From Membranipora membranacea (lineage: Eukaryota; Bryozoa; Gymnolaemata; Cheilostomatida; Membraniporidae): DNA of 64,000 nt. Under the pieces are notes generated by a model that saw only the letters and a list, made by a program, of their open reading frames with translations, was not told the origin of the DNA and made no database searches. Positions 1-64,000 of the stretch are shown here, in pieces. How positions within the stretch are numbered: position 1 is the first letter of the stretch; every line of letters starts with the position of its first letter. The stretch lies in assembly GCA_914767715.1 (NCBI GenBank), contig OU612069.1:15249387-15313386 (forward strand), written 5' to 3'. Made by a program: the position numbers and the translations under genes.

Positions 1-1102
1 GTCTTGTTGTATAAACTATACTATACTATACTACTGAATGACCTTATCAGGTTAGCGCAGGTGTCAAATTTAAGTCCTTGAGAAAACTTGCTTAATTAAA
101 TCTGAAAAGATATTTCAATAATAACACATTTCGATGATCAGTCACTAGTACTGTGAGGAATGTTCTTTTATAGTTTTGTTATTAAGCAAGGGATACAAGT
201 ATTGTACCGTTAACATTCAAGTTTTAAACACAGGGTTACTTTCCTTCCAATTCATCAAAGACAGCACTTTCAATCTCTGTGCGGTAATCTAAGTTGTCTT
301 CTGCTGCAAAATACTATGCTCTGTGCCCAGTGAGCCAACCCAATGAAGCAAAAATCACATAATTTTGTCAAATTAACTATACAGTAATAGATAGAGAAAT
401 AACAAGATGTCAGGACAGAAATAGCTGTGAACTATATGTCCGGTTAGCTTGTTATTACTGCATCTCTCCAGGGCCACTGATCATTGTTACCAAATATTGA
501 GAGAAATATCAGTGGCTGATCAACACAACCTTGTGTTTTGTTTTACTTTGTCTACACATTTGCATACATTATTACGAAACCATTTTAACCATGCATCAAA
601 GCGATCACATCTCTGTCATAGTTATTTTGATCATCTTGTTTGTAAGTTGTATTTAGGTTAACTTATTCTTCTTTTGCTTTATTTATTTCTCAAACTGTGA
701 GTCCCTGTTTTCTTGTGAATAGATTCTGATTTAATGTTCCATCAAATATTTTTGTTGGTCACTTATAAATTGATGGTATGCAAGAAGAGCTATTCTTAAA
801 ACTTTGTGAAGTAACATGTAATAGAAGTAAGCTATTAATATGTAGTTTTATTACAATTCAATCTAGAAGTGAAAAGTTATACTATTTGAATTTCATAAAA
901 CTGTTAATTGTTACAATATCAGTAAGCTTTAATCAAAAACAGAACTTTAAGCAGCTTAAGATAAAATATAAGTATATACATTCAATTCTTAGTAACTCAT
1001 TGGCTTCTCAATAAGTGCTCTCACATTTGCTACACCTCTCCTCATTGACGAGTCGAAGTTGTTGCCTCATGTTCCGAGCCCTCAATCACCCATCCATCTT
1101 TA
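1..1102. other. 3' flank of peptide gene copy a; no gene seen
   Basis: This stretch lies downstream of the minus-strand gene at 1103-2419. Positions about 449-1100 are conserved in block A' and, more weakly, in blocks D (28655-29200) and G (58085-58430). Short open frames recur in the copies only because the DNA is duplicated. They show no splice or domain support, so I treat this as 3' untranslated and flanking sequence. Confidence 0.6.
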
Positions 1103-2419
1103 TCATCTCTTATATCCCTTATATCTCTTATAGCCATAATAGGCATTATAGCCATATCGCTTTTTTAAAGAAGCCGCTCTCTTCTAAATAACAGAACAAA
1201 TGAATGTGAAGCTGCTTCACACAAATCAAGATATATACTATTGCATGTATATTAGGCAATTAATTAATTCATTCATTCAATTAATGTAGCTTGAGTACCA
1301 TCATACTGGATGAGGCTACATAAATTATGGGCAGGTATAATTGGGTAACTCATACTAAATTGGCTCTAACAATGACAGATTACAGATATTCATGTCCCAT
1401 CCTTAATAGTAGACTGCACCCATTTGCAGGTACAACATGGATGTGTGCTTCAGCATATCTAGGGAAACTGTTTACAATTTTTGTTTTCTCGTTAATGATT
1501 TTTAAGAAGATAACTTTGTCCCCTTGCAACAGATCCATTTTACCACATCAGTTGTGAAAAAAAGAATTTAAATAGCCTCAATTTTATATAATTACAAATG
1601 AGGAATAATGTCTCACCACAAGGAAAATATAAATACTTCAAATATTAGTTACTCTTACCGCAGGTTCATCCTCATCAGCGCTGCAGTAGACACTCGTACA
1701 AACAGCACATGAGTTGCTTGTTTGATCAGAGCATGGCCCAACACACTCCTCACACCCTGTAGCCATCTCTCCCTCCAGTCCTCTCTCAAATCCTCTGTCA
1801 ATTCCTCTCTTCAGTCCCAGTCCTCTGCCCAGTCCTCTCTCTAGTCCTCTACCATATCCTCTCTCCATCTCATCAATGATATCCCTTGCCAGCGCATGAT
1901 TTCCTTTTAGCTGTGCTGTGAGATGAAACACACAAAGAAAGTCTTTAGTTCCATGAAGTCAAAAAAGGTTTATGTACGTAGATAACACAACAAAATCAAC
2001 AATCGCATAATTAAATAAGACAATGATGTATAAGTTTTTACTTGATTCTTTGGCGAAAATAAAGTTTTCACAGATAATTAGTTGACAGCAGCGCCAGAAT
2101 TAAATTTTGATCTTGTTTCTGACAACTAATGGGAAATTTGCAAATGTCTTTAGGAATCATCTGTGCTTAGTGGAATCATCGACATAGTGGGCACTAACTA
2201 GTGGGATGAATCCGTATAGCATTCTCACCCTTTTCAAAATAAATTGAGATACTGATAGCTGAGCTAGAAGACAATAAACGACTCATAATTTTTCGGTTTA
2301 TCACGGTTAACAACAAATCCTAGCCTGACAACCGCCAGATTTCTAATGTCACTAAATCACTCACCTGATAAGCACGGTAACAGTACGCAGGAAACAAGAA
2401 AAACTTTGACGACCAGCAT
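1103..2419 (-). CDS. Small secreted Cys-rich / Tyr-Gly-tailed prepropeptide, copy a (intact)
   Basis: Three exons on the minus strand join in phase: 2419-2365, 1915-1659 and 1183-1103, giving 130 residues. Exon 1 encodes a signal peptide (MLVVKVFLVSCVLLPCLSG). Exon 2 starts AQLKGNHALARDIIDEMERG, continues with Arg-Gly tetrapeptide repeats of the RGLE/RGLG/RGID/RGFE type, then a six-cysteine motif C-x2-C-x3-C-x7-C-x2-C-x4-C and an acidic stretch ADEDE. Exon 3 adds KRAASLKK and a basic aromatic tail RYGYNAYYGYKRYKGYKR. Donors are GTGAGT and GTAAGA; acceptors end CAG and TTTAG. If exon 2 read through its donor, translation would stop soon after, at 1638. The family is unknown to me. Secretion and cleavage at the dibasic sites are inferred from sequence. 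Confidence 0.75.
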
Positions 2420-2484
2420 TTTCTCCTCGTTGTGTTACAGCTGAGTAGTTGTGTCCAGATAGTGTGTAAGAGATTGTGTCTTAG

Positions 2485-2492
2485 CTTTTATA
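2485..2492 (-). promoter_or_regulatory. TATA box of peptide gene copy a
   Basis: TATAAAAG on the minus strand lies 66 bases upstream of the start codon. The same box at the same distance occurs in copies b (6534-6541) and g (59823-59830). Copy e has a one-base-shorter version near 35733. Confidence 0.75.
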
Positions 2493-2612
2493 GACTGGTC
2501 TAATTCCTATTCCTTACTACTCAGTTACACTTGAATTACTCTACCCTCTTATCCGTGTCAGGTAAACGTGGATGTCAAATTTATATTCTTGAGAAAACTC
2601 GCTTAATTAATT

Positions 2613-2630
2613 CTGAAATGATAATTTCAG
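2613..2630. promoter_or_regulatory. Palindromic upstream element CTGAAAT-N4-ATTTCAG
   Basis: This 18-base inverted repeat lies about 194 bases upstream of the start codon of copy a. It recurs at the same distance in copies e (35861-35878) and g (59952-59969). Related forms occur upstream of b (6134-6151), c (17717-17734) and f (52890-52907). Conserved spacing suggests a dimer-type protein binding site, but no factor can be named. Confidence 0.5.
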
Positions 2631-2944
2631 TAATAACACTTTCCAATCTATCTTCGCATAAAGCACTTCATCCGCTGGTGCATATCTTCGACCTAATAAT
2701 TTCCAGAAGTGGCCTTAAAACAGCTCATTACAAACTTCAAGACTAGAATAACACCTATCCATTATCAACAACAAAAACATAGGCCAATATGTAAACAGGC
2801 AAAATTATTCTCTTGAAAATAACTTGCTTGGATGATTCTGAAATCATAATTATCATCAAGATTTCATTTCTCATGCAACAATATAGGTTCATCCATGACC
2901 TCATTCATCCATAATCACTATCATTATGATTCCAAAATGATAAT

Positions 2945-3002
2945 TATAGCGAAGAAACTTTTCAGTGAACAGCAAGACAAGAAAAACTCTAACGATTAGC
3001 AT
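2945..3002 (-). pseudogene. Relic signal-peptide exon (first of two)
   Basis: The minus strand reads ATG then LIVRVFLVLLFTEKF, clearly related to exon 1 of the peptide family, but no GT donor follows where the family has one. It lies upstream of copy a with decayed promoter-like sequence. The same relic exists in A' near 36190-36250. Confidence 0.5.
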
Positions 3003-3299
3003 GTTCTTTTTGTTGCGTTGGCTAACACCAAAGTTCACTATCTGAAGTGGGAGTTTAAATAAAGCAAAAAGCACCTCATCTGCTTGTGCATATTTTCTAC
3101 CTAATAAATTCCAGAACAGGCCTTTAAACAGCTCATAACTTGTGTAAGGTCAGGCAAAATTATTCTCTTGAAAATATCTTGCTTAGATGATTCTGAAATC
3201 TTATTTATCATCAACATTTTTTTCACATGCGACAATATAGGTTCATCCATATTTTCATTCATTCATAATCACTATTATTATGATTTCAAAATCATAATT

Positions 3300-3356
3300 A
3301 TAGCAAAGAAACTTTGCAGTGAACAGCAAGACAAGAAAAACTCTAACGATTAGCAT
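3300..3356 (-). pseudogene. Relic signal-peptide exon (second of two)
   Basis: The minus strand again reads MLIVRVFLVLLFTAKFL after an ATG at 3356 without a usable donor. Upstream sequence (3357-3450) resembles the family leader, including the run before ATG ending in 'taacgcaacaaca'. It appears to be a decayed tandem duplicate of promoter plus exon 1. Block G keeps a similar relic with its ATG at 60325. Confidence 0.5.
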
Positions 3357-3660
3357 GTTCTTGTTGTTGCGTTACAGGCATTGAGGTTTTATCAAGACAG
3401 TATGGTTGCGATTGTCGGTTAGCTTTTGCAGCGTGGTTGTATAATAATCCACTCTACTGATCACTCTTGCTTGAATGATGTTATCACTTGTGACCTTGTC
3501 AGGTCAAAGTATGTGATGAAGCGATTAAATTGGCTTGATGAGTTCATCCATCTTCTAACTAGAACCGAACTGAAACAGATCTCATCTCTAATCCACAAGG
3601 TGTAGCAAACATTATGTGGTTGGGTCTTCCTCCGCCGGCTGGCAACCTGGGATGACCAAA

Positions 3661-5189
3661 GTAGGCACTACAAATGCACCAACTTCCGTTTTCGAAAAGT
3701 GTCATCAAATTCTTATACTCTCGACAGGGCCTAAAAACTGCGCAGATTTTCGAAAACACAGGTTTTTAAACCCAGATATCTCAGTTTCTATTCCTCCTAC
3801 AGCCTTGAAATTTTTTCAGGATATAGATCTGAAGCATGCGCACCCAGCGCAATTGTTAGAAAACCATGGAAAACCCTAAAAAACTAAAGTAGGCAAGACT
3901 GAAATTTAGTGTCAAACTGCTGCCTGAATTTTCACAGAAAAACTCCATTTTCACTCCCAACATACAATTATCTGATAAGATTGAAGGTTTCTGATTCTGA
4001 TGGTGTGCACTTTGTTTGGTTTAGCTCTGAAGAAGTGCTTGTACTCTCTGTTTTAAAATCTCATGTTTCAGTTGCCAGTTAGAATACTAAGGATAAAATA
4101 ATATGGCCACTCTATTGATATGGCCTCTGTGATTGGTCTAAATTCCAAAATTAGACCAATCACAGTAGGTCATACTAAACTCCACTAAATATCTCCACAG
4201 AAAATGGTTTCAGTCAAGCAATGATTTTTGTTGTGTTGTTGCTGATGGATTTTTAGTGTAAATGACACATGTATCATCATACCATTCATCACTGAGTATG
4301 GTAAGGCCATAACTGTCTGTGTTGGTACAAAATTAGAGCATGATGGACAAAGTTTGCACACTGTTTCATCATTTATATGTACTCAAGTGATGTCCTCTCT
4401 AATTTCATATAAGATTGAACATCAACTTGCATAGTAGTTGGCCCACCTCAGATTAATTTTGCACAGTTACTACTACAGATGGTGGTGTCAACTGTATGTG
4501 ATTGAAGTACCAATTAAGCGGTTAGTCATTCTTTCTTGACCTCGACCAGTGTCTAGATCTTTCTGAGAATCATCTATATCAAATCAAACTATAAACATGA
4601 GCATATATATATATATTACGGTATAGCTTTAAAAAAACATAAGTTGCATCAAATATTCAAATAAGCATGGAGTTGGCTTCACCGCTAAACAAAATATCGC
4701 ATTTTAATATAAAAATTTTGGCATAATGTTTGATGGAATGGGCTGATATGTATTATTAGGCCACATGGGAGGAAATCTCTTGTTTTCTGGTCATCTATCA
4801 AACTTACGTAGCAGTCTCAATCAGGGCAAAATAGAGTTCAGCCTCTTCAGCCAACATCTTAAGTTTAAAATTGTTTATTAAAGGGCTGTATATAGTTGTT
4901 TGGATATCAAATATCCTTAGACGATTATGTCCTTGATTTTCCTACAATTACCCCTCAGTGATAAATTGCAAAAAAGAGTTTCCTAGTTTCCCATTCAACC
5001 CCTTAATCACCATCCCAAACACCATTGGGAGTTTGCTGTGGTGGGACCTAAAGTGCACCTATTTGTCAAAAGTTACACACGGTTTCTATTTCACAGCAGG
5101 TCCTTTACCCAATGGTTGAGGTCCTTGAAATAATTGTGATTGGCGTCTTCAAATTGATGAAGTGTAGTTTTGTAAGTAGATAATTGCTT
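3661..5189. other. Unique interblock DNA
   Basis: I see no gene here. It holds one perfect small hairpin (4127-4165), a short AT microsatellite near 4606-4617, and otherwise unremarkable AT-rich sequence with no match elsewhere in the window. Confidence 0.5.
4127..4165. repeat. Perfect 15-bp hairpin containing CCAAT
   Basis: CTGTGATTGGTCTAA and its exact reverse complement flank a 9-base loop. The arms contain ATTGG/CCAAT like the two intronic hairpins in the EGF gene, which may point to a small shared foldback family. Confidence 0.6.
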
Positions 5190-6606
5190 TACATAAGTTG
5201 GTAGAATATTCTTAGATCAGGTCATTGTAATTGTCAAGCATGTTTGATGTGTTTGGCCTTATCAGAATGAGATACAACACGCAGTGGAGCACATGCCACT
5301 ACACAGCTGACAGGTCATCTGCTAGTACAAGCCCTCAGTACAGTTTCACGCATGCACAGGCCAGGAGGCTTATTATGCAATGTTTCACAGTTGTTTTATG
5401 CAGACCGGATGATTACATGCCTACTTCCTTAGCAAAACCTGCACAGCTAAGTTTGCACATAAATCAGAAAGCTTGCATTACGCTAATACTCAATTTAGTG
5501 ACTAGTCTAATGTTGCATGTTGGTGTGCTCCTGATTTCAGGTATAAAGACATAATTCCTACTCCATCTACCATCGAGCCGTTTGCCTATCCTCAACTCTT
5601 CCTATCAGATAAATCCTTTGAAGAGGATATCGACATTTCAAAGATATTCTGCTGGTCAAACTATGTGAGTTTGATTATCCCAGTCTAAAAGCTATAGGAT
5701 TCTTACTCATTTCAAAGCAGCTTATACTAGATCAACTTTTATAAACAAAGCAATGTTTAAGAATATGGGTAAGAGAAAAATAATGTTTAATTAATTTTTA
5801 GTTGACAAAGAAAATGGACTCTCAGAAGCCAATATTTCTTGTTAACTGGCCAAAATCCACTCTCTGGTTGTTTCTCTAGTTCATATGGTATAGATGATAC
5901 AACTCCGGTTATGTTCTTGTCTGCTTAAATCTTAGCCAATATTTTTGTAGTTGACAATAGTTTGGTGTTACTCTAATTTTGAAGTCTATAATGAGCTGTT
6001 TTAAGGCCTCCTCTGGAGATTATTAGCTAGGAAATATACACTTGAGGATAAGGTGCTTTATACAAGATGATGTAACTACTGCACAAGAACAGCCCACATA
6101 GTACCTCTGATGACGCATTGAAAAGTGTTAGCACTGAAATTATTATTTCAGAATAACAATCATGGTGATGATCATGACTTCAGAGTCAATTAAGCAAGTG
6201 ATTCTCAAGATCATAATTTTTTCCTGAAAAGGACAAGAGTCTGAAGGATATTCAAGCCCCAGTGCTCTGTGGAGTGAAGAGTTATAATTATGACCAGACT
6301 ATAAAAGCTAAGGAACAATAAAAACACGAGATCATTCCACATGCTACTAATGATTGATCATCGAAAAGTGTTATTACCAAAATTATCAATTCAAAATTAA
6401 TCAAGCAAGTTTCTCAAGAACATAAATGTGACATCCATGTTTACACGACATGTTTAATGGAAAAGAATCAGAGGAATAAGGTCATTCAAATGTATGTGAG
6501 AAATTACGTATAGTATAGTTTATACAGCCAGACTATAAAAGCTGAGGGACAATCGCTTACACACTATTTGGCTACAAATACTCAGCTGTAACACAAGACA
6601 GAGTAA
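5190..6606 (+). promoter_or_regulatory. Conserved upstream region of peptide gene copy b
   Basis: This stretch is homologous to 16741-18074 and to 50690-53300, the upstream regions of copies c and f. Shared landmarks are 'ttcttagatcag', 'tgtttggcc/tcatatcagaatgag', the box 'gagctgttttaaggcc', the CTGAAAT palindrome (6134-6151) and the TATA box at 6534-6541. Successive decayed repeats of the palindrome/TATA cassette make up the last 500 bases. Confidence 0.6.
6534..6541 (+). promoter_or_regulatory. TATA box of peptide gene copy b
   Basis: TATAAAAG in the context CAGACTATAAAAGCTGAGGGACA lies 66 bases before the ATG at 6607, as in copies a and g. Confidence 0.7.
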
Positions 6607-8234
6607 ATGTTGATTGTTAAGAGTTTTTTCTTCTTTTCTGTTTACTGTTACCGTGAATTTCTGGTGAGTGATTTACATACATTACAGATCTAGGGATTGT
6701 TAGGCTGTCAACAATATAAGGCATTCATCCCAGTGAGCCAGTGACCACTATATGACCCTTAGTACAGTTGCTGATGACTGATAGCGCCCCTAAACAATAG
6801 TAAATCAATTCTGGAGCTGGAGTCCACCTGAATGTGTAAAAATTTTATGTTGTTTATGTTTCATCTTGTAAAAATGTGCTCTGTAGATTTACAAATTAAA
6901 GATGTTTTCCAAAGAATTGTTGAAAAATAAAACTTGGAACAGATTGTTCTGAAACAGAACTTCCAGCAGTTCACTGGCTGTTTTGGGGATCATTAATTAA
7001 AACTGGGGAGGAACAAATTTACCAGCCAATTTAAATATAAAGTGTGGTCAAGAAAAAGTTAGTTATTGCTGTGAGATAAGGATTTTTGCTTGCGAGTAGA
7101 TATTTGATCACAGTTTATTCAAAAGCAAACAACAATAGACATTGTTGACTTCATGGAAAAAATATTATTGTTTCTGTTTCATCTCACAGCACAGCTAAAG
7201 AGAAATTATGTACTGGCAAGGGATATTATTGACGAGATGGAGAGAGGATATGGTAGAGGATTGGAGAGAGGAATTGACAGAGGACTGGGCAGAGGTCGAT
7301 ATGGTAGAGGACTGGAGATGGCTACAGGGTGTGAGGAATGTGAAGGAGTATGCTCTGATCAAACAAGTACCTCTTGTGCTGTATGTACAACTGTCTACTG
7401 CAGCGCTGTAGAGGATGAAACTATGGTAAGAGTAACTGACGTTGTTAGAGTCGATAATTCACTTTGCCGTGAGACCGAATGCATCATGTGTGATTAGATG
7501 AGCTCAAGTGTATTATGGGTCCTTTGTCGCGGCCAATTGGGAAAGGTGCACTTGCCATAGTCTGCGGTCAGTGTTATCTTGTAAAAGATCAATAAATGTA
7601 TACACAACTTGTGCAATTATGGTCAGTTTCCTAAGAAGAGCTAAAACACGTATGATGGTAATTTGTGCAAACAAATGCAGCCTATTACTGAGGACATGTT
7701 GAGTTGTGAATTTGTGAAGAGGTGAAAGTGTTGAGTAACTCACTGCGGAAACTGAAAGTACCAATTGCCTGCACGTTGACATTAAAGGGCAACCAAGGTT
7801 TCGCAGCTATGCATTAATGGGTAGTATATAATGTGCTGGGCAGCATCAGCTTTGTGCATCATGCGATGCAAAACTAAAAGTAGTTACTGACTCTAAGCTG
7901 GGTAACACATCAGTTTAGGGGAGATTCCATGACATTGCTGTAATGATGATAGAGCACAGGCCAAATAATAACAGGGACAGGAAACTGCTCTGTGGTATGC
8001 TCTGTGGTATCATCTTTTAGCTGAGTTTAGTACCTGATGGAAGAAATGTTTCACAAGAATTCTGGCTGAATAAGCATCCAAATTATATTTTGTCTTTGTA
8101 CAATCTGTTATTAATCAATGAGAAGTTGTTTGAAACCTTGGTTGCCCTTTAAGGCTTACACTAACATGACGTGTATCTCTGAATTTTAGAGTCGATCTAT
8201 CAGATTTCCTCTTGTCTACCGCCCCTTACTATGA
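6607..8234 (+). pseudogene. Peptide family copy b, frameshifted in exon 1
   Basis: Three exon-like segments are seen: 6607-6663, 7190-7425 and 8190-8234. Exon 1 is 57 bases instead of the 55 found in intact copies, so the signal-peptide frame leaves the family frame and exon 2 is entered out of phase, meeting a stop almost at once. Exon 2 by itself is intact (236 bases, correct phase). It keeps the RG repeats (RGYGRGLERGIDRGLGRG) and all six cysteines. The putative exon 3 would end SRSIRFPLVYRPLL, much less Tyr/Gly-rich than in other copies, and is the least certain part. An expressed transcript with another first exon cannot be excluded. Confidence 0.55.
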
Positions 8235-9371
8235 AAAAACATTGGGTCGTCACACCATATGCCTTCTTGTGTTACTCAAACTACATGAATTCATTCTTCC
8301 TCGATCCATCAGAGATACATGTAATATTACATCACCTGATTGGTAATTAGTGTGAACTACCACAACATTCATGATGGATAAGATAAGATAAGGTGGATAA
8401 GACTTGCAGAAGATGCAGAAGATGCAGAAGGCTGATTGACTGATAACTTTGAACAGAAGGCTTTTATATTCGCTAGTCAAAAAAGAGACATTTCAGATAA
8501 TACTAAGTTTTATAGATTGTTACATGTATCGATGAAGAATTTCTATAATCAAATGATGTAATCTTTACTTTCAGAATTTTGATAATCAATCTACCAATTA
8601 AAAATTTACATCTATTACAATGAAGGCATGGAGATTGTATATTAGCTCTCGGTTCATCTCATTGGGAACTTTTAACTGGCTAATGAAGACCAATGAAAAA
8701 TCACAACAGCTATAAGTTCATAAAAATGCATGTGACCTACGGAAAACCAGTAATACAATTTCATAAAAATATCTGTTGAAATATTACAGCTCATGCTATG
8801 TGTCTGTGGAAAATTGATTTTTCACCGGTCAGAAAGCACATCTGGTGATGATGGATGCAAATAAAAAATGTGTATATATATATATTTATATCAGAGTGTT
8901 AGAGGGCGATTATTAATCAAACTAAGTTATGAGCACTTAAATTGTTTTTCAGTATTTTTTTTCATGTTGTTATTTTCTTACATTTTATTATGCAGAAAAA
9001 GGAATAGTGTGAATATGTGGTGTTCATGACAAAACTGCCAAACAGACGATTGACACTTTCTGCGATAGACACTTTCTGTTTCATAGTAGGTTCATACCTG
9101 TTGAACAAGCCTCAGCGAGCTCAAACAGCTCACAGGTAGAGTGGCCTTCTTCCCTCTGTGGCTACTTCTTTTATCTAAGATGCAGGTTGGGTCAACACCC
9201 TTCCCGCAACATAAGCAGAAAAATATTGACTAACAACATCCAGCTTCAAAATTATGAGTTATTATTGAGTACCCAAGTTATCACCTTGATCAATCAGCTA
9301 TGTCATTAGTGGATATCATCATCATCTTAATGAATAAACAAAACACCTTTGTATGAAGTTGCCCCCTTTCT
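8235..9371. other. Unique intergenic DNA
   Basis: I see no supported gene. It includes a short GATAA/9-base repeat patch (about 8378-8430) and a TA microsatellite (about 8872-8884). Confidence 0.5.
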
Positions 9372-10117
9372 TCAACAGGAAGAGGTAACTCCAGACAAAA
9401 TAAACATGAGCAACAAAGTGTAAAAGAGAGGTGCCTGCTCTGCTCGGGTGTTTGCCATCAAGTGGGCCGAATATCTGACAGTGTGGCAATATACTGTGTC
9501 AGGAAGTGCAAATGGTTGTGATTTACACTTTCCTTTGATCATATGATGTGGAAACACGCAGGGGCCCTTCCTATTTTGTCTGACTCAACAAGGCCTGTTA
9601 CCACCAAAATCACAATGACTGCCTGCACCAGAATTGCACGAAGTCCACAAAGATCACTACCAAATGTTGGCAATGTGTGGCAAATTTTGAATCACAGCAG
9701 CAGCATCATGAACATATTGTCCAAACATTTCATATTTTATATTTCTAGAACAACTGGAGGCAAGAGAACATTGATAAGTAGTTTACTAATTGAATGGGGT
9801 GAAACTTATGGAGTTGTCTGGGAACCAAAGAAACTGAATTAATATCGAACACAGATAATGGGGAAAATTATTATTATGCAATAAAATTAAGTAAGGAAGT
9901 ACGCAAATGCATGCAAAACAGTGAGGAAGCAAAGGTGTCTGTGAGGCAAGCACTGGTAGCACTGCACCTCCCTCCCCTCCATTGAAGTTATTCATTATTC
10001 TCAGGCTCTCAGGAGTGTAAACATGAAGCTCCCTTAAACTTCAGCAACCGGTGTGATCCGACCTCTCTTTCCCAACCATCCCATGACTTCAGTAGATGTA
10101 TCCTGGCAACGATTATT

Positions 10118-10527
10118 TGCGTCATATTAATGATAAGAGCATCAAGGACACTGCGGAGTTTTAAACATTGTTGATGTGAGGGTGTCTTATCAATGCAAAG
10201 TTCACAAGAAAGCGAAATAGGAAAAGTCACACATCCTGTTCTACATGATTTCTGAAAATTTTACCACTTAGCGCTATGCGTGCCAATCACCTGATAAGAG
10301 CACCAGGTTAACCTTTCACTTGTTTTTATTGAATGGTGTTGACGTAAGTATCTCCTATCAATGTTGCAAGGTCAGTAATACTGACAGAATGCCGTCTCAT
10401 GGTCCATAATTCAAAATATGTAACCAGTTTGCGACTGTTTGCGTCACAAAACTGATAAGAGGACAAAATTAACCATTCACTGCCTGTAATCAAATATAAA
10501 ATAGTTAATGTGACTTTGTCTTATCGG
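10118..10527. promoter_or_regulatory. Three paired GATA/CRE-like modules downstream of the NHL gene
   Basis: Three modules (10118-10193, 10277-10360, 10440-10527) share one plan: TGCGTCA or similar, then TGATAAGAG, a spacer of about 40-60 bases, then TGACGTNAG or TGATGTGAG and TCTTATCA. The two halves are reverse complements of one another. The same modules occur in C' at about 44391-44473, 44553-44636 and 44705-44795, and a fourth sits just upstream of the NHL gene's TATA box. GATA-factor and bZIP binding is inferred only from motif resemblance. Confidence 0.5.
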
Positions 10528-11057
10528 TTGAAGTATTTGATACATGGCAACAAACGCTGTGTTATTGTCACAGCCTGCATGTGCGTAAGACTATCACACG
10601 GAAACCCAACATCCAACTCCAATGCTAAGCATGTTTCTCTACTGTAGCCTATTATGATTTGAAGTACATTATATCCTTTGTTTGTATGATGGAAAAAACC
10701 TTGTCACGCGGCCGCAAAAATTAGCCCGGTGACAAAGTCACAGTCGATGTAGGCTCATGTCTCCGTGACATAGAACAGTAACGCAATTCAGGAATTATTT
10801 GGCAAAGAATTTGATGAGTTATAAGTCTCGTAAAGGTTTTAGATAACTTGAGGAAAATGAATACTGATCATAAGTTTTTATTAAATTGATATGATGAAAA
10901 TCAAAACTAGAAGCCTCGCCTGCAATATTTGATTCATTGCCGAGGAGAAAAATCAAAGTTATGCAATCAGATAAAATATAACGTCGCAATTGACTGAATT
11001 GAATGAATGAAGAACCATGGAAGGGGTTAAGGAAGCTAGGACCGGGTGCACAGCCCC

Positions 11058-11069
11058 CCCCCCCTTCCT
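11058..11069. repeat. Poly-C run
   Basis: A run of about 12 C in block C. The matching run in C' is near 45461-45470. Similar G runs occur near 19907 and 40753. Confidence 0.8.
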
Positions 11070-11246
11070 TCCACAGAAACCAAACTTTCAATCAATATAA
11101 TCAGGATATATGATAATTCATCGCCTTTAATTTGAACCTAAACTTAAACTTAGTCATTGTTGTCAGGGTTATAATTAACATTAAATTAAATTTCTTGGCA
11201 CACTTTTAGCTTTAGGCAATGCATTCTGGGTTTATATGTGACTTAA

Positions 11247-14200
11247 CTAGACACAGGAATCTGTTTTCTCGTCATAGCTCTTATTATGAAGACATGTAGA
11301 AGTCAGCACCAGCTCAGCATAAGCGCCAGACTTTAGCTTTGTCGGGTAAACCAGTCTAAAAGATCCGAAAAAAAACAATTATTAATGTTAAATGAGTTAC
11401 ACCTGAAATCAGCATCACAATTAGACAGAATGTCAGGATCGAATATTAGCAAACCTTTTTGCAAGGCAGACAGAACATTTTTAAATTAAATTACGAATAT
11501 TAATAAATTAGAATCGCTTACGGGGGCATCCTACTGATGACTACTATGCTCAGAGTTGGATATCTGCTTCGATCAATGACTCTGTCTGTCAGTTTTTTCA
11601 TCAGCCCTTCTGGTATTTCTGTCACCGTACCATCATATGTGACATCAGTTGACCAGGTTACTGTCAGAGAATCATTGTCACAGCTCAGCTTAGCCTGAGA
11701 ACCAACCTTAGGACTGCAGTCTACAAAACATATGGCACTTTAGAGATGGCATTGTATCTACATAACTTGAGAGAAATAAAAATTTACCCTGCTTTCGATT
11801 TAATAACATAAATGTATCCAGTGCAGTGCAGTCCAGTACGTCAAGAAACTTATAGCAGTTGGCACATTTACTCCTTAATCAACCAGTAAAAATAAAAATC
11901 TAATCATCAAAGTGGGAGCACTTCTTGTGGTTTAGTTCAACTGCACTAAATGCACCAGGTTTATAGACAATGATTTCGCTTAGCCTCAAACCTAGCACAA
12001 TCTCAGAAAGATTTTAGTCTATATGGTGCAGCTGTTCTGGGTGACATGCAGTGTTGTCAGTATAGCCTGAAAATTTAGCAAGGCGCTCTTGATATGCCCC
12101 CTCAAATTATTTGTCTACAATCAAAGGTTTGTATACAGAGGAATCAATTTTATCAAATCAATATTACTAGGGGAGAATCTGTTAAATAAAGCACTTACAG
12201 TGTTGACATATTTCCTTTATCTGGTTGACATTTCCATTAGCTACGCTTGTCAGAGTAGATAGAGCAACCTTATCAGTCAGTACTGTACACTTTACATTAC
12301 CATACCTAGCAACAATATCCACTTCTCTCACCAACAGATAATCTACAATATTAATAACTCATAGTTAACACTTTGTGGAGTGTGACTGAGATGGGGTCTT
12401 TGCAGTTTCTGTTTGATGTTGGTAATCTTTCCGGTAAAAAGTCACTTCATTAGATTATAAAATTAGCTCTGCTTCACAAAAGAATCACATCTGTAGTTTG
12501 TACCTTTAATCTCTACTTTAAGAGAGCAGTTTGTACGCTTTCCGCTTATGCGATAATTGTAGACCCCCATAGGTAGTTCTAGTGTATGAGTAGTGCCATC
12601 TAGTGTGAGGTCAAGGGCTGATAACCCAGTAGAGGCTGAGACAACTCCTCTTATTACTTCTGGACACTCTTCTGGCTTAGATGTTTTACCTGATGAAACA
12701 GTCATAGTTGCAATTGTAGAAAATTTAAACACGAGTTGGAGATTGAAATGTGACAACTAGCGGATAGCTGTGTGGTCGAATGAACGAGAATAATTGGGCA
12801 GAAAATCTCCCGAAAAATTTGACAACTTGCAATAAGAGACTTATAGCTGAGATAATATCTGAGATTAATCATGATATTGACAGATTATTCTAGCTGAAAT
12901 AATATACTAGTTTTCAATGAAGCAGAATCCCTGGTGCATATGTACCAAGCGTAATGGTCCTGGATGACCGGGCCTAGGTTTAAAGTACTACAAGGTATGA
13001 CACATTGTATGGATGACACACAAAGGGTTGAAAACCATAGGCTATTTTATTATGATATTTACCGTTTTATACTTACCATTATTTATGACTGTAATAGTTG
13101 TTGTACAGTTGTTTCTATAAATCACATGACTACCCACAGCAAATCCAATCTGTTGGTCGAAAGAACTATCCACCAATGCTCTCTTCTCATCGGATGTTAC
13201 AAAAAAAGTCATGTTTCTGTCCCGACAAGGCGCTCTGGTGGTAGTTGTTGGTGTTGTCGGTGATGGTTTGGTTGTAGTTGGTGTGGGTGTATTTGTTGTT
13301 TGGGTAGTGATCGGTTTGGTTGTAGTTGTCCCTTTAGTTGTTCTTGGTGTGGTTGAAGTTGTTGGTCTTGTTGTAGTTGTCGGTTTGGTAGTTGTTGATT
13401 TGGTTGAAGTTGTCGGTGTGGTTGTAGTTGTTGGTGTGGTTGTAGTTGTTGGTGTGGTTGTAGTTGCTGGTGTGGTGGTAGTTGTTGGTTTGGTTGTAGT
13501 TGTCGATGTGGTTGTAGTTGCTGTAGTGGTTGCAGTTGTTGTTTTGGTAGTTGTTGGATTGGTTGAAGTTCTCCGTTTGGTTGTTGTTGGTTTGGTAGTT
13601 GTTGGTGTGGTTGTAGTTGTTGGTGTGGTTGTAGTTGTTGGTGTGGTTGTAGTTGTTGGTGTGGTTGTAGTTGTTGGTGTGGTAATCAGTTGGGGATCTA
13701 CAGAATTAAAAAGTAAATTTGTTGAAGAAAATTGAGACCCTTAGGTATATATATAATGAATAGTGTAGTCATGTAAGTGTCAAGAATGTCGGCAACGGTA
13801 CCAAATCATGTTCTTCTTTATAGTTTAATTAATTTGAGTTACCTTTTTGAAGTTTTTTCTTCGTGTGAGCGAAGCAATGTTTCATTTAACAATAATCAAG
13901 TAGGCATTTCATCTATCATGTGGTATATTGTTCAGACATAGTCGCAACGTTAGAATGGACAAGTATGTGCAGTAATGCCACTAAGATCAATATGAGACAA
14001 CAGGAAAAAGACAAAATTTATGATACTGTGTACTCACATTTGAACTGCTGGATTTGTCTGTGTTGTCCGACATACAGAGAGTGATTGGTGAGAAGAAGAG
14101 AGGTGGGTTGGTACAGACAGCCTGAGCAGAGATCCAGTGTGGTTACTCTGTCTGCGTTGATGTCTACTAGTCGGATCCTATTGTTGTCCCAGTCAGCAAC

Positions 14201-16216
14201 AAGTAGTGTCTGGTTACCTATGAACACAAGGCCACGTAGACTGTAGAATAGAGAGTTTAGGAGAGAGCTGTCTGTGTAGCCTGAGTAGCCTTGGTAGCCT
14301 GAGCCTGAGATCAGGGTGATTTTCTTCTCTTTATATGTGATACTGTAGAGAGCCTCCCATGTTGTGACATACAGGTTCCCATTGTCATCCTGTGTCAGCT
14401 GATAGATATAATAGAGAATGTTAGCCTTAACTAAAGTACCGACAGCCCCATTGTAAATATCCACTGTCCTCACAGCATTGTTATTCCGGTCAGTGACAAG
14501 AAGCTGCCCGTCATCATTCTTGTCTCTTATTACATACTTGGGACGGTTGAACAGACCGTGTTGACCTTCTGAGTCTCCTGCTGACTCACACTGTCCAGAG
14601 AACACTGAGGTGAGACCTGTGTGACGGGCGATCACTCTCAGACAGTGATTATAATAGTCAGCTACAACCACACGCTCATCTGTGATCTGTGTGAATCCAT
14701 ATATTTTGTTAAACAGAGCTTCAGATCCATTCCCCTCTCTGTATCCTTCCTCATGACTTCTCCCGGCAATGATGGTAGAGGACGTACCATTGCTAGACTT
14801 CAGTGATGCAATGTCCATGTAGACCACATTGTTTGGTATGAAGAGATCGATTTCCATTTGCCAAACATACCCATGGGTGTTGGTGAAGTTTGTAGCTGTA
14901 GATCTCTCTAACCTGTAAGATTGATATTATAACGTAAATGGACAATTTTGTTAAATTTAATCTCATTTTTCCAGTAAATCATTGAACAGGAATATTACAG
15001 ATAGTGTGAAGGAAATGTTTTAAAATTCTAATTCAAAAGAAAGGTGTTTCCGCATGTGCTAATTTTAAAAACAGTTGCTTTTAAGTTTACGGATTACAGT
15101 ATTTCTGTATTGATGATTTAGTTGCCGTGTATTAATATACTGGTGAATCACATATCACAAAAAATGCATCTTTCACAAATTGATTACCAATGAAGGAATG
15201 CAACTACTCCAAACAATCGAATTGAATAAACGCATGCATCAAATATACAAAAAAGTTTCCAATTCAATGAATTAAGCTGCGTTTACACGTCCGACAAATC
15301 GGCTAATAATAACAACTCAGACACAGATTATGAATCTGCTCTATAATCGTTGTCTGTCAACATGTCAACGATACGCTTTTTACACACTGTTCATTCCTAA
15401 CCGATTTCAACACAAACTTCCAACTCAACTTGTCTCTGATTGGCTAGTGAGACAACTAGTTAGTTTATTGGCTGAACCATTCATAATCGTGAAGATTTGT
15501 CGTTCACTTGTGACATTGTCACAAGTGAACGATTTTGAACAATACAGATTTAAACACCGATTTAAACACAGATTAACTGTTTACACGGTCAGTCAAATCG
15601 GTGACCTGTGTCGGAGTTGTTATTTTTAGCCGATTTTTCGCACATGTAAACGCAGCTTTACAAAAAAAACTAGCAGTTCAAACCAACAGTAATATAGTAT
15701 CACAACTCACAAGGAGTTCCGTTTTCGAACCGATACTTGCACATTATGACTAGTTTACTCAGCATGCCCTACCCTGAAAATTATATCTTTAAATTAGCGT
15801 TTTCTGGCGTGAGATTTTCAAGGCTTTTAAACTACTATTCATTATCACAGAGACTGTGTATAGACCTGACACTGGCGGAAAGTAACTCACCGATCAACTA
15901 GAGACTGCGTATCCTGATCCATACACCATCCAGTATTCAGAGTCACACACCATAACACCTGTCAAAATGTTATCCTTGAATAAATTTGTTACAAGAGAAA
16001 GTACCAAGGTACTTTAGATTCGGGAGAGAGGAGAATTCCCATAGAAAGGGAAAACTGATCCGCTATTGGAACCCAGTGCGCCATTATCGAATTAGATTCA
16101 TGTCAGGGCTAAAGCAAATCTCAATTACTACAATTATAACCTTTCAATTTCTATGCTTTCAATGGAATCACAACCCTCTTTGTACTTACAAGTAAAAGTG
16201 CAAGTCTCAGCTCCAT
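11247..16216 (-). CDS. Secreted NHL-propeller / mucin-linker multidomain protein (intact)
   Basis: Eight minus-strand exons join without phase conflict: 16216-16190, 15958-15891, 14912-14038, 13697-13077, 12689-12504, 12342-12199, 11720-11522 and 11355-11247. They encode 742 residues and a TAG stop. The start MELRLALLLVLWCVTLNTGW is a signal peptide. Exon 3 holds NHL-like beta-propeller blades (for example VVVADYYNHCLRVI and LLVADWDNNRIRLVDI). Exon 4 opens with an about 155-residue Thr/Pro-rich linker and then a roughly 50-residue domain (CRDRNMTFFVTSDEKRALVD...IYRNNCTTTITVINN). Exons 5-8 give further Cys-containing extracellular-looking sequence ending TCLHNKSYDEKTDSCV. NHL propellers usually bind ligands or proteins. 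A cell-surface or matrix role is inference, and the C-terminal domains are unrecognised. Confidence 0.8.
13230..13697 (-). repeat. Thr/Pro-rich coding tandem repeat (mucin-like linker)
   Basis: The minus strand repeats PTTTTT-type units of about 18 bases for roughly 156 codons without a stop, in frame with both neighbouring domains. Such stretches are usually O-glycosylated stalks. The complementary strand also stays open as a Val/Gly run, but that is a shadow. Confidence 0.75.
15275..15657. mobile_element. 383-bp MITE, TTA target duplication (Harbinger-type)
   Basis: Inverted termini begin AGCTGCGTTTACA and end TGTAAACGCAGCT, flanked by TTA on both sides (15272-15274 and 15658-15660). The C' copy at about 49578 lacks the element, confirming insertion after the block duplication. 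A TTA duplication fits the PIF/Harbinger superfamily. No transposase is encoded. Confidence 0.8.
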
Positions 16217-16341
16217 GATTCTTAACAGGCCAAATATCTTGATGGTACTATAGTAATATTTGCTCTACACCTCGATTCTCATCACAGTACAGACGGCAAA
16301 TAAATCTTCAGCAAACATAAACTCACAGCATAGAAAATGGG

Positions 16342-16350
16342 CTTTATATA
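16342..16350 (-). promoter_or_regulatory. TATA box of the NHL gene
   Basis: The minus strand reads TATATAAAG about 130 bases upstream of the start codon. C' has a version altered to GATATAAAG near 50271-50279. Confidence 0.55.
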
Positions 16351-16367
16351 ACCTGGTATCTTTTATG

Positions 16368-16453
16368 TGCGTCAAACTTCAGATAAGAGAGCCGAGTAAA
16401 CCTTTTCCCCGCACGTTATACTTATTACTGTTGACGTGAGAATATCTTATCAA
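16368..16453. promoter_or_regulatory. Proximal paired GATA/CRE-like module of the NHL gene
   Basis: GTGCGTCAAACTTCAGATAAGAG and, 45 bases later, TGACGTGAGAATATCTTATCA form an inverted pair directly upstream of the TATA box. It is retained in C' at about 50293-50380 with few changes. Confidence 0.5.
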
Positions 16454-16646
16454 TAGGAGGGTATGTGATTCAGGTGAGTTGTAAATAAGACATTGATACA
16501 CATGAAATAAAGTTGTTCTCGAGTTTTCATAGCTTGATTTCTTTTATATGGTATCTGTGACGCATATTCGATCCACTTGGGGCCGAATATCCAAGCAGGA
16601 CAGACACCTCTTTTTTACTCATTATTGCTCATGTTTATTTCTATAA

Positions 16647-16722
16647 AGTTGCCTCCTTCCTGTTGAGGAAGGAGGCAACTCAATATATATATATATATAT
16701 ACTTTATATATATATAAAGTGA
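16647..16722. repeat. 14-bp perfect hairpin plus TA microsatellite
   Basis: AGTTGCCTCCTTCC pairs exactly with 16667-16680 across a six-base loop and is followed by (TA)n. C' has the hairpin with a shorter loop near 50570-50600 and a longer TA run. The sequence leading into the hairpin (16565-16646) is an inverted relative of 9372-9480. Confidence 0.7.
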
Positions 16723-16740
16723 GAGATTACACAGAGAGAC

Positions 16741-18074
16741 ACCAATTATTCAAGAACATTCTTAGATCAGAATTATTGTAATGTATTGTAAATAGCACTC
16801 ATTGTTGATGTGTTTGGTCATATCAGAATGAGATCAAACATACAATAGTACACATACCACTGCAGGACTCATGTTGTAATCTGCTAATACAAGTCCTCAG
16901 GACATTCTCACCTTATTGGTAATGTTACATTAACAGTATGTATTTTTTGTAGGGACATGCACAGCCTAGGAGGCAGCTAATTATTCAATTATTCACAGTT
17001 TTTTATCGCTGTTCAAACGACGATATGTTTACTTTTTTAGTCCAACCTGCACAGTTTAGCTTGCACTCAAATCATGAAACTCACAATCAGCAAGTTACCA
17101 ATCCCTACTGCCATTGTTATGGCAAATTCTCAAATTTGCACCATAAATCGATTTAATGACATGTCAGACATCTGGCTTCAACCCTTTAGATGTTGACGTG
17201 CATCTAATTTGAGTAGATAAGACATAATCCCTTCTCTGCCTACCAGCCAATCAGAAGGTTGCTTATTTCTATCAGATATTTCCTTCGAAACGGTTCATAC
17301 TAGATGCCATACACATTCACAAATAAATGTTTTAAATAATGTTTATGGATATGGAAAAGAGGAAAATAAATTTTGGCTTCGAGTCGACAAAGAAAGTGGA
17401 ATCTATGAGGCCAACGTTTCTGGTCAACTTTCTCTGCCCTAAGTCCACCCTCTGGTTGCGTCTTGAGCACAATCGGTATAGATGATACAACTCCAATTAT
17501 GTACTTGTCTTCTTACGTCTTGACCAATATTGTTGTAGTTAACAATGGGAATGTGTAATTCTAGTTTTTAAGTGTTTAATGAGCTGTTTTAAGGCCTCCT
17601 CTTGAAATTATCAGCTAGAAAATATGCACTAGCGACAGATTTGCTTTATGCAAAGCAGACAAGATTCAAAAAAATTCCACACCTTACTAAAGATAGATCA
17701 TTGGAAAGTTTTATTACTGAAATTATCGTTTCAGAATTAATCAAGCAACCTTTTTCAAGAGCATAAATTTGACACCCACGTTTACCTGACATGTATTGAA
17801 GTATAGTATAGTTGATACAACCAGACTATAAAAGCTGAGAGACAATCTTCAATAATAGTGACAACGAATGTATGAATGAACCTTTATTGTCGAAATATTG
17901 CATGTGAAATAAAATGGTGAAGATAAATATGATTTCAGAATCATTCAAGCAAGTTGTTTTCAAGAGAATAATTTTACCTGACTAGGACCAAAGTTATAAG
18001 GTACAAGGTCATTTAAAGGTTATTCAAGCACCAGTTACCAGACTTATACAACCAGATCATAATATAATATCTAA
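16741..18074 (+). promoter_or_regulatory. Conserved upstream region of peptide gene copy c
   Basis: Homologous to 5190-6606 (copy b) and about 50690-53300 (copy f, once its hAT insertion is removed). It contains 'gagctgttttaaggcc', the palindrome at 17717-17734 and a TATA box TATAAAAG at 17827-17834. A second weaker cassette ends at the P-like insertion. Confidence 0.6.
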
Positions 18075-18804
18075 GGCACAATCATAGAGTTATCCCCCTA
18101 GAGCTATGACTCATTGACTAATAGCATTGCGTTTCCTGTGGAGGCGTGTGTATGGTGTCAGCCATATTGGATTTGGGGAGCAACACATAAACATTCCATT
18201 GTGCTCTATAGTTGTGGTACCAAATTTATGGATTTCTCTGGGGTCTTCTTTTCTGATCTCAACATTTGATGAACCCAGGCATAGATTGAAGAACCCAGGT
18301 AAATAACAAAGATCTTCTAGCTGTATTTGTATGGTTTGGAACTGATGTTGAGTAAAATATATAGATGTTTCAGTGAAGCATGGTCTTGGGTGGAAAAAGA
18401 AATGTAACTGGAAGACAAGGTAGGTGCATAAATCTTGCATATTCTGAGAAGCTGAGTTGTTTCCTATCACATCACATACACTAAAACATTCTCATTCTGC
18501 CTTTAATTGGACTTGTGATTTGCAGAATCGTTATTTGTTTGGATAGCAAGCATGCGTTCTTCATTTTCAATTTCATTCTTCATCCAATGTTGTTGTTGTC
18601 CAGCATTCCTATCCCCCCCCCTGATCCCATCTGTTTGCCTTTCTACTATCTTTTTACAGCTAGCCCTGCATAATTGCAGGACTGAGTGTAGAAAGACCAA
18701 TAGAATGGATAATCATTGTCAGACTGGGCAAGTTATCGCCAGTGGCGTATATTAGCACTCACGGACCACGGATATCCGTGTATCAAAATCCTTGATTGGC
18801 AAGC

Positions 18805-18890
18805 AAGGCTGAATAGCTCAGTGTGTATAGCGTCTGCCTGGTAATCACTGATTATTAAGAATGTTGTGGGTTCGAATCTCAACGATGACA
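18805..18890 (+). repeat. tRNA-like (Thr-type) SINE head inside the P-like element
   Basis: The sequence shows an A box (TAGCTCAGTGTGTATAGCG), an anticodon-loop-like CTGGTAA (GGT, threonine) and a B box (GGTTCGAATCT). The anticodon stem and part of the acceptor stem do not pair, so this is not a working tRNA. A tRNA-derived SINE or tRNA pseudogene is likely. Confidence 0.45.
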
Positions 18891-20168
18891 GATTTTTTTC
18901 AAATGGGTGCTTTATAACTGGAGCATTTTTACTTTTCCCAAGGGGGGATGTCTTATAAGTGAGGAATTACGGTACATACAGAGTTTGACTTTTGACCTTG
19001 AGCTGGACAAGCCAATCAAAAGCCCGGTGTATTGACACACCCACGCCCTCCCCGCCACGCCTACGGCATGTGGATCGGGCTGCGCCCGATCATTATGCTC
19101 ATCTCTAAAAAGTCAGTGAGTGAAATTGTTTAGAACATACGCCCCTGGTTATCGCTATCACATCACTATCACATCGCTCAAAATTATCACTCACTTGGTG
19201 TTTCAATTAGAGAAAGTCATTCCCAAATCTTTCACTCTGAATGTATATAGTTCCATCAAGTGACTGAGCGATCTGAAAGCGAGACCCCTAGCAGGTGTCG
19301 CTCACTCAGTGAGTGAGCGATAAGATTGCGATTTTGGCTGTTTCTAATTGAAAGTCCCCCCAGCTAGTCAAATATATAATATAATTGGCATATTTGTGTG
19401 TATTCATTTATTTCTTTCTGCAGCTAAGACAGTTTTGGATTACCCACATTCACTGTGCAGTGAACTGATTCAACTCTTCAATTCATTCATCTAAAAGATT
19501 CCACTGGTGAGTTTTTTTATATTATAATTTACAATGAATTATTTATGTACTATTACTCGAAAAACTTATCATGGGCACTGGGCAAATTTTACACCAACTT
19601 TTGCTGCCATAAATCTTAGATCTTATTACCTTTTTCTGGGCTTCAGACTAAGTGCTTTTTTCTCTTTAGAAGCATAAGGCCATGGGCTCCTCACATGCAA
19701 AATAGCCAAGTAGCATCGCACTAACCCAGATGCCCTAAAAACAAGTATTAAGATATAGCTAAGATCCATGGCAGCAAAATTTGGTGTAAAATTGAGTTTT
19801 GCAGGCACCTGTGGGTTTGATTCCCGTCCAGTGGTTTAGTGCCCCTCAAAAAACCACCACCAATCAACAAGAGAAGTTGTGTCTTTTGTTGGTTGCTGGT
19901 GGTTGGGGGGGGGGGGGGGCTGTTTGGTGGGCGCTCGACCACTGGTGGGGGACCAAACCTTCAACGGTACCAATGACTGTTATTTTGTACTCTTTGCATT
20001 TGTCAGAGCAGAGCTTTAGAATTCAAGGGCACCAAAAACGTAACAGTATCATTCAGGCCTATCAATAGACTCACGGATGTATTACCACTAGCGTTTTTGT
20101 GTAGTTACTGAATCAGACTTGAATACATAATCAAATAATAATCGTTGTTACGATGCATTGTTATTTAG

Positions 20169-20436
20169 ATTTCCACTGAAAGACCCTGAGCTAACCAAAA
20201 TATTGGTGGTTGCGACGAAGAGAGAGGGCTTCAATGCTGAGAAGTCGACAAAATTGTGCTCCGACCATTTTAAAGATAGTGATTACGGCGTAGTGCCGAG
20301 ACAGTCATATCTAAAACTTATGCCGTTCCTTCAGTGGTCACTTTTCCAGCACATCTTATGTGCCGAAGCTTTGGTTGAGAAACGAGGTCACTGTGTCTTA
20401 GATCATGTAGTCATCAGTAACAAATCCACACAGTAA
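20169..20436 (+). CDS. THAP-domain exon of the P-like transposase
   Basis: After a TTTAG acceptor the frame reads FPLKDPELTKILVVATKREG, then KLCSDHFKDSDY, matching the second half of a C2CH THAP DNA-binding domain: conserved FP, a W position replaced by L, and the C-x2-H pair. The first Cys pair would be in an upstream exon that I could not place. The frame ends at TAA 20434-20436, and no catalytic RNase-H-like domain is seen. THAP domains bind the transposon ends in P transposases. Confidence 0.7.
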
Positions 20437-22344
20437 CTGAACATAAAGGATGGCGGTGGCCTTGTGGCTGTCCCACAGTCTGTGAATAATTTATTATAGA
20501 GCGGTGTGAGTCCATCATAGAACTATATGTCGATCAGAAATTTCTACGTAAAGAAAATCACATAAATCTGTTTGTGGCTTTGTTATTCCGCAGTGTGATT
20601 GTAGAAAATCCTCTGTCATTATTTCCCTCCCAAAGCTCACAGCTATGAGTAAATTTTACTCCTAGCTGTGCGAGGATAGTTTGTATCACAGCAAACCGTT
20701 GATCAGGGAAAAAGCCAGAAAATATTTTGATATTCGTATAGAGCACTATGTAAAGCATAACAACAAAACAGTTATTCATGGGAGTAAGGGAAAGAATCAA
20801 TCAAAGTTGAGTGGTCTTGGTGTATTTAAACATAATAATATATAGTCTTGCATAATGCACTCTGCTTGTAATCTGATATGATCTAATCCAATTTTTTTTA
20901 TGTTTATGATCTATTTCATTATTGTCTATGAATTAAAATATTATATCTGTGTATCAGTCTGTGCTTGATAGGAGCAATGGAATACATTTATGGAAGTAGC
21001 ATCTATCTATCTTCTTTCTAGCATCAATGCTAAATCTTAAAAAGCTAACTCCTCACCATAGAATTATATTTTGTTCAACAGTCTATAGTGATTTGTTTAT
21101 ATGTTGCTACACAAATCCAATATGGCCGCCGGATACACATGCCTCCACAGGGAGTAAACATTGAGTCATAGCTCTAGGGGGATAACTCTATGGGCACAAT
21201 ATATTACCCACCGTATGGACGTATCTACTGAGCCTGTGACACAAGACAGAGAAAATGCTGATGGATAAAGTTTTTCTTGTTTTCTGTGTACTGTTACCGT
21301 GCATAGCAGGTGAGTAATTTACATACATCAGGAATCTAGCGGTTGTCAGGCTAGCAATTGTTGTTAATCGTGATAAACAGTAAATTTTTCAATTGTGTAT
21401 TGTCTTGTATGCTCAGCTATCAATATCTCAACTGATTTTGGAAAGGGTGAGAATTCTATATGGATTCATCCTGCTAGTTAGTTTCCACTATGTCGATGAT
21501 TCCACTCTGCACAGATGATTCCCAGAGACAATTGCGAATTTCCAGTTGTCAGAACCAAGGTCAAAAATTAATTATGGCTGAATGTCCGTGATGAAAATTT
21601 AGTTAAAAGTTATACAGCATTGTTACATTTAATTATACGATCGTTGATTTTGTTTTATTATCTTCTTGAGATAACCTGGTTGTATAATGTCTCGGAGTTA
21701 TTTAATATGATAAGCCTTCAGATAAACCAACAAAAAAATTAATGAAATTTACAAGATACAAGATACAGCTACAAAATTAACCTACCAAAAAAATTTAAAT
21801 GTGTTTCAAAAAATGATGGTTGAATGTGTTTTTTCACACGACAGCAAGGGATATCCTTTATGAATCCAAAAGAGCTGCTGGCTTTATAAGCAAAATGATA
21901 CAGCCAGTGTTGATGATAGATACAAGATGTGAGAAGTATGAGAAGGGGTATGCTCTGATCAGACAAGTACCAAGCAATGTGCTGTGTGTACTATTGTTTA
22001 CTGCAGCACTGATGAGGATGAAACTGTGGTAAGAGTTACCAATGTCTATGTTGTTGATAATGAAATCAGATTTACAGATTTATTTATAATCCACTGTTAA
22101 AATTCTCTGAGGTATTAAATAAAACAGTTAGCGAGCTCAAATCCATGATGAGACACTATCCCTTAAGCATCCTTTTGTCTTTAGATGAGGTTGAAGGTAT
22201 TATGAATCCATCTGACGCGGAAAAATTGTATTGGTAAATATGTAGCTAGAGCAGCTGTTGCGATGCAAGTTGTCTCTCCAAAACTCATGAGATATTTATA
22301 TGATTCTCGCAATGATTGTGAACAGTTTCCCCAGATAAGCTAAA

Positions 22345-23125
22345 GAGAGAGATTGTTTTATTGCTTGTCATCAATGATGAAGCAAAATTATAGTGGCTGT
22401 AAGAAGGCGTTATCATTTAGGAGTCTGATACTAAAAGATATGAAACTGTTTTAAAAACGAGCTGTGCGGCACTTAGCTGATAAAAATGTTTTCCTACCTG
22501 GAACATAATGTTTGTTAAAAATATGGTCTTCGTCATTAAAAAAATTTACTGCAGTACTAAGAGTTCGGTCTGAGATCAGATTAGGAATGTCACAGCTGTA
22601 TGAGGTAGAAAAAGGAGATAATAATCGAGATCTCTCCTTTGCCGTGCAAGAGTTAAACCAAACTTCTAAACAATGCATAAAATCTGCTTTTCAATCTGCG
22701 GAAAATGTGGTCGGCATTATCAGTCCATTTTAAATCATCATTGAAAATAGTACCCAGATACTTAAAACATTGAACTTTCTCTACTGGGTTGTCATCAATA
22801 AAAACATTAGAAGTGACTCCTGGGATCTACTGAAGTCAAAGATCATCTCCTTGGTCTTGGCGGTATTCAGTATAAGACAGTTAGCTTTGCACCATTCGGA
22901 AAAATCATTAACGGCTTTAAAATAAAATTCATCACTACTGCTATGATCCAAAAGACCCAAAATAACCATGTCCTCAGTATACTTATAGATCCTTATGTTA
23001 GGGTGATCAGATTGAACCGTTTCAGTGTAGATGGAAAATAACAATTGAGATAAAACACACCCCTGTGGGCAGCCAGTACTACTAGGTAAAATATCAGCTT
23101 TATGACTGGAGATTCTAAATATAAA
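22345..23125 (-). mobile_element. Truncated LINE reverse-transcriptase fragment
   Basis: The minus strand encodes STGCPQGCVLSQLLFSIYT and YKYTEDMVILGLL, the palm motifs of a non-LTR reverse transcriptase, with the catalytic YADD-type box changed to YTED. It continues in another frame with a FKYLGTIFNDDLKW-like thumb region. C' lacks it (junction near 54434), so it arrived after duplication. It is 5'-truncated and frameshifted and lies in intron 2 of copy c. Confidence 0.8.
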
Positions 23126-23447
23126 GCAGACATTCATGTAATACATGCATACAAATGCGGCATATTACTAAGGAAATGTTCAGACATGACATAAAAAGTG
23201 TTCACTCACTCACAGCTTAAAATGAAATAAACAATAACCTCCCCGCAAACATCGGGATTTTTACTATTCTCTGAGTGTTAGCGCCAAATAAGTATGAGTA
23301 CCTCATGTTTTTCGCTGCTAGTTTTTGCTTGATCGCCACACCTAATCCCTTCTGATGGTACTAATTGAATTGAATTAATCCATTACGTTATGTTACCTGA
23401 ATTAATCCATATAACATAAGATCGCATGATCAATGTATAACGCTTAA

Positions 23448-24512
23448 CGTGATATATCGCCTTGCCAGTTTCTCAGGCACTACTTGTCCCATCTCAAAAA
23501 TTCCCTCACTGACACGTTGCCAGTAGTATGACTTATGTTTAATATTGCAAATTTTTTCAAACCACATGTTCCTAACTTGATTAATTGTACATTAACTAAA
23601 ATGCATTGAAAACATATAGGAAGCAATGGGCAAAATGATGCAGTAAATTACAATATGCAAAGGCGTGATGAAAATCTAAGCAGTATTACATGCACAGCCC
23701 ATTGTGTCCAACAATGGATCACCTTTTTTGGGTGATTGTTTAGCATGGAATGAGAAATGTTTATGCTCATAACTTCTCTATAGTTTAATGGAAGCTAGTT
23801 TGTTAAACATGTTGTTTAACCTAGTTTCTGTTTTTTGGCTGGAAAAGAGTGCATGTTTTGGACCAAATAAAGCTGGTTAAGCCACAAAAATCCAAATATC
23901 TCAAGATGTAAAGCCATAATCAACAATCGCTACCATCAAAACCTAAACAATCTCCTGTTGTTGATCATGCTGACAACAAATTTGACTGAAATCTTTCTGA
24001 ATTTCTGATTTTTGGCTGGAAGACTTTGACTTATATTAGTCAAAATTTAGGTTATTATCTGTAACAGTTGTGACAACCAGGATCTTTAAGCTGGTAAGAT
24101 TATTGATTGAAGTGACAGTACAAGACCAAAATGGTATATTGATTTGAAAATTTTAGTTTCTGCATTATTGGGGTCGCATGTAATGAGGGGTCAGAAATGG
24201 CCCTATTACCATTGCAAAAATCAATTTCAAGTCTCGAAGACAGGAGGCCTAAAATCATAAAGTTTCACCAAAATGTCACTCCTTCAGTTAGTGCCATGCC
24301 TCCTCTATATGGTGAAAGCATAAACTAATCAAATACCTAAAAAAAAACGCACAGAGGGTACAATTTAAATAGGGCACTTTTTGCCCCAAAATGAGCTTCC
24401 AAAGGTCACTGCGACTCAACGTCAAATATTATGGAGGTTTCAACTGTGAAAATAACTGTTAGACATGATCACCAATACAATATTATACAGTTTGAAAAAG
24501 CGATATATCACG
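23448..24512. mobile_element. Non-autonomous piggyBac-type element, TTAA target site
   Basis: Thirteen-base perfect inverted ends (CGTGATATATCGC) enclose 1065 bases, flanked by TTAA at 23444-23447 and 24513-24516. C' has a single TTTAA at the matching place near 54750. No open frame of note is inside. TTAA duplication is diagnostic of piggyBac-type transposition, although these ends do not start with CCC. Confidence 0.7.
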
Positions 24513-25680
24513 TTAAACTTTCATCTTCTTTGTTATTTAGGAGAGAGCAGCCTTAAAAAGAGTATTCTACACAGGTTATGGATATGGTGTGCCAGGCAAT
24601 GGAGGCAGAAAAAACGCAGGGGTAGGAAAAAGAGGCTATTACATTGGCTAGTCGAGAAAAAGGAGGCGTAGAGAATATAAAGCCCCTTATTGAAAAATCT
24701 CATAGAAAAGCGTAATTCCTTTTTATTGGGCGCAAAATTATTGTTCTTGCAGATGATTTTTCAATTGACATGACTGTTCAAATATTCTCAGTGACTTATA
24801 TGGTTTTCTCGTTATCTCCCCCTACATTTTTTATATTTGATGCAGAAACCATCACAAATTGATTGAAAGTTATTGTCCAGGCTTGGTGGTTGAATTACTA
24901 TTTAATCCACGAAATGAATGCAAAAAATCCTGAATTTCATAAAAAATGATGAAATGTTGGCAAAAAATTATCTTTTAACCAGATGACTCAATTAAAATGC
25001 ACTTCTACATATGCTAGAATCGTCAAATTTTTTTGCTAACCACATTATGACGATATCAATATATGATTCATTTTGGGTCACTCTATCGGTATTTCCCTTC
25101 ATTTAATGCAGCATTTCTTAAAATTTATTCTCAGTTTTCTCATATAAACTTTTGACGCAAGCTGACATGGTACATTTATCCTCTATTGTATAGAACTAGG
25201 CACAGCGTATAAAGGATTCCTTTGTTTTCCAAATGTTGAAACAGTGAAAAGCATTGAATCGTATAGGGGCCTCACACTCAGCGCAATACAATGTAACAAA
25301 ATTAATATCACAATAAAGATTTGATGTGAACCTGTAGTCTTGTCTTCTAACATGACATTACTAAAATGATAACAGATTATGAACATCGAATGCTGACTTA
25401 GATTATTGTTCCTAAAATGAAGATGGAACCCTTATTTAATTGTGAAAGCAGAATATAAAAATTACTTAGGTATGATAGATAAACCAGTAATTTTAGAAAC
25501 CTCCACATGACAGAGAATATTAGGATTCTAAAACAGGGACCGGCAGAGTTTTTCAATATTTTACCTTAGTCATTTCAGTACACATGAATGGGGGTTAATG
25601 TGATCACAGTACACTCTTCATTTTTTAATACCTGTAAGATAATTTGTCTAGTCTTATGAGCTTGCCTCTTCCACTTTCAG

Positions 25681-25797
25681 GCCACCAAGTTTCAGTATCT
25701 TGCCCAGATCACAACCTTACAGCAAATTTACACATCAAGCAACACTATTAGCAATGACAATAGTAACAATATCTCGCAAATCCCTGTCGCAGAGTAG
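25681..25797 (+). CDS. Candidate terminal exon of an unknown gene
   Basis: A strong acceptor (CTTGCCTCTTCCACTTTCAG) precedes a frame open for 38 codons. It begins ATKFQYLAQITTLQQIYTSS, is Asn/Ser-rich afterwards, and ends at TAG. No upstream exon was identified, so this rests on the splice signal alone. Confidence 0.25.
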   Translation, partial: ATKFQYLAQITTLQQIYTSSNTISNDNSNNISQIPVAE

Positions 25798-26623
25798 CAA
25801 ATTCAAGCAGCATCCAAGCATTGTTCTCATACCATTTGACATTGTACAGGGGCACACACAGCAATTCCACTGCATTATGTTGTAATATTTCAAAACTTCT
25901 AGACTCTAGTGTTTTGTCAGATCAGGGAAACACATTTCTTCTCAGCTGTAAACACTTGATTTTTCACATGTTTTGAGTACTGTGTATTGCCAGCGTTTCA
26001 AATGGGCCCAATGTGATGATTAACCATAACCATAAACCCTGCTTGGTGATTTCACCTGGGTTTGTTATTGAAACATCTTTTTGTGAAAACTACTCTGAGT
26101 TTGTTCACGTAAACAAGGATAGGTGTCTCCTGTCTCTTTGAAATAGTTTCATTGACATTGAGTTTACGATGGATGTGAAGCCTAATCCCCCAAGAAACAA
26201 TAGAGTGAAGGCTGATTATTATATCTAGGTATTTACACATGAAAGTGTGCTATGTAATGTTACTTGATAAAATCTCTTAAAAATGGTCTGTGTATGGTGG
26301 GTTCAATGAATGAGATTATCCTGTTATTGCTAAACATTTTCAATGGCTCCTGCAGTGAGAGTTCGCTTCTGTAGACTAGCTATATTGTAGAAGACAATAT
26401 AAAATTGTTTGCAATTATTGACTCAAATTTAATTGCTTGAGTTTGATATTTCAGGGAGGGTGGGATTGGTGTACCAAAATCAAGGATGAAGAAAATCAGT
26501 GCCTAGTGATGTTGGCTATAGCTATTTGCTCAGATTGTAGGCAAAAATATATGAAAGACATTTATTCTGTGTCACAGGAATTTCATGATGCAAGCCTGTT
26601 TTAAACCACTGCTGCCACACAGC

Positions 26624-26931
26624 CAAATGTGTGCTTATAGAATTCTGTGCAGCTCAAAACTAATAAAATGAGGCTGCAATCTCAGCATTGTCACCTAATG
26701 AGCAAATAATTTTAAAAATTAAGGTATAAAATTATTTATCTACCGCATCAGGTGACGTAGTTATCGTCTTACTAGTGCACACTGTACACGTCATAGGCTG
26801 GTGCGTAGATTTCATGCCCTGATTTTGAAGATCAGTTTGTGCAAATTATTTGTCCATTAGGTGACAGTTATGAGATTTAAGTCTCAATTAATTATCTTGG
26901 AGCTATGCAGAATTCAATGAGCACAAATTTG
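26624..26931. mobile_element. Foldback MITE, about 308 bp
   Basis: The outer 95 bases at each end are imperfect reverse complements (CAAATGTGTGCTTATAGAATTC against GAATTCAATGAGCACAAATTTG; TGTCACCTAATG against CATTAGGTGACA). No clear target duplication was seen and no coding is present. Confidence 0.6.
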
Positions 26932-28654
26932 CATGAGTGGCAGCAGTAGTTTAAGGGCAGTCCAAGGGAAAAATCATGGTAATTGGCTATTGCACTGCTC
27001 TGCATATTCTACCCAGGGCTGTATCCATGGATTTTGTATAGGCAAACCAGGCTGGGTACAGGAAATGCGTTGGAAAGTCTTCCCGCAGGGAAGGATATTG
27101 AGGAACTATCTGAGGAATAGAGGTAGTTTAATGTGTTCCAGCCCATTTTGGAAGGAAAATTATCGATCAGCCGATCGAATTAGGGAGCTCATTCATCAGC
27201 TGCTTGATGATTTTGACTTTGCTGCAACGAACATTATGCATGGGTGTTATTTCATTTGACGGGCATCTTAAATTGAGACTTGCTTGAATATGATTCAGAC
27301 AGCGGCAATATCACATTTCTGGCCATAGCCTACCTTATGTCAAAAATATCAGTTTAAAACTCATTGATGACATCTTAACCTCAAAACATGTAAGAATTGG
27401 CAAATCACACCATATCAACCAGCCTAATCCATTCATAATCCCAACCAATCTCACAATGGCCCCTCTGGGCGCCTGGTTATTAAAGGTTTAAGAGGTTTCA
27501 AGAGGATTTTCAAAATTGACACGCTGAAAATTGGTATAGGGTCAAGCCTCCTAAAAGCCCTTCCGACGAGTACACTATTGACTCTACCCCACATACCAGT
27601 AATACCAACTTGTGGCAAGAAATTTAAAAGTATCATAGAGAAAAAAGAGTAGAGGAAACTATTGGATACTAAGTTGTTGCAGCTCTAATGCTGCCATCCT
27701 GAGTTAAATGCCGCTGCTCTAGATTATCATCAGTTTGACAAGTTTGTTTAAGGAAACTTTATAACTCCTAGTCCCCAGTCCTCTGTCGATAAAGTTCCAA
27801 CTCAGTGAGCATGGTATACGATAGGCTGATTTAAAAATACCATGCAAGGCTAAGACCAAAGCTACCAAAACCTTGCAGAATCAAAACCAAATTTAATTGA
27901 ACAGTAATTGTGTGTATTGATAATATCACTTGTTGATTTTTGGATCTTATTAAAGTTAGAATTGACAAAAATTCACTGCTGCTGCATGCATTTGTCTCCA
28001 TTACTTTTGCTTTGTAATAGTTCAGTATAGCAAAATTTTGTGTGCATTGGATTCTATTTTAAAATCACAATGTTTCCATATGTTGGTGTGGCATCATTTG
28101 AGTGCCAAATTGGATACATGGAATTAACATCGACACTTGATTTTAGTATAGCGTGTCAAATTCAAAACTGCTGGGCTTTCAATCAACAGACAAATCAGTT
28201 GATACAAACTAGAATATCCACTGTCTTTTGTTTCTATTCTTCTAAATTTCTTGTGGATTTTGTTTAGCAGAACAAAAGACTTTCTATATGTATGTAAAAT
28301 TTGTGGGGTAATAACTCTGGTTTAAATATTTATACAAACAAGGAGATGATAATTCCTGCAGGTATTGAACTACAAAATCCATATAAGTCACTGAGTTGAG
28401 ATTAAAACGAACAAAAGATAATTGCTTCAATTCAAGAATCAAATGGTTTTACATCAACTTTTCCCAGCAATGTTTTTATTTTGAGAGTATTAACACTTGG
28501 CCAGTCATATTGAGTATGCCTGTTACTGAAACAAAATGGTGGAAGAGAGTTTGCAATTAAAATAGTTTAAAAAACAAAACATGCAAATTTAGAAGGAGTA
28601 CATCATTATGCGTCAAATATTAAAATATAAGTTTTGTGGTTGTCTGCTACTTTA

Positions 28655-30508
28655 AAGCATCTCTCCAAGGCCACTAATCTTTGTAACCAATTATTGAGAG
28701 AAATAACAGTGGGTTGTGTCCAATTTGTTTTTCTTTCTCTTTGTTTATGCATATTTTATTGCTGAACCACTTTAGCATCACATCTTTGTCATGGTTATCT
28801 TGATCATCTAGTTTGCAAGTTGTTTTCAAGTTAACATATTTTATTTTCGCTTAATTTAGTTCTCAAACTGTCAGTTTCTGATTTCTTGTGAATAGATTTT
28901 GATATGATATTCCACCAAATATTTTTGTTGGTCACTTATAAATTGATGGTATGAAAGAAGAGCTATGCTTAAAACTTCATGAAGTAACATGTATTAAATG
29001 TAAGTTATTAATGTAGTTTTATTAAATTCAATCTTGAAGGTAAAAATTACATTATTTCAGTAACATAATACTGTCATTTGATACAATACCAGTAAGCTAT
29101 AATCAAATACAGAACATCAGAAGCTAAAATAAAATATTAGTATACATATATATTCAATTCTTAGTAACTCATTGGCTCACATTAGCTACACATCTCTTCA
29201 TTGACGACTCATCTATAGTATCCGCCATACCGAACACGCCTTTTTAAGGAGGGAGCATAACCTCTTGTTAAAGCGACTCTCTTCTAAACAACAGATCGAA
29301 TGAATGAATGAATGAATGAAAGGTACTTCACTCTATTCAAGTGATATATTATACTATTGCATGTATATTGCTGATCCAAAGAGCATTAATTAAAATTTGT
29401 AGCCAAAGTGCCATCACAAGGAATAAGCTGTGGCATAAATTATGGGCGGGTACTCATTCTAAATGACATAACATATCATAATAGTGAAAATCCTTATGTC
29501 ATTATGGAGGTAATTGGTATTTTAGTCTGAATTATGAATGAGTAGACATTTTAAGACTCTTTACGATTAATGTCCCAACACTTACTTATAAGCTGCATTC
29601 ATTTGCAGTTAAAAATTGATATGTGCTTCAGTGCATCTAGGAAAACTGTCTATACATTCCTTGCAAGAATTTTATAATTATCTCATTTGATTTTAAATAA
29701 GACTAAATTAAAATAAGATAATCAAAATCAAGATAAATTTGTCCCCTTGCAACAGCTGCATTTTCCGACATGTTAAAAACAGAATTTGAATATATATATG
29801 ATGACACATAAAGAATAATGTCTCACCACAAAGTAAGTTATAAACATTATTTACATCAGTTACTCTTACCGCAGTTTCCTCCTCCTCATCAGCACTGCAG
29901 TACAAAGTCATACAAACTGCACATGAGGTACTTGTTTGATCAGAGCATACCCCATGACACTCCTCACAACATGAAGCCATCTCTCTCTCCAGTCCTCTGT
30001 CGAGTCCTCTCTCCAGTCCTCTACCATACCACAATGCTGTGACATAAAACGTAAAAAGAAAATATTTGTTCTTCTTTAAACTCAACCAACTCAAGTTTTA
30101 TTCATTCTTGTATAGACTTTGAATGAATATCTACTCTGAATGATTTGAATTGATATTTTGGCAAGAAAAAAGGTGTTCACATAATTATTTAGTTGCATCC
30201 AGCCTGCTTGATGCAATGCTACATACTACTTTCAACGATGCTCTGGGATAATTTGACAAAGAAAATTACTGTTTTATAAACTCAAGAAAGTTTTTTTTTC
30301 GTTTTAGTGCCTTATATGTATATTTTTTATTTATTTGCATTTGCCATCATCCGAAGATGTTTTCCCTGAAGTGCAAAACAAAAATAAGAAACGGCCAATA
30401 CAAAGACAAGGGAATAAATTTGCTAATTCTAACTGATTGAGTCTGCTAGAAAACAGCAACCCTTCCTCTTTATGCTTTTTTGCGTAAATCACTCACCTGA
30501 TGTGCATG
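28655..30508. repeat. Block D: diverged relative of block A
   Basis: Similar to positions 460-2370 of block A, including the 3' flank, all downstream exons and the intron landmarks of the peptide gene. Its far side is displaced to 33139-33250 by the foldback element at 30517-33138. Confidence 0.75.
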
Positions 30509-33181
30509 GTAACATTCATAGACTTAATATACTACCTAGACAGGCCAATTGCATTCAATACTGTCCCACTTAAATAGCACGACATGATGCAATTAGTTTG
30601 TGCTGTGAGCCATAGTTTGCTATATTATACCATTCAGTGGAATAATGTGAAAAATCAAGGGATGCTGGGCACGATATCAGCCTCTGTTCAGCCCCTTATT
30701 ATTCAAACACAAAGAAAATTGGTGAGTGTATGTAAAAGACCTTTCCGCACGAGCTGGTATTCATAATTTGCCTAACCAGAACTTTATATGATAGGAAGAA
30801 ATCATTAGCCAATAAACATTGAATACAGCCATTTCCCTCAGCACTTCAGTCACTACTATAAAAATGTAAAGAATACCTATAACACAAGATCACAAATATG
30901 TTGTTGGATGAGCCAGATCTAAGCACCAGCACCACCACCATCTTCATTTTTTCCTTAAAACTCTTCGTAGTTGTGACTAAACACAACCAGTTTGCTCAAA
31001 TTGGTTTACTAATTTTAATGTCGCTTCGCAAGGAAGAATAGATCTGTGCTGTTAAATGAGTATGCAAACTACTGAGAGCTGTTGTTCCTGAGTACGTATG
31101 ATGAAGCTAGAGTATGTAACAATGACTTAAAATTATTATACTTCAGTACTGTAGTCAAAATCTAATGGCCTTTACCGTGGCCGAACTTAATTTTGCCTTT
31201 GCCAGTAAGGTTCTTTGTGTTTATAAATGTGATATCGGCGTCAACAGTGAATGTCTATTGCCTCCCCGACCTTTACACAGAAACAGCAGCATGAAAAAAA
31301 AAGTTATTACTGAGATGTCTAAAACACTTTTTAACAAAATTGCGTCCGACGAAGACCATCCTCTTTTTAGTCGTGTTGTTTTCAGCTGTGCAAAGGTATC
31401 CTCTCGTCTAAATACCATCTATTGCCCACCAAAGTGCAGGACACGAAAGCTTTTTCCATACTACATGTCAGCTCACAACAGAATTTGAAATGTTCATTTT
31501 CATTTTCAATCTTATCACCTGATGATACAATGATTGTTATAATAAGCCAAACCTAACCAGAACATGTCATGATCTGTGAAAATGGAACTACATGTAATGA
31601 TGAAACTCCAGAGGAAAGAGGATAGAAGCAGTGACTCCAATAATTTCCAAAACTGGAAAATGAAATACCGTGGCTAAACTTTTTTTTGCCGATGCCGGTA
31701 AGGTTCTTTGAGTTTTTGAGTTTATCAATATGATATCGGCGTCAACAGCGAATGTCAATTCGAGTGATATTTGAAAAGTACAATTCCTGTAATGATCATT
31801 ATTATTATTCTTATTGTTACATTCTCATTATTCTTATTCAATAGTTAATAATTCCCATACAAACTATTTCAGCCTCGATCTAGGTGGAGCCCTGCAGACA
31901 TCTCCATACTTCTCAAGATAGTGCAGCACACTCAACAGTCATTTCTGTATAATTGACAATGTCTCCTTACAGAGGGATTTTTTAGTCATTGCCAAAGGGA
32001 TTGTTGCTGCTCAATAATTCAAAAACTTCTCAGGCTGTCTAAATAAAGGGTTCAGAAACGTTATTTTGGGGCTCAGACTGGGTTCTATACTAATAGCCTT
32101 TATTCATACTAAGCCTCAGCTCATACCATCAAAAATTTATTGCAAGCTGCGGAGGTTTGTGCTTGTGAGCAGCTGTGATGCATATGAGCACACAACTCTC
32201 GGCTGAGTCAAACAAGAATGCTGGTGATCATTGGGCCGGCATTTGTTTTTCAGTCTTGGAAATTATTAGAATCACTGCTTCCATCCTTTTTCCTCTGTAG
32301 TTTCATTATTACAGTAGTTCCATTTTTCTGTAATAACTACTTTTTTTCACACTGCTGCTTCTGTGAATAGGTCAAGGAAGCAATTGACATTCAATGATGA
32401 CGCCGATATCATATTGATAAACTCAAAGAACCTTACCGGCATTGGCAAAATTAAGTTTGGCCACGGTAAAGGCCATTAGATTTTGACTGCAGTACTGAAT
32501 TATAATAATTTAAAGTTATTTTCACATACTCTAGCGTCATCATACATACTCAGGAGCAACAGATATCTGTAGTTTACATACTCAATTTACAGCACAGATC
32601 TATTATTCCTTGTGGAGCAACAATCAAATTTGCAATCAAATTTGAGCTGACTGGTTGTGTTTAGTCACAACTAGGAATAATTTTGAAGAAAAAATCAATG
32701 ATGGTGGTGGTGATTAGATCTGGCCCATCCAACAAAATATTTGTGATATTGTGCTATAGGTATTCTTTACATTTTTATAGTGGTGATGGAAGTGCTGAGG
32801 GTAAATGGCTGTATTTATTTCAATGTTTATTGGCCAATGATTGTATCTTATCATAAAAAGTTCCGGTTCTGGGGACAAATTATGAATACCATCATGTGCG
32901 GAAAGGTCGTTTACATACACTCACCAATTTTCTATGTGTTTGAATAATAAGGGGCTGGACAGGGGCTGATATCATGCCCAGCGTCCCTTGATTTTTCACA
33001 TTGTTTCACTGAATGGTATATACTAAACTATGGCTCACAGCACAAACTAATTACCTCATGTTGTGCTATTTAAGTGGGACATATTATGATCAGTGAAGCA
33101 TAGGCATTGCCCTGTCTAGGTAGTATATTAAGTCTATGGTAACATTACACATAAAACAAGACTGACTCTAACGATCAGCAT
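29209..33181 (-). pseudogene. Peptide family copy d, signal exon split by a transposon
   Basis: Exon 2 (30036-29870) and exon 3 (29283-29209) are intact and in phase. They encode a shorter RG-repeat (YGRGLERGLDRGLERE), the six cysteines (CCEECHGVCSDQTSTSCAVC with a further Cys in front) and a tail SLKRRVRYGGYYR. Exon 1 is cut in two: its start side lies at 33147-33181 and its donor side at 30497-30508, with a 2622-bp foldback element between. An ATG just inside the element/exon junction leaves only MLPCTS of the signal core, so secretion is probably lost. Its promoter TATA is also degraded (ATAAACG). Confidence 0.65.
30517..33138. mobile_element. 2.6-kb foldback element with long inverted arms
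   Basis: The ends read CATAGACTTAATATACTACC and its complement and are flanked by an 8-base duplication GTAACATT (30509-30516 and 33139-33146). The arms, about 30517-31668 and 32255-33138, pair over some 890 bases. The left arm holds an extra 260 bases (about 31318-31578). A sub-segment near 31670-31765 repeats part of the left arm. The open frame at 31165-31488 spans arm and insert and resembles nothing I know. Similar termini at 57930-57964 show a family. Confidence 0.85.
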
Positions 33182-33252
33182 TTTCTTCTTGTTGTGTTAC
33201 AGACTGAGTAGTTATATCCAAATGGTGTAAGAGATTGCCTCTCAGCGTTTAT

Positions 33253-36200
33253 GGTCTTGTTGTATAAACTATACTATACTATACTACTGAATGACCTTAT
33301 CAGGTTAGCGCAGGTGTCGAATTTAAGTCCTTGAGCATACTTGTTTAATTAAATCTGAAAAGATATTTCAATAATAACACATTTCGATGATCAGTCACTA
33401 GTACTGTGAGGAATGTTCTTTTATAGTTTTGTTATTCAGCAAGGGATACAAGTATTGTACCATTAACATTCAAGTTTTAAACACACGGTTACTTTCCTAC
33501 CAATTCATCAAAGACAGCACTTTCAATCTCTGTGCGGTAATCTAAGTTGTCTTCTGCTGCAAAATACTATGCTCTGTGCCCAGTGAGCCAACCCAATGAA
33601 GCAAAAATCACATAATTATGTTAAATTAACTATACAGTAATAGATAGAGAAATAACAAGATGTCAGGACAGAAATAGCTGTGAACTATATGTCCGGTTAG
33701 CTTGTTATTACTGCATCTCTCCAGGGCCACTGATCTTTGTTATCAAATATTGGGAGAAATATCAGTGGCTTATCAACACAACCTTGTGTTTTGTTTTACT
33801 TTCTCTACACATTTGCATACATTATTACGAAACCATTTTAACCATGCATCAAAGCGATCACATCTCTGTCATAGTTATTTTGATCATCTAGTTTGTAAGT
33901 TGTATTTAGGTTAACTTATTCTTTTTTTGCTTTATTTATTTCTCAAACTGTGAGTCCCTGTTTTCTTGTGAATAGATTCTGATATAATGTTCCATCAAAT
34001 ATTTTTGTTGGTCACTTATAAATTGATGGTATGCAAGAAGAGCTATTCTTAAAACTTTGTGAAGTAACATGTAATAGAAGTAAGCTATTAATATGTAGTT
34101 TTATTACAATTCAATCTAGAAGTGAAAAGTTATACTATTTGAATTTCATAAAACTGGTAATTGATACAATATCAGTAAGCTTTAATCAAAAACAGAACTT
34201 TAAGCAGCTTAAGATAAAATATAAGTATATACATTCAATTCTTAGTAACTCATTGGCTTCTCAATAAGTGCTCTCACATTTGCTACACCTCTCCTCATTG
34301 ACGAGTCAAAGTTGTTGCCTCATGCTCCGAGCCCTCAATCACCAATCCATCTTTATCATCTCTTATATCCCTTATATCTCTTATAGCCATAATAGGCATT
34401 ATAGCCATATCGCTTTTTTAAAGAAGGCGCTCTCTTCTAAATAACAGAACAAATGAATGTGAAGCTGCTTCACACAAATCAAGATATATACTATTGCATG
34501 TATATTAGGCAATTAATTAATTCATTCATTCAATTGATGTAGCTTGAGTACCATCATACTGGATGAGGCTACATAAATTATGGGCAGGTATAATTGGGTA
34601 ACTCATACTAAATTGGCTCTAACAATGACAGATTACAGATATTCATGTCCCATCCTTAATAGTAGACTGCACCCATTTGCAGGTACAACATGGATGTGTG
34701 CTTCAGCATATCTAGGGAAACTGTTTACAATTTTTGTTTTCTCGTTAATGATTTTTAAGAAGATAACTTTGTCCCCTTGCAACAGATCCATTTTCCCACA
34801 TCAGTTGTGAAAAAAAGAATTTAAATAGCCTCAATCTTATCTAATTACAAATGAGGAATAATCTCTCACCACAAGGGAAATATAAATACTTCAAATATTA
34901 GTTACTCTTACCGCAAGTTCATCCTCATCAGCGCTGCAGTAGACACTCGTACAAACAGCACATGAGTTGCTTCTTTGATCAGAGCATGGCCCAATACACT
35001 CCTCACACCCTGTAGCCATCTCTCCCTCCAGTCCTCTCTCCAATCCTCTGTCAATTCCTCTCTTCAGTCCCAGTCCTCTGCCCAGTCCTCTCTCTAGTCC
35101 TCTACCATATCCTCTCTCCATCTCATCAATGATATCCCTTGCCAGCGCATGATTTCCCTTTAGCTGTGCTGTGAGATGAAACACACAAAAAAAGTCTTTT
35201 GTTCCATGAAGTCAAAAAAGGTTTATGTACGTAGATAACACAACAAAATCAACAATCGCATAATTAAATAAGACAATGTTGTATAAGTTTTTACTTGATT
35301 CTTTGGCGAAAATAAAGTTTTCACAGATAATTAGTTGACAGCAGCGCCAGAATTAAATTTTGATCTTGTTTCTGACAACTAATGGGAAATTTGCAAATGT
35401 CTTTAGGAATCATCTGTGCTTAGTGGAATCATCGACATAGTGGGCACTAACTAGTGGGATGAATCCGTATAGCATTCTCACCCTTTTCAAAATAAATTGA
35501 GATACTGATAGCTGAGCATACAAGACAATAAACAACACATAATTTTTCGGTTTATCACGGTTAAGTCCTAGCCTGACAACCGCCAGATTTCTAATGTCAC
35601 TAAATCACTCACCTGATAAGCACGGTAACAGTACACAGGAAACAACAAAAACTTTGACGACCAGCATTTTCTCCTCGTTGTGTTACAGCTGAGTAGTTGT
35701 GTCCAGATAGTGTGTAAGAGATTGTGTCTTAGCTTTATAGAATGGTCTAATTCCTATTCCTTTACTACTCAGTTACACTTGAATTACTCTACCCTCTTAT
35801 CCTTGTCAGGTAAACGTGGATGTCAAATTTATATTCTTGAGAAAACTCGCCTAATTAATTCTGAAATGATAATTTCAGTATTAACACTTTCCAATCTATC
35901 TTCGCATAAAGCACCTCATCCGCTGGTGCATATCTTCGACCTAATAATTTCCAGAAGTGGCCTTAAAACAGCTCATTACAAACTTCAAGACTAGAATAAC
36001 ACCTATCCATTATCAACAACAAAAACATGGGCCAATATGTAAACAGGCAAAATTATTCTCTTGAAAATAACTTGCTTGGATGATTCTGAAATCATAATTA
36101 TCATCAAGATTTCATTTCTCATGCAACAATATAGGTTCATCCATGACCTCATTCATCCATAATCACTATCATTATGATTCCAAAATGATAATTATAGCGA

Positions 36201-36911
36201 AGAAACTTTTCAGTGAACAGCAAGACAAGAAAAACTCTAACGATTAGCATGTTCTTGTTGTTGCATTGGCTAACACCAAATTTCACTATCTGAAGTGGGA
36301 GTTTAAATAAAGCAAAAAGCACCTCATCTGCTTGTGCATATTTTCTACCTAATAAATTCCAGAACAGGCCTTTAAACAGCTCATAACTTGTGTAAGGTCA
36401 GGCAAAATTATTCTCTTGAAAATATCTTGCTTAGATGATTCTGAAATCATAATTATCATCAACATTTTACTTCACATGCGACAATATAGGTTCATCCATA
36501 TTTTCATTCATTCATAATCACTATTATTATGATTTCAAAATCATAATTATAGCGAAGAAACTTTTCAGTGAACAGCAAGACAAGAAAAACTCTAACGATT
36601 AGCATATTCTTGTTGTTGCGTTACAGGCATTGAGGTTTTATCAAGACAGTATGGTTGCGATTGTCGGTTAGCTTTTGCAGCGTGGTTGTATAATAATCCA
36701 CTCTACTGATCACTCTTGCTTGAATGATGTTATCACTTGTGACCTTATCAGGTCAAAGTATGTGATGAAGCGACTATATTGGCTTGATGAGTTCACCCAT
36801 CTTCTAACTAGAACCAAACTGAAACAGATCTCATCTCTAATCCACAAGGTGTAGCAAGCATTATGTGGTTGGGTCTTCCTCCGCCAGCTGGCTACCTGGG
36901 ATGACCAAAGT
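33253..36911. repeat. Duplicated block A' (second copy)
   Basis: Second copy of positions 1-3660, with only scattered substitutions and small indels, including the two relic signal exons. The close match points to a recent duplication or gene conversion. Confidence 0.95.
34356..35667 (-). CDS. Small secreted Cys-rich / Tyr-Gly-tailed prepropeptide, copy e (intact)
   Basis: Exons 35667-35613, 35168-34912 and 34436-34356 have exactly the lengths of copy a (55, 257 and 81 bases) and also give 130 residues. The signal peptide is MLVVKVFVVSCVLLPCLSG. The RG-repeat differs from copy a by single residues (RGLERG for RGFERG). The Cys motif is CEECIGPCSDQRSNSCAVC with the remaining cysteine five residues on. 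The tail is KRAPSLKKRYGYNAYYGYKR followed by YKGYKR. All changes from copy a are substitutions that keep the frame, splice sites and cysteines, which supports coding function. Function unknown. Confidence 0.75.
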
Positions 36912-37294
36912 GTTGTTGAATCAAACTAACTGGTCAAACAGCATTGTAAACACAATCAAACAGGTATTTAAGATGTTCAAAAGCAGAAACTGAGAATAGC
37001 TAAACATTTTAAATGAAACTAAAAAGTATTTATCAGCAAGAGTTTTGTACGGACACATTAGGGATGACTTAATGTTAGCTGGCACTAAAGTTCACCATCT
37101 GAAGTGGGAGTTTAAATAAAGTAAAGGGTAGCTAGCATTAAATTTCATTATATCTGCCAGTGTGAAATTTGCCTCTTGCTAGTAATTTACACCTCTAGTG
37201 TAAGTGGAACTAGAAGCGGTATATATATATGTCAAAACCCAATTACCTGAGTTTTAAGTCAATCACGTGATGAATACTGTTAATCGGCAGCAAT
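36912..37294. other. Short spacer between block A' and the EGF gene
   Basis: No gene seen. It has a short TA microsatellite near 37220 and may contain the 3' untranslated region of the EGF gene. Confidence 0.4.
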
Positions 37295-40200
37295 TTACAG
37301 TATATGACGGCCATATCGGATTTCGGGTCGTGACTCACTGGTAGTACAGGTCTTTCCTCCCCAGTTATTAGTACAAGTACAGTTGTAATCGTTCACTCTA
37401 TCTGTACATATGCCTGAATTCTGACACGGTCTACGGGAGCACTCATTTATGTTAGTCGCACACCTGGAGCCGGCAAACCCAGCAGCACATTTACATGTGT
37501 ATGTGTTCACTCCATCCACACATTGAGCACCTGTTATAATACACCAACAGAAAACATGAGAATGAAGTTATCTTATGCGTAAATTTATCACGATGCTGAT
37601 TAAATATGTGGCTCTTTTAGTCAGACAGCATCGGTAAGCTATCGGTTTCTCTTCTTGGATAAGTCATTCATTTGACAACGACGGTGAGCTAGCGGTTTAA
37701 GAATTTTGGTGAGCTACAAGTTTTGTTTGTCCTGACATATAAACTTTAAGAGTATTATCTGTTTCTAACTTCAGAAAACATTAGCCGATGTGTAGGCTCT
37801 GATTGGCTGGTAGTAGCCAATCAGATCAGAGCCAACACATTGGCTAGGATCCATATTTTTTGTGTTTGCGTTGTACAGAACTTCATGAAGACCTACCATT
37901 GAGACATCGGTCGTTCTGGCAGTCGTCTATATTTTCTGTGCATTGCTCGCCTCTGAAACCCTTAGCGCATTGACACTTGAATCCGTTAGTCTGATCGATA
38001 CATTTGCCACCATTCTCACAGATACCTGGGCTGCAGTCATCCTGGTTGATCTGCGGGAATGAGAAGGAAAAGAATTAAGAACCAAGAAAACTCATCATCA
38101 GTTGGATATATTTGTTCATGAAATTATTTACCATTGCTTAGTTTTTATTCTCCTGGTCAAATTATATAATTACAATTTCAAAAATTGAAGAAAACTACTT
38201 AAAAGCAGTTTGTAATTTGCTATATTGAAAAAAACAAGACACAATCTGGCTTTCAAGGTTGGCATATGGGGCTCATGACATTACATATTAAGGCATGATC
38301 ACAGTGGAGCTTTAGTCTGGGTTCAAATTTTTCTTCACCACTTACATAATAGTGGGAGTTAGCTAAATATGGAAGCTACCAAGCCATAATTGACAATTTT
38401 TATCACATCAATCGTATCAACCCCAGAAGCACTAGCATAAACAGGGCCGTAATTTAGAAAAAACTGGTAGGGGGGGCAAAAGTTTGAAGCATCACCAATA
38501 AGCTCCTCTCTTAGCAATTTAAAGCATATAATTAGTAAATGTAAATTCAAGATGAGATGACTCTGACATGCATTATTCAAATATTGTGTTTTTAGGCCAC
38601 TGCATCTAGCTTTCTAGGGGAGGCAGTGCCTCCCTGCCTCCCCTAGAACTACGGGCCTGGTAAACTTACCCCGCAATTCTTTCCTCCAAATCCAGCTTGA
38701 CATGAGCACTCATAGTCCCCGTTTAGATCGATACATTGTCCGCTGTTCAGACATGGGTTTATCTTACACTCGTTGATGTTCAGGTTACAAAGCTTGCCTT
38801 CAAACCCTGGGGGACAGCTGCACTTGAAACTGTGAAAGAACAAGTAAGTATTCTCATAATCGAGATGTAATTTGTATTAGTATAAGTAGCCAATGTATTG
38901 GCTCTGATTGGTTTGTTTTCAAAATCCAACAGCCAATCAGATCATACCTAACACATTGGCTATGTATAAGCTAAATATATAAGTAAATCCATAGGTGTGT
39001 AGTTTAAGAGGTTAGCTGTAAATAGATCAACCCTTTGTGGATGCATGCAGATTGAAACTGAGTGATATGTTCACTAATCTCAAACAAACCATAAACAAGA
39101 TACACAAATCTAGGTAGGTGCCAATTCAAAAACATTATATGTACACCTAGAGTTTAATTGAACATTTTTTTCCATCATGCAATCGTAATATTCAATGTTT
39201 TGAATAAGAAAAGATCAGAATCCTGCACAAAATATATCCTTATTGTCACCTGTCCCTCCACTGAAAACAGCAAGGCAACCGCAAACTTGTGAAAAACTAT
39301 ATCGTATGTGGTATGACATTTAGTGAAATCAACATGCAAGGAGACCAGATAAGACAGAAGCCTTGCTTCGGCATTGCAAGGTTTAGTTAGGGATAGATAG
39401 AGTTTGCCTATATAAGCATCATATGTGAGAGTTAAAGCTATAGTAGTACCTAGGTTTATTGACTCAAACAACAGCAAGCGAGCCTATGCTTCATTCCATT
39501 ATCAAACAAAAACTTGTTATTCAAGCGCATAATCTGGGAATTTCCATTCTCAACATGCAAATTGAGTCTGGAATTCCTTTAGACTTGAAGCTAGTGTTTT
39601 ATATGTTCTCAATCTTCCCTAGTGTGAGAATCCAAACTCTTCCTATACCCGGGGCTCCTCAGGAATTCGGGCCATTTGTGTTATGGAACACTTTTTATTG
39701 AAGACATCTCTGCGAATAACTTTTAATTATTTATATACACTTTTTATTACTTTTATTACTGACCAATGTACCAAGGTACCACTAAAGATCATGTTTACAA
39801 TAAGTGATAAATGCTGAAAAATAATGTGGTCAGTCAATGAGGAAAATTGAAAAAAATACTAGTACACTCTACTCACCGACACATTGAGAGCTCTGAGTTG
39901 AGCCCATGGCTAGTGTAGATTTTCCTGAAGAACATTTGAGGCACTGTCTCTGACCGATAGATGGTTGATATTGATTCAGCGGACATTTCTGACACGGTGA
40001 TAAACCGTTGTGTGAGAGATATCCTGGTCTGCATTGAGCTGTAGGTGGAAAAAAATGAAACACTCAACTCAGTATTCGAACAAAGCTAGCAATGGGGTTG
40101 TGTTTTTCGGAGTAATCTCTATTGATCATTTACAGATGGGACCATACTTTTGCAAAGATTAGCAAGACCAAAAAGTGTGATCTGCTCCAATTTAGCATAT

Positions 40201-41598
40201 AAAAGAAAGTGCAAATTCATGGTCTCATCTGCTCAGCGCCCCCTATACTAAAGGACAACTCCTAAACACAACCCCATTGGGAGCAAAGTCATGCAATTGT
40301 TGGGACTTGCATATTTACATATAAATAATTATGGACATTGGCACAAGGGAGAGGAATATGTTGTAGTTCCAACCATCATTTACTCGAAAACATCCAGTCG
40401 ATATAATCTATTTATCAAGACCTGTTGACAGTGAGGCTTTAATTTGGTTGCATTACCTTGTAAACTTACAACGTTATAAATGATGGACTTAGGTTGACAG
40501 TAGGATAAAGCCTTAGCACCAGTATCACTGGTTGTAGTGGATGCGGGGCAGGTAGTACACGCCTTCATGCCAACCTTGTCTGCATATTTACCAGCTTGAC
40601 AGGCCTTGCAGTTGATTGGGAACATCAGACCATTGGAGGAGTAGTGCCCAAAGGGACATTGCTCTAAAACAAAACAGACTGTTTCATTCTTTTATATTAT
40701 ACAGTGAAAGCTATAAACTTGATCCTCTACTTAACAAGTAGCTGTGTTTAGTGGGGGGGGGGGGGGGGCTATGGTCGGGAAGGAGGGTGTAAGAGTAGAA
40801 ATAACTTAACCCAATTCAGGCTAAAAGCAAACCAATTTCACCATCTTGAAAGCTGAGGATGTTTTAAAGTTTCTAGGAAGGAGTAATATTGGGTAAAATG
40901 TCTCTCAGAATCAGCAACAATTTCAGAAAGGCTGTCTTGTGTTCAGACTCCTAGCTGCGGTAAAAGTTAAAACAGGGATCCTGATTGGATGAATTCTACG
41001 GCCAAAAGCAAGGTTTCAACAAAAGAGCTTTCAAAATGACAATTGTCCCAGATAAACAAGATGAGTGTTCTCAACAAGAAACATCAGGGAAAACTGACAT
41101 GAGTCGTTGCGACAATGTTATATACTCAAGTCACAGTTGGCAATAAAATGCAGCTCAAACACTACCCTGACCTTTGTTGAGGTGATCACCCTTTACTATC
41201 AGCCTCGTCACGCAACCACTTTCAAAACAAAAAAATGGCCACATGACAAGGCTTCTTGACCCGGCTGACATGGTAATACATTACATTATCAACCAATAGA
41301 ATGGATCTACCTTTAACCCCTTTGAAGCTCTAGGTGCATTTACACTGGGGATTTTCCGTCAGATAATTTGGCCAAATTTTTTGCATTGAAATAAGTTATC
41401 ATTGGGAGCGATCAAAAATCTGCATCTTGTGGCAATGTCAAAAAATTCTGATTTTTGGTTGCTCAAAATAGAAAGCACAAATCTGACCAAATAATATTAC
41501 AGAAAATTTGAAAAGTAAATAATACACCATTAGACTTAATTAAGCTGTTACTCACCGACGCATGCCGTTGTGTTAGCAGCTCCCACATCAGCTGAGAC
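37295..41598 (-). CDS. EGF / ephrin-receptor-like (GCC2/GCC3) secreted or surface protein, partial
   Basis: Minus-strand exons are 41598-41556, 40663-40457, 40038-39877, 38829-38670, 38050-37897 and 37530-37295. The first three join in phase and encode Cys-rich GCC2/GCC3 repeats (CPFGHYSSNG...CKACQAGKYADKVGMKAC; CRPGYLSHNGLSPCQKCPLN). The last three join in phase and encode calcium-binding-type EGF domains (NINECKINPCLNSGQCIDLN; NQDDCSPGICENGGKCID; NINECSRRPCQNSGICTD). Phases between 39877 and 38829 do not match, so one exon there is missing from my model. The 5' end with signal peptide was not found. The last exon may end at TAA 37295 or splice at GTGAGT near 37338. The protein is extracellular, with adhesion or receptor use inferred. 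Confidence 0.8.
37782..37847. repeat. Intronic hairpin with CCAATCAG arms (first)
   Basis: AGCCGATGTGTAGGCTCTGATTGGCT pairs imperfectly with AGCCAATCAGATCAGAGCC and AACACATTGGCT. A related hairpin lies at 38886-38965. Confidence 0.6.
38614..38648. repeat. Perfect GGGGAGGCA hairpin
   Basis: CTAGGGGAGGCA is followed after nine bases by TGCCTCCCCTAG, its exact complement. It lies just downstream of an EGF exon donor on the minus strand. Confidence 0.55.
38886..38965. repeat. Intronic hairpin with CCAATCAG arms (second)
   Basis: AGCCAATGTATTGGCTCTGATTGG pairs with CCAATCAGATC and AACACATTGGCT. Its arms are nearly the same as those of 37782-37847. Confidence 0.6.
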
Positions 41599-42169
41599 CT
41601 ACAAGTGTAATATGATCAATCATGAGGAGAGGTTGCAAAATCCCTCCAGGAACATGAAACGAGAAACGATGACTTCTCGGTCCAGGGAAACATATCGTTT
41701 CAAGTTTAATATGGTACCTTCTATGTTTCCGGTTACATTTATTCATTATAGGAGATTGTCTTTTCTAATGTTATGGGCTGCGTTAATGTTAAAATTGACT
41801 GTCAACATGAAACATGTAGGTGACAACAAATCCACGTACCGGGGAAGGGGGGGAGGTCAATTAAGGGATTTGCAACCTCTATAATAAAGGAAAGTAGCGA
41901 GGATTGGCAGAGCCAAAATATGAGGTATTTTCACGGCGTCAGTGTGACGGATTGACATTATCTCTTCTTCTGCTCCAAGCAGTTCCTAAATATATCGCTT
42001 TATGTCGGAATTTCTATCATGCATGTTCGTGATGGTTATAGAAAAAGTCTGGTAGCACACCGTTTTGAACCTAGACCCTAACCTGTATTAGCCATGATAA
42101 GTGGTGAGACATAGATACACTGCCTGGTGCTTTATGTTTTGATTTATGATAGTCATGTTATCATTTCCC
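41599..42169. other. No gene seen
   Basis: This lies upstream of the first recognised EGF-gene exon and should contain further exons of that gene, but I could not identify them. Confidence 0.4.
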
Positions 42170-42960
42170 CATAAAATGGTTGTCCCTAAAACTAGTACCT
42201 CCTCACTACCTGGTTTTCCCCATAGTAAGGTTTTTGCCGTAGCAGGATTTTTCCCCAGTCTGGTATTTCCCATAATCTGGTTTTCGCATAAACAGATCTT
42301 CCAGACAGCAGGGTTTTCCCAAAACATGGTTTTACCAACAGCAGGGTTTTTCCCACAGCAGGGTTTTCCCCACAATAGGTAACTTCGCGCCCTTGGTATC
42401 TATATTAAATAATCATTAATTGTAATCATTTTCATGGGGAAATCCAACTGAATAGATTTTATGATTAGGTATACGGTTTTTCAATGATATTGACATGAAA
42501 CTTAGAATTATCTCCTCATTGGTAAAAGGGAGACAACTTGAATTCAAGTTGGATTCAGTTGGATTTCCCCATGAAAATGATTTTAATTAATGATTATTTA
42601 ATATAGATACCAAGGTCGCGAAGTTACCTAATAGGGTATTCCAGAGCTGGTTTTCCCAACAGATAGGGTTTTTCACATAAGCAGATTTCCCCCATAACAA
42701 GGTTTTCCCAACAACAGGGTTTTTCTCATAACCTGGCTTTCCCGCAACTAGGTTTCACTGACCGTCTAAAGACGGTCAGTAAAACCTATAGTTTACCCCA
42801 AAACCTGGTTTTTCCAATAACTGGGTTTTCCCACAAATTGGGTTCCCCATAGCATTGGTGTCCCTGCAGTCTGGTTTTCTCCGTAAACCAGTCTTCCCCA
42901 TAACTGGGATCTCAAGGTTTTCCCAACAACCTGGTTTTCTCACGCTTCGGTTTTCCCTAC
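42170..42960. repeat. Degenerate GGTTTTCCC minisatellite
   Basis: A unit of about 16-18 bases, roughly 'caGGGTTTTcCCnnAaca', repeats irregularly at 42170-42380 and 42640-42960. The interruption is the inverted-repeat element at 42381-42628. The minus-strand open frames here (WGKPCCGKNPAVGKT-like) follow from the repeat and are not a supported gene. Confidence 0.7.
42381..42628. mobile_element. MITE nested in the minisatellite
   Basis: GGTAACTTCGCG and its complement end an element of about 250 bases with inverted arms of about 80 bases. TA flanks both ends, fitting a Tc1/mariner-type target duplication. Confidence 0.6.
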
Positions 42961-43744
42961 AACAGGCAGAGACGAATATGTTTATCACCATAATAATCCC
43001 AATGTATACAGCGGTGATCCAACAAATAAAAGTTCTCACAGCAGGATCAGCCAGCAGTAGCTGGCAGAGCCAGTAAAACGGTTGTTGAAGTCTTTATCTC
43101 TTATAAGGTACAACACATGGAAGCAAACTTGAACTAAGTCATGTTCCGCATCACAAACTAACTTCTTTATATTATATAGCCTGAGAGCTGCATGGTGGCT
43201 CAAGCATGTGATTATAGCACCAAGTCAGCCTTCTATAGCAGCATACTGAACCCTGACGGTGTGAGCGTAACTCCATTTGTTGCAATAGATTTTCAGGAAA
43301 CAATTTCCAACATTTCCGCATGAGCACAAAACATATGTTCAAAAGTTAGAGGAAATGTGCCATGGTCAAAAATATCTTACATTCAGCTTTAATCCATGCT
43401 CTGGCTCTAGGAATATAGTCCGAGGGGTAAAATAGGAAATTACAGTATCAATATTGCATTGTGGGCTACAATATTACAACGGTGCTGTGAGATACTATGT
43501 CATTTCAATTTTGGAAATGTTTTAAAACACTGTTATGTCCTGTTTAATTGTGGAAATGTTTAAACCAATTAATTTACCCCTTGATTTTGTGAGGTGCGTT
43601 TTTTAACTCATAACGTGTGAGCCCCGGCGATAAAAAAGGGGGGGAGCAAAAGAGGGCAGTTCTTTTTTCGGAGAACTCTCAGGAAAATATCAAATTATTC
43701 TGTTAAACAATTGAATAAATAAACAAAACACTTCTGTACGGAGT
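42961..43744. other. No gene seen
   Basis: Unique sequence between the minisatellite and block C'. No splice-supported coding was identified. Confidence 0.4.
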
Positions 43745-44390
43745 TGCACCCTCCCTCAACAGGAAGGGGTAACTCAATACAAAATAAACATGAGCTACAA
43801 AGTATAAAAGAGAGGTGCCTGTTCTGCTCGGCTGTTTGCTCACAAGTAGGTCGAATATCCAACAGTGCTACAATATATTTTGTCAGGAAATACAAATGGT
43901 TGTTGCTTACATTTTCTTTTGCTCATATGATGTGCAAACACAAAGGTGCCATTGCTATTTTGTCTGACTCAATGAGGCCTATTCCCACATAAACCACGAC
44001 GACTGCCGGCTCCGGAATTGAACAAAGTCCACAAAGATCGCCTACCTGCTCAAATGTTGCCAATGTGCGACATATTTTGAATCACAGCAGCAACCTTATG
44101 AACCCATTGTCTAAATAGTCCATACTTTCTAGAACAACTGGAGAAAAAAGAGTGTTGGTAAGTAGTTTGATTAACTGAATATGGTTGCATTGAATACAGT
44201 GGGATCTGTGAGCCAAACACTAGGAGCACAGCATCCCCCCTCCCCTCAATTAAAGTTATTAATTATTCTCAGGTTCTCACGTGTGCAAGCAACAAGCTCA
44301 CTCGAACTCCGGCAGCTCATGTGATCCGGCCTCATTTTCTCAACCATCCCTTATTTTGATTCCAACAACTGTAATCTGGCAACAATTATC

Positions 44391-44795
44391 TGCATCATAC
44401 TTATGACATAAGCATCAAGGACCCATTTCACTGCGGAGTTTTAAACATTGTTGATGTGAGGGTGTCTTATCAAAGCAAAGTTCACAAGGCAGGGAATTAG
44501 GAAAAGTCACACATCTTGTTCTACATGAATATTTTACCACTTGGCGCTATGTGCGTCAATCAACTGATAAGAACCCCAGGTTGACCCTTTCACTTGTTTT
44601 TATTGGAAGCTGTTGACATGAGTATCTCTTATCAATGTTGCAAGGTCAGTAATACAGACAAAATGCCGTCTCATGGTCCACAATTCAAAATATATAACCA
44701 GTTCGCTTGCGTCACATCTTTGATAAGAGGACAAAATAAACCATTCACTGCCCGTAGCCAAATATAAATAGTTAATGTGACTGTGTCTTATTGGT
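44391..44795. promoter_or_regulatory. Three paired GATA/CRE-like modules (C' copy)
   Basis: These correspond to 10118-10527. The second keeps TGCGTCAATCAACTGATAAG and ATCTCTTATCA. The first has lost part of its left half. Confidence 0.45.
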
Positions 44796-45651
44796 CGAAG
44801 TATTTGATACATGGCAACAAACGCTGTGTTATTGTCATAGCCTGCACGTGCGTATGATTGCATCACAGGCAAACCTAATATCCAACTCCAATGCTAAGCT
44901 TCTTTCTCTACTTTATTATGATTTGAAGTACATTATACCCTTTGTTTGTGTGATGGTATGACAGTGAGAAATCCTTGTCACGCGGCCGCAAAAAGTAGCC
45001 CGGAGACAAGGTTACAGTCGATGTAGGCTCATGTCTCCGTGACAAAGAACAATAACGTATTTCAAGGAATATTTGGCAAATATGTTGAGTTATATGTCCG
45101 AAAAGGTTAAGGACATCATGGTCCAGGGTGTTCAAGTATGCAATGATTAGAAATTGATGGTACTGGTACAGGTCCAACGTTCAGGTCATAAAACAGCCCC
45201 TGGAAATTCTTTAGTTTCCAGAAAGCCTTGAGGAAAATGAATATTGATCAGAAGTTTTTATTGAAAGGATAAATGATAAAAATCAAAACCCGAAGTCTCG
45301 CCTGCAATACTTGATTCATCGCCGAGGAGAAAAATCAAAGGTGGGTAATAATATAAAATATAACTTTGCCATAGAATTGTGAAAGGAAATGCACAATATC
45401 ATGTGTGACAAAGGAGAACCATGGAGGGGGTTAAGGAAGCAAGGACCGGGTGCACAGCCCCCCCCCCCCTTCCTCAGAAACCAAACTTTCAATCAATATA
45501 ATCATGATATTTGATAAGTCATCACATTTAATTTGAACTTCAACTTACATTTAGTCATTATTCTCAGGGTTGAAATTAACACTAAATTAAATTTGCTGAC
45601 ACACTTTTAGCATGCTTGAGGCAATGCTTTCTGGGATTATATGTGACTTTA

Positions 45652-48600
45652 TTAGACACAGGAATCTGTTTTCTCGTCATAGCTTTTATTATGAAGACAT
45701 GAAGAAGTCAGCACCAGCTCAGCATAAGCGCCATCCTTAAGCTTTGTTGGGTAAACCAGTCTAAAAGATCCGAAAATCCAAAAATCTCAAATGAGTTCAG
45801 TTAAACCTAAACTCAGCATCACGATTAGACAGAATGTCAGGATCTAATTAGCAAACCTTTCTTGTGAGGCAGACAGAACATTTTCAAATCAAGTTCCATA
45901 AATGGGAATCACTTACGGAGGCATCCTACTGATGACGACAATGCTCAGAGTTCTTTCAATGAGTCTGTCTGTCAGCTTCTTCATCAGCCATTCTGGTACT
46001 TCTGTCACCGTACCATCAAATGTGACATCAGTTGACCAGGTTACTGTCAGAGTATCATTGTCACAGCTCAGCTTAGCCTGAGAACCAACCTTAGGGCTGC
46101 AGTCTACAAAACATATGGCACTTTAGAGATGGCATTGTAACTATAAATCTATAAAAAAAATTTTACCCTGTTTTTGGATGAATAACATATGTATCCAGTG
46201 CCGTTGGTTGGAACTACTTTATGTAACATTTAGCAGTTGGCACATTTCTCCTTAATGAACCAGTACGATCAAAATCTGACCATCCGAGTGGCGCACTTCT
46301 CGTGGATTAGGTCAACTGCACTAATGTCTAGGCAATGGTTCTGCTTAACCTCAATCCTAGCACAACCTCGGAAAGATTTTAGCCTATATTAGCGAGGCAC
46401 TATTGATATGCCGTCTCAAATTATTTGTGTTACATATAGGTTTAAATATAGAGGATTGAATTTTATTAAATCAATATTACTAGGGAAAAATCTGTTGAAT
46501 AACGCACTTACAGTGTTGACATATTTCCTTTATCTGGTTGACATTTCCATTAGCATGGCCTGTTAGAGTAGATAGAGCAACCTTATCAGTCAGTACTGTA
46601 CACTTTATATTACCATACCTAGCAACGATATCCACTTCTCTCACCAACAGATAATCTACAATATTGATAACTCATAGTTAATACTTTGAGTGTGACTGTA
46701 GGTGTTATATGTGGTCTGTGAAGTTTATATTTGGTATCGGCGATCTTTCCAGTAAAATTACACTCCCTTGCACTCCACACATGATTCAAAACTGTAGTTC
46801 GTACCTTTAATTTCTACTTTGAAAGTGCAGTTTGTACTTTTCCCTCTTATACGGTGGTTGTAGACCCCCATAGGTAGCTCTAGTGTATGAGTAGTTCCGT
46901 CTAGTGTGACGTCAAGGCTTGCTAACCCAGTAGAGGCTGAGATAAGTCCTTTCACTACTTCTCTACACTCTGGCTTAGATATTGTACCTGATGAGACAGT
47001 CATAGTTGCCATTGTAGAAAAGCTACACCAGTTGTTGATTAAAATGTGACAACCAGCAGATAGCTGTGTAGTCGAATGAACGAGAATAATGAGACAGAAA
47101 ATCTCCCGAAAAATTTGACAACTTGCAATATGAGACTTATATCTGACTTATAGCTGAGATTATATCTGAGATTAATCATGATATTGACAGATTATTCTAG
47201 CAGAAATAATATACCAGTTAGCAATGTAGCGGAGTTCCAGTACTAATGTGTACCAAGTGTAATGGTCCTGGATGACCTGGCCTAGGTTTGAAGTACTACA
47301 AGGTATGACAAGTTGTATAGATGACACACAAAGGGTTAAAAACCTTAGGCTATTTTATAACGATAATAACTGTTTTTTACTCACCGTTATTTATGACTGA
47401 GATAGATATTGTACAGTTGTCTCTGTAAATAACATGTCTACCCACTGCTAATCCTATCTGTTGGTCAGGAGTAATATCAACCAATGCTCTCTCCTCATCG
47501 GATGTTACAGAGAAAGTCATGTTTTTGTCCTGACAAGGCCTTCTGCTGGTAGTTTATGATGCCATAGTTGTTGTTGAGGGATTCGTTGGGATGGTAGTTC
47601 TAGCTACAAGTCGAGGAAAATGTCCTATCGTCTACATGACAATATATTGATGAAATTTTATGTGTCAGGTAGGAAAGACACATTCAGACAAGTGTAGGAT
47701 GGGTGATGAAACACTAATAATGTCATGTTGAAATACACTTAGGCAAGTTTGGGATTGGATCCTAGTTACTTGTTAAACAAATAGGTCATTGGAGACCACA
47801 ACAATGTGGAACCAAGTCTAAGGTCTGTACATAAAAAAATCTGAGATATTATTGCGGGGTACATATAATTATTAAACTACCTACTTTTATACTCACCTTT
47901 ATTTATGACCATAACATTTATTAAGCAATGGTTTTTATAAATCACATGACTTCCAACAGCAAGTCCAGTCTTTTCACCAGGAATTATCTCCACTATTGCT
48001 CTTTCATCATCAGATGTCACATACAGTGTCATGTCTTCCTCCTGACAAGGCACTTAGGAAAATATAAAATGAATAGTGTATCAACGACAAGGAAATAATA
48101 TGGCTCATTCACTAAATACTCCAGCGTAAGTCTCAACAATGTCATTCATATCAGGTAGCAAGGGGGCGCCAAGTCCTGCTCTTCTTTTTAGTTTAACTAT
48201 TTTGAGTTACCTTGTTGGGGATATTTCTTCATGTGGGCGAAGCAATGAAGCATTTAACAAGAACCAAGCAGGCATTTTATTTATCATGCAGTAGCAGTAT
48301 ACCATTAAGCCATAGTTGTAATGTTAGAATGGACAAGTATGTCACTAAGTTCAACTTGAGATAACAAGAAAAAGACAATATTGATGACACTATTTACTCA
48401 CATTTAAACTGCTGGATTCTCTCGAGTTGTCCGACGTACAAACAGTTATTAGTAATAAGTAGAGAGGTGGGTTGGTTCAGCTTCAGACCTCCTGTGGAGA
48501 GGTCCAGTGTGGTCACTCTGTATGTGTTGATGTCTACTAGTATGGGGTTGTTATTGAACCTCTCAACTACAAGAAGTATCTGATTTCCTATGAACACGAG

Positions 48601-50144
48601 GTCTCTTAGTTGGGAGAATCGAGAGATTAGGAGTGAGCTGTCTGTGTAGCTTGAGTAACTTTGTAAGCCTGAGATCAGTGTGGTATTCTTCTCTCTGTAT
48701 GTGATACTGTAGAGGGCCAAATGTGATATGACATACAGGTTCCCGTTGTCATCTTGTGTCAGCTGATCGATAGACGAGAGAATGTTAGCCTTAACAAAAG
48801 TACCGACACGTCCATTGGATATATCCACTGTCCTCACAACTCTGTTATACTGGTCAATGACAAGAAGCTGCCGATCATCAATCTTGTCTCTTATTACAAA
48901 CTGGGGATATTCGAACAGACCGTGTTGACCTTCTGAGTCTCCTGCTGACCCACACTGTCCAGAGAACACAGTGATTATCTTTATCAGCTACAACAACATG
49001 CTCATCTGTGATCTGTGTGAATCCATAGATATAAGAGAACAGAGCCTCAGATCCTCTTCCCTCTCTGTATCCATTCTCTGTAGTACGCCCAGCTATGAGG
49101 GTAGATGACGTACCATTGCTGGTCATCAGTGAAGACTTGGCCGTGTAGATTATGCGATCTGGTCTGAAGAGATCGATCTCCATGTGCCAAACATACCAAG
49201 GGCAGGTGGTGAAGTTTATAGCTGTAGATCTCTCCAACCTGTAAGATTGATATTATTAATTAAAACGATGACTCTGTTTAATTTCAACTCATTATTCGAG
49301 TAATTATTTGACAAGAAAATTACAGATTTGGAAAGAAAATGTTTTTAAATTCTAATTCAAAAGAAAGGAGTTTCTGTATGTGCTAATTTTAAAAACAGTT
49401 TTTTAAATTTATGTATTTGATGATTTAGTTGCTTTGTATTAATTAACTGGTGAACAAAATACCACAGAAAAAGCTTTTTTTCACACATTGATCACCAATG
49501 AAGAAATGAAACTATTTTCTAACAATCAAATTGAACAAACGCACGCATCAAATATACAAAAAAAGTTTCCAACTCAACGAATCATAAGAAAACCAACAGT
49601 TCAAACCAACAGTAATAAAGTATCACAACTCACAAGGAGCTCCTTGTTGAAACAATGCTATCATATGACTAGTTCACCCAGCATGGCCTATCCTGAATCT
49701 GATATTTCTAAATGAGAGTCTTCTAGCGTGGATTTTTCAATTTTTCTTAAACTACTATTCTTTATCACAGCATTCTGGATATGTGTATAGACCTGACACT
49801 GGCGGAAAATAACTCACCGATCAACTAGAGACTGCGTATCCTGATCCATACACCATAAAGTATTCAGAGTCAGACACCATAAAACCTGTCAAAATGTTAT
49901 CCTTGAATTAATTTGTTACAAGAGAAGTTACCAAGGTACTTTAGGTTCGGTAGAGAGGAGAATTCCTATAGAAAGGGAAAACTGATCCACCATTGACACC
50001 CATCGAATTAGATTAGTGTCAGGGTTAAAGCTAATCATGCTGAAAATCTCAATTCCTATAATAATAACCTTTCAAATTTTACGCTTTTAATGGAATAACA
50101 ATCCTCTTTGTACTTACAAGTAAAAGTGCAAGTCTCTGCTCCAT
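45652..50144 (-). pseudogene. Disabled duplicate of the NHL-propeller gene
   Basis: Exons match the intact copy: 50144-50118, 49885-49818, 49238-48402, 48052-47897, 47603-47385, 46987-46805, 46655-46512, 46103-45917 and 45760-45652. Exon 3 is 837 bases against 875: a 38-base deletion after NHC (near 48970) shifts the frame and meets an early stop. The linker before the second copy of the 50-residue domain has an in-frame TAA (near 47554), and the Thr/Pro tract is almost gone. Unlike the intact gene, this copy has two exons for the 50-residue domain (CQEEDMTLYVTSDDERAIVE and CQDKNMTFSVTSDEERALVD). Splice sites and the C-terminal exons remain intact, so decay is recent. Confidence 0.75.
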
Positions 50145-50292
50145 GATTCTTAACAGGCCAAATATCTTGATGGTACTATAGTAGTATTTGCTCTACACCT
50201 CGATTCTCATCACAGTACAGAGGGCAAATAAAGCTTCAGCAAACATAAACTCACAGCATAGAAAATTGGCTTTATATCACCTGGTATCTTTT

Positions 50293-50380
50293 ATGTGTGT
50301 CAAACTTCAGATAAGAGAGCCGAGTAAACTTTTTCCCCGCACGTTACTTATTACTGTTGACGTAAGAATATCTTATCAAT
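50293..50380. promoter_or_regulatory. Proximal GATA/CRE-like module (C' copy)
   Basis: Counterpart of 16368-16453. The right half TGACGTAAGAATATCTTATCA is preserved. Confidence 0.45.
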
Positions 50381-50569
50381 ATGTCGGTATGTGATTCAGG
50401 TGAGTTGTAAATAAGACATTGATACACATGAAATAAAGTCGTTCTTGAGTTTTCATAGCTTGATTTCTTTATATGGTATCTGTTATATTCAATCCACTTG
50501 GGGCCGAATATCCAAGCAGGACAGACACCTGTCTTTTACTCATAATTGCTCATGTTTATTTGTATGAAG

Positions 50570-50625
50570 TTGCCTCCTTCCTTGAGGAAGGAGGCAACTC
50601 TATATATATATATACATATATATAT

Positions 50626-50661
<36 letters not shown>
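50570..50661. repeat. Hairpin plus long TA microsatellite
   Basis: AGTTGCCTCCTTCC and its complement are separated by only two to three bases and followed by interrupted (TA)n, longer than in block C. Confidence 0.7.
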
Positions 50662-50665
<4 letters not shown>

Positions 50666-50795
50666 GAGAGATTACACAGAGAGACACCAATTATTCAAGA
50701 ACATTCTTAGATCAGAATATTGTAATGTATTGTAAATAGCACTCATTGTTGATGTGTTTGGTCATATCAGAATGAGATCAAACATACAATAGTAC

Positions 50796-52016
50796 CATAC
50801 CTGTCAAGTATCCCCATTTGGTCGGGACCCTCCCTATTTCAAGACCCTAATCACTCTCACTCCCTATCTCCCTATAATCTCCCTATTTCAGCCTCAACAT
50901 ACCGGAAAAAACCAGTTTCTGTATACACAGGTGCTATAGAAACAAGTTAGTTACATCCTGGTCTTAAAGTGGGTACAAAAGTCGTGAAGTGAATAGACTG
51001 AAGTAATTAGCAAACAACTGATAGGAAAACAATAAAGAACCAATGTGAGATGACCTCAATTCAACACTATCTGACAGTCTATGAAAAATGGAAATCCCAC
51101 GGAATAATAAGGCACTTGTTGACGACAAAATATTCTACACATGCATGTGACTGACTGACTGACTGGTCTAGTAAAAAATAAAATTTTGAAAATGTCTTCA
51201 CCAAAAAAAAAGAGACCCTATCAACAAGCTGAAAAGTGTTCTTCCCATTATCAAAAAGATTGGGAAACAAAATATACTTTTGTCAAGCAGTCAGGGAAGG
51301 GAGATACATATTTTACATGTACCATTTGCAAGAAAGATCTGAGCTGTAGCCATGGTGGAGTAAATGATGTGACTAAACACCAAGCCACTAAATGCCACTC
51401 AGAGTTGGAGTCTCAATTGAAAAGAACAGCTAAGCTAACAGGCTTCTTCCCCACCACAAAAAATGATATTGCTGACAAGGTAAGAGGTACCTAAGTTTTG
51501 TATCTGAATCAGATGTCTACTTTATAGGCCCACAAACAGCTTCAATCTAGGCCAGTAGGTTGAAGCCACTCGTGTCTAGGCCTATTGGGCCCCCCTAGAG
51601 CCTAAAGCAGGCCTGATGAATGCCCCCAAAACCTGTTCCTTAGTTCTCCAAATCATGTTGTTCTAGATGAGCCCTAAGGGGTTTGCCTCTGCCCCATCCT
51701 TCATAATCTACTAGTTTGCCATTTTGACCCAGTCTTCTCTGTTGAACCTGCTTATGACATATTAACATACTTGTGACCATGGCATGCTTATTATCAAACC
51801 AAATTTAACTGAATACAATGTCCACATCATCATGCAGAATTTAAAAATAACACATCTGTTTGACTTTCCTTGTAGAATGCTGTAGATGCTGTCTTCACTG
51901 AAATATGACCTAGAACAAAGATCTGGGGTGCTCAAATTGCTCATATGCTTCGGCTTCCTGGAAGTGTCACGACGCCTTAACTCCCTATTTTTAATCACAG
52001 CTACTTGACAGGTATG
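50796..52016. mobile_element. hAT transposon, 1.2 kb, internally deleted
   Basis: Perfect 15-base inverted ends (CATACCTGTCAAGTA) are flanked by AATAGTAC (50788-50795) and AATGGTAC (52017-52024), an 8-base duplication with one change. Block C shows the empty site at about 16849. Eight-base duplications together with a BED finger identify the hAT superfamily. The element lacks the catalytic and dimerisation region and is non-autonomous. Confidence 0.85.
51192..51494 (+). CDS. BED zinc-finger exon of the hAT transposase (remnant)
   Basis: The frame starts MSSPKKKRPYQQ and contains a finger FTCTICKKDLSCSHGGVND with C-x2-C and a downstream H-x5-H (KHQATKCH), then LTGFFPTTKND. A donor GACAAG|GTAAGAG near 51480 suggests that the exon once joined the missing transposase core. 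BED fingers of hAT transposases bind the element ends. Confidence 0.7.
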   Translation: MSSPKKKRPYQQAEKCSSHYQKDWETKYTFVKQSGKGDTYFTCTICKKDLSCSHGGVNDVTKHQATKCHSELESQLKRTAKLTGFFPTTKNDIADKVRGT

Positions 52017-53321
52017 AATGGTACACATACCACTGCAGGACTCATATTGTAATCTGCTAATACAAGTCCTAAGGACATTCTCACCTTATTGGTAATGTTA
52101 CATTAACAGTATGTATTTTTTGTAGGAACATGCACAGCCTAGGAGGCAGCTAATTATTCAATTTTTCACAGTTTTTTATGGCTGTCCAAATGACGATATG
52201 TTTACTTTTTTAGTCCAACCTGCACAGTTTAGCTTGCACTCAAATCATGAAACTCACAATCAGCAAGTTACCCATCCCTACTGCCATAATTATGGCAAAT
52301 TTTCAAATTTGCACCATAAATCGATTCAATGACATGTCAGACATCTGGCTTCAACCCTCTAGATGTTGACGTGCATCTAATTTGAGTAGATAAGACATTA
52401 TCCCTTCTCTGCCTACCACCCAGTCAGAAGGTTGCTCATTTCTATCAGATAATTCCTTCGAAACGGTTCATACTAGATGCCATACACATTCACAAATAAA
52501 TGTTTTAAATAATATTTATGGATGTGGAAAAGAGGAAAATAAAGTTTGGCTTCGAGTCGACACAGAAAGTGGATTCTCAGAGGCCAATGTTTCTTGTTCA
52601 CTTTCTCTGGCCAAATTCCACCCTCTGGTTGCGTCTTGAGCACAATCGGTATAGATGATACAACTCCAATTATGCACTTGTCTTCTTAGGTCTTGGCCAA
52701 TATTGTTGTAGTTAACAATGGGAATGTGTAATTCTAGTTTTTAAGTGTTTAATGAGCTGTTTTAAGGCCTCCTCCTGAAATTATCAGCTAGAAAATATGC
52801 ACTAGCAACAGATTTGCTTCATGCAAAGCAGTAACGATTAAAAAAAAATCAAGACCCTACTGAAGATAGATCATTGAAAAGTTTTATTACTGAAATTATC
52901 GTTTCAGAATTAATCAAGCGAACTTTTTCAAGAGCATAAATTTGACACCGTCGTTTACCTGACATCTATTGAAGTATAGTATAGTTGATACAACCAGACT
53001 ATAAAAGCTGAGAGACAATCTTCAATAATAGTGATAACGAATGAATCAAAGAATGTATGAATGAACCTTTATTGTCGCAATGTTGCATGTGAAATAAAAT
53101 GGTGAAGATAATTATGATTTCAGAATCATTCAAGCAAGTTGTTTTCAAGAGAATAATTTTACCTGACTAGGACCAAAGTTATAAGTTACAAGGTCATTTA
53201 AAGGTCATTCAAGCATCAGTTACCAGAGTTATACAACCAGATCATAATATAATATCTAAGGCACAATATATAACCCACCGTCTGGACGTATCTACTGAGC
53301 CTGTGACACAAGACGGAGAAA

Positions 53322-54888
53322 ATGCTGATGGTTAAAGTTTTTTTTTGTTTTCTGTGTACTGTTACCGTGAATAGCAAGTGATTAAATTACATACATCAGG
53401 AATCTAGCGGTTGACAGTCTAGGAATTGTTGTAAATCGGATAAACAGTAAAAATTTCAATTGTGTATTGTCTTGTATGCTCAGCTTGCAATATCTCAATT
53501 GATTTTGGAAAGGGTGAGAATTCTATATGGATTCATCCTGCTAGTTAGTTTCCACTATGTCGATGATTCCACTCCGCACAGATGATCCCCAGAGACAATT
53601 GCGAATTTCCAGTTGTCAGAACCAAGGTCAAAAATTAATTATGGCTAAATGTCCGTGAAAAACTTTACTTGTTGCCGAAAATTTAATTAAAAGATATACA
53701 ACATTGTTACATTTAATTATACAATCGTTGATTTTGCTTTATTATCTTCTTACGGTAACCTGGTTGTACAATGTCTCGGAGTTATTTAATATGATAAGCC
53801 TTCAGATACACCAACAAAATATAAATGAAATTTACAAGATACAAGATACAGCTACAAAATTAACCTACCAAAAAAAATTAAATGTGTTTCAAGAATGATG
53901 GTTGAATGTGTTTATTTTACACGACAGCAAGGGATATCCTTGATGAATCCAAGAGAGCTGCTGGCTTTATAAGCAAAAGGATACAGCCAGTGTTGATGAT
54001 AGAAATAGATACAAGATGTGAGAAGTATGAGAAGGGGTATGCTCTGATCAGACAAGTACCAAACAATGTGCTGTGTGTACTATTGTTTACTGCAGCACTG
54101 ATGAGGATGAAACTGTGGTAAGAATTGCCAATGTCTATGTTGTTGATAATGAAATCAGATTTACAGATTTATTTATAATCCACTGTTAAAATACCCTGAG
54201 GTATTAAATAAAACAGTTAGCGAGCTCAAATCCATGATGAGACACTATCCCTTAAGCGTCCTTTTGTCTTTAGATGAGGTTGAAGGTATTATGAATCCAT
54301 CTGAAGTGGAAAATTTGTACTTGGCAAATATGCAGCCAGATGAGCTGTTGCAATGCAAATTTTCTTCTTAAAAATCATGAGATAATTATATAATTCTCGC
54401 AATGATTGTGATCAATTTCCCCAGATAAGCTAAAACAGACATTCATGTAATACATGCGAATGAAGGCGGCATAATTACTAAGGAAATTTTGGGACATAAT
54501 TTACTCACTGACAGCTGAAAATGAAATTTCTGATAACCTCCCCGCAAACATCGGGATGTTCACTATTAGATTGTGAATCTCTGATCGTTAGAGCCAATTT
54601 AGTATGAGTACCTCATGTTTTTCACCGCCAATTTTTTCTGGATCACCACACCTATTTCCTTCTGATGGTACTAATCGAATTGAATTAATACATGTTTTAT
54701 CAATAAGATATATACTTGCAGCATTATATCACATGATTAATCTGAAACGCTTTAATTTTCATGTTCTTTGTTATTTAAGAGAGACCAGTCATAAAAAGAC
54801 TATTCTACACAGGTTATGGACATGGTGTGCCGGCCAGTCGAGGCAGGATAACGCAGGGCTAGGAACAAGAGGCTATTACATTGGTTAG
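53322..54888 (+). pseudogene. Peptide family copy f, degraded
   Basis: This is the counterpart of copy c in block C'. Exon 1 (from 53322) has an extra T in its T-run, so the signal frame reaches TGA, and the donor has changed from GTGAGT to GTGATT. Exon 2 (53928-54117) carries the same pre-cysteine frameshift as copy c. Exon 3 (about 54780-54888) still shows LFYTGYGHGVP, but its acceptor is shifted and a later indel breaks the frame. It lacks the P-like, LINE and TTAA insertions seen in copy c. Confidence 0.65.
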
Positions 54889-54911
54889 TTGCAAGAGTGA
54901 GGCGTAGAAAA

Positions 54912-55901
54912 TATATAACCCCTCATCGAAAAATTTATATGTTAATAAGAATTGCATAGCTTCTCGTGTAACTGTTATTGTAACGATAATATAGTAAAAT
55001 ACTTAAATGGATTATTTTCAGTTTTTACTTCTAGACTAAACGACAATAAACTATCTATTACAAACTCCCTTTTATTACATGTTACTTCATGAACTTTATA
55101 GATCTTCTTTCATTCTATCAATTTCTAAATGAAAATCACACTCACAATCAGCAAAAAATTCCTTAATAAAAGCTTGAGTAACAGTGTCCTAGTCATGTGA
55201 CCTACAAGAATTTGGAAACAGTACTTTATAAGCAATTACTGGTTATCATTAGTATCATGAACATTTAATTTGACAGACAATATGACTTATGTTGCAGAAC
55301 TCCAAGTGGAATATTTAAGTCATATAGTCTTGATTTTTCACTTAAGTTTTGAAGTGGCTAATGACAGCAGCTTTAACTATATAATTGAAGCTCGTATAAC
55401 GTTGTGTCCCAATTAGTGTTGTGCGATATTGCTAGCATGTCAAAGCTTCACTATTAGCAACAAATTACGTTGATATCAACCATCATCAACATTTTGAGTT
55501 TACACACCTTGATAAAGTAAATGAACCGATTATCAATAGCGACCAACAGAAATATTATGGTAACCTGATATCGGCCCATATCGTTGAAACAATCATCGTT
55601 GTCGAGCCTGCTGGATCTACATATCTAGCGCTCTATCAATTGTGATCAAATTGACAATGTATCCTTATGTGGAATATGAAATTTGAATAACAATAGATCA
55701 AAATCAACCCACCTGATATCCACAATATCCCGATATTGTGCAGCACTAGTCCCGGTCATATTACCTACAGGAATATGGTAACAGAGATAAATAAGATTAA
55801 ACCTTTAGAATTGGGGTCCCTTTTCAAAACAAGGAAGGTTGGAAGAATGACTCGACAGTTACAGCTCCAAAATAACCAGGGTTCTCACTTTTGGATATCA
55901 T
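54912..55901. other. Unique DNA, no gene seen
   Basis: AT-rich sequence between block C' and the 2-kb foldback. No supported coding. Confidence 0.4.
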
Positions 55902-57878
55902 CACTGGAGGGTGTAGAAACAGTGATTTTTACTGATGGCTATCATTGATTTACCCGTCCCAGCTCTGGTTAAATGTTGATAACTCAATTGGCTTCGATCG
56001 GAATTTAAGTTTGAAAATTGCAATAGATTCAGCAGCTTCTGGTGATCATTTTGATAGTCTTTTTAGCCTTGTAGCTCAAATATTATCAAAATAGCAAGCT
56101 ATTGAAAACGGTGCTTAGACACGAAGCTATAATTTTTTTTGCAGTTTCAGTCCTGAATAAATGCTTATATCTCAAACAATTTTGATTGAATTATGAGTTT
56201 GAAAATTGCAATAGACTCAGCAGCTTCTGGTGATCACTTTAATAGTCTGTTTAGCCTTGTAGCTCAAATATTAACGAGCTATTGAAAACAGTGCAGAGAC
56301 TCTAAGCTATAGTTTTTTTTGCAGTTTCAGTCCTGATTAAGTGATTATTTCTCAAACAATTTTGTTGGAATTTTGAGTTTGAAAATTGATATCAATTCAG
56401 CAGCTTCTGGTGATCATTTTAATAGTCTGTTTAGCTTTGTAGCTCAAATATTATCAAAATAGCAAGCTATTGAAAACGGTGCTTAGACACGAAGCTATAA
56501 TTTTTTTTGCAGTTTCAGCCCTGTTTTGAAGTTTATTTCCTTATCAATTTCGATGGGATTTTGAGTTTAAAAATTGCAATAGATTCAGTAGCTTGTGGAG
56601 ATCATTTTGATGTTCTGTTCTGCCTTGTAGCTCAAGTATAACCATGAAGTTCAGGACTTTCTTCCTTGGAATAACTGAGGAAGCAAGCAATTGAATTTAC
56701 TTGGTGAAGACACAATTACCAAAGAAATGACTAATTTTATCCTTGCTTTTTTTTAATGCTTTTTTGCTCATTTTGAGCCAAGCATACACAATAAGAAAAG
56801 TCATGACCTTAGACAAAATATCCACCACCATTATTGAAATGTGACCAAACGAGATAGTTGGAAGTAAACAAGTCAAGGCCGGACCTCGCAAAGCTTCAAA
56901 TAAAATTGAAGTTCATAGTAGACGATATTCTGTGTAGCTAATATAATGGTCACTTCGGTGGGTCAAAAGTAAAGGGAGACCTCCTGCCCGGCAGCATTCC
57001 CCTCGTTCTTACCTTATATTAGCAGCCTGATAAAACAAGCAACAGCTAAGTCCGGTAATTTAGGAAATCACAATACATCAATTCTGACCACGAAACACTA
57101 TCTTATGAATTTTTGAAATACTATTATGTTTATTGGGTCTGAGTACACAGCAGTTGTAACACTCATCAAGCTAAGCACTATTTGTTCACAATGGATAAGC
57201 CAGACCAGAGCGGATCTTCTGAATCACCAGTATGACTGTGATACAATGACTATACTTTCCTTTGACTGCTAGGTATTGTCCTTGCTTGTTCGGTTACAAC
57301 AAGGAGGAAAGTCCTAAACTCCCCGGTTATACCTGAGCTACAATGCTGAACAGACCTTCAAAATGAGCCCCATAAGCTGCTGGGTCTATTGCAATTTTCA
57401 AACTTGAAATCCCATTAAAATTGATTAGGCAATAAACTTCAAATCAAGATTGAAACTGCAAAAAAAATTATAGTTTTGAGTCTATGCACCGTTTTCAAAA
57501 GCTTGCTTTTTTGATAAAGACAAAGCTAAACAGACTATCAAAATGATCACAAGAAGCTGCTGAGTCTATTGCAATTTTCAAACTCAAAATTCCATCAAAA
57601 TTGTTTGAGATATAAGCATTTATTCAGGACTGAAACTGCAAAAAAAATTATAGCTTCAAGTCTATGCACCGGTTTCAATAGCTTGCTTTATTGATAATAT
57701 TTAAGCTGCGAAGTTAAATAGACTATCAAAATGATTGGCAGAAGCTGCTGAATTTATTGCAATTTTCAAACTTCAATTCCGATTGAAGCCAATTGAGTTA
57801 TCAACATTTAACCAGAGCTGGGTCAGGTAAATCAATGATAGCTATGGGTAAAAATCACTGTTTCTACACCCTCCAGTG
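55902..57878. mobile_element. 2-kb foldback element built of about 185-bp tandem repeats
   Basis: The ends CACTGGAGGGTGTAGAAACA and its complement enclose arms made of tandem units. The left arm has starts ('agtttgaaaattg') at about 56008, 56196, 56376 and 56564, and about three inverted units lie at 57360-57790. The centre (56690-57350) is unique. No target duplication was recognised and no transposase is present. Confidence 0.8.
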
Positions 57879-57929
57879 ACGTCGCGTCACCATAATTAAG
57901 TGCCTCACTGCCTCAATGCTAATGCTCCA

Positions 57930-57964
57930 TACAGTGTCCTGTCTAGGTTTATTATTAAGTCTAT
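57930..57964. mobile_element. Terminal fragment related to the 30517-33138 foldback
   Basis: CCTGTCTAGGTTTATTATTAAGTCTATG closely resembles the right end of the element at 30517-33138 with a small internal change. Only one end is visible. Confidence 0.55.
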
Positions 57965-58429
57965 GACACTACCCTAAATCTTCTTCCTTCACGCAGCCAT
58001 ACTTGTTTCACAATCAACAGTCTAATGCGCAGAGAACAGCAATTAAAATAGGCAGTTTAGAGCAGATGTGAGTAGCTGTGTGTAGTTATAAATTGATGGT
58101 ACGAAAGAAGAGCTATGCTTAAAACTTAACGAAGTAACATGTATTAAATATACGTTATCAATATGTAGTTTTATTACAATTCAATCTAGAAGTGAAAAAT
58201 TATATTATTTGAATTTCATAATACTGTTATTTGATACAATATCAGTAAGCTTTAATCGAAAAAACAGAACATTTAGAAGCTTAAGATAAAATATATGTAT
58301 ATATGTATTCAATTCTTAGTAACTCATTGGCTTTTCAATAAGGGCTCTCACATTCGCTACACCTCTCTTCATCGACGAGTCAAAGTTATTGCCTCATGTT
58401 CCTAGCCCTCAATCATTCATCCATCTGTA

Positions 58430-59757
58430 TCATCTCTTATATCCGCCATGATAAACTCCGCGATATGGACGATAGTAATATCGCTTTTTTAATGAGGGCG
58501 CTCTCTTCTAAATAAAAAACAAATGAATGTAAAGCTGCTTCAAACTGAACTATACTATTGCATGTAAATCTGTCAACGATAGAGCATAAATCAATATATG
58601 GAGCTTGAGTAATATCATACGGAATTAGGTTACATAAATTATCGGCAGGTATAGTTGAGTAACTCATACTAAATTGGCTGTCACAATGAGAGATTACACA
58701 AACGTCTAGTGAAAATAACAATGTTGGTGTCGATTTTAAGCCTGAGCTATGAATGAGTAATCACTTTTAGATCTTTACGAGTCATGTGCCGTCACATCAT
58801 TTGTGCATCCATTTGCAGGTACAACAAGGATGTGTGCTTCAGCATATCTAGGGAAACTGTTTACAATTTTTGCAAGTATCTAATAATTATCTCATTAATG
58901 ATTTTTAAGAAGATAACTTTGTCCCCTTGCAATAGCTGCATTTTCCCACATCAGTTGTGAAAAAAAGAATTTTAATAGCTATAGCTATAGAATAATGTCT
59001 AACCACAAAGTAAGTTATAAACATTATCAACATCAGTTACTCTTACCGCAGTTTCCTCCTCCTCATCAGCGCTGCAGTAGACAAAGCGTACAAACAGCAC
59101 ATGAGTTGCTTGTTTGATCAGAGCATGGCCCAACACACTCCTCACACCCTGTAGCCATCTCTCCCTCCAGTCATCTCTCCAATCCTCTGTCAATTCCTCT
59201 CTTCAGTCCCAGTCCTCTGCCCAGTCCTCTCTCTAGTCCTCTACCAAACCTTACCTTTGGGTGTGTTGTGAGATGGAACACACAAAAAAAGTCTTTTGTT
59301 CCATGAAGTCAAAAAAGGTTTATGTACGTAGATAACAAAACAAAATCAACAATCGCATAATTAAATAAGACAATGTTGTATATGTTTTTACTTGATTCTT
59401 TGGCAAAAATAAAGTTTTCACAGATAATTAGTTGACACCAATTTTGATCTTGTTTCTGACAACTAATGGGAAATTTGCAAATGTCTCTAGGAATCGTCTG
59501 TGCATAGTGGAATCATCGACATAGTGGGCACTAACTAGTGGGATGAATCCGTATAGCATTCTCACCCTTTTCGAAATAAATTGAGATACTGATAGCTGAG
59601 CATACAAGACAATAAACGCCTCATAATTTTTCGGTTTATCACGGTTAACAACAAGTCCTAGCCTGACAACCGCCAGATTTCTAATGTCACTAAATCACTC
59701 ACCTGATAAGCACGGTAACAGTACACAGGAAACAAGAAAAACTTTGACGACCGGCAT
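58430..59757 (-). pseudogene. Peptide family copy g, broken in exon 2
   Basis: Exon 1 (59757-59703) and exon 3 (58507-58430) are intact. The tail reads KRAPSLKKRYYYRPYRGVYH then GGYKR, a distinct sequence in the same format. Exon 2 (about 59250-59050) has lost its CAG acceptor (CTCACAAC), has TGA where the family has GGA in the RG repeat, and has one extra base before the last cysteine. TATA (59823-59830) and the palindrome (59952-59969) are kept, so transcription may continue. Confidence 0.7.
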
Positions 59758-59822
59758 TTTCTCCCCTTTGTGTTACAGCTGAGTAGTTGTGTCCAGATAG
59801 TGTGTAAGAGATTGTGTCTTAG

Positions 59823-59830
59823 CTTTTATA
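59823..59830 (-). promoter_or_regulatory. TATA box of peptide gene copy g
   Basis: TATAAAAG on the minus strand, 66 bases before the ATG, identical in context to copy a. Confidence 0.7.
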
Positions 59831-60430
59831 GACTGGTCTAATTCCTATTCCTTACTACTCAGTTACACTTGAATTACTTTATCCCTTTTATCCTTGTCAG
59901 GTAAACGTGGATGTCAAATTTATGTTCTTGAGAAAACGCGCTTAATTAATTCTGAAATGATAATTTCAGTAATAACACTTTCCAATCTATCTTCGCATAA
60001 AGCACCTCATCCGCTGGTGCATATTTTCGACCTAATAATTTCCAAAAGAGGCCTTAAAACAGCTCATTACAAACTTCAAGACTAGAATAACACCTATCCA
60101 TTATCAACAACAAAAACATAGGCCAATTTGTAAACAGGCAAAATTATTCTCTTGAAAATAACTTGCTTTGATGATTCTGAAATCATAATTATCATCAAGA
60201 TTTCATTTCTCATGCGACAATATAGGTTCATCCATAATCACTATCATTATGATTCCAAAATGATAATTATAGCGAAGAAACTTTTCAGTGAACTGTGAGA
60301 CAAGAAAAACTCTCACGATAAGCATGTTGTTGATGTAGCGTTACAGGCGGTGAGGTTTTATCAATAATTCACTCTACTGATCACTCTTGCTTGAATGATT
60401 TTATCATTTGTGACCTTATCAGGACAAATT

Positions 60431-60890
60431 ATGTCAAAATTATGTTCTTGAAAATAGCTGCCTTATTGATTCTATATTATAGTGAAGACAATTTCCAAGA
60501 ATCCATCATAAATACTAAGAGGACTGTTCTTGTACTGTAATTACATCAGTTTGCATAAAGTATCTCATAACCCCACCTTGTGCAGAGTATCTATCTAAAA
60601 GGCTCCAGAAGAGGCCCCAGAACAACTTATTAGAAACATAAATACTAAGAAAATATGGCCGCTTACTCTAAAGTGCAGCTACATCAGGCGATTTTTACAT
60701 CGATTTGGGGTCACGAGTGGTTAATCGGCGGATCTGCACAAGTGATTACTCGAGTAGAGTGGACATCGAACTTGTTCGTGTTTTGCCTGCTTGATTTGGA
60801 CGATCCTCTATGCTGATTGGTTGTTGATTGCTCGCTTCAATAATTACGTGTTAAACATGTCATCTATCAAATCGTGACAGGCTATCAAAA
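60431..60890. other. No gene seen
   Basis: Short unique stretch after block G that leads into the MADF-like frame. Confidence 0.4.
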
Positions 60891-61052
60891 ATGGAGGAGT
60901 TGATAATATCTGTAGTAAAATCACATCGTCCATTTTATGATAAAAAAGACCATAAATACGAAGATAGGAGTGGTGCTGTAGTGAACATATGGAAGGTAAT
61001 AGCTGTATCACTTGGAAATGGAAGCTGTCCTTACATGACATCAATAGTATAG
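60891..61052 (+). CDS. MADF-like domain fragment
   Basis: A 53-codon frame beginning MEELIISVVKSHRPFYDKKD and continuing HKYEDRSGAVVNIWKVIAVS matches the start of a MADF (Myb/SANT-like) DNA-binding domain: LI-x2-V, H-x-P-x-YD, Y-x-D, W-x2-IA-x2-LG. It ends at TAG after about two thirds of the domain. A GTAATAG after IWK could be a donor. MADF proteins occur both in host regulators and beside Harbinger transposases. This may be a relic or a first exon. Confidence 0.5.
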   Translation: MEELIISVVKSHRPFYDKKDHKYEDRSGAVVNIWKVIAVSLGNGSCPYMTSIV

Positions 61053-63509
61053 CATAGGAAAATCAATTTGACAGAAGACTGAAATTTTATTTGGTGAAGA
61101 TCCAAAGTGACAAATACCCGGATATAAGTGTGCCATCAATATCCGGTCATTTGTTTGCCCGCCCAGTAAATCCAATCCAATGAAATCCCTCTTCCCATTG
61201 GTCAATCTAGCCACCTGATTTATGACCCCATCTAAATCACTAGACCATCAAGTACTAACTCATAGGCCTGTGTAGCAGTGTGAGCTTACCCGAGCATGTC
61301 TCTGGATGCCATCGGCCTGTGATTAAATCGCTCTGTATAGCCACAGGTTTAGTCAGCGTTGGGACTCAAACCGACGACCACTCATATCTGTTGCATTGAG
61401 AGGTGAACGCCTATACCAATAGGCCACAGTGACCTGAGAACAGATTAACCTATTGGTCATAAAAAAGCAGTTTGGAGCAGATGTGAGTAGCTGTGTGCAG
61501 TAAGCAAGCAATTCAAGTATGTTCCATTTTCAATAAGCAATCTGATTGGAAAATAATCTTCACGCTTCATTGGGAACAGCTATGTACGCTCTGCACATGT
61601 GCAATAGCCTGTGATATTAAGGATATCAGACTACTGGCAGTTTTCTGATCTGGTATGATACAAGGCACTAGTCCAGTTAACAAAAGCTCTGTCTGTTGTT
61701 GTGGACAAACTTCAAACTGTATTTCAGGATCAGAAAGAGTTAGCAAGGCATGCAAGTTTTGTACCATTAACATACTTTTAAAAATAGGGTAAACTTCCCA
61801 CCCATACTGCAGCCTATCGCCTACTAGGGATTGGTTGGCCTCCGTGTGTGCTGCAACCTACCTGGAAACGCAGAGCAAACCTTGCCAATAAGGCGCTAAA
61901 ATTTCGCTGCCCATGCTTAGGGATGTGGCGAGTCATAATACATGTGATTTTAATCAACCATTTTTAATAAACTTTAAAGGCAGCACTAACAATCTCTGTG
62001 AGGTGATCAGAGTTGTCTGATCTCGCACCACCAGCTTTTCCCGTCTACCTTTAAGCTTGAAATTCAGTCTAACCTGCCTCTGTGAAGTGTCTGTACTCAG
62101 AATAAGGTAAGATACCTACTGAGCTTTGTATTCAATTCAGAAAGTGAAGTTAGCAAATTTCATTAACTGTGATGGAAGTCAATGGCAAAATAATGATGTT
62201 GGACAATCTTGGATATGTGTTCAACACACTGGTGTTCAGATGATTGATCTAGTTTATATCAAAAAACATTGCTGGATATTAAATGGCAGTATGTTTATCA
62301 TATTAGTGAAATTTCATAATAATTGTATCCGGAGTTATCTTCTCAGAAATCATCCCCTCCTGTTATTTTCAAGCCACTAGAGCTCACTTCGCATTTGTTG
62401 CTACAAGTGGCGCGTTGTGTTAATTTTTAATATTTGATGATGGAGATTTTACAACTTATTTCTCAGTCTTATGTCTCTACATGACTTTGTTATCCATCAG
62501 TACTGTTTTTCTTCTCTGTGAACTTAACACAACTATCAGACGTAAGTTAATAATTATTATGGTTTATATACTGTTTGAAATAACGTTAAAACTTAATTGT
62601 GTACGTAATCGCATTGGAGGATGATATTGACTATTTTATTACACACCACATCTTAATTGTATTATTACCATATATAGGAACCTTGGCATTTTATCAGTTG
62701 TTGAATTAAAATACTGGCTAGACCCTTTTTGTATGTACATGTATTTTCATTGCACCGTCGCACTTTTGTTATTGGCGAGTTAAAACGTCACTATAATTAT
62801 TCTAGGGATATGTAAGACCCGTTCGCTGCCACTATTCGCAAGCCAAGTCCCTGTGTCAGCTATACTTTCTGTATATTTTATATCAGTAAGTGTAAATGCA
62901 TAATTATTTTTATATGAATTATCATATATTGTAATCTGCTCGATGATAAAATTTATGCCATTATTTGATGTATATGTATTTATTTGACACTGCATAAATT
63001 GTTGATCGCTACTTTGTTTCTAATCTAGAGTGCAATTCCTTATAATGCATTGTATTTTAACTGATGCCGGTAAAATGTTCTACACTCTCTCTCATGTTAT
63101 ACATACAACTCTCTTTTTGATGTATTCATATCTCGATGGCAATTTGAATCTGGACTTATCTAATAATTGTAAGTTTATCTTGTGGCAGTTGTAATACCCA
63201 ATTTATATCACATTCCTTGAGTAAATTATTTGTGGCGTGTATTTTCTTGTTTTGTTTTGCTTTGTCAATGCAGTATATTGTGATGAGCAATTTTCTACTA
63301 TTATTACAATTGTAGCATGGCATAACTCGCTAATAATTATGTTGTTTATTATAGAGCACAATTCGAACGCACAATAGAACTAAAGAAAGTTCCACCAAAC
63401 GTTCCGTTGCTACGTACTTAACCAGTGCAATTGATGATCCGAGAACAATAATAAAAGAGTAATTATGAATGACTGTCAATTTATGAAATCTTCTATCATA
63501 GCTCTCATT
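61053..63509. other. Unique DNA, no complete gene seen
   Basis: Apart from the tRNA-like segment at 61352-61433, nothing with domain or splice support was found in about 2.4 kb. Confidence 0.4.
61352..61433 (-). repeat. tRNA-like SINE head
   Basis: On the minus strand GTCA...TGAC can pair as an acceptor stem, TGGCCTATTGGTATAGGCG resembles an A box and GGTTTGAGTCC a B box. The T stem is imperfect, so a tRNA-derived SINE or pseudogene is more likely than a working tRNA. Confidence 0.4.
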
Positions 63510-63860
63510 CTAACATCTTCCGTCAAGTTTGTTGTTCTTCATGACCATAGCTTCGTTAGTCTGGGCGACTATCTTCCCGTTATAGACAAGGTTTGTCCAG
63601 GCTAGATTTGGGGCTTTGTTTGAGAAGAGGCACTGATCAAACTTATACCAGATGTTCATCTGACTGAGCAGATCCTACAATCAGATTAAATTAAAATATG
63701 GAATGGAAGTCAGTTACAACAGTGAAATAAACACTTTGGTCAGTGCCAGAGTCTCACCTCATTACAACGTTGACTGCAATGCCAGATCCAAATAATCTGG
63801 GTGTAGGCTATATTCATTTGTTCTTTCTTGAACATGTGGTCAAAAGTAGGGGTATTGTTC
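63510..63860 (-). CDS. 3' end of an unidentified gene (last two exons)
   Basis: The last exon (63674-63510) runs DLLSQMNIWYKFDQCLFSNK and on to MVMKNNKLDGRC before TAG. The acceptor is TTGTAG. The preceding exon ends at 63758 with the donor GAG|GTGAGA and encodes TPTFDHMFKKEQMNIAYTQI then IWIWHCSQRCNE. Both are in phase 0 and join cleanly. The upstream boundary of that exon is unclear and the rest lies beyond the window. I do not recognise the family. Its several Cys and Trp residues could suit an extracellular or lumenal protein. Confidence 0.5.
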
Positions 63861-64000
63861 TTTAGGGAAATGCACTTTAGGGAAATTCCCCAATAAATGA
63901 CATCTCATCTAGATCCTACCAATGATATCTTCTTGACCTATCATATCATCTCTAGGACTAATCCGTGATTTATCTCCATGACAAATCCAATTAAAAACCC

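Follow-up and report, generated by a model that had tools for sequence, protein, structure and literature searches.

A family of small three-exon genes is clustered in the 64-kb stretch of DNA analysed here (the window) and in its flanks, and the best reading of the sequence is that it is a real birth-and-death family of secreted prepropeptides that would release cationic Tyr/Gly-rich peptides. A whole-genome search places the window at C5:15249387-15313386 in an 18-contig assembly of 339,339,785 bases. The earlier note had counted seven copies in 64 kb, and all seven (a to g) were recovered by tblastn and blastn. Five further copies (h, i, j, k, and l) were found beside the window by tblastn of its flanks, which brings the family to 12 copies in approximately 118 kb (about 15,221,384 to 15,339,151 on C5). 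The flanks were examined out to C5:15170000 and 15389999 (220 kb altogether), and the rest of this region gave only five weak tblastn matches (E 0.08 to 0.47).

When exon 2 DNA was searched against the whole genome, at least 12 places were matched, representing at least 11 distinct copies (copy i was counted twice), all of them within C5:15.228-15.338 Mb. The copies are present in both orientations and are flanked by dispersed repeats, and foldback and reverse-transcriptase insertions lie nearby, as might be expected if the exons had travelled passively within a mobile element, each family copy being an element copy. We consider this extremely improbable, since the copies matched in the whole-genome DNA search are confined to one 110-kb stretch of one contig and are not dispersed. 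An alignment of the seven window copies spans the promoter, exons, introns, and 3' flank past exon 3, and the comparisons taken together indicate that the copies are homologous DNA with a constrained exon 2, beyond chance. In broad terms, a segmental duplication of 32 to 35 kb makes up the window, its pieces being 78 to 98% alike: copies a and e, apparent duplicates offset by 33,253 bases, are 97.9% alike over 3.66 kb, and copies c and f are mutual counterparts (91.8%). Copy g is a mosaic, a/e-like through to the fifth cysteine and d-like beyond.

The architecture of the family is clearest in copy a, which lies on the minus strand and splices in frame to give 130 codons plus a stop from exons of 55, 257, and 81 nt. 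Exon 1 (2365..2419) is the signal exon MLVVKVFLVSCVLLPCLS, closing in phase 1 at the donor G/GTGAGT; exon 2 (1659..1915) runs from phase 1 to phase 0 and carries the RG repeat, the six-Cys part, and an acidic stretch; exon 3 (1103..1183) encodes the tail KRAASLKKRYGYNAYYGYKRYKGYKR and the stop behind Lys-Arg. Both introns are of the GT..AG type, with donors GTGAGT and GTAAGA, acceptors ending in CACAG and TTTAG, and phases 1 and then 0. The product thus reads, in order, a hydrophobic start, a short RDIIDEM stretch, the RG repeat, CEECVGPCSDQTSNSCAVCTSVYC, the acidic stretch, and the tail. This three-exon gene had been described in the earlier note, whose exon coordinates were all reproduced, as was its 55-base signal exon with a signal-like N-terminus. 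The best 10-residue hydropathy of the N-terminus is 2.61 to 3.05 in all five copies scored (a, e, g, c, and the d fragment), and the value of copy a is reached by 20 of the 843 ATG stretches in the window, the family's own included. A six-Cys array of the form C-x2-C-x3-C-x8-C-x2-C-x4-C is present in a, b, d, e, and h. In addition, copy a has a TATAAA at 2487..2492 (minus strand), and exact TATAAA motifs stand at the equal distance in b (6534), e (35739), and g (59830), 72 or 73 bases 5' of the ATG in these four copies; c, d, and f have no exact TATAAA at this distance. An AATAAA lies 3' of exon 3 of copy a (847..852, minus strand), and the motif recurs behind exon 3 within the shared context TAATAAAACTACAT in a, e (34105), g (58175), and d (29023).

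Only a and e are whole among the 12 copies, and both are free of lesions across the three exons, as had been claimed for them; nine others (b, c, d, f, g, i, j, k, and l) are broken. The exons of copy e, on the minus strand, are at 35613..35667, 34912..35168, and 34356..34436. Copy b (plus strand) has a two-base shift relative to a in exon 1 (6607..6663) and an open exon 2 (7190..7425); a tail was searched for, and none was convincing. In copy c (plus strand), exon 1 (21255..21309) is open, exon 2 (21845..22028) has a two-base shift common to f, and exon 3 (24541..24651) encodes the tail ERAALKRVFYTGYGYGVPGNGGRKNAGVGKRGYYIG and a stop; its intron 2 holds a reverse-transcriptase fragment (22784-23164, minus strand). 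Copy d (minus strand) retains an exon 1 fragment (33138..33181) cut after 44 nt at a break identical to that of copy k, followed by an exon 2 (29870..30036) and an exon 3 (29209..29283; tail KRVALTRGYAPSLKRRVRYGGYYR and stop) that are both open and in phase. A foldback (an inverted repeat at 30517-33138, with arms 85% alike over about 820 bases) starts exactly at this exon 1 break, and a second foldback is found at 55901-57879 (arms 87% alike over about 550 bases). Copy f (plus strand) has a one-base shift in exon 1 (53322..53377) with a TGA in the frame of the other copies, the two-base shift common to c in exon 2 (53928..54117), and a tail remnant (54779..54862) whose acceptor AG has become AA. 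In copy g (minus strand), exon 1 (59703..59757) is followed by a damaged exon 2 (59047..59265), whose acceptor reads AA in place of AG and which carries a 5' deletion, a one-base shift, and a stop in frame, and by an open exon 3 (58430..58507) encoding the tail KRAPSLKKRYYYRPYRGVYHGGYKR and a stop. The tails of d and g are indeed open, as previously proposed, in genes of which one lacks a full exon 1 and the other has a damaged exon 2.

Among the copies outside the window, h is diverged, yet it retains the signal exon, the six-Cys exon, and the splice phases: its exon 1 of 64 nt and exon 2 of 182 nt are open and in phase and encode MLLVKVFLIICVLIPCISCGL and then AKYVADESRAAGLINKRIQSVFESGRATECEECEGVCSDHTSESCVVCMTVYCSTGSDKAT, with no convincing tail within 2.9 kb. 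Copy i is missing the start of exon 1; in its open exon 2 the RG repeat is longer and the Cys part has lost six codons, and its tail is KRAALKSRIGGGGVR (48 nt). Copy j has a TGA in exon 1, an open exon 2 in which the second cysteine has become Tyr, and an open tail. Copy k is d-like, sharing the exon 1 break of d, with a shifted exon 2 and a tail two codons shorter, while copy l combines an open exon 1 with a stop in exon 2 and an open tail that ends early. A TGA occurs at one shared codon of the signal exon in b (6607-6663), f (53322-53377), j (C5:15240882), and the truncated i (C5:15227319), which belong to different subtypes; it may reflect shared origin or gene conversion. Orphan signal-exon starts reading MLIVRVFLV, with later exons absent, were also observed on the minus strand at 2976-3002, 3330-3356, 36224-36250, 36579-36605, and 60296-60325.

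The distribution of changes in exon 2 indicates that purifying selection acts on it. Between a and b, 17.7 of 53.0 synonymous sites have changed versus 22.3 of 181.0 non-synonymous sites (0.333 versus 0.123; Fisher p=6e-4 over 78 codons). The a-e pair, with one synonymous and four non-synonymous changes, shows no purifying signal and is uninformative. A second test covered the 29 codons of the six-Cys core in six of the 12 copies (a, b, d, h, j, and l, of which j and l are themselves broken at other places), leaving out e (near-identical to a), c and f (shifted), g and k (broken), and i (six-codon loss). Omega was below 1 in all 15 pairs and p was below 0.05 in six of them; the pairs that were not significant include a-d (p=0.46), a-h (p=0.11), and a-l (p=1.0). 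Core differences numbered 55, 73, and 123 at the three codon positions, counts that are pooled and not independent. Moreover, exon 2 is 21 nt shorter in b, 75 nt shorter in h, and 90 nt shorter in d than in a, all multiples of three. At E<=1e-20 and a length of at least 300 bases, the matches between a and b include one comprising the promoter and exon 1 and one comprising exon 2 with its acceptor and 50 bases before it; at looser settings, there is a single a-b alignment (64% over 1369 bases) that takes in the introns. An AlphaFold2 model of exon 2 was uninformative (mean pLDDT 46). Unspliced read-through of exon 2 was considered as a different ending of the product: the next stop comes after VRVTNI in a and e and later in b and d, so its position is not conserved, which makes an ending by intron retention less likely.

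A recognisable exon 3 is present in ten of the 12 copies, and the AG acceptor is kept in nine of these, being lost in f. Behind a conserved start, the tails differ and fall into four types: a/e/g (SLKKR and then Tyr-rich), d/k, c/j/f/l (KR and then FYTGYG[YH]GVP), and i (GGGG). Within the window, their lengths including the stop are 75 (d), 78 (g), 81 (a and e), 84 (the f remnant), and 111 nt (c). Thus, of the range of 45 to 111 bases given for the third exon in the earlier note, the upper end stands with copy c, while the lower does not hold in the window, where the shortest is 75 nt (copy i, outside it, has 48). With tail exons of 48-111 nt, its point that ordinary gene calling could miss the third exon is well taken, and annotation easily misses short secreted peptides with tiny last exons of this kind. 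A dibasic site (LKKR, LKRR, or LKR) follows the KR or ER start in eight of the ten tails, f having IKR and i LKSR; the KR-type site said to precede the tail holds in a, d, e, and g, and c starts with ERAALKR. None of the ten tails contains Cys. The net charge is -7 or -8 for the six-Cys part in all three copies scored (a, b, and d) and +6 to +10 for the tail in all four scored (a, g, d, and c).

The tail may also differ from its surroundings in the pace of change. Relative to near flanks, exon 3 carries more changes in a-g (21/78 versus 17/154, p=0.004), g-d (32/75 versus 19/88, p=0.004), and e-g (p=0.009); the difference is not significant in a-d (36/75 versus 36/105, p=0.09), and a-e gives p=1. 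When the mature part is compared with longer flanks, the values are p=0.04 (a-g), p=8e-5 (a-d), p=1e-4 (g-d), and p=1 (a-e). These p values are uncorrected, the pairs overlap in sharing sequences, copy d is difficult to align in its flanks and tail, and noncoding windows at the homology edges show divergence equal to that of the tail core, so the comparisons modestly suggest that the tails of a, g, and d change faster than nearby noncoding DNA. In the a-g pair, the prepro part shows non-synonymous change of 0.05 versus synonymous change of 0.30, and the mature part 0.41 (15.7/38.5) versus 0.35 (3.3/9.5), where the sites are too few for a test; the c-j and d-k tails have no non-synonymous excess. 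The c-j tail, with 7/108 changes versus 43 to 47% in 150-base flanks, might appear to be a conserved island, and it was not counted as one because about 30 bases before it and 50 to 60 after it are conserved too and the c sequence beyond is unrelated. In simulated neutral drift (20,000 runs, each putting 17 changes into 36 bases with the a tail taken as ancestor), open products whose Y/G content equalled or exceeded that of g arose at 2 per 10,000. From the tail-flank comparisons and this simulation, it is moderately supported that tail composition has been kept while the sequence changed. With nine of 12 copies broken and only two whole, the family could also be taken as a decaying one, that is, recent duplicates of one former secreted gene that are mostly dead and whose tail has little present function. 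This appears quite unlikely to us, as a and e are lesion-free across three exons and an open Y/G-rich tail is so rarely kept in the neutral simulation.

The composition of the tail (in copy a, 7 of 26 residues are Tyr and 10 are basic) might alternatively point to a structural or adhesive matrix protein, whose Tyr/Gly/Lys-rich tail would undergo crosslinking or modification of the kind known from DOPA adhesives and other extracellular matrices, with the six-Cys part serving as an anchor; the family tail may resemble small mussel foot proteins. We regard such a role as rather improbable, given that the tail is very short, fast-changing, and located behind likely cleavage sites, and that the searches gave no Pfam match and no solved-structure sequence at E below 1.

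The same processing sites would fit a regulatory, neuropeptide-like prohormone whose products are released by dibasic cleavage, amidated at Gly-Lys-Arg in c-type tails, and act as receptor ligands. The classical amidation context is G-K-R. Several KR sites are present in a, e, and the c-type tails, and GRK is found in c. GKR occurs in the tails of c and j only (two of the four c-type tails) and is absent from those of a, e, g, d, k, i, f, and l. On the side of the enzymes, six convertases and one carboxypeptidase are reported for the sponge Amphimedon in the available text of PMC6850559, and amidating enzymes are known from Porifera according to that of PMC9525235, both of which count in favour of such a prohormone. 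On the other hand, the latter text reports that no amidated peptide was found in the sponge Ephydatia fluviatilis (PMC9525235), which counts against it. Furthermore, the GKR carriers c and j have other exons broken, the precursor is without a repeated identical peptide, and the mature sequences differ strongly between copies. Such strong differences between copies are unlike usual receptor ligands. On balance, we find this explanation unlikely. A peptide signalling or recognition family, framed for a sponge host without neurons, would have one conserved precursor whose last exon is diversified between neighbours to give variable, partly amidated Tyr/Gly peptides; we hold this to be decidedly doubtful.

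Relatives of the family were sought in several collections. A protein-database search with the spliced product of copy a gave no match at E<=10, and a six-row profile gave only five protein matches (E 0.38 to 0.75), all on GLERG repeats. No Pfam family was matched, and no relatives were found in viral_contigs or genome_contigs. Four PDB sequences (E 1 to 4.9, none below E 1) match the RG stretch only, and the best PDB profile match, TFIIH p44 (E=0.031), lies over the cysteine stretch and was discounted as a chance agreement in spacing. In the literature search, no paper was found to contain any of four family peptide strings, and none of the papers retrieved, as far as their available text goes, was recognised as describing the family. 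The family is thus apparently an orphan, and its designation as undescribed holds for the protein, Pfam, and PDB-sequence searches; these cover mostly microbial collections, so other animals may have relatives.

Several other features share the window. An NHL-repeat gene (14021-14926, minus strand) has at least 100 protein relatives, with a top match of 58% identity over 91%, and its duplicate (48397-49252, minus strand) is split between two frames, the scanned part being without a Pfam match. An open stretch of 232 codons at 13045-13740 (minus strand) is threonine/proline-rich and mucin-like and contains 18-base repeats. Paired open frames at 12466-12756 and 46761-47147 (both minus strand) share MTVSSG, STGL, and LDGTTHTLELPMGVYN and are possibly another small family; the former was scanned and had no Pfam match. 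EGF and ephrin-receptor-like open stretches (37298-37567 and 40383-40691, minus strand) are probably exons of larger genes, and a THAP-domain open stretch is found at 20131-20433 (plus strand). The NHL, EGF, ephrin-receptor-like, THAP, and reverse-transcriptase domains in the window point to animal DNA, and a sponge was taken as its likely source.

Returning to the prepropeptide family, we propose that its genes would be transcribed into precursors in which exon 1 provides a signal peptide, exon 2 an acidic six-Cys pro-domain with a net charge of about -7 and a spacer (RG repeats or, in the other subtype, a DES..AAG..IQ stretch), and exon 3 the cationic Tyr/Gly-rich tail delimited by Lys-Arg. 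Within the secretory pathway, cleavage at these KR sites by a proprotein convertase would release the tail, which may then act as a linear cationic peptide of the antimicrobial type in host defence, and duplication, gene conversion, and gene death would generate the variety of tails. Tentatively, and with slightly less than even confidence, we therefore favour clustered, lineage-restricted prepropeptide genes whose tail, freed at KR sites, is most likely a host-defence effector, with regulatory and matrix roles as serious but less probable rivals; defence is placed first because of the charge opposition between pro-domain and tail, the likeness to myticalins and CRP-I, and the processing enzymes reported in sponge. 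If expressed, the family would offer a compact 12-copy locus of about 118 kb in which to follow duplication, gene conversion, death, and peptide change, and would supply new cationic peptides for testing.

Several known systems resemble the family most closely in their organisation; protein-database, profile, and Pfam searches gave no sequence relation to myticalins or any known antimicrobial peptide family. Few short secreted peptides are described from sponges, and the available text of PMC9004410 presents phoenixin and nesfatin as the first neuropeptides identified in sponges; their precursors are likewise secreted and have dibasic sites, and phoenixin mostly has three exons with phase-1 introns, but they are broadly conserved across animals, whereas the present family is local and fast-evolving, with no relatives found. 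The nlp-29 cluster and caenacins of C. elegans are also clustered, recently expanded, glycine-/tyrosine-rich secreted peptides, for which signs of adaptive evolution and induced expression are reported; they are nematode genes, and the RG repeat and six-Cys domain are not described in the available text (PMC2453101). CRP-I of Mytilus, as far as described in the accessible part of PMC10138031, shares clustered genes and pseudogenes, a conserved signal/pro-region, a variable mature part, a dibasic site, and six cysteines, but its C-C-CC-C-C knottin array belongs to the mature peptide, whereas the C-x2-C-x3-C-x8-C-x2-C-x4-C array here precedes the cleavage site. In the mussel myticalins, the available text of PMC5577615 describes a conserved signal peptide, an acidic pro-region, a Lys-Arg site, pseudogenes, and taxonomic restriction, together with a hypervariable cationic peptide that is Arg/Pro/Tyr-rich in subfamily A. 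That description is without the six-Cys pro-domain of the present family, and the order of parts differs as well: the mature myticalin is central with an acidic C-terminal extension, while the predicted peptide here is C-terminal and encoded on its own exon.
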